Part shown: piece after piece, positions 1 to 64,000 of the stretch
How the letters are laid out: each line of letters starts with the position of its first letter
Numbering within the stretch: the stretch's first letter is position 1
Assembly (NCBI RefSeq): GCF_000189635.1
Contig: NW_002476317.1
Location: 248,001-312,000, forward strand
Reading direction: 5' to 3'
Length of the DNA: 64,000 nt
Source: Tetrahymena thermophila SB210
Taxonomy: Eukaryota; Ciliophora; Oligohymenophorea; Hymenostomatida; Tetrahymenidae
Made by a program: the position numbers and the translations under genes
The notes under the pieces: generated by a model
What the model saw: only the letters and a program-made list of their open reading frames with translations
Database searches by the model: none
What the model was told of the DNA's origin: nothing

Positions 1-233
1 AAGTATTAGACTAATCATTCAATACAAACTGTGAAATTATAAGAAAAGGATAACCTATTAAATAACTATTTCAACTAGATTAATTTTAAGCCTAATATAA
101 AAAAACTTAATAGCCTTTTTTCAAATTTTAAGATATTAATCTGAATGAGTTATAAAACAACAATTTCATTAGTAATTCAAAGTATTTTGCCAAAGAAACA
201 ACATAATTCTCACAATAAGATTTAGATATTAAG
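1..233. other. left-edge upstream region
   Basis: AT-rich sequence ahead of the first in-frame ATG of the kinase gene. The kinase reading frame has no TGA all the way back to base 1, so the gene could start on the neighbouring sequence with an exon reading through here. No other feature is visible. Confidence 0.5.
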
Positions 234-2019
234 ATGAATAAACTTTTATAAAGTGAAGGTTCTTTATTAGATCAAGAAAATTTTAGTAGCACCAAATATA
301 TCACTAAATAAAATTAAAATAAAAAATTAACAGAAACAAGTATTTTGATTAAATAAAGAAGTCTTACTAAATAAGAATACGGTTGCAATAGTAAAATTAT
401 TTGGATAGAATTTATTATCTAATTATTTATTTAAAAAGCATTGAAACATAATATAGATTAAAGCTTCAACAATCAGAAGGAGTAAAATGCATTGATAAGC
501 AATAGAGCGAAATTATTAAATCTATAGAAATTGGAGAAACATAATTTGTTTTATTAAATATTTTAAAATAATTTAAAAAAATAAACTAATTCTCCAAATA
601 ATAAAACAACTCTTAAAATTAGTAATAATACAAGTGGTATAGCTGCTACATAGATTGAAGAGCTAAACTAGTCATCAGTTGCTCAAATAAACTAATAATT
701 AAGAGGCACAAATAGTTTAAATCGAATCAGTAAAGCTGATTTGATTAATTAATAAGCATAGAGTGAATAATTGAAAATAAATAATGATGAATAAAAATTT
801 AAAATTTAAATTTCTATATTCCCAGTTGATTTAAATGATTTTAAATTTTTAAAAGAGCTAGGTAAATATATATAATTTTTATTCTGACTATTTATAAAAT
901 CTACTTAATACATTTTGATTGCACAAATAATATACTAATATATATTGAATTTTTCGAAACAGTAAAAGAATATTTTATTCTACTTATTTTTTATTGAGTA
1001 GGTTATTACTGAATGAAAATAAATTAATTACTTATTATTTATTTAAATAGATTTTGTTAAAAAGAAAATTATTTTATAACTTTTATTCTTATTAAAAAAT
1101 TTAGGACATGGGTCATATGCTACTGTTCGCTCAGCTCTGCACAAGAAAACAAATTTTGTTGTAGCAGTTAAAAGCTATAATAAAAGTAAATTGTTGGATC
1201 CTCAAAAAAAATAAAATTTAGATAGAGAAATAAAGATTTTGTAAAATTTAAACCATAAATACATAATAAAATTGTATAAAGTGATTGAAAATTCATAAAG
1301 CATTAATCTTGTGATGGAATATTCGTCGTCTATTCCATTAAGTGTGTATTTAAAATAAAAATCAGGTAAAAGATTACATGAATTAGAAGCAAAGGTGATT
1401 TTTAGATAAATTTTAGAAGCAGTTTTGTATTTACATAAAAAAAGAGTAATTCATAGAGATATAAAACTCGAAAATATACTAATAAATTCAAATAGAAAAA
1501 TCAAGCTTATTGATTTTGGTTTTTCAATATAAGTGTAACCCTCATGTAAACTCACGATGTTTTGTGGAACTCCAAATTACATGGCACCAGAAATTATAAA
1601 TAAAAAGGGTTATTCTTTTGAGGTAGATATTTGGGCTCTTGGAATTCTTTTATACAAACTTCTTACGGGCTATTATCCATTCGCAGGTATTATTTATTAT
1701 TTCTCATTTTTAAAAAAATATTTATTGACCTTTTTGTTAAATAAATTTGTATCTCATAGGCAAAGAAAATAAGTAGCTCTATAAAAATATTTTAAAATGC
1801 CAACCCGACTATCCAATGTTTATTTCACCTTCAGCATAAAATCTATTGTAATCAATTTTAAAAGAAGACCCTGAATAAAGAAAGTAGTTAGAAGATGTAA
1901 TAAATTAAATTTATCAAATTTGATTTTAAATTTTTACATTAAATAAATTACACTACTTTTTTTATATCTTAATTAATTATTTAATTAATCTATAGATCCT
2001 ACAAGATGAGTGGTTTTGA
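234..2019 (+). CDS. Ser/Thr protein kinase (CAMK/PLK-like)
   Basis: Protein kinase of about 456 residues, in four exons: 234-861, 1105-1686, 1760-1896 and 1996-2019 (1371 nt, closing on TGA). Residues 1-195 are a Q/N-rich leader with no recognised domain. The kinase domain fills the rest. Visible motifs are the Gly loop GHGSYATV, catalytic Lys in VAVKSY, catalytic loop [10 protein letters not shown], metal-binding DFG in LIDFGFS, activation segment end GTPNYMAPE, and [16 protein letters not shown]. The last short exon supplies DEWF, the usual end of helix I. The APE and DxWxLG motifs suit the CAMK or polo-like groups, but I cannot choose between them. The start is the first in-frame ATG. Because the frame is open upstream to the window edge, a longer N-terminus is possible. 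All internal TAA/TAG codons are read as Gln. Confidence 0.87.
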
Positions 2020-2840
2020 ATTTCTTATTTGATAAGAATCTATTTATTTTTTAAATAAAAACATAATTAAATTCTTTAAATGTATTCTAAAATAAAATAA
2101 AAATATTTTAGTTTTAATTAATTTATAAAAATGTATTAATCTTCAAAATATAAAAGTTAAAAAAAAATTATAATTTAAAAATAAATAATACTTTTGTTTT
2201 CTGATTTAAAATCTTTAAAAAATTGTCTAATGAAATTATAAAATTCAATAAAAGATAAATTGTGTTTATTAAATTTATCCTAGATAAATTTTAGGGAAAT
2301 TTCATAAACTTTTTGAATCAAAAAAAAGTTTCTTTGTTTAATTAAAGTACTTTAGTATTTACGATGTAATTTTTTATGGCTGATAATTAAAAGAATCTAA
2401 GGTGTTAATTATATTTCTGTTTGACAATTGATAAAAAATTAGCAATTATCAAAAATACTTTGTTATAAAATGTATGCATTAAATTGTAATATATTTGATA
2501 ATAATTAAAAATATCATCTAAAACAGTAAGATTTGTATTATTTATTTAATTAAATAGTACTAAAAGTGTTTAGAGTATGATAAGTAAAGGAAATTAGAAG
2601 CATTTTTATGAGTAAGAATTTATATGTACAGTAAGACGAAAACATAGATATCAACAATATTTATTAATTAGTTAATTATTAAAGTAATAAGAAAAAAGAA
2701 TATAAGAAGAAATTTAACATTTCTATTTACTTTAGAAGTATTTTAGTCTTCGATTTGAAAGAAATATTTAAGTGATGGTTATTAAAATTTTAATATAATA
2801 GTAAGATTATTTTTGTTTGTTTGTTTGTTGAGAATAAGAA
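2020..2840. other. AT-rich intergenic region
   Basis: Spacer between the kinase gene and the coding-like region from 2841. No reading frame with coding composition was seen on either strand. It ends with a short TTTG simple repeat just before the ATG at 2841. Confidence 0.6.
2812..2830. repeat. TTTG simple repeat
   Basis: About four and a half copies of TTTG lying 10 bases before the ATG at 2841. Similar short TTTG runs occur near 11571-11588 and 13535-13550. They look like ordinary microsatellites of AT-rich spacers. Confidence 0.8.
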
Positions 2841-4486
2841 ATGAGATAGATGCTGTAAAATCAGAATACAGGCTTAACTATTAAAGAGCTTGATCTCTTT
2901 CTAAAACCAACCCTATTAGTTTTTTTTATAGGGTATTCAATATTATTAATTACAATTTTTTCAGGGTTAACTCTTAGTTATGTTTGCGATTTTATAAGAT
3001 GTTAAGCTTCTTATGAATCAGCGCAGTCTATTTATTATGCATTAAGCATTTTTTCTAGAGCATTAGGCTTTCTTTATTTATATAATTTATTGCAGATTAA
3101 GGGTTTCAAAATAGGGTTTTCATGAAAATAAGCCACTTGAGAGCGCTTATTTTTATGAATGTATCTTTTTACTGCTTATTGACTTAAATTGTTGCTATTT
3201 AGAGAAACTTAGCTTACGCATGTAGCATTTGTGGATTAAGAAGCAGTTCTTGAAATAGGTTTTAAATTCAAGTGATTTTCTTCATTTGTATTAATACCAA
3301 AGCACGTTCCCATTTAATTTATTTAGTGTTTTTAAGCTGTTATGATTTATCAAAATGTATTTATTTATGCTCGCTTTAGAGATGATTTATTCTTTTATTT
3401 GATCAGATAATAAGCTAATAAATAAAGGCTTATTTTTCTTTTTAGTTTAATGAATAATTGTTTGTTATCCTTTTCTTAATTGCAGTTTTGAGTACTTTTT
3501 GTATTTATTTTTAATTTGATTATTATAATTTTTTTCAAAAGCTTTTTGAGTATTCTGCTTAATTTTTTTTTTGAATTTCTTACTTGAATGATTAAGTGTG
3601 AGTTCGTGAATCAATTAATTATTCGCCTAATTAGTATGCATAATATGTATTAATCTATATGTATGGACAATCTATTATTTTACAAAAAACCAAGTTAATA
3701 TTAATCATATTTATATTTGCAATAAGTTTTAGACTAAATAAATACCATTTTATTATAAAAAACAAAATTGATGAAAATCAACATCTTTCAGATAGTTTAA
3801 TGATATGAGATGGATCTATATTTTATTCTCAGTTTTTATTATTTTTTAAGCTAATTAGATAAATGGCATAAGCATTAAATAAAAATTAGAGTAATATTTA
3901 ATAATTACATCAATTTCATTATTCAATTTTATTTAGGACTAAATGAATAATTATTCAAAAAAATTGTAAACTAAATAAATAAAAAATAAATATTGATTTA
4001 ATTAATAATGTAGATTAGGTTTTAATATTTCTTCTATTATAATAAATTTCAATGAATGGGCTAATTTATATAATAATAGTATTTAACTGTTTAATTTATT
4101 CTATTTTATGTTTTTGAAATTACTAACTTCCAAATATATCAAAAGCTGATGTATTTTTAGCCCACTTTAAATGATTATCATTTCATCAATATATTTGCTA
4201 GTCACACTTTTATTAATTCCATTAATCCTTCATTTACGAAATAAATTGATCATTACAAAATTTGGTGATGCAAACTGATTTGATCTAGATTATTTGTATT
4301 AATTAATAAATAATTGATTGTATGTTATTTAATATGCATAATAAGAATTATTTAATCTTATTTCTACCAATTTTTAATGGTTGTTAATTAAAAAGTGCTC
4401 TTTTTAAATTATGCAATAACGTGATGCTGATGCTATGTTAATAGTCTCCAGAAATTTCCTTCATTCCAAAATGTAAAATTAAGATC
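2841..4486 (+). other. Coding-like membrane-protein region with in-frame TGAs
   Basis: The base composition changes from spacer-like to gene-like. From the ATG at 2841 one frame encodes a hydrophobic multi-pass protein with good codon bias: G-rich first positions and A/T-rich third positions. This frame holds TGA at 3123, 3138, 3156, 3180 and 3273, and no in-frame TGG. If those TGAs are read as Trp the frame runs unbroken to about 3440, giving segments such as LFLWMYLFTAYWLK and NVFIYARFRDDLFF. Two further frames carry the signal on. A 41-base GT-AG interval (about 3445-3485) would join the first to the second. From about 3930 a third frame gives FGDANWFDLDYLYQ. Three explanations remain: a decayed host gene, a gene in which TGA is sense, or wrong frame choices on my part. 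No family was recognised. TGA is clearly the stop in all neighbouring genes. Confidence 0.4.
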
Positions 4487-5866
4487 ATAACAAAAAAGAT
4501 TTTTCTATATCATTTTCAAGTAACTTAAAAAATTTAATCAAAAGCACAACTTTGAAAAAAAATAAAAATTTGTTTTAATTACATTTAATTATTAATTCGT
4601 TTATTTTTTTTTTGAATGAGTAAAATATTTAAAAATCTTTAGATTGGTTTCTTAATTATAAGTCAATATCAATTAAATACAATCAAAATATAAAAGCTTT
4701 CTATTTGCTGAATATTTTTTTTACTTTTCTAACTAATTCAATAAGAGAGAGTTAGAGATAAATTTCTTGTTAATTTTTTTCTATAAAGTTTAGAGTAGTT
4801 ATAAAATCAGAAAATTTAAATAATTTTAAACAATAAATGGATTTTGATTATATATTTATAATCTAAAATGTAAGAAAGTTAAAATTATTAAGAATTTAGC
4901 ATGAAATAAATAGAGATATGTAAATTATCAAATGTATACTTTACACCAAAGGTATTACCAAATAAAAAAAAATGATATAAAATTAATTTTTCTATATGTA
5001 TTTACAACCAATCATAAACTATGAAAAAAATTAGTCTATTCCTTGATGTGGAAGCAAAAAAGCTATCTTTATAATTAAAAAAATAGAGAAGATGTTATTA
5101 ATTTTTGAAATTTGCATGATTAGAATGTCTTCAATATACAAAATATAAGTATTATCTTTGTATAAAATGCTAATTAATTAATTGATATTCCCCTAAAATT
5201 AATTAAATGAGGTGGAAAAATTTGTTAATGTAAAATAAAATTTAAATTCATTTGATTTGCAATGATTAATCTATCTTATTTACTTTAAAAAATCTTGAGC
5301 TAGCATTTGTTTTTCATAAAATGTTTTGATTTAGAAGATCTCCTTTTTAAGGCCTATAAAATTGTTTGATAAATTGATTTGATTTTAATTGAAAGTTGAG
5401 AAAAGAATAGTTAAATATACTTACTATATATTAGTATTTATTTATTTATAAAATTAGACAATACAGGTATACAAAATATAAGAAATTATACAAACGGACG
5501 CTATCTTATTCAATTACAGTTAACTTCAGGTATTATTTGCTTAATAAGCAATTCAAAAGAGATCAATAATATTGTTTTACTATTTAGCAAAAAAGAAACG
5601 GCTTCAATTTTGCGTTTGTCTACTTTCTTACTTACTTACTTGCTTAAAAAAATGAAAGAAAGAAGTACATAATAAGCTTTAAGTACAATTAATATTGACT
5701 AGTTATTTTAATATTTATATAATTGTGTATTTTAGAAAGTATTAAAATTGCAATAATTTTATTTGTTGCTAATTCTAAAGATAGATTGATAGATTATTTT
5801 GTATTATAATATAACGAAAAAAGAATCAACTTCTTTCTTTTATTCATGTAGCTATAATAACCTAAA
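4487..5866. other. AT-rich intergenic region
   Basis: Very AT-rich spacer with homopolymer runs and a short CTTA repeat near 5626-5643. I see no gene, tRNA or structured element in it. Confidence 0.6.
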
Positions 5867-7452
5867 TCAGCAAGCACAATCATCATTTTGTCTTTAAGTA
5901 CTTGTTAAATCTTTTATATTATTGTTAGGTATCTAAGGTTAAGGATTCTTTTTCTTTTAATTGTATATTTCTATTTATTTTATTAAAATCATTTATTTTA
6001 ATTGCTAGTTTAACTGAAATAAAAAATTTAAATATGTTTTAATATTTTATTAAACACATTAAAAGTAAATCTTTTTTAAAAACATTCATCTGATTGCTTG
6101 CACTCGTATTTTACATTACATGTGCTTAACCAAATACATGAAGCAGCTTTATTGTTGCCATATTTAAGTTAAATAATTTACCTTAAAGGAGTTATTCAAA
6201 GACTTCCTTAATATTAGTTCCTAATACAGCAGATGTTTCTTTAAAAATAAGTTTATTATCAAGGGCAAATTGTTAAGCTTCAGCGATTGAAACTTTACGA
6301 TTTTCTTAGGTCTTTGTAACTAAATCAAGTTTATTTCCTACAAGCATAATAACAATATCTGGATCGGCTAAATACTTCAAATCTTCCATCCATTTCATTA
6401 TAGAATTGTAGGTCTTTTCTTTAGTGATATCATAAACAAGTAAAGCTCCAACAGCTCTTCTGAAATGGCTATTTGCATACATTAAAATAAACTCTTATTA
6501 ACACTATATATATCAAAATAGAAAAATCAAAATTGAAGATGATGCTTATTATTGTTGCTCATTTAAACAATATTGAATTTATTTACTGTGATTATTAGAA
6601 TTTATATTTTTTTAATTCATTTTATTTTGTATCTTTTTTCTGTTAATTGCAATTTTTTGTTTAACTATGAAAGCAACTAAATCTTCAACTTTTAATCAAA
6701 TCAATATAAAAATATAATAATAATTTTTACAGACTCAAGATTCCTCTATATCTTTCTTAACCAGCTATTAATTAGATACAATAAAAATATTATTAATACA
6801 ATTATCAACTAAAATTTTTATTCAAAAATGCAAAAAGAATCTGTAATTTACCTGTATCCCAAATTTATGCCTTAACTTTAGTACCATCCTTAAGAGTTAC
6901 TTCCTTTGTGCCAAATTCAACACCAATAGTTGGAGCAGAGTTTTTAGGTAATTCGTTTTTAGAGTATCTATGTTTAAATTAATTCATTAAAGCTTTAAAA
7001 ATTTATCTAAAAAACTTAGAATTAAATAATTTAAAATTAATGGAAGCACAATAATGCCCTTATAAATTAATTCTGGTGTTTTATCATTAATAATTAATTT
7101 TTTGCTTCATTTTTTTTATAGTTAGTTTTATTGATATGTTGGCTGATTGTTTTTGTTCTTTCTTTCTTTGCTTATATTAATTTCTTTGATTTTTGTTAAA
7201 TAATTTTGCAATTGTCATTTTTTTAGTACCTCTTCAGTAAATGGGTTTTACCAACGCTTGTATCTCCGACTAAGACGACTTTTTTAATAAAATGTAAAAA
7301 ATATTTATCATTTTGTTTTTATGAAATCCAATTTTTATTTCAATAATTGCAATTAGTGTGTTTAAATTAAAACTGAAATAAAAAAATGAGTTAGTAATTC
7401 CTACACAAATGATATTGTATAATTTAGCTAAAGTTGGGTAGGTAAACTACAT
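5867..7452 (-). CDS. Rab11-like small GTPase
   Basis: Membrane-traffic GTPase of about 211 residues. Six exons on the minus strand: 7452-7407, 7278-7230, 6967-6852, 6764-6731, 6468-6182 and 5970-5867 (636 nt, phases consistent). The guanine-nucleotide motifs are all there: P-loop GDTSVGKT, switch I Thr in APTIGVEFG, switch II WDTAGQERYRG, NKLD and ETSA. The string KAQIWDTAGQERY and the phrase VGALLVYDI are typical of the Rab11 group. The last exon restores the expected FEQLLQEIY helix, a polar hypervariable tail, and a C-terminal CAC. This is a CxC signal for double geranylgeranylation and membrane anchoring. Recycling-endosome or contractile-vacuole traffic is the family role; the precise subtype is inferred. 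The first exon and its acceptor are the weakest part of the model. Confidence 0.9.
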
Positions 7453-10400
7453 CTTAACGGAAATGATAACACATAAAGTATAAAAATGTTTGTCTTGAAA
7501 ATATTACTTTTATAAGTGGCAATAGTGTCCTTTTCCATTTCTATAAAAACTGCTTGTTTTAATAATCCTTTTATTTATTTAATTTTCTTTGTAATTCTGT
7601 TTTATTTGTTAATTATTTTTTATCTTCAAAATTTCTTTCTTTTCAAATTTTTCTTATTAAAAATGGAAGAAAGTGAGATATAAATAAATAAATAACTATT
7701 TCAATTCAAATAAAAGAGTATCAGAAAGAAGCTATGCTGGTTTATATGAAAATTTACTAATTAATATCTAATTAATTATTTATTCATTCATTCTTTTTTT
7801 CTTTATTTTCCACTATGAATTAATTGTTGTACAAAAGAAAATCTAAAAAAAAGTATTAGTGAAGCAGAGAGTATTCATTCGTTCACGCTTTTGGTCATGT
7901 GCAATCACGGACAGAGGCTCAGTTATAGTTAGTTAATTATTTGCTTGGATCTTTCATGCATGTATGCATGAATAGAATTAATTAATTAAATTTTATGAAA
8001 AATCTTATCTTATTAAATAAATTATTTATTAGTATTTTTTATATTAAAGAGCAAATTAATTATCGATTAAATTCAAATAATAGTCATCACTTTAATTTTA
8101 TTTTATTTTATTTCAAAAATATGGATACAATTCTTAAATTTAAAGTAGAAAGAGATAAATACAGAAAAATAAATAATTTGTTTTTCAATAATTTAATTAT
8201 CACAAAAACTTATTGGTAGTTTGCAATTTTTCTTAACATCAAAAATATAAATAAGTGAATGAATTAAAAGGTGATTCAAAGGTAAATTTATATTATTAAA
8301 ATAGAAATATTTGTTTTTTATAAAATTATTTAAAATTAAAAAATTAAATCGTTAGAGCTTTTTTCAACTTTTTTAATAATAATTTTTAGTGTAAAATAAA
8401 TTTATTTTGAATGGATATCTTTTAAGATATAAATCAGCGCTGTATAAATTAGTCCAGTATTTGATTGATTTGTTCATTCATTTGTTCATTGGTTCTATCA
8501 TATTATTTAATTTTATAAATTTATACGTTTAATATCTTCTATAATATCTGCTTTAATATATAAATCCTACAATATTTTGTTGGTTTTATATTAGCTTTCA
8601 TTAAATAGCTTCAAGTAAGTGCTTTTTTATTTGATTATGAAAAAAGATTTGTTTTAATGTAAGTTCAAATTATAAACTAAGAAGTTATTAATGAAAAAGA
8701 ATTTTTATTAATTTTTTCAATCTAATCGAAAAAATATAGTGAATATACTTCTCTAAACTAGTTAAGAAATAAAGAAAATAATAAATGCTTATGTTAAAAT
8801 TAAATTAATTTTGTTTTTTAATTCTAATTTTTTTGCTTAAATCTAAGAAAAAAATAGTTTTAAAGTAACATAAATTTACTTTTGTGAAAAAATTTAATAT
8901 TGTTTTTGGTTAAAATTTTAACAAATTAAAAAAAAAAAATTATAGTTTAATAAAAACTTTTAATTTAAATAAAAAATATCAGCATTTAACATTTTTGATG
9001 AAATAGTTAATAGATATAGTATGTATGATCTATTTGATAAGATCTAGAAATAATAAAAAAGTATATGTATTTTTTATCAGAAATTTTAAAATTAAGAGTA
9101 TACAATAGATGGGGGTGTTGTAGTAGAAAGAAAAAGTTAAATAATTTTACTTTCAATTTTATTAAAGTAATAAAAAATTAAACTAGACTAACTAACTATT
9201 TTATACAAAATAGTTGCTATGAATTTTATATTCTACAAAGTCAGTTTTTATAAATAAACAAATTACTTAATATTTTCCAGTATCAAGAACTATTAATTTA
9301 TATTTTAATTAATAATTAAAATGTTTATATACAAAATTTTTGAGGATTTAATACTTCAAGCAAAACGAATTTAGCCTTATTCCTCATAGATAAACTCAAA
9401 TAAGTGACCGTAAATAAAGCTTTAAACTAAAAATGGAAGTATGTACTAGAATTCCTCTTGATATAAATTAATAATAATAAGATTAAAATAAAAAATTTAT
9501 GCTGTTAATAAATAAGAGCAAAAGTTAATAAAAGAAAAATTTCTTTTTTTCCCTACCACCCATTCAGTTAAATGCTCGAATTATTGATAATTAGATATTA
9601 TAAAATTAAATGTCTTATTTATTTATTTTATATCTTCTTCTATAGTAAAAAATAGTCTGAATTTTAACTACATATTAAACAATTGCATTTATATTGGTTG
9701 AAGTATTTTATTTAAACTTAAATATTATTTTTTATGAGTTATGGGGTTGGCTATATTATTTTTAATCAGTTTTCAAAATTCTTTTACATAAATTTGAGCA
9801 TTTTTTTTTCCCTATTGCCTAAAATATCAGTAAAAATTTTTCCCCAAATAATCTGATTAGGGTTTTTACATTTAATTTGAATCTCTAATGCCTTTTTCTA
9901 CACTTAATTATATACTTTACTAATCTGAAAATAAATCATGAATATGGTTTTTATACATCGTAGAAGTTTTTTAAAAAATTTTTTTGTTGATTATATTTAC
10001 TATTATAATTACTTTTAAAAATTTTGTCACTCTTAAAACTCCAGATTTGAGTTATCTTTGAGTTGTAAGCATATAATTATTGATGAATTCTCAATACATA
10101 TAAATTTTAATTTATGTTATTGTAAACAACTGATAAAAACTCATTTGTTTTCTAGTAGCTTTAATAATCTACATTTTTCTCCATTAAATTTATATAAAAA
10201 AATTATATATAATATGCTCTCTTTACTAAAGCTTGATTACTCAATAGCAAAATTTAAAAATATAGTGAATCAAAAAATGTTGAAAAATTATTTAACTTGG
10301 TGTATTTGGCATTTTTAATTTGGAGAGTAATATTATTCAGATAATACAAGTAAATATGGAAGTATATATATATTTATTATAAGATAATTTCATGTGGATC

Positions 10401-10882
10401 TAAATATTTACTTTATACATATGAATTAGATTTAATTTAAAATAAGTGTAAGAAAAATAGAGCAGTAAGAGAAGATTGTATTGTAATATATTGTAGTTAG
10501 TCTATATTAATTAATAAATTAGTTATTAAGAGAGTATTTAAATTTTAATTATTGTGTATTTAAAGGGTAGTAAATTTTATTTATACTATTGCTATTTGAT
10601 TAAAATATTTTTTTGTAATAGAGCGAAAGCTAGAATTCTAATCTGATGTTAATAATAAATATTATTCATATTTATAATTTTGTATAACTTGAGTCAAACT
10701 TTATTAACTTGATTTCTATTATAAGATTTGTTAGTTTTTTAGTTAAGGAAAATGCTATTTTTTTATGAATTTGTTAAATGATTAAGCTGATAACTATAGA
10801 ACTAATTTAAGAAAATGTGTGCTAATTTAATTTATAGTGATTATTTAAATCATAGCTATTTGATTTTCTATCAAATAATATT
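7453..10882. other. long AT-rich intergenic region
   Basis: A 3.4 kb spacer. A slightly less AT-rich patch lies at about 7860-7930, followed by a palindrome at 7953-7972. Short frames near 7995-8219 and 10058-10318 have spacer composition and no recognisable protein. I see no supported gene. Confidence 0.55.
7953..7972. repeat. 20-base near-perfect palindrome
   Basis: TTCATGCATGTATGCATGAA reads almost identically on both strands; only the two central bases fail to mirror. It lies 0.5 kb upstream of the Rab start and could form a hairpin or bind a dimeric protein. Function unknown. Confidence 0.6.
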
Positions 10883-11446
10883 TCAAGCACATCCTTATTA
10901 AACAACATATCTTTCATTATGAATTTAGATTTTTCTTTTGAGATAGAGTTTATTTAAATGAAGATTTCTAATAATTTTTGGATTTTCGTGGAATGAATTT
11001 ATATCTGATTCATTAGGAGAAACTTTACTAATATTTTTATTATTTTGAATACTGTTTTGTGAGAGCAATCTCTAAGACAATTCATTATTAACTTATCTAA
11101 CTGAATTGATGTTTATATTGTTATATGAGATATTCTTCTTTTAATTTTATTAAATATTATTAGAGCTATTATTACAACAAGCACAATGGCTGTAATTTGA
11201 AGGAGCAGCCAATTGATCTTCTTATCTTTTTTTTAAAAGTTCCTCATTAAAAACAATAGAATTGAAGTTATTTTAATTTTATTCTTCAGGTGCAGCGATA
11301 TCTCTAACAATGACTCCGTTTTGTTGACAATATTTTTGATAAATCTTTACCAGTTTTTTGTCTGAAATATTGTAGCGGCCAAATGCCTCAGGAATATTTC
11401 TTTTATTTATTTTGATGTTTCCCTTTGCTGATTGAATGCAGCCCAT
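10883..11446 (-). CDS. small MGC-type acylated protein (187 aa)
   Basis: Single-exon minus-strand frame of 188 codons from ATG (11446) to TGA (10883-10885), unbroken only with TAA/TAG as Gln. It opens MGCIQSAKGN. Gly2 is a myristoylation site, Cys3 a palmitoylation site, and Ser at position 6 fits N-myristoyltransferase preference, so the protein should be anchored on the cytosolic face of a membrane. The body is Asn/Gln-rich and mostly disordered. It has one Cys cluster, CACC, near residue 95 and no recognisable domain. It is the first of three minus-strand genes of this kind between here and 17779. The start is fixed by the lipidation motif. No homolog recognised. Confidence 0.72.
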
Positions 11447-13658
11447 TTTGAGATATTTTTTTAAGTCTTTTTTGTGTTGGTGTATGTGCGTATGCTTTTT
11501 GGTGTAGCGTTTATGTTAGTTTGTTGAGAATTGAAGATTTGTATTTTATTCTTTCAATAGTTTATTATTTTGTTTGTTTGTTTGGTTGTATTGAATTTAA
11601 TTTAATTTGATTTAATTTATTTATTTAGAATTTCTTTATAAGGCTTTTATCATATCATAAAGTTAGAAGTGAATAAAGAATCTATTAAATTATTGTGATT
11701 TATATTATTACTGCCAATTATCAGGTAAAAAAAATGTATTTTGAATAGTGATGATTATTAGTTTTTATTTTATGCGAATTTTTATTCTTAATCATTCAAA
11801 TTTTATTAAAAACTTCATTAGTTTCTAACAAAATGTAATAATTTACCATCATATAATACTTACCAGCGTAGCTATACTGTTTCTTTTCTAATTTGATTTA
11901 GATTGCTAGTCTATTGTAAATTTTAAGTACTTTCACTTTAATACTCTCGCAATTCTTTATTAGTCTAACACTTTGCATGCTTATGTATTTATTGAAAATC
12001 TTTGTTAGCTTTCCTTTAATTATTTCAAAATCACTTAATTCTAATTCAATCAATGGAGAAGTAAAAATAAAGCATAACAAAAATATTATGAAATAATTTT
12101 TAAATCAAGATATATTTTACATTCTTTAAAATTTCTCAGTAATGAATGATAAGTAATCAAGTATATTTTTTATATTTTTCATTTTTTTTTAGTATAATTG
12201 AACTTATTGTATTTATGACAAAATCTTTTTATAGGATTCAAGATAGTTAAAAGAAAGAAAGGGGTTATTTAATCTAAAAATAGACAATCATAAAAAAATC
12301 AGTTAAATTACTTAAGGCAATTTAAATAATTTTATTTTACATTTTATAACTTGTCTTTAAAATTGCAGTTTATATCTTAAAAATAAATAATTCAAGTTTA
12401 AAAACTGCTTAAAAAATTGCATTATATTTTGTTTCATAATTTAATCTAGTTTGACATATTAAATTCTCTTTGACTTTAAAACAAATTTGTAATGCTATAA
12501 TATAAATATGTTTTATAAAAATAAAATTATATTTCCAATCAACTCTATCCTAAATCTTCTTTAATTCTTGATAAACAGATTTTTGAGAACAAACAGAATT
12601 TGAGGTATTTTTCGACATTTTTAACGTAATATAGATTATTTAAGTTTTATGGGTAAATTCATTTAATTTTAATTACAGCTTGTCTATTCTATGAATTTCA
12701 AAAAATCTCTCTCTACTTTTATAATATCTTAAAATGAAAATCAAAACTATTTAATATCAAATCCATATAATAATACAAGTGTGAATATTTTATAAAAACT
12801 AAAAAAAATTAATTTATGGATTAAAAAAATTTAGAAGATTGATAAAATATTTTGATTTTATTTAAAGATATAAATATAGAGTAGCCTATCATACATAATT
12901 CATCCTATAAACGTTTAGTTTTAAAAAAATATTTAAGGATTCTTTGCATCAACAAGTGGAAATAATCTTTTCATATATCTAAAATTTCAAATTAATTTGT
13001 ATTTTTAAAAGTGCGTTATTTTCTTATAATCAAATAAACTTAATAAAAAAATACAAATAAGTTAGACTGATAATACCAAATAAGTTACTGATTGGAATTA
13101 TTTAAAATATCACAAATATTTATCAGTACATTCTAAAAAGGAAAGGTAATATTTACAATAAAATCTTATTATATATATTATTAATTAGTAATAATTGTTT
13201 AGACTGTTAGTATGTGAAATATTTTTTATATTATTTAATAATTGGTGAGATGGTTGTTATTTTTGTTAAATTGTATATAAGCTACTGGCTATTTTTTTAA
13301 ATATTTTTGAAATCGAAGTTTGTATAAGGTTGAATACAATTGTTTAATTAATATATTTAATAAATTATGAATGAATGATTGTTATTAGTTTTAGAATTAA
13401 GGAATAGTCAGTGATTGAGTGAGAAATTGAGTAAGCTAGTCAGAATGATTGATAAATATTTGCGAGAAAGGGAAATTAATTTATGTATTTTAAATTGAGA
13501 AAATTAAGATGATAATCTTTTGAGTGTTAATTGAATGTTTGTTTGTTTGTTTTAATTTAGAATTTTAGATTAAAAAAATTCCTAATAAACTCCACTTTTC
13601 AGGTATTTTGATTATAATTTGATGGGGAAAATATCTTTTTTACTTATTTCAATTTTTT
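11447..13658. other. AT-rich intergenic region with one doubtful minus-strand ORF
   Basis: Spacer between two MGC genes. On the minus strand about 12098-11796 is an open frame of roughly 100 codons. It has a hydrophobic start (FIIFLLCFIF) followed by a charged segment and ends on TGA. It would suit a small secreted protein, but I find no in-frame ATG and no acceptor before it, so I do not call it a gene. A TTTG run lies at 11571-11588. Nothing else is evident. Confidence 0.45.
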
Positions 13659-14117
13659 TCAACAGTTTGGAATTTATAAAATATCCTTTCTAGGATTAGG
13701 TTCCTCAATAAATTCTTTTGTTTAGTAGCAATCATTGAAATAAGCACCAGATTTATGAGGTTAGAGAGATGCTATTGTTGATCTTTAATCATGAACACAT
13801 AAGCCAAGATTTTATCTGTTCTTAAATAAGCTGTTGCAACTAAGTGGTTTTAGCTTAGGATACATATGTTTATGCAATATTTCAATATTTTATAGTAAAT
13901 TTGGGTGGCTGAATGTTTTATTCTTGTGTTCTCTTGTAGGTAATTCTGAAGGTGTAGGATCAACAATGAGAACTTTTTCGACAGAAATACCTTGTATTTT
14001 AGCCTTTTAAACAAACTCTTAAGTGATATTTTGAGGCTTTGAGACATTTTTTTATTATTTATTTTATTTTTTATTTGATTGATATTTATTTTATTTGGTT
14101 GATTAAGCGCAGCCCAT
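13659..14117 (-). CDS. small MGC-type acylated protein (152 aa)
   Basis: Single-exon minus-strand frame of 153 codons, ATG at 14117 and TGA at 13659-13661, with internal TAA codons as Gln. It begins MGCAQSTKQN, so Gly2 and Cys3 should carry myristate and palmitate. A basic Lys/Gln-rich stretch follows, which would add electrostatic membrane binding. The rest is polar with scattered Cys and ends IPNC. It shares the opening MGC-x-QS with the gene at 10883-11446, but the bodies do not obviously align, so common descent is only suggested. No domain recognised. A shorter standard-code frame on the same strand (13850-14047) is its frame-shifted shadow. Confidence 0.7.
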
Positions 14118-17100
14118 GATTCTCAATATGGTTCAGATGTTTAATAGAATTGAATATTTTTGTTATTGTGAAGATGGTTGTTGTACTTTTTTAAAAGGGG
14201 TTTTAATTACAGTTTTTACTTTTCTTTTAATTTTTATTATTTATTAATTATATAAAGCAAATAATAATTTATATTTGTATTTGTTATGTTGAAGAAGGAG
14301 ATTATTAAAATTGTGAAATAGATAGAGAGCTGACTACTTCTATTATAACTTATACTTAATTTAAGGAAAGTAAATCGAAGAAATTAGAAATACTCCTTTA
14401 TATTGCAAAATTTTGAATTTTACATATATAAATTGATTGATTTGATTTAAATCAAACGCTCCTAGAAGAATAGGATTAATAAAGATAAAGTAAAGCTAAC
14501 ATTATAAATTTTTGTATGTGAAATAAAATATGAGTCTCTTCATTCAAATACAATTATATAATAGTTACTTTTAAATATAAAATAAAATTAACGTTTCTGC
14601 TTTATAACTACTAAATGTTGCATATTAAATAAGTGAATTCTTGTTCCATTCATTTTTTCACTAATTCTTCATGGCAGGCTATCAAATTTTATTTACATAA
14701 TTTCACTATATTTAGCACAAAAACATTAGTTTAATATTCAAAATACTCTCTGAGTCTTACTTAGATAGTTGGTTAGTATAACAAATTAATTAATCTAGTC
14801 TTCGGATTTTGAAGTTAACTTATTAATTTCATTCATGTGTAAAACATAAATTCAGGGATAGCAATTTTTAATACGTCTTTTGAAAAATTTAAAGTTTTAA
14901 CCTCTAGTGAATGAGTGAGCATTTTTCACTCAAAAAAATAAAAATATAATTTTGTTCCATCAAAGTAACACTAAATTTTAAATTAAAAGAAGATTTTTTT
15001 AATTATTTGTTGATTACTATGGGAATCATTTGGTGATATATTTTTTCGCCAACAAAAAAATTAGATTACTTCTTGAAATAGAAATGAAAAGAAATTGTCT
15101 TTTTGCTAAATTAAAAAGCCAAGATAATTTAAAACCATGGAATTTTATTTTCCTTTTGAGTAAAAAATCCTTTTGCAATCAATAATATACAGAATCGAAT
15201 AATATTTCTTTTGAATTTGTAGATTTTACCTCGCATTTGATCTTTTTTCTTATTAAGTATATTTCTAAAGAAAATTTACTTAAAAGTGATGCAGTAAATT
15301 ATGTTTATTTATTGATTTCCTTTCCGTTATTTAATATTTTTTCTATGGTTTATCTAATTTTACTCAAAGAGCTCTTTCTAATTATTATTGAGAGCAAATC
15401 TAATACTCTTCAAGATAAAATTACAATTTTTATTTGTTGTAATTTTGTTTAATTAATTGTTTAAACCAAAAGAAAGCAAAGTATTTCATAGCATTTTTAC
15501 CAAATGGCCAAATTGAAATTTAAAATACTATCCATCCAACGTTAATAGTAATGCAAATCGACATATCTAGAAATTAATTGCTTATATTCCTTTTTAATTT
15601 AAATTAGATTCATAAATCATACATACATATTATTAGGCATGAGTAATTTATTTAAGAGCGAAAGTGCTAAAGTAATTTTCGATTTAGTTGACCTTAAAAT
15701 ATATAATTCCACAAATATAATCTAATTTGAAAATAGATAAATTTCTTATTAATTGGTACCTGTAAACTAAAACAGATTTAATCATTTTAAAATAAGCAAA
15801 TTTTAAAAAATTAAAAAAGCATGAATGATAAATAATTAAAGTTTTCTAGATTACATTGATATTACTATGCCTGTCTGCTATAAGAAAAATTACTTAACTT
15901 TTTAAAAAATATTTACATTTATTACACTCCAAACTAATCAAATAAAATCTACAAAGCAAAAATATTAAAATTTTGTTAACATATATTATTATGTTTATAA
16001 TATAAATCAATCTTATTCTAAAAATTTAATTACTTATAAAAAAATCTTATTTCTGCCAAAATCTAACAGAATTAAATGATTTTTACCCAAGTCGTTGTAT
16101 CAAATATTTAAAAATTATAATCTTTCATTATTTCAATTTATGCCTCATTTAGGTTTAGATTATATATTGATAAAGTTTTTATTACCAATCATTTAAATGT
16201 TTCAATCATAAATCAACAGGTAGTATTAATAACTCACCTATTTCTTACTCACGCATTCATGGAATTCAATCGATCATCAATTAAATAAATAAAATAATAA
16301 AACTTAGTTAATTAAAAAGCAAAACTAAGATAAAAATTAAAAATTTAGATGCATTCCAGATATCTTTTATCAGCCTTTCTTAAATTTATAAATAATTCTC
16401 TTTCTAAATAGACAACATAGACATTTCTAAAGAAATGAAATATCGAAAAGGTGCAATTTTATTACTATTTCAATACTTTTTAATAGTATGTTTAATAATT
16501 GGTTATTAACACAAAAAAAATTTTAATTGGTGTCAATAATGATTTTACCACATATTTAATTTAAAAAGGGTATAACAGTCACATAAAAACTTCAATTTTA
16601 TCCTATCAGTAATAGGAGTTGCTTGAATTTGGAGTAAATAAGAAAATAGTTGATACATTTTTGAATAAATATAATTATTAGAAATTAATATTTGATAAAT
16701 CAATAAAAGTGTTAATTAATTGTGATTAGATCCTTCTTATTAAGATAACATATAGATAGAATTGATATATAAATACAAAATAAAAAGATTAAGAAATACT
16801 TTTTAATAATTTTTATTATAATTATATGCTTATTTTAGTAATATAAAAAGTAGTTGAAAATTTTAGTATTTTATTAAGATTTAACAAGGTTAATTTAGTT
16901 ATTTACATACATAAAAGCGCTGAATGGCTCACTGGGATTAAACCTCTTTTATTCTCGCTTTTATTATTTTAGTTTTTAGATATTACATTTTTGCAATTTA
17001 CTCATTAACAAGGTATTTTTTAAGATGCTCTTAATCAATTTTGAGATGATGTAGAATGTATTAAATGTTTATTACTTTATTTATTGATATTTTTAACCAG

Positions 17101-17416
17101 ATTTTTAGAAGTAATTGAAGCTATTACTGAGATTTTATAGATAAATTGCAATTTTTATCATTATATATTCAAGATTATGGCTAAATAGCAATCTTGTAAC
17201 TATGAGGATTGAATGAGTTTGTGAATGAGACTTGAGATTTTGGCTATTTGTTGTGCTTATTTGTTTTATTTATGAATGTTATATAAAGTTAATCAGTTTT
17301 ATTTACTTTTAAAATTAAAAAGGTGTATTTTGATGTATTTTAGATTTTCTGTTTATTTCATTTTATTTAGAAATGTTAACATTTTAAAAATTCCTTTAAC
17401 AATAGGTTTACGCAAC
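14118..17416. other. long AT-rich intergenic region
   Basis: 3.3 kb of AT-rich spacer between two acylated-protein genes. The short frame near 15237-15452 lacks an ATG and has spacer composition. I see no supported gene or structured element. Confidence 0.55.
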
Positions 17417-17779
17417 TCAATTAAAGTCAAAATTTTTGAAGGTATCTTTGTTAATGGCATAATCTTCATCACTGTCCCCCCTTTTAAGCTTTGCTGTATA
17501 GTGGGTTCTAAGCTTTTGAGGATTCAGTATACTACTTCTCCCATCCTTAATGTGGGTAGATTCTTATTCGTTATTGTTTTCGCATGTTGTTTATGGAATT
17601 GCTTCTTGTTATTTGTTAAAAATAGCTTATATGTCTTCAAAATTGAGTCCATTTGCTTTACACTCTTTTTCAGAATATTTTTAAACTCCTTTGTATTTTG
17701 AAGGGAAATAAACACTGTACTTGCGCCTCCCGACTGAAGATCCTTTCTCAGGCTTTTTATTTGATGTACAATTACCCAT
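17417..17779 (-). CDS. small MGNC-type acylated protein (120 aa)
   Basis: Single-exon minus-strand frame of 121 codons from ATG (17779) to TGA (17417-17419). It begins MGNCTSNKKP, an N-myristoylation signal (Gly2, Ser6) with a palmitoylatable Cys4. The next stretch, SVGRRKYSVYFPSKYKG, is strongly basic and would reinforce binding to acidic membrane lipid. The C-terminal half is acidic to polar and carries no known domain. GC content is clearly above that of the flanks, which supports coding. Together with the genes at 10883 and 13659 it forms a run of three minus-strand genes for small lipid-anchored proteins. Confidence 0.72.
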
Positions 17780-20143
17780 TTCTTTGTAGAATAGACGATA
17801 TTCTGAGCGGATAACTAACACCAAGCTTTGATTTTTTGCTAGTTTGTAGGTCCAGTTATCCTCTTTTTAATCTGTGTCTTATATGTATTAGAAAAATAGA
17901 GTATAGTTCTTTTTTTATTATTCTTCTATTTATTTAATATATGTATGATTTAGTTGTGGATGTGAATAAATATTCTTAAGTGAAAATACTTATATTTATT
18001 CATAAACTATTAATGTTTGTATGAAAGAATATTAAGATTTTGGATGAATATTTCTGTGATTTATACGAATCTCATGTTTTTAATAAGGTTATTTTGATTA
18101 TCTTCCACTAAAATTTCATAGTAAGTTGTTTAAAGATAAATATTAGGAGAACACTAAACATACAAATATTTTTTGCATTTAATTATTTACCACACCTTGC
18201 AATCAAAGAAATTTGCAAATTATATTGTATATGCTTTTTTACCAATAATAACAATACTGATACTTTCATATAAAATGGATTGTGAATTCTATTAATCTAT
18301 CTATCAGTCTAATATTTGTAATTACTGCAATTGATGTTAAGCTTACCTTCCATTCATTTTATCAAATTGTAAAGTATATTTATTTTTTTTGGAGCTTAAT
18401 TTATTAAATAATGTAACATAATCTTATGCCTACATATTAATTATTTTAGCTTTACTTCTATTTTTTAGCTTATGTGATTTAAAATTTATTACTTGGAGCT
18501 AATTTTAAAATTAGACATAAATTTATATCTGCTAACTCAATTTTATTATTTATTGACATTAAATATTTAAATTGATTATAAGTTTCATTATATAAATAAG
18601 CAACTAAACTCTTTAAAAAAACTTGCCAAAAGATTTCAGAGCTAACAATTTGTTTTTCCTTAACTGATAAGTAAGCTCATAGTATGTACGGGTAAACATT
18701 AATACTAAATATTAACAAAATTATTTAAATAAAAATAGACAAAATTAATTGATATTTTTTATTTATATTTGTCAAATTTCACCATGAATTTTAGCATAAA
18801 TTTGGTTTCACAAAAGGATTTTGCTTTAAACTGAATTTATTTTTATTATATTACACATTACTCAAATGGAATGATTAAGTATTTAACTCTTACTTTATTT
18901 ACATTAATTTTTACAACTTAAAAGAATTAATCTGGAATATTAACAAATAATTTTGTTGTATATATGTGTAAAAAGTGATAATCTAATCAAGATTAACAAA
19001 ATACTTATAAAATAAATGAGATTATTAAATTAGATCTTAAAATTTTTCATAAATCGTTAATAAATATTATTAATGTGTTTTTCAAAGTGTTTCATTAATT
19101 TTGAAACCCATTAATTACAATAATCAAAATCTGTATTGGATTAAATTTTTATAAATTTTATTCAAATTTCTTTTAGAATTAAAATTTTTTATTTTTTCAC
19201 AATCATTTTTTTAAATTGTTTAAAGCTAAATTATAAACTCATTTATTTTTTTATTTTAATGTATAAATAATCTTTGTCAAATACATTTTTTAGAGTTTTA
19301 CTTTAATAAAATTTTTGCTTAAACATTATTTTTTCAAAGTGTTTCATTAATTTTGAAACCCATTCTAATTGTAATATTCATAATTTGGATTGGATTAAAT
19401 TTTTATAAATTTGATAAAAATTTCTTTTAGAATTAAAATTTTTTATTTTTTCACAATCCTTTTTATTATTGATTTAAAGCTAAATTATTTATTTTTTTAA
19501 TTTAATGTTTAAATATTCTTTATCAAATACATTATTTAGAATTTTGCTTTTATAAAATTTTTGCTTAAAATTGAATTAGAAAAAATAATAATTTTTTTTA
19601 CTTTTTATCCATTTCTTATTATTCAAAACTTTTGACAATAAAAAATTTGAAGTAATAATTGATTGTATTTTGATATAGATAGAAATAATGAACTAAAAAA
19701 TATAATAATACTAATTAACAATGAAAACTCTTTTTTCTAACCCACATTAGAGTTATTGTATTTATTAAATTATCATATATTAAATTAAATTACTTTCTTT
19801 AACTATCACATTTGATTGATTTCTATTTTTAGGCTATTACTTACTTAATTTTTTTACACTTCTCTTTTATGCGATAACAAAATAATTGTATTTTAATTAA
19901 AAATAAACTATTTTATGTTTTTAATTAAATTTTACCTAACCTGCTAAATAACTTAATGTATTTTTTTTTAATTTTTAGTTTAATTTTTTAATATTAAAGC
20001 TAATATAGTAGAATTCTCAATAATAGTACTAAGATTTATAAAAAACTTATCAATATATTTACATAATACTTAATTTTCTACTTATTATTTTAATTAACAA
20101 TAATCAATATTTCCTACTGACTTTAAAGAAGAAAATCAAGATT
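17780..20143. other. AT-rich intergenic region
   Basis: Spacer separating the MGNC gene (minus) from the channel gene (plus), so it holds both upstream regions. Apart from the tandem duplication at 19078-19571 I see no structured element. Confidence 0.55.
19078..19571. repeat. tandem duplication, two copies of about 245 bp
   Basis: Copy 1 (about 19078-19326) and copy 2 (about 19329-19571) share long identical blocks in the same order, including TTTCAAAGTGTTTCATTAAT near the start and TTTCTTTTAGAATTAAAATT in the middle. They differ by substitutions and small indels, so the duplication is not recent. It lies in non-coding DNA 0.6 kb before the channel gene. Confidence 0.85.
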
Positions 20144-23100
20144 ATGAACTTTTAGACAGAATCCACAAATGCGATTAACTGTATGAATGGATTAGAGGGG
20201 AAATTAGCAAAAGAGAAGAGAGTAGAAAACCCCTTAAGCTTAAATAATTCAGTTTTATCTTTAAATAATAAAATGTCACCATATCAATCACCAAAAACAC
20301 GAAATAATGATTATATGTTACCTTTAGAAAGTGTGAGAGTAAGATTACTAATAATATAAATAGTGGTTTTAATAAATAAAATTTTAGTAAAACTAAATAG
20401 TTAGCGAATAGGGTGATAATATGCATTTTAATTTAGCTTAAGACGCAGAAGGAACAGCAAGGAGGAATAATTTAATGAACTAAACAAATAAAGAACTTTT
20501 ATACAAAAATAAATTAGATTATGGTGATGTAGATAATATTTTGTAATCCCTAAATAATCTATCTCCTAAACGAGAAGATTTTGAAATGGATGGATTTAAA
20601 TTCGATGAGCATATTGAATATTAATATAAAGAAGTAAAAATATTTTTAGGAATTAGAAATTATTTAAAATATTTTCATTAAAAAATAATATGCTTACTTA
20701 CTTACTTTCTTTTTCTATTTAATACTAACTTTAAAATAAATTCATTTAATAAAACCAAATATAGTTAAACTAATTTATTCAAGTCGAATCTGAAAAAGTT
20801 ATTGCACTACCATCGAAGAAGGATGTGAATATGCAGGTAAAAAAAATCTAAAAAATAAACAGATTCATAAATAAATAAAAATTAACTAGAATACTGAGTT
20901 TTAAGATTATTTATTGTTTTTTGAAATATAATTTTAGAAAATGGTCTCATATAAAAAACAATGCACTACCTCTATTTTCCCTATTGTAAGAGAGCCACAG
21001 CCAACCTATATAGTATTTGGAGAGAAATATTTTGTATGATACCATTATTTAATGTTGCAATATATTTACTTTAACAACAACTTTCTTAATAGTTTGCAGA
21101 TAAATCGTTAAATTTATTTTCTACAGAAAGTTTAATCAGAAATCTATGCTTGTTTATTATCACATCAAAGTAAGATTCCTTTCATTTTTAAAAGTGAATA
21201 ATTAAATTAAATAAATAAAATAGATTTTTTAATCTGCTTAATTTATTTATGAATCTTCTCTATATTGCTGCAGACATCAATTATGATTATAGTTTTCGTA
21301 TATATCCTGAGAATGAATTTGACATATCCAATAATATAGCTACTAAATACATTTAAATTACATGTGATTTCTTTTTCATTTGTGAAACTATTATGAATAT
21401 TGTAGCAGCAGGTTTGGTTGAAGTAAACAAATAAATATGTTTATTTAAATGGTGTTATATTTGTTTTATGTAAACAAAAGGGAAAACATTCATACATGAA
21501 AAATAGTTATAATGTTCTTAATCTTTTGGCTATTATTGGGTCAGTTGGAGACAGATTAGCAAATGAAGATCGATCTTCCTACTTTTTTCCTCTAAAAGTA
21601 CTCAGAATAATTAGGATCATGTACTTTTTTCCTATATTAAAAAATAGGCTAAATTCTTTGATTTCTACTCTACCTGAGCTGTACAAAATTGTATTAGGTT
21701 TATTAGCTATAATGACAATTTATGCATTGATTGGGCTTCATATTTTTTAAGGTGCTCTTGAATTTAGATGCAGATTTGAAAGTGAACCCACACCCGATGG
21801 CCTCTTTGAAGCAGATGAAAGTTAAATAAATCTCTGTGGAAGATAATCAGGCTGCAAAGAAAAGTATTTAAATAAATAAACACATCCCATAATTAAAAAT
21901 AATAAAAAAATTTTATGATAGTACATATTGCAGAGCACCCTTTGAATATGATGTTCCATTCCATGCTGAAGAATCGTATTTAGAGAATTTAGATTACGGT
22001 GTTGTTAAATTTGACCATTTTGGATGGAGCCTTTTTACAGTATTTCATATTGTTGAATCAATCGGCTGGTCAAGCATCATGTTTACAGTAAATAACTTTG
22101 ATATTATTCAAATTTAATTATTTTTAAAAAATATTTTATAAATAAAAAAAAAGCATTGGAGATTTTTTGACACAAGAGTTTGCTCGTTCTTTTTTATTAG
22201 CTTATTGGTTCTTGGGTTTTATATTATTCTTAACTTATTTTTAGGAGCCCTTTACGATGGATTTTAAACAAGATAAACAATCAAAAGCATAGCTAAAAGA
22301 GGTAAATAAAATAAAATTTTCAACTCTAACACCAATAATATAAAATAGAAGTCAAACAAGAAAAAAAGAAGGAAAAAACAACAATTAAAAATGTTATAGG
22401 TAAAAAAAATAGGAAGACTTATAACGAGCAATCTTAAAAGTTGCTTACAAATAACTCTTCCTAAGCTCTAAACATCTTGATAAAACATGCTATAGAAAGG
22501 ATACACTCTAATTAAATTCCAGTCAAATATAAAATTTATAATTTCTAATCTATTAAATACTATGGTTATTCTTTTAAAACCATGCTTTAAAACATGGGAT
22601 TTTTGAAATGCTTTTATGAATCTGGATACTTTAATTTATTTTCTTACTCAATAATTATAGCAAATTACATTGTGCTGTGCTGTGATAAATACCCAATAAA
22701 GGATAGTCTATAAAAAAATTTAATTTTAGCAGATTCAATACTTACTATACTCTTCCTTATTGAAGTAATTATCAGAGTAATAAATAAATTAATAAACAAA
22801 TATTTATATTTTTTTTCTATTTCTAATATAAGTTTACATTATTATTTTTTAAAAGATATTTAGCTAAAAAAAATAATTTTTCACAAATCTCATCGATTTA
22901 GCTGATTTTGTAATACTTATTGCAAACATTATCATGTTTAGTGTGGGATTTGCTTAGGGATAGAATATGTTTAGTTCTGAAACATAGGAATAGGCTATTA
23001 TAAAATGTTTGAAAGGTTGGAGAATTTTTAGAATTCTTCTTGAAATGACTGTTTTATACCCTTTAGGCATCCTAATTGAAGCATTTTTTAAAACATTTGT

Positions 23101-26100
23101 AGGATTGTTTTATCATACTATCATCGTTGCTATCTTTGTTTTAGCTTTTGGCATATTAGGAATGAATTTATTTGCATATAGAGCTAGATTTGAAGAAGAG
23201 GTAAAATTAGCTCATGATCCAAAAGAAGGAAAGTCATATATTTTCAACTTTGATACTTTTGGTAATTCAATTATTACGGTTATACTTTGTTTCCTTAATG
23301 AAGAATGGCATCTAATTATGTATCACTATATGCATGCTGTGGGGAATATTGCATCACTTTTCTTTATAATAGCCATTTGTATTGGAGAGATTACACTGAT
23401 GAGACTTTTCTTAGCTATTTATATTTAAAACTATTTGATAATATTGAAAAAAAAAGAGATTATTGCTTTTGAGGATGAAGGAGACCTATAGGTGAAAGCA
23501 GAAAGCATGGAAATATTACCTCCAGAAAAAAGGAAAGAGGTTATTGAAAAATCACAAGAATAATAGTTAGCTCCCTATGCTATAGAAAATCATTAAAGAA
23601 TATAAATGAATTAAACAGTGAATTCGAATATATCAAATATTGAGATTTAACTCTAAAAAAATTAATAGTATGTAAATGATGTTGACAAAAATAAAGAATA
23701 ACCAAGAAGATCCTTAACATAAAAAAATAAAAGTGAGAAATATGAAGAAAAAAATAATTTACTAGACTAATTAAATGTGATGTAGCTTAATAGGAATCGA
23801 TAAAAAAGTGAAGATAGAAATATGTTGAAAATTGAAAATCCAAAACAAAAAAATAGTTTAACAACACAACCTAATTAAAATATAAAAAGCTTAAGTGTAT
23901 TAAACAATGACTATTTAAAAGAACCCTCTCCTACCTAGCTGATGAATAACCATTTATACTTATCAAAAGAAAGTATTTACAAAGAAAATACAGCAAAAAA
24001 AGAAAATAGCAATGTAGCTTTCAAATCTGACAATACTTCTTAAAAAATGTAAATTATTTTTATTTTCTCACTTTAAACTAAACTAAACCTATATTTAAAA
24101 AATACTTAGAGCAATCCGTATTTAAAAAGAAAAAACTTAATAGCATCTATATGACTAAAAAGTTTCACTCCTTTAAACATAGAAAAGTATTTAAAAAATG
24201 TTTTTTTTTAATTTGTTTATTTATACTTGACGACAAAATATCAACGAACCCAAATTTCAATTAATTAATTTTCTAATTTTTAGCTTTAAATTTTAAGAGA
24301 AAAAAAATGATTATTTGTTTAGATATTTTATTCTTGGTTTTTATGCAATTTTATAAGATTAAAAATATACTTTTAAAGTTACTATGAATTTATTTTTTAT
24401 TTAAAATTTGAAAAAGGTTTAATAGGGAGATCAGCTTTAAGTTAAAAATTTAAGTTCTAAAATTTGTTCGTGCTTTATAGATTTAAGGTATTTTAATTTT
24501 AAAATTTAAAACAATTAATTATTTATTAATTTACTTAATAATTTATAGCTAAGGTTGCTTTTAAAGTCTAAATATTTTGAAAATTCTATTATTTTTTTAA
24601 TATTCTCATCATGCATTATTATGGGAATTAGTGATCCTTTAAGAGATCCGAACTCAACCACAGAGAAAACTATTAGATATTTGGATATAATAATTGTTGT
24701 AATTTTTATTATTGAGGGAGTTTTAAAGATGTTGGCATATGGAATCTACAATAAAAACAGAGATAGCTATCTAAAAAATGGCTGGAATATTATAGATTTA
24801 ACCTCAATTATTATTTCTGTATGTGTCTTTTTTTTCCCAGACGCTCTCAGATTTATGAATGGATTTAGAGCGATAAGAATAATAAAGCTAAGCAAGAAAA
24901 TGTCAAGTGTAGAGATAGTTCTTATTTCAATTATCAAAAGTATTCCCACTGTAGCAAAGCTAAGTTTGCTTGCATTTGCCAGTCTTACATTCTTCGCATT
25001 ATTTCCTTTAAAATATTTCAAAGGAAAATACTACTAGTGTGCTAATTTAACTGTTTCAAATATTTCAACAAAATGGGATTGCATGGATACTGGAGGAGAC
25101 TGGGTTCCATAAGATTTAAGATGGGATAACATTATAAGAAGTACTTATAATATGTTTATAATATCTACATGTGAAGGATGGAGTTTCATGATGCAATAAG
25201 CTTACAATGCTACAAATGTTTAAATTAATTCTATTCCAGGTCTTTCTACTTAAGCCAAAGACTGGTCTATCTTTTTTGTCTTTTCTTTTGTGGTTGGCAA
25301 TAAAATGGTTTTCAATTCCTTTATAGGTGTTATGATTGAAAAATTTAATTAAATTAAAAATTTCTACAGTCCATATAGAGGACTAAAGGGGGAAGAAAAA
25401 GAATGGGCTATTATAAAAGAAGGAATTGTTAAATCAAAACCTAAAAAAGCTGTAAATAATTTAATTAATTTAACTTAAAAAATAATCTTTTCAGATTTCT
25501 TTTATTTTTTTTTTTTGTATGTAAATTATTTGTTAACTTTTATCTATATTTTTATACAGTTATCCACAAAACAGCTAGGGACCTTTAGAAGGTGGCTCCA
25601 TAGGATAATTCATAAAAACAAAAATTTTAAAAGATTTGATGATTTTTGCACCATAGCAAATACTGTTGTGTTTATGCTCTATTTTCATAGAATGGATGAT
25701 AAATATAAAACAATATTAGGTAATAATTTACATCTATAATTTATATTTTATTAGCCAGTAACGAAAAAAACAAAAAAGAAAAAAACTTACAGCTAATTAA
25801 TTAACTTCTCTACTCTAATTTTAAATAAATATAGATTACATAAACATGGGGTTTTTGATTGTTTTTGGAATTTAAATTGCTTTAAAAATAATCTTGTATT
25901 AAAGTAAATTTTTTTCTAAGTCTGTATGGAATTGCTTTGAAGTCTTCCTATTTTTATTCTCGTTTGCTGGTTTATTTTTAAAATTCTATTTTAAAACCGA
26001 CTCATATGAAATAAACGCATTGTTTAACTTTATGTAAGTGATTAGATCTTGTAGAATAGTATTGGTCTTTAATTCAGCACTTGAATTACTTGGTACCATC

Positions 26101-27853
26101 ACTTTAGTGCTACCTTCTGTAGGACCTATCGCTATATTTTTTTGCTTCGTTCTTTTTATATGGACATTAATTGGTTTGAATCTCTTCCCTTATCTTAAAC
26201 CTTAACAATATATTAATGGTTTTGATTTATCCTTTAGAGACTTCACATCAACAGTTGCTACATTAATAAGAGTAGCACAGTCTGAATTCTGGTTTGGCCT
26301 TGTTGTAGATGCTGGAAGAGAATAGCAGCCAAATTTTGTATGCTTCAATGTCAGCTCTTACGCAGAATTTGAAATTCATGGTAATAAATTAAAATATTTG
26401 GAAATAAATTTATTAATAGAGATAAATGTATATTTAGGATTGTAAGCTTAATTTTAAATTACCCAAATTTAAACATAAAAATTAACTTCTTAATACCTGA
26501 AATTTAAATTACTAATATTTTTATTAATTTAGTAAACAGATTGAATTTATTTTTAAAAAATAACAATAACAATAACAGGGTTTAGTGGCTGTGGGCATGA
26601 ACTATCTGGTTTTATTTATTTTTTCTCTTTCCACTTGATTGTTTCAATTATGATCGTTAATTTGTTACTAGCTTTGATTATAGATGGAAGTGCAGAAGCA
26701 TTTAAAATCTAGGATGCTGCTTTAAATAGATATTAATTAGATTAAATTCAAGATCTTTGGATGGAATATGATAAAGACGGGCAGGGATTTATAAATTATA
26801 AAGATTTTTGGCAATTCTCTTCGCGTATTTCAATAATCTATGGTGTTAAACAAGAGGATCTCTTAGATATAAACCATAAAAAAGATTTTTTAAAAGTTTT
26901 ACAAATTCCTATATATGAGCTGCAACAGAGAGATAGTAGTGGATAAAATATTTCTCAGTTTGGCTATATTTATCATGATGTAATTATAAAATTAACTGCT
27001 ATTTCTGTCATTTTGAAGTACGGAGCTAGTGATTCAATTAACGATGAATCAAGCATTAAGGATACTACATTATTGAGTAAATTTCATTTTTATCTTTTTT
27101 GTCTAAAATATTTGATTTTTCAATATATCATATAAATAGAAGTACCAGCTTACTCAAAAGTAGTCCCAACACAACTATTTAGTGGTGACATGTCTAGTAT
27201 CATATTAATGTAAAGAAAAATTAAGAAATGGGTGTAAAGACATAAACAGTAAATTTTTAATTTTTATTGTTTAAAAACATAAAAAGCTCTTGAAATAAAA
27301 TAAATTAATAAATTTAGCTTTGAAAATCAACTATAATAAACTACTTACTTAAAATAAAAACATATTATATTTTGATGTATGCATGTAAAAATATGAACAA
27401 AATTATTTTAAATTAAAAAGGATTTAATTGGAAAGCTAAAAGATGTCGAAAAGTAGGTCAGAAAAGCAAATGAATGATTAGCATATGATGAGTGGAGATG
27501 AAGATATTCTTTCGTTTGATGATTAGGTAATAAAGAAATTTGAAATAGCTTTTGAAGATAAATCAAATAGCACCTTCACAAAAACTAAAGAATTTATTAA
27601 TCCTGCTACCTAAAAAATTGATGGAAAGCCAATCAAAGAATTAGAAATAAAGAATCGTGAAAATTATCTGTAATCAAGTGAAGAAATAAGCAATTAATCA
27701 TATAAAACAAAATAAGATTAAAAAGATGACTCGACTTCTTAAATTTAAGAGCCAACACAAAAGACTAAAATTAATGTTCATGCTAATATAGAATAGTAGA
27801 TTTCTCTAAAGGGTGATAACGACGAAGGTGTATTATAAGAAATCAAAATATGA
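20144..27853 (+). CDS. four-domain voltage-gated cation (Ca2+-type) channel
   Basis: Pore-forming channel subunit of about 2035 residues in 19 exons whose lengths sum to 6108 nt in phase. Exon ends include 20332, 20633, 20836, 21033, 21169, 21422, 21863, 22087, 22301, 22776, 24048, 25451, 25719, 26380, 27076 and 27248. Four repeats of S1-S6 are visible. S4-type helices are KVLRIIRI (I), GWRIFRIL (II), FRAIRIIKLSKK (III) and a weak VIRSCRIV (IV). Pore loops read ESIGW, NEEW, CEGW and SEFW. Repeats II-IV keep the filter Glu; repeat I has Ile there. After S6 of repeat IV comes an EF-hand-like loop, YDKDGQGFINYKDF, as in Cav channels. The II-III linker is long and Q/K-rich. The exons at 24110-24186 and 24298-24487 are the least certain. 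Ciliary or somatic Ca2+ entry is inferred from the family. Confidence 0.9.
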
Positions 27854-28529
27854 TAATTTTTAAACATAAAAATAATTGCTTCAAAGATGAACCAGCTTAC
27901 CTTCTTTTTGCTTCTCATTATTAAATTCAAGTCTAAATTTTGAAATAAAAAAATTGCTCAGTCTATCTTGTTAAGAAGGAAAATAATCTAGATACACAAT
28001 CATAGATATTCTATGTTAAAATTAATATGTCTATTTTATTATGGCTAATAAAAAAATATATCATTTCTATAGAATTTATGCTTTAAGCTAATTTTTATTT
28101 ATCACTTGAAAAAACGCATGCGTGATTAAAAATCACCAATGTTTTAAATTTATAAAAATAAAATTGATAAAATAAATAAATAAATTTACTTCATGCATTT
28201 GAATAAAACTGTTACTTTATGTGAACTATACAACCTTACAATCAAATAAATGCTTTATTTATCAAATCAACTATTTTTGAAAAAACAAAATAAATTAATC
28301 AAAAGAAATTTGCCATTTAATTATCATAATTGTGTATTTAGAGACTTTTGATCTCATGCTTCTATCCAAACTCTAATACTAAAAATAAATTAATATCAGA
28401 TTAATAAAAGTTAAGAATATTTCTTTTGAGAAATTTCAACTATTCAATATTTTGCTAATTATTGTATTTCCTTAATTTTTTGGTAAGAATCTGTGTGAAT
28501 GTAATTTCATTTGAAAACTTGAAGCAATT
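27854..28529. other. AT-rich intergenic region
   Basis: Spacer between the channel gene and the next candidate gene on the same strand. I see nothing in it beyond AT-rich sequence. Confidence 0.55.
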
Positions 28530-29333
28530 ATGAAAGGAATGGGATTTTTCTCTCAAATCAAAATGTATCTTTAAGGTAAATTAAGAGTTTTTGGTAACTA
28601 ACTAATTAATTACCTTATTAATGAACTGAGGAATTAAGAATAATTTACATATTAATTTATTTGATTAGCTTCAAAACAAAAAGAAATAAAGAAATTTGAT
28701 AGAATTCTATATAGAGTTATTTTATCTAAAATAACCAATTATTACAAATCAGTCGAGAAATAATTTATGTTTAAAGGTTATTTTAAATATGTGAGGAATG
28801 TTAGTTAGGTTTTGTCCTTAATTTACTATTTGTGTGCAAATAATGTAAATCGCAAAATAATATTCAAAGAAAGTAATTATAACCAAGAAGTTTAAACTAA
28901 ATATTTGTATTTGTATGTAATTTAAAACTTTATTTATTTCTAAAACACAGTAAACAATATTTTATTAGATTTTGTAAATGTAAGCAATTTAAGTATTTTT
29001 GTGATTCACCTCTTTCCCTGCTTTCCAAATATCTTAAATGATACTGTTTTACTTTCCAAAAATCAAATACAGATTTAACTGACTCACTTTTCTATCAGGT
29101 TTTATTATTCCCTTTTTAATTGCATATAAAACCTTCTAATCTATAAATTTTCAAATTTATATTGGGATGTATACTAAGAGAAATAATATGCTAACAAACC
29201 ATCTCTCGAAAATAATAAAGAAATCATCAAATAAATGTATTTTTCCTAAAAAAAATATAAACAAAAATTAATTAATTCTTTCTTAAAAGCAAAAAAAAAA
29301 AAAAGCAATAACAAAAAAACAAAAAATTATTGA
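28530..29333 (+). CDS. hypothetical protein, tentative two-exon gene
   Basis: Candidate of about 236 residues. Exon 1 is 28530-28575 (MKGMGFFSQIKMYLQ), then an intron with canonical ends to 28668, then 28669-29333 closing on TGA. The second exon runs 660 bases without an in-frame TGA, longer than expected by chance in this spacer. Its first half (KKFDRILYRVILSKITNYYK and on) looks protein-like. The middle is hydrophobic and the end is Lys-rich with an A-run, which may be untranslated or mis-read. No family recognised. It ends 114 bases before the ATG of the MGAC gene, so it might instead belong to that transcript's upstream region. I keep it at moderate to low confidence. Confidence 0.4.
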
Positions 29334-29447
29334 GAGCCCTAATTTGAAAATCCTGACTTTAAAAAAGGGGCAAGAACAATTCTTATAAATTGTATTTACA
29401 TATAATTACTAACAAAAACAAGAACTTGAATTAAACTATTTTAAAAC

Positions 29448-29975
29448 ATGGGAGCATGTGGAGGTAAGCCTAAAGTTCAAAAGAGAAACATTGGCTAAAA
29501 AATACATAGAAATTCGACAAAAGGCTTAAGTTTTTTGTAACAGGTACTGACTGTTAATGGAGTTAAAAGTGATAACTATTAAAACGTAGATCCAAGAAAA
29601 ATAATATAGCAAATTTAACAAACATAAAATGACACTGATGAATTTGCTGATAAAAAAATAACTTTAGCTTAAATCAATGAAAGTAGTATCTTAAAAAGAA
29701 GACAAAAAAAATTTCCTATTTAGGGTGAATAACAATTTTCTTCACCCATTTACCTAGAAGGAAATCTAATTGATAATTACACTTAAATGATAAAATAAAA
29801 TACTAAAAACAAATAAGTATGCTAACCACATAAACTTTAACCTTTATATGAAGTTAGTGTAAATACTTTTTAAAACTACTCTACAACAAACAGTTTTTAA
29901 CCAACATTTTCTCAAGCTCAAATTAATATCCCAAACTAAAGATAGTCTGCTAACTCTCTTGATAATATAAAATGA
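29448..29975 (+). CDS. small MGAC-type acylated protein (175 aa)
   Basis: Single-exon frame of 176 codons from ATG (29448) to TGA (29973-29975) with many TAA/TAG Gln codons. It starts MGACGGKPKVQKR: Gly2 is myristoylatable, Cys4 palmitoylatable, and the following Lys/Arg cluster suits membrane binding. The remainder is Gln/Asn/Thr-rich and probably disordered, with no known domain. It is the fourth such protein in the window and the only one on the plus strand. Unlike the other three it has Gly rather than Ser at position 6, so acylation is a little less certain. A GT five codons in could be a donor site, but the unspliced frame is open to the end. Confidence 0.66.
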
Positions 29976-32280
29976 GATTGAATAACTATCATTCATATTT
30001 TGAGTTGAAATCTTAAATACTTCAAAAAATATCCTACACTTATGAAAATCAAAAAATAAAAAAAGAATCTCTTACATTAATAACTTTTACAATTATTATT
30101 CAAATCTAAATTTAAAAATAAATACCCAAATCCTTCTAAAACTATCTTACACCTATTTCTTTTTTCTTATCATCTATCTATCTAACCACAATCTAATAAA
30201 TATTAGTTAAATTAATACCTTTTAGTTATTTGATTATAAATTATTTATTTGTAAAAATTTGTGATGTATATTTAAATAAACAAAAGATTACTTTTTTACT
30301 TCTTTTCAAGTGAATGAACTCCTCAAATTAAATTAAATTCTTTTTAATGAAATGCAATTAATTTTTTACAAATTTTTTAATTTTAATGTAAGCTAAATAA
30401 GTATTTATAGTATATAGATTATTATTGTTTTGAGAGTATTATTAATATTTTATGGCAATTTCAATTTATTATGAATTTAATTTCTAAAAAGATTGCTAAT
30501 AACAATATTATTTTTTCCACTGTAGTAACATTCATGAAATAACGATAAGCAATCAATCTTATCTTATTATAATTAAAATAAAAAATTATCTATATTAAAA
30601 ATAAAGTTATTAATCTAAGCTTGCATACTAAAATTGCACATTTTTATCTTATATTTTTCTGTTATTTAAATTTTGTGATTTTTATAAATAAAAATCTTCA
30701 ATTTACACACCCAAATACAAAATAAAAATATTGTTTTTGTATAAAATTAAAATTAGATTAAAATTGCTTTATAAAAATTTCCACTTTTATTCATAAAATT
30801 ACATTTTTATTTGATTTGCTAAGTGATTTCCCTTAAAAAAGTAAAACATGAATTTATATATCTTCATCAAATATAAAATTTTTTTAATTTTTCTGAAATT
30901 GAAAATAATTATTTTTAGAAAATACTCTCATAATAAAAGGAAAGATTTTATAAATAATTTAAAATAAAAATGCATAATTAAAATCAAAGACACTTTAAAA
31001 CAAGCACAATCAAAATACTTTGATATAAATTTTAATGCAGATTTTATTATTTTTGATTAGAAATTCAAAATAATTTATTTTATTTTAATGATAAATCAAT
31101 AAAAATAATATCTTTAAAAAATTAATAAGAATTAAAATATTTTTTTCTATAAAAATAAAAAATAATTCAAAATTTTTTTACCTTAAAAGTAAAATTATTA
31201 TTTCCATAAACTAATTTGAGGAAATAGCACAATAGCGTTTTTGTAAGGTATTTTATTTGTCAAAAATAAAATATGAATTTAATTAAAATATTTCATAAAA
31301 GATTATCGCATGCTAAATGTGTAAAAATATTTTTTATTGACTAAAATATTATCTCTAAAGTTTAGATAATTTATTTTTTAACGTGTATAAAATAATAATA
31401 ATTTATAATAGATAGATAGATTTGATATTCTCAAAGCATGTAAATGCAGGAAGCTAAGAATATTTATTTAGAAAAATTCGGATCATAAAAAATAATAAAT
31501 TTAATTAAATGTATTTCTTACACTAAATGCAAAGCTTTTATTAATGTATTTGTTATGAATTTATTTATTTATTTATTTTTCTAAGGAAATATGCAGAATG
31601 GAAGGTCAGGGTTCAGAAAAGATAGGAAAAATATATATTAGAAAGAAGGGAATAATATACATACCTTTAGATAAAAAAAGCATCATGCTATTTTTGATAA
31701 GTAATATCAAAGCAAGTAGAAAGACAATCAGATTTATCGAATTAATTTGTTTATTTGTTTATTTGTATAAAAAACAAACAAATAAAATAGCGTATATTGA
31801 TTAATGTTATTCAATAGTTTATGAGTGAGTATAAGACACTTTATCTTTTAGCTTTTGAATCTTATAGATTCTACGCAGTGAATTGCTTGGAATTATTTGC
31901 AATAAATAATAAAAGATAGAAGAATAGAAGAGAAAAGAAAGAAGAAATAAGAAATATTAAAACATAAAACAGAAAATAAATAAAAGCTATTTTCATTTAA
32001 GAAATTATATATTACTTATTTTTTAATTGTCTTTCTTTCAAAATTCAACAAAAACAACAGCTAAGCAATAAAATAACAAGAAAAGACAGCAAGTCGGTGT
32101 TAATAGCAGGTGAAAATTAACCTTAGAACAACATCATATATTTTAGAGCTCGTTAATCACTTCAAGTGGAGACATTTATAACTTATCAAGAGTTTCCCGG
32201 ATAAAGTTTGAAGAAGAATTAGTTAGAAAAACATATAATTTTGAAAGAATAATAAAAAACTCATTAATATCATCATACAA
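29976..32280. other. AT-rich intergenic region upstream of the giant gene
   Basis: 2.3 kb of spacer. The frame at 31598-31804 is short, lysine-rich and spacer-like, and I do not accept it. A small inverted repeat is at 31751-31785. No other signal seen. Confidence 0.55.
31751..31785. repeat. inverted repeat, 10-base arms
   Basis: Arms TTATTTGTTT (31751-31760) and AAACAAATAA (31776-31785) are perfectly complementary across a 15-base loop. It is low-complexity sequence and could arise by chance in such AT-rich DNA. Confidence 0.45.
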
Positions 32281-35200
32281 ATGAGCATATAATTTAGTGA
32301 AATTAAAAGTCCCATTTTTCAATAAGCTAGTGATTTTGCCTATGATAGTTCTGGAAGTTAAATTATTTTGGTCAATTCTAGCTCCTTATAAGCTTAATAA
32401 GTGACTTTCGAAAAATAAAGCAGCTTGAATTAGCAAGTAGTAGGTTAATAAGCCCTTAATAATTAATAATAGGTTATGTCAGATGATATCTCTGAACAAT
32501 TAAGCTTTTAAAATACTTCTTTTACATATAAGTAAAATATTTGTATTCCTGAAGAATATTAGCAAGTTGTAGGCAAAGAAATGCTTCCTCAATAGCAAGA
32601 TAAAGATTAAGATAACACCAAGCAAGATACATAAGTAGTAAAAAGCGATAAGATTTAGCCAAGTTTAGGGGCATATTTTAACACTTTAAGATTCTCTAAG
32701 TTAAAAAGTTCATAGACAGGGATTTCTATTTCTCCTTCAGGATTGACTGCAACTTGTAAAGCCTCACAATCAGCTAGTTATGCTATTTGCGGTACAAGTT
32801 TTGCACACTAAAACTCCTATTATTTAGAGTTAGAATTCCCAAATGGGTGTGAAGGTATAGATTTCGGGTTAGTCTAAATGCCCGCAAATTTATAAAATCC
32901 TTAGTCCCTCAAAACTCATTTGATCACTTACAAGTAATATTAAATATATCTTAATAAAATGTTTATCTAGATCAATACTCCATGAACAAGATGCTATACT
33001 AAATTATACATAAATACATCTTGAAATCAATACATAATTTCTGTATCTCACATTTTTATTTTCAAGCAAATAAAATAACTAGAAGCACAAACAAACAAAC
33101 ATTAAAAAAAACATATAATAGAAAAATAATTATAATTTCATCTTATTGAAAAAATGATTCAATAAACCAAAAAATTTCAATATTAGGATTTAAAATAAAA
33201 GTTAACAATTATATATAGTTATAAAAATAAGCTTATCATTTTTTAAACATCTATTATAGGTATAAAACATAAAAAACGGTTGGCGTAAAAATTGATACAA
33301 ATGACTGGACTATTAAAGTTTGGTTTAATGGAGAATTCTAAAAAGTAAAGTCAAAAAGAATCCCAAAAGGTGATTATTCATTCTGTCTTAAAATGAATTT
33401 GAGAGGTGTAACTTGCATAATTAATCCATTTGCAGAAGATCCTGAAAAGAAGCTTTCTTTATATGTAAATTTATTTTTATTTTTATTAAATCTGAGATTC
33501 CGCTTTTATCGTATCTTTTCTTAAACCCTGATCTTATTGCCTTTAATTTTCCTTACACATTTCAAATTAGCTTATTTTTTGTGATCAAATGAAATTTAAA
33601 AATCTTTAATTTAACACAATAATTATTTTTAAAGTAGAGAAGAACTCATTTGAACGGATAAGTAGAAGCAAAAGAGGATTAAAATGCTACTGAATAGCCT
33701 CTAATTTAAGATTTGCTCATAAAAGTTAAAGATTTACTTAATTAAACCTAATAATCACCAAAGCAAGTTGGATCAAACAAAGATGAAAATATTTCTATAG
33801 GTTATTTAGAAAAAAATAATAATTTAATTGCAATTAAAGATAATAAAATAAAGCTTATTAGAAAAAATCATTAAGGCTAATATCCCTTTCATCTTTCGCA
33901 TTTTTAGAATCGTCCTACTAAATTATCTGATATTGTTTTCTTGCAAATATATCTTTCTGAAATCGAAGAGTTGATATCATAACCTAATTTATTTGAATAG
34001 ATTTCTCCAAAAATATCTGAAAATTTATTGAAAAAATTAGCATAAGCAATAGAGCTCTATGGACATATAGATGATAATTAAATTTTAGCTGTCCCATTCA
34101 ATTTCTGTGAAATAAAAAGCACAATTGACTCATTAATAGAGAATGTCACTTCCCACATAAATGCTATTTATGAGTACCTCAACCCATCTGTTGTTTAAAA
34201 TGTAAAATTTGATGGTTTTTATAAAGTTTTAATAAATACTTTTTGCTATTAATATAAAGTTACCTGAAGATAAATAGGTCTATGTAGCAAACAATATAGA
34301 TTTAATTAGTAATAATTAAGTTTATCCTAACGATGGACTTCCTTTTTTTAATGAAAGTGATGAAGATTTACCTTAGTAGGCAGTATTAGAATAAGCAAGT
34401 AGTGCTGCTGAAAAGGTTGAAGAGCCAGCCTAGTAATAAATCAAATAATAAATTTAAAAGAAGTCATTTAAAGAAGATACAGATTCTCATAAATCAGCAG
34501 TTAGTGTAAAAGATCCTATTGAAAACCTGAAAGATATAGCAAAAAATTGGGATATAAGCTCTCTTCATTCTATTTTATATACTTTATTAAGGTTAGATGA
34601 GTAGTTATTTGCAATGACTTTACACGAAGATGCTTCAAATGAGCTTAAATAGCTGTTTAATACAGGAGTTTCACGTATTTTTGCAGCATTTGGAAGATTA
34701 ATTTCCTTTTATAATTACACTAATACAAATTTTTCAATTGAGAATTTGGCTTAAGCAGGATTGGTAAATATTCACGATTTACAATAAAACCTTCGTCATT
34801 TCCTTGATTATTATACTCCTCTTTAAATTTCAAAGGCTTCTAATGTATAAGATATTTAGAAATAAATCTAAACTCAATTAGAAGGAAACAAGTAATATTT
34901 TAGTTGATATCATCTATTTCAATTTATAAGTTATTTTTATATTTAAATTAGCTTTGTAAACGGATCTTTAAATTTAGACGTTGGATTAGATGTAACTGTG
35001 AATTCAATGTCCTATTAAGTTCATAAAAATAGCAAAAACTAAATAAGTGACAAAAAAGTTAAATTTATAAAGCCTTAAAGAAAATACCTTAGTAATTATA
35101 TTTGTTCTTTTGATTCAGAAGGTTGTGTTAACATCTGGAATACAGAATTAAATCTTCAAAGAGTCGCTATTTCTGAATTTAAAAAAGAGTTTGTTTTTCC

Positions 35201-38200
35201 AGTTGAGTGCTAAATTGGTAATGATCTTCGTAAAAATGAGGAAGAGCTTAATAGCAAAATGAACGAAGCTTCCAACAGTTCAAATTTCTAAAGTTAACTC
35301 TATAAAATTCTTGAAAATTCCATATCTTCATAGTGTAAATATGCTAAGAAGCCTAAGCCTATTGAAAAATCGATAGTAGCAGACGCAGAAATTATTGAAA
35401 AGCTATTAAATTATGTATTTTTTTTAAAGTTAGATAAAAAATCTAATTATATTTTTTTCTAAATAGGGTTTTACTGTTAATGTTGCTAAGAAAGCTTGCA
35501 TTGAAGTTAAAAACGAGAGTGTTGAAAAAGCATTAGATGTTGCTTTAAGAATACAACAAGAGGAAAATAGTGAATTAGAATAAAATAATCAGAAGAGCTC
35601 ACTTTTCAGTGGTGATGATGAAATTCATGTTAATAGCATAAAATAAGAGTGGTCATGCGAAATATGTACTTATTAGAACTTTGGCAGATTCTAAAAGTGT
35701 GAAATGTGCTTTTCCCCTGCCCCTGAGAGTGCATATTACACAGAAGAAGAAGTAATGGAGATTATGCAAGAAAAATTGCTTTAAAAATAGTTAGAAGAAG
35801 AAAGAATATTGAAAGAAATTCAAAGAAAAGAAGAAGAAGAAAATAGAATTAAAAAGGAAACTCTGGAAAGAGAAGAGCAGAGATTAAAATAATTAGAAGA
35901 AAATAAATAAAAAATGAAGGCCTTCTTAGAGTAATCTGAAGCTAAAAGTGGATTCTTATTAAATTTAAAATAAAATTCTTTAGCCTAACTAATCGCTGGT
36001 GTTTCATTTAACAGCTAATGTGGTAGCGGTGTCTCTTAAAAGAGCTTGCTTCGTATTAGAAGGTTTGCAACTAACCCAAATTTACTTAATTAATTTTATA
36101 GCTTAACCTCGAAGGGTATTGTTTGTAATTTAAATGGCTAATATATATAAGAAAATACAATTAACTCACTTGAGAGTATTCTCTTTTCTAATGAAAATAA
36201 TCGCTATATTTTTGAAACTCTTTCACCAATAGCTACTGAAAATTCAGATTTACACAATTTGCTTGCTGTGTCAGAAGCTAATTTATAGTTTGAAGAAGAG
36301 AGCATTATCGATTGCAGTTGGAGATTAATTTCATAATCTTCCGAGAACGAAGTAATGATTTTATTAATTTTTTAGCCAATTTAATATTTAAATATTAAAA
36401 TAGACCTATGATTTATTTATCTTGACATGCTCCTCAAACAATTAATTAAATTTGCATTAATATAAAATGGTTTTTGATATCCTCGATCCCTATAATCTTT
36501 AAAAGAAAGAAATTGAAACATAATTCATTAAAAAAATTATAATTAGCACTTAACAAGAAAGAACCGAAGAAGGTCTTATTGTACTATCAGAAAAAAGCGA
36601 AGTAGTTATAGTAGTAATTTAAAATAAAATATTCTATATCCCTATAACTAAATAAGTTATGTCTAATGAGATATAAGTAAAAGAACTAAAAGGCAGTGCT
36701 GAGAACATTAATTTAATATTATCTGGCAGTCTATTTATTACAGATAAAACATAAACTCTTACTATTATTAATATACCCTAATAAATAACTGTTTAACAAA
36801 CATAGCCTAATCAAATTGAATAAGATAGCCAAATTGATTTATATAATACAATCAATTTCACAGAACAATAGCTTAAATTTTTAAAATAATAACTTTAATA
36901 TTATCAAATAGGCACATTAGCTAATAAACTCTCCTAAAAATCTGAATTATATGATTCATTTTCATAACTCAATTCTAAGCATTCATTTAATTTGAGAAAT
37001 AAACATAAATTTGAAGTAGAATTTTAATTATAGAATCCTTAATACTTGTAAAGCATTCTATTGGACTTCAGCCTAGTCTCCCCTTAGAAGGACGCAAAAT
37101 CACTTCTTCCACTTACAGAGTAATTTTTACTATTTAATAAATAAATAAATTTTATTTATCATTTTAAATAAAAAAACACTTTAGCTGTATCTTAAAAGAA
37201 AAAGTTGATCAGAATAGCTTCTTTTCTTTTGATACTTGGGAGCCTTAATCTCAACCTAAGACATCATAAAATGGAAACTCAAATTTAAATTTAAATGAAA
37301 AATCAAATAAATACTTACCTTTATCTATTTAACTTTGCACTGGAACTCCTTATTCATAAAAGCATTAATCTAGTTCAATTTTATTCCCTAATTAAAGTTC
37401 ATTCTAAAGCTTTGATTAAAATTGTTGCTTCCTGGTAAAACATCTTCACAATAAATATATTGTTGCAGATTCTGTAACTATAGAATCTTACGATCATCCT
37501 ATTGAAGGAGGTTATCCAGTAGGCACTTTGTTAATTTTCACTGCTGATCATCCATCTGTTATTGAACGTGCAGCACACCAGTTTTCTTAAATGACATAAG
37601 CAGAATACGATGAATGGAGAGAGAAAAATCAAGGTAGAAATCTTGAATAATGGGAACCTGTTGCCTGTGTTTCATTCAGCGAGTCACAAACTATAAAAAC
37701 TGTTAATGTTGACTACAAAAGGTAAGCTTAAATTTTCAATACTTTCAAACAAATCTTTAAATATAATTTAATAAATTAATTAATAGGTGTTCAAAGTATA
37801 TTTTAGTAATGCCAACTTCTCTTAGACAAAAGTTCAAGCATTTAACTGGAAATCAATGTACATCTTATTAATTTGTTGGTGTTTAAGGTTTTGCTCTGAA
37901 TGAAGTTTCTCAACTTGAAAATGGCTTTAATTTGAAAAATTCTAGCTCAAGTGAAATCTAATTTATTTAAAAATATATAAACGAAAATGTTACAATTGAA
38001 GTTAAGACTCAGCAAAGTAATGAGTGGATTGCTTTAACAGAAGAAAAAACTAGCATATTCTTAAAGAACTTTGCTAAAAACACTGTAGTACCAAATTATA
38101 AATTAAATACTTCCATAGTAAAGCGCTTAAGTGATCTTGGAGAAGTAGCTAGTTCACTTGCTAATTCTAGTGATTTGACTCTTCAATTTATTTCTGAAGA

Positions 38201-41200
38201 TATTTTCACATAATCTAAAATATCATAAATTCGCATTAAAATAGCAAATAATTAAATAAATAATTTTAATTAAATTTAGTCATTGGGATTCACTGTAAAA
38301 GGTAGGATTTATGGTGGCTCTGGTCAATCTCTTTCGGAAATATAAAATAATATTTTATTAAATCCATCTTACTACGAAACTATAAATGGCAAGATAGTTA
38401 GCTAATTAATCGCCCTTTCTTCTGCTTCTTACAACTAAGCAACTAGAAATTTAATAGAAGCAGCATCTTAATATTTAATTTAGGTTATGTCAAGTTCCCA
38501 TAACTACCTTCTTAATGACGATATGATAAACCTCATTTATACTAAATTTGACTTAGAAAGATTCATATCTTCAAATATTCTTTAAAATCCTACTCGTAAA
38601 TTCACTTACTAATATAACCTATTGAGAAGTTTCAGCAGATGCACTGGCTTTTAACAAAAACTTCTTAGCGCTCTTCTTAACCTTCTCCCTTAAATTACAA
38701 CAAGATAAATCCCAGTCACTGAAAGCGGTTTGAGCATTTATTTAAGTCTCTTAAGATGGTGTTAACCTTAAAACGCTTCTAAAATATTCTTACAATTACT
38801 CAATCAACTTCATATAATTTCTAAAAAAGTATAAGAGAAAAAAGATTCCTATTATAATATTTTGACTTCAAGATTTGACATAAATACTTTATGCTTTGAA
38901 AAAAGTCTTTTCAGTGAGTTATTCCTTTCCAAAGAATATAAATATTCCCACAGTAATTTACAAGCAAAAGATAATAGCTACTTAAATTCTAAAGTTTACA
39001 TCACTGAAGATGTATTTGTTCACGAAATTTATATTGATCTCTAAAAGAAATATAACTTGAATGAAATATCCTTAGCATTTAATAGAAACTCTATTTATTA
39101 ATCCAGTTTTAGAGTGATTGTTTGGAAATTTTAAAATAATAAGTAAGAAATGCTAGTAGATGAATAATATGGAAGTGAGACTTTCGTCTAGTTGTCTAAC
39201 TACTCTCATGAAAGTTCATCTTTAAAATAATTTTAAAATAGAGAAGAAATCTCTACTTTGAAGTTGCTAGAAACAGCGGAAACCTCTTAAGTATCTTCAC
39301 GTTATCTTATTATCTAAGTAATTTTTTTTAAATAAAAAAATAAATATTTTAACATATATTTTACTTAATTTTAATTAGATCAATTTTAGTTTGAGACCTT
39401 TTATAGGTACTTCTAAATAATTGAGTGATATTCCTTTTTAGAATAACCATTTTAGACCATTAATATAAGGTGTACTTTCATAGGAAGAATCTAATGAATA
39501 AATTCCTTCATGTTTCCCATAAGATTTCGCTTCCTAATCAGTTGGCATTGATGCTGCAGGTGTCACAAAATCTAAAATCGATGCTGCAGGAGTCACAAAA
39601 TCAAAAACTGATGCTGGAAATTCTTAAATCAATAAGGAGCACTAAAGTTTAGCTATTCTTGATGAAATGCAAAATAAATTAAAAGCTTTACTCACAAATG
39701 AAGAAGCCCATAGAGACATTATAATTAAATAAGTTATTGAAATAGAAGAGGTATTAAAACAAAATTATTTACAAGAAAACTGTAGAAGGTTTAATAATAC
39801 TAATTAGTAAGCTGCACTTTCTAATGATTGCAATTTATCATATCTCTACACATTAGCTTATAGTTTTTCACAATTTTTAAGAAAAATTAATGAAGTCAAC
39901 AACAATTCAGAGGATAAAAAGAATAATTAATGGATTAATTCTGCTACAAACGGAAGAAATAATATTTTCCATGATGTGTTTGAAACTTTTGTAGTTTTTG
40001 ATAACAGTTTATTATCATAGGAAATTCTTACCCTCCTTGGAGAAGTTCTTATTGATAACTTAAGTGAAAAGGAATGGTTATAGTTTGTTTTTACTATTCT
40101 TAAAAGATATTTGATGCAACCAAAGTAAGCCACACTCCCTATAAACTAACTCTTCTCTCAAACAAATCTCATCAAAGCTTTAGACAGGATTTCTATACCT
40201 CTTGGAGAAGTATTGGCTTTCTTAGCTACCTAGTTAAACATTCCTATTGAAAATGTCATACTTGAAACTTAAGAAAGAGAAATTTCTTATGGATACCTTG
40301 CTCCTACTTTAGCTCTGTTATATAATGGATTCAAAAATATTCCTAAAATTAGCGTAATTAAATCATCATTTTTAGTTTTAAAATTTAGTTTATTTTTATT
40401 TTAAACAGATTAATTAGAGAGCTCAAAAAAATAAGGAAAATACAAACAATCAATCTGCTAATCCTAATAAGTTAGCTTAGGTTTTAGACCCAATGAGTTT
40501 AAAGCTCACAAAAAGTGTTTCTCGTGAATTAGAAAGAATAAATAATTAAAAAATTGTAAGTTAAGACCAAGAATAATCTTAATAAAATAAAATCAACTCA
40601 AAAGGATAGAATTCTGCTTAAAAGGAAGCAAAGTAATCAGATAAAAATGAAGAAGAGGAAGAAGATATTTTTATTGTCCTTCCCCCTGCTGGAGTAAAAA
40701 GAAGTGTATCTCACCCTTTGAAAAATGAAATCCAAAAGAGACAGTTGCAAAACGAGTCATAATTGCTAACATCTATTGAAGAGCAAGAAGATATTGTAAG
40801 ACTTGATTACGATGAATCTTTCAATGTTGCATTTTAAGTTTGTGTTTGGATTGTCGAGCACAAAAATAAGTTTGATAGCCAAGAGGAGTTCGTTTAACTT
40901 ATGAAACTATGCTTCAATCTTTTAGAATTAATCTCTTCCTTGTCTTCAATGAATGGAATTAAGAGAACTCTACTAGCAAATTCTTTTGATAATAACACCT
41001 TCTTTAAGCTTTATTTCTATGTCCTTTCTTCAGGTCACAAAGAAATCATTGCTCTACTCTCTCATTTAGTTTTATTATTATCCAATCCTCCTTCTTTCTC
41101 ATAGATAGATTGGGCTTCTTTGAATGTAATTTTATTTATTTAAATGTCAAAACTTTTTTAAAAATTTGCATTATATCAAACAGAAGGAAGAAAGAAGCTT

Positions 41201-44200
41201 CTTACTTAATGAGAAGTAAAGCTTAGAAGAAATACAACTCATATTGGTCTTCCAAATTGAATAAATTATGTAGTGGATGCTTGAGTACTCTATGTATCCT
41301 AGTTCTTCAAAAAATAACTTATATGGCATGATTCTCCAAAAGGAAATAGATTCAGAAGAATGGTCATCTCACTTATAATTTACTATGCAGCTTCTTCTTG
41401 AAGTGAATAAAACTTTGCAAGAAGAATTTAAGCATAAATCCTTTTTGGAAGCCTCTGCATCGAATCTTAGAAAGGGATCTTATGACTAGAATAGAAGAAG
41501 ATAGCAATCAGCTGAAAGAAGAAGCAAGAAAAACTCTTCTCCTAATTAAAATACAAATCAATCCTCTCAAAAAGAAGAAAATATTGATGATGCAGGTGAA
41601 GTTGAAGATGAAATAGCTGAAATAACTTAAAAAACATTTATGGCTACATCTCACGATCCTTCTTAATCTGTAGGTAGATAAATTTCTTAATAACAACAAC
41701 ACAATGCTAATACTAACGATTTGGTCCCTGTTGGCATCTCAAGATCTTTGAGTGTCCCAATTAATAAGCAGCAAATATTAACTCAATATACTAAACAATA
41801 AATGCTGGAGTTTGTTGATAAAAGCATCAGTGAGAGATCTTGCTCTCTTTCTTTGCGTACTGCTATCACACTCATAGATTTAATAGAAGCCTCTTCAACA
41901 GGTACTTAAGCTAATTAGATATACAACTCAAATGGAAAATTGTTAAGCTTTATTGATAATGCTTAAATATGGACTTTGCTATTTAAATTCATAGAGTAAT
42001 TAAAGCTCAAGTAAATACTTTCTTCAAAGCTTTTTGAAAGACTTGCTAATCTATTCTTTAACTATGAATTTTTAACCTCTAAGACTCTGCAATAGATGCT
42101 TCTCTCAAAATCCTATGATTTCCTTATGTTGACACAAAGTCTTTTTAATAAAATTACAAATGAAACTTAATCTCCTAACTTCCCACCTCATATGAGTGCT
42201 GTCCTAAACAGTCCTACTTTAGCTAGCAAGAGAGAATCTGCAGTTAAAGACCATAAATAATTCTGCTAACTTCTCTTGAATATTATTTTTGAACAGCTCA
42301 TCCCTGGCTTAACTTTAGAATCAACAATTACTTCCAGTCTTCCTTCAAAGAGAATATTTGTGTAAGACATACCTCAATAAATATCTTCAGTAATTGCTAA
42401 AAAAACAGGTATTTTATAAACAAGCTCAATCCACTATTTTATTATAAATGGATGGCTTGATATACTATTGACAAAGAGTACTCCTAAACCAGAATCATAC
42501 TACACATAACCTTAAAATGATGTATCATACTGTAAATTAAGCCCTCTAAGCGCAGCCTCTCTATTAGTGAATATTAGTTAATACTTATTAACTCATTGCA
42601 ACTTTGGTGGTTTAAGAGGTATTGAAATTTCAGACCATGAAGTTCTCATTAAATTATAAATTATTTCCATTCTAATATAAATCTTTACTCGCTCTTAAGT
42701 TTCTCCAACTACTAATACCTGCCCTTCTACTTCTTAGCCTTAATGTTTGAAGGAGTTATTTACAACATCTGATTATATTATCTAAGAAAAAATCACTAAC
42801 AGTCTTCAAAATTTAATAAAGTGGTACATCTTTAACAAGGTATATTTTTTTAAAAATCATATAATTCATCATTTTATTTAATATAAAACTTAATAAATTT
42901 AATAAATAGAGTAAAGAAACAAAAAATTCACCTTGTTCAGTTAGCTTGTCTTAAATTAGTTCATAAGTTATGAAGATCTTTGAAGCAACAACTGAATTTT
43001 AAAATATTGCAAAAATCTTCTTGAATGAATTAATTGTTGTTTGCAAAAATTTAGACAGAGTAATGAAAGAACAATTTAATAAAAATTAGATCAACGTTTT
43101 GATTGCTTAATAAATAACTGATAATGCTTCTTATTTATTAGAAACTATGTTTGATTTGTTAGTTTGTAATGACGAAATTGCTTCTTATGTGTCATTTTAA
43201 GTAAAGGGATTCTAGTTCCTCTTAGAAAAGATGGGATTAGAAAAAGTATAAAAAGCTAAAAGAGAAAAATTGACAATGCCTGAGTGTAAGCCAGCTTAGG
43301 AATCTAGTATAATTTGTGGATAAATTATACATAAGAATCCAAAGTATGAAATAGCTTCTTACATAGATTCATGCATTTTAGGAACATATTAATAGTCTCT
43401 CTCATAAGAGGAAAATGATAAATAAAACAAACTACCTGCAAACAAATAAGCTAACCAATAAAATAAAGAGTCTAGCGCAATATCTTCATCAGCTCCCAGT
43501 AGCCTTCTTATCCATAAAATACTCCCTGAAGAGTAGTGCTCTAAAGCTACTCTTATAAAAACTCCAGGATAGACTTGGATTAACAACCCTACAAATTGGA
43601 GTGAATAGAAAAATGGAGCTCTAAATCATAACTTGATATGGACATAAATGAATGGAAAACAACACTCAGAATGTTATTTAACTATTGAATTAGAAAATAA
43701 GGTATAAAAATTCTATTCAAATATCTATTTTACTTATTGAATTAACTAAATTTTATTTTATGTTTATTAGGTCTTCTTATCAAGCATTAAAATTGGCTTT
43801 AACTTGTACTGGGCTGACTATGAAGATAAAGTTCTTGGTATTCCATCAAGCATTTTAGTAGAATACACTAGCGATCTTTCTATACCCTTCAAGCCTCTTA
43901 CTCATTTATCTACAATTTAAGATTAAGGGTAATTAATTATTCATTAAATTTTTATAAATTTAAGTTAATTTATTTTTTTAATTTTTTTAAATAGATATGA
44001 AAACTTCAAAGTAAAAGTAGCAGCCAAAAACTTTGAAAGATTAAGAGAAGATGGAAATGGTGATGTTGAAAAGCTTCTTAGGGCTAACTATAATTAAGAG
44101 GTTAAATTCTTGCGCTTTAGATTTACTCGTCCTATTATCAACTTTATTGAAAATGGATCAGTATTATAAACTAAATTATTTGAAAATATTGCTATCTCAT

Positions 44201-47200
44201 TAAGCTTTATTAGTGTCATGGGTTACCATACTAATATATTGAACTCCTAATAAATAACAGAAAAGGTTATTTCTGAATAAGAGTCAAGTGCTATTAAGCT
44301 TATCGGAAAACTTTGCAATTAGTCTTTCTCTTCAACACTTAACTTGATAGCAAACAATGAATCAATATTAGATAAAATCAAACGCCACTTTGAAGTTATG
44401 AGTTTATTATTAGTAAATCATGAACACTGCTTAGCTCCTGTCTTCTTAGCTATTGCTGGAAATAACTAGGAAATGGGTGATTGGATTCTAACTAATTTCC
44501 TAGATCTTAATAAAGTTAGTTCTCATGCAAAGATGGTTAGCGAAATAGTATGCTCTTAGCTTTCTCATACTCATAAGAGAGTTCAAAAGGTTCATAATTT
44601 TGTCCTTTAATCTGCAGTAAAAGAAATACTTACTCTTCAAGAAGTATCGTCAAACCAATATCAAGCAGCTTTCCACTTCAATGCTCTTTTACCCTTCGCT
44701 GAAACCTGGGCAACATCTATCCATATAAGCGCTTTAGATTTTAGCACTTAAAATCATCTTGCAAGTGCCAGTGGGGAAAGTAATGAAAAATATAGCAAAT
44801 TACTTTTGCCTGTCACTCAAGAAATGATAAACAACCTTATCAAGCTGTATAAAATTTTCTACTAAACTTCTAAATACAAATTAATAATAAAAATCATAAT
44901 CACTGCTCTCAATTTACCAAGACCTTACGTTATAGCTGAAAATATATCATATGAAGAAGAAAAAGTTGTTAGAGAGAATCTTCTCCTTAACACTTTGAAT
45001 GAACTATGGGCATAATCTAAAACTGATTCTAAGTATCTAGAATTGATAGCTCCTCTCATTTTAAGTAATTAACGCGGAGTTGAATGGCTTCTACTTGACG
45101 AACAAAAGAAACTTTTGTAAATGTTAGGTTAATTGCTTAACTTAATTAAATAAAGCAACTCAAGCCAACAAAATATGCTTATTGACTATCTTAACTTCTT
45201 AAGTGCAATCACCACTAATACTACAATCTAAGAAGCTATATGCTCTCAAAAAATGCACATTAATTTCTACAACTGCTTAAAAGATAACAATAAAAATTCA
45301 ACAAAACTTATAAAAACATTCTAAGACCCTCACATGATTTCAATTATTGTTGAAATTTTGAAAAATGTAGCCTTGTCGTCTCCTGAATAGGCTAAAATCT
45401 TCGCTAAAGTGTTGAGTGATGATATAAAACTACTAACTTCTAAACGTGATATGATATACGTCACAAACCTTTTGGTTCCATTACTAAATTCTGAGAAAAC
45501 ATTGTCTGTTGCCTTCCATCCCTTCGATAGCTTTAGTAAATTTAAATTTTAAATTATTTATTTTATTTAATATTTTTTAAAATTTTAAAGGCAACAAATG
45601 GCTTGCAGAAGGTAAAAAGATCCTTGAATACAAGAGAGACAGAAAAGGATAATAATTACCTTAAGATCTTTCAAGTAAATCTGCATCAGTGTTATCTTCT
45701 AATTTAAAGAGACCAAATAGCATTCCTTCATTCGCAACTCAACTTGGAAAGAAAGAAGTTGTTAAAGGTATGTTCCCTTGCTGGGATACCTTAACTCAAA
45801 GTTTGACAACAAAATTACTTTGGAATGATAAATAGCGTGAAGCATTTAATAGAAATATTGAATTATTTACTAAAAAAACAAATTTATTCTCTCAACTTTC
45901 GCAACCTGTAAAAACTTAGGAGACTGATCCCACAAAGAAATTACCATAAATGTGCTATTAATGGTAGCTTGTTTAAGTTTAAGATAAAGATTGCGATCCC
46001 TCTATGCTTGAACTTGTTAAAGAAAATGTTTTAAAGCAAGGACCATTCTTAATTATAATTGAAGGCTACAATTAAGAACAAAAATGCGTTAGCGGTGTCT
46101 TTAGCAGCCAAAGTATCTAATTATAGAAAGTCGAGACTGAGTCTGGAGAGGCTTAGATTATTCCTCGCGCTGATGATAACTTTATCTTTTACTATGAAGA
46201 AAACTTCTAGATGCATTTCGATGTACCACCTGACAACAGCAAGCAGTTTGGTTCGTTGATGCTTATCGAAAAAACTGGAGCCGGACTTCAATTCTAATAT
46301 CTTGAAAATGAACGCATATTCATCAGTTATTAATAATAAATTCCTTCAGTTGTTGATATAAACTTACAAGAGATGACTCCTATCGACACTGATACTAAGA
46401 ATTTCCCAAAAGATGTACCTGCAGAATTCGAGCTAACAAAAGTTGAATATTGGGTCCTTAAACCAAAAGAGATTTAATCTAGTTTGCTTTTTTCATAGAA
46501 CACATCAAAGCATGCTAATTCATCTTCATTCTTACAAAATCTTCATAACAATTTACTTTTCTAATCTCAAAAGTAATTCATTTAATTTGATTTAAAATAA
46601 ATAATTTTATTATTTTTTTATTTAGCCTCAGCGCAAGTAGCATAGCCAACTACTATAGAGCTGTTCCAGTTTATTATATTCCAGAAAGTTTAGACATTGA
46701 AAAAATATTAAGCATGGTAAATGTTGGTGGTTTCTGGTTAAGCGATGAAGGAAAGAATACTCTTAGCTTTAAACTAAGACAAAATAAGAAGCATTAAATT
46801 TAATTGAATACCAAGCTCGCTGAAATAGCTAGTGAAGGAACAAGCTCAGATGGAGTTATAGATTTAGAGTTCGATGCCTTATAACTTTATGAAAATTGCA
46901 CAGAAATAACCAACCCATACTTGAATCCACTCACTAATAAGGTCGACTATTTACCTATAATGCCAATATTTGAAATGTTCTCTCAAGAAGGAGGAATATA
47001 ATAAATTATAGAAGTTATTTAAGCATCTTTGAAGTGTTGGAAAAATACTGAAAGAGCTGGAAAATGGGAAGTCTTTATGAAAGAACTTAAAAAATTCAGC
47101 TTACTTCCAAATTACTTTGGACTCTTTATGAAAAACAAAGATTGTATCGAGTTGTTATTTGAACTTTTAGCAGGGCTCCCTGATGAAATACCTTCATAAG

Positions 47201-50200
47201 ACGATAAAAATAAAAAACTTTCAGGAGGATATAATGTTCCCCCTACAACAGGCACTACTACAGTTACTTCAACAACAACAGCAACAACTACCACAACTAC
47301 AACTACAGCCACTACAACTGCTTCTGGAGCTATTAAAGATAAATAGAATGCTGCTGGATCTAAAAAGTGGGATGAAGAAGAGTAAAAAGCTGTTAATTAT
47401 AGTTACCAAGTGCTAAAAGATACATTTAAATTAGGATAAGATAATGCTGTTAGAGCTGCTGCTCTAGAACATGGACTTATTGAAGCCATTCTTGAAAAAA
47501 TAGCTTAAACTTCAAAAGAAATAAAGAGAACCTTTGTTGCTGATTCTACCTCAAATGAAGAAGAATAGGAAGATAATAATTTAACACTCACAAAATAAGC
47601 TTCAGAAGATGATGGTAAAAAGAAAATTGTACAGAAAAAAGGTATCGGTTATGGTTCAGACAATACTGGATAAAACCAAAAATGGAATACTAATGATTAT
47701 ATAGAATCTAAAAAGGCTAGATCTGAATCTCTCAAGAATCTTGTTGCAGTTTTAGTAAGAAAAATCATATTTTTTTCATTTTAAAATTAATATATTAAAA
47801 AATTTTTTTCTACTTTTAATAGGAAGCATTTTTGGACTTCAAAAACTGGGAACCACCAAAATTGTTAGTAGAATAACTGATGTCAAGTGCTCTATTACCT
47901 TTAGTAGAATCATCTTTAAGAAGTGGTTCTCTATTAGAAATGTCAAAGGATAAAGAATTGGTTTTCACTTATTTGAGTTTGTTGAGAGTCATTGCTAAAA
48001 ATAGTTGTTTAGTCCCTTGTTTATTGCCTCTTGATCCTAGATATATTCCTAAGCAAACTGAATCGGTACTCTTCCTTATTGGATAATTAAAGGATACTGC
48101 CAAAATTTTCTTAAGTTGCATGACTGCTAAGACTGATAACACATCTTCATAACAATAGTAAGAAGAGACCGCTAATTCTAAAAAATTAGCTGATGAAATT
48201 CTTTTAACATTTGAAGCAATTAACGACGCTTGCAAGCATTATCAATAAGAACATGAAGAAGAAGAAGATTTAAACAGCTAGCAAGATGCTATCAATTAGG
48301 TATTAGAATTACCCCTACCTTAAAAATATAAAATATTACTGTAAGATTTGAGGTTCGATTATACTTCATTCAAAAATGAGCAAGGAAAGTATAAGCACCA
48401 CTACTCTTCAAGTATCACAACTTCTTATACCCCTCCTTAAGCTAAAATGGTTCGTCTTGCTTAAGAATTAGCAGATTTATCAACTGCACTTCCTATTGAT
48501 CATACAAATTCTATATTTGTTAGATGCGATACAGATAGAGTAGATGTAATGAAATGTATGGTTATGGGTTCTAAGGGAACTCCATACGCACACGGAGCTT
48601 TTATTTTTGATGTATACTTCAGTGATGAATATCCTAACTAGCCTCCTAAATGCAATCTTGAAACAACTGGTGCTGGTAAAGTCAGATTTAATCCTAATTT
48701 GTATGCTTGTGGTAAAGTTTGTCTCTCTCTGCTTGGTAAAACTTATTTTCTTAAATTAAAATTAATTTTTTTTTTTTATAAAGGTACTTGGAGAGGTAAC
48801 GCTAGTGAGAATTGGGATCCTAAGATTAGTACTTTACTATAAATTTTAGTTAGTTTATAAGCAATTATTATGAGTGAAGAAGTATATTTCAATGAACCAG
48901 GATTTGAAGGAGAAGCTGGCTCTGAGGAAGGAGAGAGAAAGAATGAAGCTTATTCTAACATCGTTAGATATTGCAATATTAAATATGCTATGATAGATTA
49001 AATTAAAAATCCTCCTGAAGGTTTCTAAGCTGTTATTATGAGACACTTCTACCTTAAGAAGTAAGAAATTCTTGAAGAATGTTAAAAATGGATTAAATAC
49101 GCAGATGTAAGATAGGCTTCTTATGTTGGCTTAGTTAATGATCATAATAGCTCATGGTGTGCAGAATTCAAAACTAAATATCCATAAATGTTGCGTGAAG
49201 CAGTTACTGAACTAGAGGAAGTTCTTAATTCAATCCCACCTCCAAGCGCTTAAGAAACTAAACTTAAACTTAAAAACATCAAGAAGAAACCAAAGAAACT
49301 TGAAAAGAAGCAATAGTATGACATCACTTAAGGTGTTGCTAAAATTGACGACATTGATGTTAAGTACGATGATGAAGTAGAAGAAAAGAAAGAAGATAAT
49401 AAAGAAAAAGATTTTATTGATATTAATGATGAAAAAGTTAAGGATAGATGGAGCAGATATATTGGAGCTATGGGTATTGATGCCGTAGCTAAATAGTCTA
49501 AGTGTTCAGTATTCTTGAGCGGTTTAGGCTCTTTAGGTGTCGAAATCTCCAAGAATTTAGTCATGAGTGGTATTAAGAGACTTACTATACATGATTCTAA
49601 GAAAACTTAATTCAGTGATTTGTCAGGTATATTTATTTACTTTTTTTAAATTCATTTTATGGAAAAATTTTATTAAATTTTTAGGACAATTTTACTTGGG
49701 AGAAGAAGATATTGGTAAGAATAGGGCTGAATAAAGCTTAAAGAAAATCAGATAACTTAATCACTACGTCAAAGTAGATACAGCAATGCTTGACAAAGAG
49801 CTTCCTGAAACTGAAGAGGGATTAAAAGAAGACTTAAAATTGCACGATTACAATATTGTTGTTCTCACTGAAGTGCTTTCTATGAAAAAATAAATTTTAA
49901 TCAATGAATTCTGCCGCTCTAGAGGTATTAAATTTATTAGTGCTGATGTTTTAGGTCCTTGGTGTAGACTATTTAATGACTTTGGGGATAAATTCGAAGT
50001 CATTGATAAGAATGGAGAAGATCCTTAGGAAGTAATGATAAAAAATATAACTAATGCTGAAAAAGGTGTTGTTACTCTGCTTCCTGGAGTAAAACATCCT
50101 TTTGAAGATGGTGAGCATGTTATATTCTCAGAAGTCTTGGGAATGGAACTCTAATAAGAAAAAGGAAAAGAAGAAACTTAAACAATGACTATGATGGGTG

Positions 50201-52983
50201 GAGACGAATCTTCCAAACCATCAATTAATAGCACTATTCATAAGATTAGAGTAATTAACTCCAATTCATTTGAAATTGGAGATACTAGAGGATTTACCAA
50301 TTACGTTAGAAATGGTATCGCTAAAAATATAAAAACTCCTGTTAACATTTCCTTCAAGAGTATGGCAAATGTCTTTAATGTCTCAAAATTAGATGAAGTT
50401 CCTTTTGATCCAAATTTAATAATTCATGATTTTGAAAAAATAGAAAATCCTCATATCTTATTCTTAGCATTTAAAGTACTTGAAGAATACTAAAGTACCC
50501 ACAAAGGATGTTTACCACAGTGCTGGAACGCTGATGATGCCAAACAATTCTTGACTTTAGCAGAACCAGTAATAGCTAAATATTACCCTGATTCTTCCTA
50601 GCAACCTAAAAACCTTAAAGAAATTCTTTTACGTTTTGCTTTAACTGTTAATAGTAATGTTGGTCCATTTGCAGCTTTCTTAGGTGGTTTTGTCACTCAG
50701 GAAATCGTTAAAGCAATAACTAATAAGTATATTCCTACTTCTTAAGTATTTTTCTCAGATTGTATGGAAATCATTCCAGAAAGCGGAGATCTAAATATCA
50801 ATAATTACGCATCTTATATAGAAAAGAATTATGCCTTAGAGTTTGCTCCTACTAATGACAGAAATGATGGTATCCGCCATGCTATCGGAAACACACTCCT
50901 TAATTAAATTAAATTCTGCAATCTCTTTATGATTGGATGTGGTGCTATAGGATGTGAACTTCTTAAGAATTTTGCTATGATTAACCTAGGAACAGGCGTT
51001 GATAAGCAAAATGGAAAAATAGGCTAACTTACAATTACAGATCCTGATCATATTGAAGTATCTAACTTAAATAGATAATTCCTTTTCCGTGAGAAACATT
51101 TACGTAAGCCAAAATCATAAACTGCAGCAGCATCAGCTATTCAAATGAATCCTCTATTAAAGGATCACATTTTAGCTCGTTTGGATAAGGTTCATGATGG
51201 AACAATCAATATCTTCTCTGATAAATTCTTCTCAACTTTGAATGTAGTTGCCAACGCACTTGATAATGTTTAAGCAAGAAGATATGTAAAAAATTATCAT
51301 TTTTAATTAATTACTTACAAATAAAAAATATAATTACAATAATAAAAAATTTAAATAATAAATAATAGGTTGATTCTAGATGTGTAAGTAACAAAAAGCC
51401 TTTGTTAGAAAGTGGTACACTTGGTCCTAAGGGACACGTCCAAGTAATCCTTCCTTATAAAACTGAAAGTTATGGAAGTCAGTAAGATCCTTAGGAAGAG
51501 GGAGAAATACCTCACTGCACTTTAAAGATGTTCCCTGAAGAAACTTTACACTGTGTTGAATGGGCTCGTGACAAATTTGGAAAGCTATTCACTTTGAGAC
51601 CAAAGAGCGTAAATAAAATCTTAGAAGATTCTAATTATGACCCATAAGGTGGACAAGAATTAAAGGAATTCAAAGAAGCAATAAAATTATTAGAGAAGAG
51701 ACCCCAGTCATTCTCTGATTGCATTGCCTATGCTGTCAAAAAATTCTATAAATACTTCAGAAACGACATCTGCTAACTTATGTACACATATCCTATTGAT
51801 TCAAAAACTAAGGATGGCGAACCTTTCTGGAAACTCCCTAAGCGACCTCCTACTGATATTAGCTTTGATCCTAATAATTAATTACATCGTGATTTCGTCA
51901 CTGCTTTAGCTGTTTTACGTGCCAAGATATTCTAGGTAGAGTATCCAAAGTCATTTAGAACTGAAGCTGAGAAAATAAAAATTGCTTAAGAGGCTAGTAT
52001 AGTAAAGATAGAAGATTTTAAACCATCAGAAAATAAAGCCTAAGCCATTTCATCAGAAGTAAACAAAGATAAAAAAACAGATGAGAATGATAAAGATGAA
52101 TAAGAGGCACAAGAAGAAGACCAACATTCAAATAAGATAATGGATGAAGTCGCTGAAAAGGCTATGCTCATGAAAAAGCTCTCTGAAATTAAGAAAGTTA
52201 TTCCTGAAGAGTATTTCAAGCCAGTAAATATTAATTATTTTTTTTATATTTTGTTAAATTTTTTGGATTAAAAAGAATACTGAAAAGCACCTTTTACTTG
52301 CAGAGGAATTTGAGAAGGATGAGGATGATAATGGTCACATAGATTTAATTTATGCAATGGCTAACTGCAGGTCTACTAATTACAAACTTGCTCCAATGGA
52401 TTGGATTTAAGTTAAGATTAAAGCTGGCCGTATTGTTCCTGCTTTAGCTACAACCACTGCAACAGTCGCTGGTTTGCAAACAATAGAATTAATAAAAATA
52501 TTGAAAAATGAAAAGCTCAGTAATATGAAGAATGCTTTCTTGAATTTAGCTGTCCCTCTCATTCAACTCACAGAACCTTAGAAAGCTGAATAAATTAAAA
52601 TACATGAAGAGTTAGAAGTTACACTTTGGGATAGATGGGAAGTGTCCCTGGGTTAAAATGTAACTCTAAAATAGGTTTTCTAACATTTCGAAACTAAATA
52701 TAAGCTTAACGTTTGCGATATAATAAGTGGAAGCAAACCTATTTATTTAAGTACTGTGATGGACATAGCAGGAAAAGAACATGAAAAAGAAAAGACTTTG
52801 AATAGCCAAATAACCGATATTATTGAAGTCGAAGTAAATATTTATTATATCTAATTACATCAAATTAATTAATTTTATTAACTTAAATAATAGGATGATT
52901 ACATTGATTTAATATTTACTTTCTCAAATAAGAAAGGAGAAAAAGTAAAACAAACTCCTCTTGTACGCATTTAATTCAAGTGA
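32281..52983 (+). CDS. Giant BIRC6-like E2 fused to a ubiquitin-activating E1
   Basis: About 6352 residues in 22 exons; exon lengths sum to 19,059 nt with every phase matching and no in-frame TGA. The order is: SPRY (about 143-285; [19 protein letters not shown]); UBA (about 853-890); NZF/RanBP2 finger (about 922-942; [10 protein letters not shown] then CEMC); Glu/Lys-rich coiled coil (about 955-1010); about 3000 residues of helical body; TLDc-like region (about 4085-4200; [16 protein letters not shown]); Thr-run; BIRC6-type pre-E2 and UBC core (about 4730-5180, catalytic Cys near 5033); acidic/Lys linker; full E1 (about 5255-6352, catalytic Cys near 5902). Expected role: activate ubiquitin, pass it to its own E2, then ubiquitylate bound substrates in the cytosol. 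No BIR domain was seen. The start is the first in-frame ATG, giving MSIQFSEIK. Confidence 0.88.
39550..39617 (+). repeat. 30-bp in-frame tandem repeat
   Basis: Two copies of a ten-codon unit, DAAGVTKSK plus Ile or Thr (39550-39579 and 39580-39609), followed by the first codons of a third copy, sit inside exon 9 of the giant gene. It looks like a recent small expansion in a disordered stretch. Confidence 0.85.
47245..47319 (+). repeat. Thr-rich low-complexity tract
   Basis: A run of ACA/ACT/ACC codons encodes a nearly pure Thr segment with a few Ala, Val and Ser residues, in exon 16 of the giant gene. It separates the helical body from the BIRC6-type C-terminal module. The reverse strand reads as a Val-rich frame, which is only its complement. 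Confidence 0.9.
48447..49260 (+). other. UBC (E2) catalytic domain of the giant gene
   Basis: The E2 fold spans the end of exon 17 and the start of exon 18. It is not a generic E2 but the BIRC6/BRUCE subtype: [50 protein letters not shown] and [10 protein letters not shown] all match that family, as does the following HFYLKKQEILEECQKW helix. The catalytic Cys is in KVCLSLL (codon 48720-48722). A 48-base intron (48736-48783) falls five codons after it. The upstream KGIGYG and helical segment also match the BIRC6 pre-E2 region. Confidence 0.93.
49438..52983 (+). other. E1 ubiquitin-activating domain of the giant gene
   Basis: About 1100 residues, the usual E1 length, with all canonical parts: inactive adenylation half ([26 protein letters not shown]), active adenylation half with the nucleotide motif [15 protein letters not shown] and [17 protein letters not shown], the Cys domain with catalytic Cys in [10 protein letters not shown] (codon 51516-51518), the [13 protein letters not shown] helix, and a C-terminal ubiquitin-fold domain ending LVRIQFK before TGA. 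All key motifs are intact, so it should be active. The type is ubiquitin E1 (UBA1/UBA6 class) rather than a NEDD8 or SUMO E1. I cannot decide between UBA1 and UBA6 by eye. Confidence 0.92.
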
Positions 52984-53698
52984 AATAATAAACTTTGTCT
53001 ATAAAATTAACAAATTATTTTAACATACTTTTTTAATTATTATATATTTGTAATATATGAAATTTAATTTATATGCATTTTTTACTAAATAATTTAAAAA
53101 TACTAAAAATTTTATCAATTTTATTCCTTACTTTTACCTTATATCAATTTTAGTTTTACACAAATTTCTTTATGTCATTTTTTTGAAAAAGGATGGATGT
53201 TTGATAGAATCAATAAAAATCCATATAATATTAAAACAATTTAAATTAATTACCTTAAAAATATTAAAATTTAATTTAGGAATCTTTTCTAATAATTTTA
53301 AAAATAGCTCAATTAATTTTAAAAAATTATTTAGATAAATTCATCTTGGATAAGGTTAAAATGTATATTTTATATAATTCATTCAATATAAAAAATTATG
53401 AACATTGATATATCAAATAATTATATTAGGAGATATGTTAAAAAAATAAATATTAATCAATTTTTCTTATAAAATATCATTTTAAATCATATAAAAGAAA
53501 TTTATATTTTAGTTATTCATAAAATCTTTATATTATTTTAGAAAAATTAAAAAAATTATCATAGAAAATTAATTTTTAATAGAAAAAATTTAAAATTTGT
53601 TACATTTTATAAAATAATACATTTAATTTTCTTAAATATATTTACTGAACCATAAATGTTGAATTCAATAGAGTATTTATCTTTTTTGACACTTTCTT
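52984..53698. other. convergent intergenic region
   Basis: 0.7 kb of AT-rich DNA between the 3' ends of the giant gene (plus) and the LRR gene (minus). It should hold both polyadenylation sites. I see no other feature. Confidence 0.55.
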
Positions 53699-55315
53699 TC
53701 AGTTGATTAAGTCTAAAATTTCTGGAGCTGGAGGAACGAAGCTTGACTTTTCTCTAAAATATTTAGGCTGCATTAAAAAGTTAGCAAAGTCTTCAATCAT
53801 TTCTTTTCTTTTAATTTTGCCAATCATGAAAAGCTTCTTGAGCAAAACAATCGAGTAAATTAGTTACTTTCTGAGGAATATTTTTTATTGAACTCTGTTG
53901 TACATTTCATGAACATCTATGTAATAGTTAGAAGATATTTTATCTAGCTCGGTTAATTCAAAGTTCATCAAAGGAGTTAATTCTCTTTCTATTATCTGGA
54001 TAAGATCTTAATAGATTTAATGATTTCCTCTGTAGGTATTTCTTAAATCCATATTCAAGTTTAACATTTATAGGGATTTTAGTTATTATATGCTGTTTTC
54101 TAGCATTTTCATTTTTCTTTCACCAAAAGGTATACCAATCAAGCTCAATTAAAGGCTAGTTAGCTAAGTCAGATTACCTATTTGGGTGAATAAAGGAGTT
54201 ATTTCATTTTTAATCTCACTCCAACTTAAATCCAAGTTTAATTATTTTAGTTAACTCATTTATCCTAAACTTTAGCTGAATTAAAGTAGGCATTCTTTCA
54301 GTTATGGCATCTTTATTCTTTACAAATTCAAAAAGAGCTGATTTAGGTGAGTTAAATTTTTAAAAGTACCAAATAAATTCAAGGAAATATCCTCATTCAA
54401 TATTTCAAACATCCTTAAATCAAGACCAAGTACTTTTAATTAGCTTAAAGAAGCAAACTCATTTAAAAATTTTACGATGTAATTCGAGCCTTCTACTTTA
54501 AAGCAATTAGATGAAAGGGAAAGCTACAAATTTTAAATAAATTGCTTCTTTTCAATACTTTAAAGTATTTAAATCAAATCTTAATCATCAAGTTTATTAT
54601 ATCTCAGATTTAGCTTAAGACTCTCTAAGTTTTCACATCCAGAAAGGAAGTTAGATAAATATTATGACCCATTCTTGCTTAAGCTAGTATTTGTGAAATC
54701 AAACTCAAGTCTTTTCATAGAGATTTGTTATTCCTTTTTATTTAGGGATCCAAGAGATTGGAATGCATCACTATGAATATAGTTTGTAAAAGTAATCTTG
54801 AGTTCTTCAACTTTAGGGAGAGAGGTTGCAATATCTATGATATTATTTATTTTATCAGGATTTGATTTGATTTGAGCAAAATGAATGTTTAACTTCTATA
54901 TATTTTCTTCGCTAGAAATTCTCTTAAATAAGTTTAAAAAGGAAAGAACTTTCTCATTTTACCCTATTTTAGTGATGCTCTTCCAATCAAAATTCAAAGA
55001 TAACTATTTTTTTAACTACATATCATCTACCAATTAGTCATCAAAAGTAGCACTTTCATCAATGGCATGAGTTACCTTTATTGTTATTTCTTCTACAGTA
55101 TCCTAAAATACTTTAATAACTTAAAACATTTTTTAAATTTCCTCAAATTTGACCACAGTTAAATTGAAAGTAAACTCAATTCCGTTTACAGAATATGTTT
55201 CAATTTGCTTTTATTTCATGAACTCTAAAATATCATTGGTATCAAGGATATGAGGGTAATTTTAACATTTTTCTTCATCTATCCTAAAAAACAAACCAAT
55301 CTTTTTTTCTGTCAT
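53699..55315 (-). CDS. leucine-rich-repeat protein (538 aa)
   Basis: Single-exon minus-strand frame of 539 codons from ATG (55315, MTEKKIGLFFR) to TGA (53699-53701), with many TAA/TAG Gln codons. From about residue 150 on, irregular leucine-rich repeats of the ribonuclease-inhibitor type recur every 25-30 residues, for example ENLESLKLNLRYNKL, LTHLNQLFLNL, MSQLKQLNLDLSW and LKSLQMLNLNMDL. Ciliates have large families of such proteins, used as binding scaffolds and mostly of unknown role. The N-terminal 130 residues and the basic, helical C-terminus carry no other domain. No signal peptide or membrane segment is seen, so it is probably cytosolic. It shares a 663-base upstream region with the YbaK-like gene on the other strand. 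Confidence 0.82.
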
Positions 55316-55978
55316 ACCAGGCCGAAAATAGCGCTGGCTTCTTCTAGGTATCTTTGAAAACTGTTATTAACTAAATTTATTCATGGTTTTAGAGTATTAA
55401 AATTTTTAAGAATTTAAAATCTCTCGCTTTTACTTGTATATTTCACAAAATTAATTATTTTTTCATATATTAATTAATTGATTTTCTCTAAATGACTAAT
55501 AAATATATAATTAGTGAACTGATTAAATACTATTTATGTTTTCTATCATCAAATAATGAATAAAGAGATAAGAAGAATTTACCCATTATAAAAGAATATA
55601 AAATATAAATAGTTCAATTCTAAAAAAAGATGATTTGTTAAAAGTTAAATAAAAAAATTATGATTTTATATTTTGTCTTTTTTATTTTAAATATTTTATT
55701 TTGTTTCAATATTTGTTTTATTTTTTTGTTTATTAATTACTTCTTATTTAAATTTTGAAATTAAATCATTTTTTATTTATTTATTTACTTCTCTTTTATG
55801 ATATCTTTAACAGGTTTTAAATGATTAAACATCAAATCAGATATTTTCTGGATAAATTCTTTTTAAATCTTGTGAAATTCACTATTAATTACTGCTACTT
55901 TAAAAATATTAAATAATTTAATTTTGGATATCTTTTTATTTTTATTAACTAAAAAATAAGATTAATAGTTAACAATAA
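55316..55978. promoter_or_regulatory. shared divergent upstream region
   Basis: 663 bases of very AT-rich sequence lie between the start codons of the LRR gene (minus, 55315) and the YbaK-like gene (plus, 55979). Both promoters must lie here. I see no specific binding motif. Confidence 0.4.
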
Positions 55979-56815
55979 ATGAGTGACTAAAATTAGCAAA
56001 GCAGCAGTGTTTAGACTTAGGTTGAAATATTTAAGGATAATTGGGAAATGGCTAAAGTTGCACTGAAACTTAAAATATATTTTGCTGAAAAGGGATGGGT
56101 GAGGTAATTAAATATATTGAATTCAAAAAATTAAATGCTTTAATTCATATCTTAAAAAAATGAAAAGTGTAGATATTCAAAAAGTTGAAAAAGGGTACTA
56201 TGATTAAGATCTCTCATGGAGAATGAGAAGATTAGGAGCTCCTAGCGAAGCCTATTTGTGTAAATCTATGATTATGGAAAATACAGGCTTTAAGCAAGAA
56301 TTTGAGAGCAAATATTATTAGCGTTTTTATTGTGTGATTATTTAATATGTGACTAAAATGAATAGCGATAAGCTTCTTAAAGCTGCAAGAGCAATTTAGA
56401 ATAACAACTGCGAAGAAAAAGTAGGCAAATCTGGATATAATTTAAGATTGCTTAATGAGGAAGTATATTAATAATTTAAAGATTTGTATTTCTAATATTT
56501 CAATTCTTATAATAGGAATCTAATTAAATGACAGGCTATGGCTATAATGGAGTCACTCCTTTTTTGTTTAACTAAAAAATGCCTATTCTTATTTCTGACA
56601 AATTGGGCAATCTTAATCCAAAGTTTTTCTTTTTAGGTGGTGGTCACGCTGATCTTAAGCTGCGTAAATTAAAATTGATAAAAAACATTTCATATTAAAA
56701 CTTATTTATTTAAAAAGGTGTTTCTTTTGATGAATTTATCAATAAGCATGAATATGATGTTTATCCTTGTGATCTATCAGATACAGATAAAAATTGGAAG
56801 CATTTACAAGACTGA
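55979..56815 (+). CDS. YbaK/ProX-type aminoacyl-tRNA deacylase domain protein
   Basis: About 221 residues in four exons: 55979-56103, 56168-56462, 56516-56663 and 56718-56815 (666 nt, in phase, ending TGA). The family is recognised by its order of motifs: AYLCKSMIM with the conserved Lys, then FYCVIIQYVTKMNSDKL, LRLLNEEESNQMTGY, GVTPFLF, and FFFLGGGHADLKL near the end. YbaK/ProX proteins remove wrongly attached amino acids from tRNA, such as Ala or Cys on tRNA-Pro. This copy stands alone rather than fused to a tRNA synthetase. The N-terminal 40 residues are Q/S-rich, then helical. The substrate cannot be deduced, and some eukaryotic relatives may have other roles. Confidence 0.8.
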
Positions 56816-57039
56816 TTTTAATGAAATCAGCTTTGGAAATAAAAATTTTTTAATGCTGTAAAAAAAGTGTTTTAAAATGAGATTTTCAAAAGAACCTGTT
56901 TTTATTTTATATTTTATTTTGCACAAGAATTAATAAATAAATACTTAGTTAACATAATATTTATATAGGTTTATCAAATTTATTATTTTTATATTAGTTT
57001 TATTAAACACACACTACCCTTTAGTATAATTTATTATAT
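56816..57039. other. short convergent spacer
   Basis: 224 bases between the stop codons of the YbaK-like gene (plus) and the EF-hand gene (minus). Only AT-rich sequence is seen, presumably with both 3' ends. Confidence 0.5.
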
Positions 57040-59703
57040 TCAAAAATTTATTGTTTTATGTTACTTATTAGAATTTATGATTTCTCTCATTGAATCAACT
57101 TGATCTAAAAACTCATTTGAATCATATTATGACTAGTTTGAATATTTTTATTTTAAATCTTGCTTATGGATTTGTGATTAATTTAAAGATGGCTTGGTTA
57201 TTCCTAAACTATTGTTCAGTTTTGCTGGAACAGTAATATTTTCAAAATTAGCATTGATTTCACTTTCATCATTTAATTAATAGGGCTAAGTTTGACTATG
57301 TAGATGAGGACTAAATTTTACTGAGTTTTTTACCTTTTCAGTATTCTAATATTGCACTTATTAGTTATTATAATCGTTTTCATTTTCATAGTATTAAAAT
57401 TCGTCTTAGTCTGTATGTATTCTTCTTTACGGTTTTAGGTTATATTAGTTGTATAATTAATCTTAGTTTCCTTATTGATATATTTTTGTGATATATTATT
57501 ATCTCATAATTGCAGTCTTATTTGCGCTTACACTTCTTAATTTTTTAGATTGGTTCAATATGTTATTTATTTTCTGTCTATATTTATTCACAATTTGATC
57601 TTATTCTTATTTCTGCCTATTCTTTTAAAATTCTTCAAGACTATCACTTCTAAAAAAACTTTATCTATCTTCTGAGCTTTTTCTGAAAGTAAAATTGTCA
57701 GAAATAAATATTTTATTTTATAAATGAGTTTACTTATTGGAGAAGTTATAGTGATACTTTGAGGTCAGAGAAGCTCTTCTTACTGACTGAACAGGATTTA
57801 AATCATATTCAGGTTCAACTTACATTAATTAATTTCCATTTAACGAAGGTGCTCTATGCCTCACATAGGCTTTGTATTACTATTTTTTTGATTTACAAAT
57901 ACAATTAATATTACAAATGTTATTGAAATGATGTACATTTTTATTATTGATTGGAGAATTCTATTTTGATTTTACAGGCACTATAATTGGTACATTTAAC
58001 TAAAATTCATGAAGATTATAGTAAAAATTTTTAAATTCCTCTTCACATAAATATCCTTTTTTTTCTTTATCCAAAAAATCAAAAGCTTCATAGATTTAAT
58101 CATCTGTTAAATCAATAGTTAAAATTTAACAACCTTAAAGAAATTCCTCAAATGTAATATATGAATCACAGTTACTGTCGAAAAATATAAAAGCACTTGT
58201 GTGAGATTAAAATTACCCTTTTCTTATTGATTATCTGATAATATTTAGATATTATTAGATTGCTGTAAATTCTGATCTAAATTTTTAGAAGCTTTTCTAT
58301 TTTCTATGGTTTTACATTAAATTCATCTATTTGTATGCTTATGGAAGCTTGGAAAAGGCCAAAGCAAAGTGGTTTATTTTTACAAATGAGACAAGTCCCT
58401 TTACTGAAGCATCATCAATTATTTTTATTAACTCTTACTTTTACCTAGTGTTCCAAAATTGTTTGGTTAATATTTCTTTTTCTAGCATTTATTAATCTAC
58501 AAATCCTGTTGCTTTTGTATCTAACTTCATATGCTCTCCAATTAATTACTAAATGCACCTCATATCAACTCCTTTTTTTTCGAGTTCGGTTAGCAATCCA
58601 AATGATATCTCTTTTTCAACACATGCATTAAATATTTTTTCTAAATATAAAATAAAATTAATTAAAATCTGATTAATAAAGTTTGAGTCTCAATATTAAT
58701 TTAGTTACTTTTAGGATTTAATTGATAAATTTTTATTATTAGTGAAGAATAAACTATTAAATATTTTAATTTTTACCTTCTGGAGTATTGTTACCTGTTT
58801 TTGCAATTATTCTCTTTACACCTCCTCCTCCACTAATAAATTTAGATCTGTTTTAATTTATGGATCCTTATAAAGGAAGCTTATCACCAGAGTATTATTC
58901 TCTTTGCTAGATAAGTAGCATATTCTTTGAAGGGCTCTTACTCAAGTTTCCATGAACTAATAAATTGCCAGATGGTGAATGAGTTATAATATTTGATTTA
59001 TTTTTTATCATGGAAGGAGGAGAGCTAGATTATTTGTCTATTAACTCAGCTTCTCTTTTAGTGATTTCATTTTATCCAAAACCATATGCTAAATTGAAGT
59101 TTATAATTCTAAAAAATAGATTAAAATAAAGCTTCATTATTTTGCTTTTAAGTAAAAGCAAATAATTAAGATATAAAATAAATTAAAGAGCTAATTTATC
59201 ACATTAAAAATATTACATATTATCTTTGTTTTACTCTACAAGGACAAGTCTATCAATAAGCTCTTAAACTGGAATTCTATTATTGTGATCCATAAAAAAA
59301 TTTTTTAGCTTAATAATATGTTTTGCTAATGCGAAGCGAAACTAAACTTTCCTTGCTGCTTATATAAATTAATCATATGTTAAGTAATCATCCCCATTAT
59401 TCTCAATTAAAATTTATTTTTTTAGCTTTGCTTTTGAACTTTTGATTAAGTATTAGAGTTAATAATCTTCCTTCAGCTATTTTTTATATAAAAACATATT
59501 AAATATATATGAACTATGTAGTTTTTATTTTATAAAATAAATGCAGTTAAGGATAATAAAATAAAAAGCAGAATTTCTATTTCATCATTAAGTTACTCAT
59601 AAAAAATTATAATCATTCGTAACTAAATAATTACTGCATTTATATCTTTCAAAGACGGGCTTCTTGAATTGCTCAAAATTTTATTCTATTCTTGATTTGA
59701 CAT
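57040..59703 (-). CDS. EF-hand calcium-binding protein (about 747 aa)
   Basis: Four minus-strand exons: 59703-59635, 59476-59235, 59108-58777 and 58640-57040 (2244 nt, in phase, TGA at 57040-57042). The start is MSNQEQNKIL. The first third is helical with EF-like stretches (NNGDDYLTYDQF, MDHNNRIPVQEL) that lack a full set of ligands. A clear EF-hand loop, DSNCDSYITFEE, is at about residues 369-380, with Asp/Asn/Asp at positions 1, 3, 5 and Glu at 12. A second, degenerate loop, DKEKKGYLCEEE, is at about 405-416. The last 330 residues are Q/N-rich and disordered, with SVRRASLTS and RKSSEDR looking like basophilic kinase sites. No kinase domain is present, so it is not a CDPK. A calcium-sensing role is inferred. 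The gene shares its upstream region with IFT74. Confidence 0.78.
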
Positions 59704-60559
59704 AGTTATGCAATCAATCAAATAAACAGATTAATCTATAAATTTACTAATTTAATTAAAAGTTTGATAAAAATAACCAATTAATTACTTATTATAAATA
59801 CTTTTTGTTTTAATAATCTAATAATTACCATATAATAATTTAATCTAATTATCTCAATAATATATCTATCAAATATTAACTTTTATCACAAAATAATTTA
59901 ATTTAAGATATGAAAAATTATTACATACATTTTTATAGTTTTTCAAGAAAGATTTAAATATTCAAATACCATTTATTTAATCACATCAATTAAAATGAAA
60001 ATAATTTGCTTTTACATAATATATTTTTTTATGCAAAAACACAATTTATTATAAAAAAAGAAATTAAATTTAAAGATATGATTAGCTTTAATGATTTCGG
60101 TATTTTTATTGTCAATATATTAATTAAAACAATAAACTCAAAATTAAATTTTCATAAAACTCTACATAAATAATTTTTTAAGATTTTACTTAAAATTGCT
60201 TGATTAACTTTTTTTTTCAAAAATTTTTTATCATTTTTAAAATAATTTTTTAAGATTTATTTTAATTTAATTATTTATGAAATATTCAGTAGATTTTTCT
60301 ATTATTTAAGCTTTTTAGAGAGTAGAAATGATTAAACATACATATGTTATTATTAAAAATATTTATTTTAGTTAATGAGTATAGTTAGAAGAATAAATAC
60401 TTTTTTAATTTTCCATTTTAAATTTTTGATATTTATTTGAAATAAATTTCAAAAAGTAAAAAAAAAGAAACTTATAAATAAATTGATTGCAAATTAAATT
60501 CAGAAAGAATCATTAATTAAAGAAATCATCATAAATTAGCAATAATAGAAAATTATAAA
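59704..60559. promoter_or_regulatory. shared divergent upstream region
   Basis: 856 bases of extremely AT-rich DNA separate the start codons of the EF-hand gene (minus, 59703) and the IFT74 gene (plus, 60560). Both promoters must be inside. No distinct motif was identified by eye. Confidence 0.4.
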
Positions 60560-63350
60560 ATGGATCCAAGAATACCAACAGCATAAAAAACAGGGTGATT
60601 TGAAATTAGATAGTAAAAAGGATAGTTATTTATAAAATATTTATTTTAAAATTAGTATGAGACCATTAGGTACTGCTATGAAACCTGGTACAGCTATGAG
60701 AGTATATATTTAATTTTATTAGCATGATTATTGATATGATATATTTTAAAAATGATTCAATTACCTCTTGATTATCATTTCAAAATATAAAAATCATAAA
60801 TTTTGGGTTATTAATTTGCTTAAAATAATTAACTTTAAAAAGGGTGAATTCGGCTTCAATGCTGGCTAAGCTGCCAACTTAAAAATTGTTGATAGACCTG
60901 TCACCAAAGGTGGTATGATGGGTATTAGCACAAAACCCTAAACACAAGGTAGAGCAATCTAAGACAGGGGCTACTTTATGACTCTATTGAGAAATAAAAT
61001 ATCAGAAATCCAAAATGAAATTAAAGTCTTCAAGGATAAAATTGAATAAATTTAGCAAGATAACACTACTTATAACAGTTTGCAAAAAAGGTAATACATA
61101 CATTATTTCTTTTAAATTTTTTAAAAATGAAGCTCGTAGATAATGATTAAGAAAATAAGCTATTCAAATGTTAAGAATATATTCATATAATTAAATGAAT
61201 TGATTAGATCTATTTAAATTTGATAAAATATTAAAATTATTCATAGATTTGATGATTTGATCAAGGAAGTTAGAAATTTAGAAGGTTAACTTGCTGATTA
61301 TAATCTTGCTTCTGATAAGCAAAGAAGCAAAACTCGTCCAGAAGAAATACATAACATGTATTAGCATATTAAATTACAAAACTAACGTAAGGCTGATTAA
61401 TTAGATGAGATTTTCTTGGAGCGTAAGAGACAAGAAGAGGAAATTTAAAAATTAGAAATGAGAATCCATGAAATTAATCAGGTTTTTATTTAATTTAAAT
61501 GACTTTTTTAACTAATTTTTTGAAAGAAGTATGAAATATCACTCATTCCTACTACATTTAAAATATAAAACCATGAAATTTTAAAAATTTTATTGTTCCA
61601 CTTTAAAATATTTTCATATTAAAGAAATAATTTCTCATTTTTGCATTTTAGAAAAAATATTTTATTTAAAAATATGAAATTGTAGTCAGATTAAAGAGAT
61701 AAAATATTTGAATTTTCCTTCATATGATTTACTATTATAGTTTATATAGAAAAATTCAAAAATTTTATCAGACTATGCCAGATATATTCAAATACTAAAA
61801 ATTTAAAATGCAAGTTGCAAATAATAAAGAGCCTATACAATTAATTAATAATTTAAGAACATGATAATAAAAATTGATTCATCACTAATATTATAAATAA
61901 ATTAAAGTATCCTAATACAATAAAAAACAGCTTTCAAAATATTAAATTAAATTTAATTTATTCTAAATAAAATTTAAAAATTATTAAAAGTAAGCAGAAT
62001 AAAAGATCACCGAATTAGATCCAGAACAAAGATAAGAATATGAAAATCTGCTCTAAGAAAACAGATAATTAAATAATGATATTAATCTTTAAAGAAATGA
62101 GTTAGAAGAAATCAATATAAAGCTCTAATAAACTGAATCTAGATTAAATATTGATTCTTAAAAATTGAAGGGTAAATATCTTAAGGAATAAATTATAGAG
62201 CTCGAAAGAAAAAGAGAAGATTTAGAGCTTTAACTCAATGAAGTAAATAAATAAAAAATTATTTATTTTTTATTCACACTTTTTTACAAGGCTAATTTAA
62301 GTTTCCCTGAAGCCAGAGATAAGTTAAAGGCTAGAGTTGCAGAAGATAATGCTTTACTAGCTCAAACTGAAAAGAGAACCAAAGAAATTTAGAAAAACAT
62401 TGACAATTACGAAAAGAGAATTAGAGAAATCAATGCTGAATTAAATGGAGGAGCCGAAAGAGAAGCTTAGAAATAGAAATATGAAATTATTTACTAAAAG
62501 GACAAAGAAATGAATGATTTTATTTAGAATTACTAACAATTTAGAGAAAGAGAAATTGAGCAAATCAATTCTATTGAATAAAATATTATTACTCTACTTG
62601 AAAATTCATCTAAAATTCTTTCATTAACTGGTAACCTACCCAGTTAAGCTGATTATACTTAAATAATTGGAAACTTTAAGTTTTAAGTAAAAATTAAAAA
62701 ATAATGAATAAAAAATGGAAAATTTATTAAATTAACTTAGGAAGGAATGAAAGAAAATTCAGAAAACACTCTTGTTATGATTGAAAAACAAGTTGAAACC
62801 CTCAAAGAAAGTCTGAAATAATTAGAAACTCTTGAAGAAAAATTAGCCTAAGTAATTCAAATTAGCTTATTTTTCAAATGAAATATTTAAATATTTATAA
62901 TTAAAATAAAGAAAAAAGAAAAGCAAGTTAAGCTTTTAGAGTAATGGAATACTGATATTGATACCAAATATAATAGAATAGATCAATTCAAGAGAGAATT
63001 TGAATAAAAAGAAAAGAGACTTCTTAAAGATAGAGAAGAATTAAATGGATTTAAAAATTAAATTTCAGAACAAGTAATTTTTTTATTTTTGTTTTTTTAT
63101 TAAAATTCTTGTAAATAAAAAGCTTAAAAACGTTACATATGACTACAACTTGAAAGAAAAGAAGCTTAATATGCATGAATCTTATCCTAGTTATACTGAG
63201 GCAGAGAAAAAGTTCTCAAATTGTGAGAATCAAGTAAATAATCTTAGAAATTTCATTATTACCAAAACTAAAGATATGGACTACGAAAATATCAAAGAAG
63301 AATGCAAAAAATTAGTTGATGATATTAACAGAGCAATATTAAAAAATTGA
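60560..63350 (+). CDS. IFT74: intraflagellar transport protein IFT74
   Basis: Coiled-coil subunit of the IFT-B complex, which with IFT81 carries tubulin into growing cilia. About 570 residues in nine exons: 60560-60594, 60656-60701, 60843-61090, 61247-61481, 61991-62242, 62291-62686, 62741-62851, 62912-63073 and 63123-63350 (1713 nt, in phase). The family mark is a short basic, Gly/Pro-rich N-terminus (RPLGTAMKPGTAMR), then DRPVTKGGMMG, then DRGYFMTLLRNKISEIQNEI, followed by coiled coil to the end. Length matches animal IFT74 (about 600). The basic N-terminus is the part that helps bind the tubulin tail in known IFT74. The weakest point is the 509-base intron at 61482-61990, which could hide a small in-frame exon. 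Confidence 0.88.
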
Positions 63351-64000
63351 TTGTTTTTAATTAATATTTATCTTTAATTTCTATTCATAATTAACTTCAA
63401 AAGGTCTAAAGATATATTCTATGTATGCACTTATAACTAAACTAAATAGATATTTGTATTAATTTATTTTTTTTTAAAATCTTTAACTTTAGATTAATTT
63501 CAATTTAATTTTATCATATTTACATCTTGTTTGTCTATTATTTTATATGGAGATTAATCTAAAACTAAAGGATTTCTATTATTTAACTATTAGATGCTGA
63601 TTATTTTTTAAGTAAATATTTGATATATTTAACACTAAAGACTTAATTCAAAATGAAAAATTAATTATCTTTCTTTATAGCATTTTTATGTAAAATCCTT
63701 AAATAAAATATTTTAAATTTATATTTAATACATACCAAAATTATGAGTTTAAGATTAATTGATTATATGATGATTTACACATTACTATAAAATTGCTTTT
63801 AAAATTAAAAATTAAAAAACATCTTTAATGCAAAGAAATCATAATAATATATTTGTATCCCTAAATGATATTACATTTATATCAAAAAATTAGATTTTTT
63901 TATTCGAAAAATACTTTAGAATAAATAGTTGAAATATAAATTGAATTACTTATATTACACAAAAAAATAATTAATTTAGTGATATTTAATATTTAATTAA
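63351..64000. other. AT-rich intergenic region at right edge
   Basis: 650 bases of AT-rich sequence after the IFT74 stop. I see no gene or structured element. Confidence 0.6.

Follow-up and report, generated by a model that had tools for sequence, protein, structure and literature searches.

A ciliate gene in which a BIRC6-type ubiquitin-conjugating enzyme and a UBA6-type ubiquitin-activating enzyme share one open reading frame

The window that we analysed is a 64,000-nucleotide stretch of ciliate DNA with an AT-rich composition (GC 0.15-0.33 per kb). It was read with genetic code table 6, in which TGA is the sole stop codon, and exons were taken from a dynamic-programming splice model. The model placed an intron-rich gene of about 20.7 kb and 26 exons on the plus strand. 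The gene and the features discussed below are as follows.

32281..52983, plus strand: whole gene (splice model), encoding 6374 amino acids if the start codon is the ATG at 32281 (MSIQFSEIK)
34952..36351, plus strand: UBA-like domain (across an exon junction) and RanBP-type zinc finger, in two exons (Pfam)
47853..48420, plus strand: region collinear with BIRC6 residues 4358-4565, directly before the UBC domain (phmmer against PDB chains, E 1e-7)
48447..49244, plus strand: BIRC6-type UBC domain (E2) with C-terminal extension (Pfam UQ_con 1.8e-21; BIRC6 score)
48784..49626, plus strand: junction exon, a single open frame that runs from the second half of the UBC domain through the BIRC6-type extension and the linker into the beginning of the E1 (splice model)
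49245..49442, plus strand: Lys/Glu/Asp-rich linker of 66 residues (exon translation)
49443..52980, plus strand: complete UBA6-type ubiquitin E1 (IAD, FCCH, 4HB, AAD, SCCH, UFD), 1095 amino acids in five exons (Pfam; UBA6 score; trees)
52981..52983, plus strand: TGA stop (splice model), followed by 719 bases with a GC content of 0.134 up to the next long open frame

With a start at 32281, the protein consists of 4755 upstream residues and 1619 residues from the last six exons (47823-48735, 48784-49626, 49685-51285, 51369-52223, 52276-52833 and 52894-52983, the last of these including the TGA). The splice model's own choice of start was 31821, which is earlier and doubtful; the first five to six exons of the gene are uncertain, and the model gives only weak support to those that lie 5′ of about 33.6 kb. 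The UBC domain, the linker and the E1 lie in the last third of the protein. A preliminary description of this DNA had given the range 47823-52983, and its boundaries were reproduced exactly by the last six exons, but the gene begins about 15 kb further upstream. Likewise, the boundaries of what had been called exon 18 (48784-49626) were recovered, although this exon is number 22 in our model. Across the 26-exon frame TAA occurs 288 times, TAG 78, CAA 117 and CAG 16 times, while TGA occurs once, at the end. Short GT-AG introns are abundant; from exon 7 on, all 19 introns are 48-83 nt long with a GC content of 0.036-0.155, and exon GC is 0.247-0.349. Base composition, codon use and introns of this kind point to a ciliate nuclear genome.

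The neighbouring genes look eukaryotic in kind, with four Ion_trans matches, Ras and EF-hands. The Ion_trans matches come from four ORFs on the plus strand at 21731-26541 (E 7.1e-10, 6.7e-23, 1.1e-40 and 1.5e-14), which together look like a four-domain voltage-gated cation channel. On the minus strand, a 587-residue open frame at 53702-55462 is convergent with the fusion gene across the 719 bases described above. Of the frames ranked, it scored highest for coding apart from the fusion gene, and Pfam gave no match to it at E values up to 0.001.

Comparison with PDB chains identified the E2 half as BIRC6-type. The UBC domain with its extension scored 249.9 bits against BIRC6 (E 2.3e-73) and 234.1 bits against the BIRC6 homologue 9qgg_A. 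Among the best 60 of 236 matches, the best chain outside BIRC6 was UBE2O with at most 132.3 bits, then came 9quf, which is named only 'Ubiquitin-conjugating enzyme' (103 bits), and UBE2Z (at most 101 bits), with all others below 55 bits. In the alignment, the UBC domain retains the active-site Cys of BIRC6 and its FNPN context; the Cys lies in KVCLSLL and is encoded by codon 48720-48722. BIRC6 homology extends beyond the UBC domain, since the collinear stretch before it adds a further 188 residues. In the phmmer search with this region, five of the seven listed sequences were BIRC6 and the other two had E values of 0.037 and 0.8. Neither a profile nor phmmer searches with two further upstream pieces gave a match N-terminal of BIRC6 residue 4358; the homology detected is confined to roughly the last 500 residues of BIRC6.

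The domains named for BIRC6 in PMC10827748 include an armadillo dimer, WD40, CBM32 and UBL. Pfam matched none of these in the 4755 spliced upstream residues, and it found no BIR domain there at E values up to 1. The UBA-like domain (UBA_7) scored 26.3 bits on the spliced protein (7.2e-06), just below the cut-off of 27, and Zn_ribbon_RanBP reached 28.3 bits within a single exon (cut-off 27) and 24.6 bits in the long protein, with the motif CEICTYQ at 35656-35676. AlphaFold predictions made without an alignment for two upstream exons had pLDDT values of 37.8 and 43.6, which are too low for the folds to be used. A Thr-rich low-complexity run is encoded in the scaffold at 47240-47330, about 1.1 kb 5′ of the UBC domain. 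Because no BIR was found, we class the protein, as judged from its domains, as a BIRC6-type E2 scaffold, and neither as a full BIRC6 nor as an inhibitor-of-apoptosis protein. The earlier assignment to the BIRC6 type stands on the UBC domain, the extension and the collinear stretch upstream, whereas calling the protein a complete BIRC6 would overstate the case.

The exon that joins the two enzymes is 843 nt long and contains no in-frame TGA, whereas its two remaining forward frames have 5 and 23. A TGA-free forward frame arose in none of 2000 dinucleotide shuffles of this exon, which had a mean of 8.4 TGA codons per frame. We also scored the exon with a codon log-odds model that had been trained without it. 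The values ran from 9.8 to 24.7, and the coding frame was the best of the three in all 13 overlapping windows, including those over the linker. As a control, all 15 values from the downstream intergenic stretch, part of which also served as background, were zero or below. The GC content of the linker is 0.287 versus 0.134 in the bases 3′ of the gene. A chance open frame at the junction was judged unlikely from the shuffles and the coding-like windows. The E2 and E1 halves share one open reading frame, and a single polypeptide is predicted from it.

Pfam analysis of the 1619 spliced residues detected ThiF in two stretches (2.9e-73), UBA_E1_SCCH (2.4e-68), E1_4HB (2.3e-16), E1_FCCH (3.4e-15) and E1_UFD (1e-11), the last covering 93/93 positions of the model. 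The E1 Cys lies in the SCCH domain and is encoded by codon 51516-51518. With the TGA-free shared exon, coding-like throughout, and the full domain set, these results agree with the preliminary description, which had reported an exon open from the E2 core into the E1, an E2 fused in frame to a complete E1, a catalytic Cys in both enzymes and an intact C-terminal ubiquitin-fold domain.

When the window E1 was compared with E1 chains using phmmer, UBA6 chains scored highest (690-695 bits), the best match (694.9 bits) covering residues 5-1091 of 1095. A UBA6/UBA1 chimaera scored 664 bits, the UBA1 chains 9mc4 and 6dc6 636-640 bits, and 9qgg_B 607 bits. Scores were 578-584 bits for UBA1 of yeast, 564-568 bits for fission yeast, and 460-476 bits for UBA7. 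A control eukaryotic UBA1 had the opposite pattern, with 1454 bits against UBA1 versus 806 bits against UBA6. This control (288-3584 of its contig) is a complete intronless eukaryotic-type UBA1 of 1098 amino acids with a full SCCH match; its contig is filed as a Planctomycetota MAG and presumably represents eukaryotic contamination. It was one of three loci found in one genome-contig scan and the only eukaryotic-type E1 among them. The other two are bacterial, with 23 and 26 percent identity, and were dropped. Scans of viral and genome contig collections returned no ciliate sequence.

We built unrooted IQ-TREE trees from up to seven rows, consisting of the window E1, one UBA6, four UBA1s and, in the larger tree, UBA7; the UBA6 and UBA7 rows end before the UFD, and the letter make-up of UBA7 was flagged as odd. 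The window E1 and UBA6 were united at 100/99 in the tree with the four UBA1s and at 100/100 once UBA7 was added. UBA7 served as a long-branch control and grouped with human UBA1 at 97/97. With seven rows the branch lengths were 1.33 for the window E1 and 1.37 for UBA7; in the tree without UBA7 the window branch was 1.59 and was flagged. That UBA7, which is equally long-branched, goes to the UBA1 side argues against long-branch attraction. AU tests rejected uniting the window E1 with each of the four UBA1s (p 1.7e-5 to 1.6e-4) and with UBA7 (p 8e-4). In the comparison with UBA1 and UBA6 that had been proposed earlier, then, the E1 half joins UBA6, and by sequence it sits on the UBA6 side of the tree and is not an ordinary UBA1. 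It may be the sister of UBA6 or a third ancient lineage near UBA6, the latter being possible because the tree is unrooted and UBA6 is represented in it by one row, cut short of the UFD. In PMC9391358, UBA6 is described as restricted to vertebrates and sea urchin.

Comparisons of identity and of diagnostic columns partly ran counter to this placement. Raw identity was 366 of 846 columns with UBA6 versus 345 with human UBA1, a margin that was zero or below in 401 of 5000 resamples, and UBA1 was slightly closer than UBA6 to the window E1 in two of five domains. Of 87 columns in which the four UBA1s are alike and UBA6 differs, the window E1 follows UBA1 in 29 and UBA6 in 20, and carries some other residue in 38. 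In leave-one-out controls, the UBA1 left out followed the other UBA1s in 87 of 106-147 columns and UBA6 in 6 to 23. At columns private to UBA6, the window E1 matches UBA6 at 60/311, and the four UBA1 controls do so at 22/334, 35/347, 47/359 and 27/339.

The InsP6 pocket of UBA6 provided a further comparison. According to PMC9391358, K644, K706, K709 and Y710 hold the axial phosphate, and InsP6 binding by UBA1 is reported there to be absent. The window E1 has all four axial residues, compared with 0, 0, 1 and 0 in the four UBA1s and none in UBA7. Of 15 pocket positions, 7 in the window E1 carry the same residue as UBA6, compared with 2, 3, 2 and 3 in the UBA1s and 1 in UBA7. The identities are K628, W640, K644, K687, K706, K709 and Y710; K628 and W640 are largely common to UBA1 as well, and K687 is identical in one of two alignments and falls in a gap in the other. 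K652R and R691K are conservative changes, and the window E1 differs at S647, S648, L702, K714, K800 and K810 (6/15). InsP6 binding by the window E1 is plausible given these residues.

UBA6 acts with BIRC6, and in human cells made to express mouse BIRC6 it is reported to be enriched in the BIRC6 complex (PMC10827748). UBA6 and BIRC6 chains also occur together in PDB entries 9qgw (chains B and A) and 9xgb (chains A and B). In entry 9qgg, the BIRC6 homologue 9qgg_A is found with an E1 that falls among the UBA1s in our tree, so the tie between BIRC6-type enzymes and UBA6 may not be universal, and the resemblance of the fused E1 to UBA6 gains weight from this. The preliminary description had taken the fusion to point to E1-BIRC6 pairing. 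This argument is now stronger because the fused E1, by its tree position and pocket residues, resembles the kind of E1 that partners BIRC6.

We consider it probable that the product of the gene is one giant protein, roughly 6,400 residues long and composed of a scaffold, a BIRC6-type E2 and a C-terminal UBA6-type E1, which charges itself by tethered hand-over. Canonical E1s pass ubiquitin to E2s through a UFD that swings toward the SCCH cysteine (PMC12355090). In the proposed mechanism, the E1 part would adenylate ubiquitin and then load its own SCCH cysteine, and the UFD would deliver ubiquitin to the BIRC6-type UBC domain, to which the E1 is tethered by the flexible linker of 66 residues. 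By our own estimate the extended linker could reach more than 200 angstroms, which would be enough for transfer inside a single chain or between the chains of an antiparallel dimer of the kind formed by mammalian BIRC6. The charged UBC domain would then modify substrates bound to the scaffold. What in animals is a UBA6-to-BIRC6 step would in this way be intramolecular, and it would not depend on the UBA1 pool of the cell. We infer cis charging, E3 activity and InsP6 sensitivity of the fusion protein from its domains and residues.

The same locus could instead give two products, with an internal start, alternative polyadenylation or proteolysis freeing the E1 and the fusion being a minor form or a precursor. 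Two in-frame ATGs, at 49188 and 49470, lie close to the junction, and the linker is charged, of low complexity and likely to be exposed. However, neither a stop codon nor an AT-rich spacer like the one 3′ of the gene separates the halves, an E1 begun at 49470 would be without DRWSRYIGA, and the model has no intron between the halves, so a splice switch there is unlikely. We regard separate products as distinctly unlikely. An assembly error that wrongly joined two genes inside an exon is very improbable indeed, as the joint would have to be in frame, on the same strand and TGA-free, in coding-like sequence of matching composition, and would by chance have united the known partners, a UBA6-type and a BIRC6-type enzyme.

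Other explanations accept the fusion and dispute its meaning. The E1 half could be a fast-evolving ciliate duplicate of UBA1 that was fused to BIRC6 by chance. Its branch is long in both trees, the UBA6 identity margin is modest and reversed in two domains, and at the 87 diagnostic columns the UBA1 residue outnumbers the UBA6 residue; moreover, no ciliate UBA1 was among the UBA1 rows compared. Yet the order of scores and the trees and AU tests with their long-branch control all favour UBA6, true UBA1s keep the UBA1 residue at diagnostic columns far more often than the window E1 does, and the matches at UBA6-private columns exceed those of all four UBA1 controls, as does the complete axial InsP6 quartet. 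A UBA1 duplicate is unlikely on this evidence. It is also rather unlikely that the fused E1 serves the whole cell as a general second E1, with the scaffold a mere anchor and most ubiquitin passing to other E2s in trans. Animal UBA6 does serve USE1 and UBE2Z as E2s, according to PMC11354881 and PMC12355090, UBA6 and UBE2Z chains occur together in PDB entries such as 9ykv, and a tethered UFD need not be blocked. The E2 to which this E1 is tied, however, is of the BIRC6 type and has kept its cysteine and extension, which would be pointless in an anchor. We thus favour the self-charging E2-E1 protein.

Several known systems resemble this protein in part. Animal BIRC6 (BRUCE, Apollon) shares with it the UBC domain and C-terminal extension, the collinear region before the UBC domain, the giant scaffold and the affiliation with UBA6. 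Unlike animal BIRC6, which has a BIR, the window protein has no detected BIR and carries the UBA-like and RanBP zinc-finger domains in its N-terminal part; and whereas BIRC6 ends soon after the UBC extension (the chain ends at 4859 and the match at 4809), the window protein adds a whole E1. UBA6, the E1 for ubiquitin and FAT10, has the same canonical domains as the window E1, which also resembles it in tree position and in the four axial InsP6 residues. In animals UBA6 is a free protein, however, while here the E1 forms the C-terminal end of a giant E2 and six pocket positions differ. UBE2O, an E3-independent E2, is likewise a large E2 with E3 function, a role that the window protein is predicted to share, and it was the second-best family for the UBC domain, scoring roughly half as many bits as BIRC6 (132 versus 250). 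UBE2O is not known to have an E1 part.

The bacterial CBASS protein Cap2 also has an N-terminal E2 and a C-terminal E1 in one polypeptide. According to PMC12355090, Cap2 is similar to ATG7 with an E2 bound, and in phage defence the substrate that it conjugates is a CD-NTase, which is not ubiquitin-like. The ATG7-like Cap2 is without canonical SCCH and UFD domains, whereas the window E1 is of the canonical ubiquitin type and has both, and Cap2 is encoded in a bacterial defence operon, whereas the neighbours of the window gene are eukaryotic in kind. The earlier statement that no described E1-E2 fusion of this kind was known must be narrowed accordingly, as E1-E2 fusion as such is known from Cap2, the only example in the listed open-licence PMC literature; that literature contained no description of a UBA6-BIRC6 fusion or of any other canonical eukaryotic E1-E2 fusion. 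What is new here is the fusion of a canonical eukaryotic UBA6-type E1 with a BIRC6-type E2, and not E1-E2 fusion as such.

The fusion of two genes is strong and independent evidence that their products work as a pair, and in this case UBA6-type and BIRC6-type partners are joined in a lineage far from animals. It is possible, and we offer this tentatively, that the UBA6-BIRC6 axis predates the split between animals and ciliates and has here been condensed into an ATP-driven, self-charging and substrate-selecting polypeptide that kept the inositol-phosphate pocket. As far as we found, no other natural protein unites E1, E2 and E3 for canonical ubiquitin in a single chain, so under this reading it would be the first. 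Confirmation of the fusion would move the origin of UBA6 back or imply a transfer, and would establish that the E1 of BIRC6 can be built in. Structural work on ubiquitin hand-over would also gain a compact E1-E2 pair from nature, which could serve in engineering self-charging ligases.

Inspection of the UBC domain revealed a 48-nt intron (48736-48783) without an in-frame TGA. If this intron were retained, it would add 16 residues directly after the active-site strand of the E2, which could be a possible off-switch or chance.
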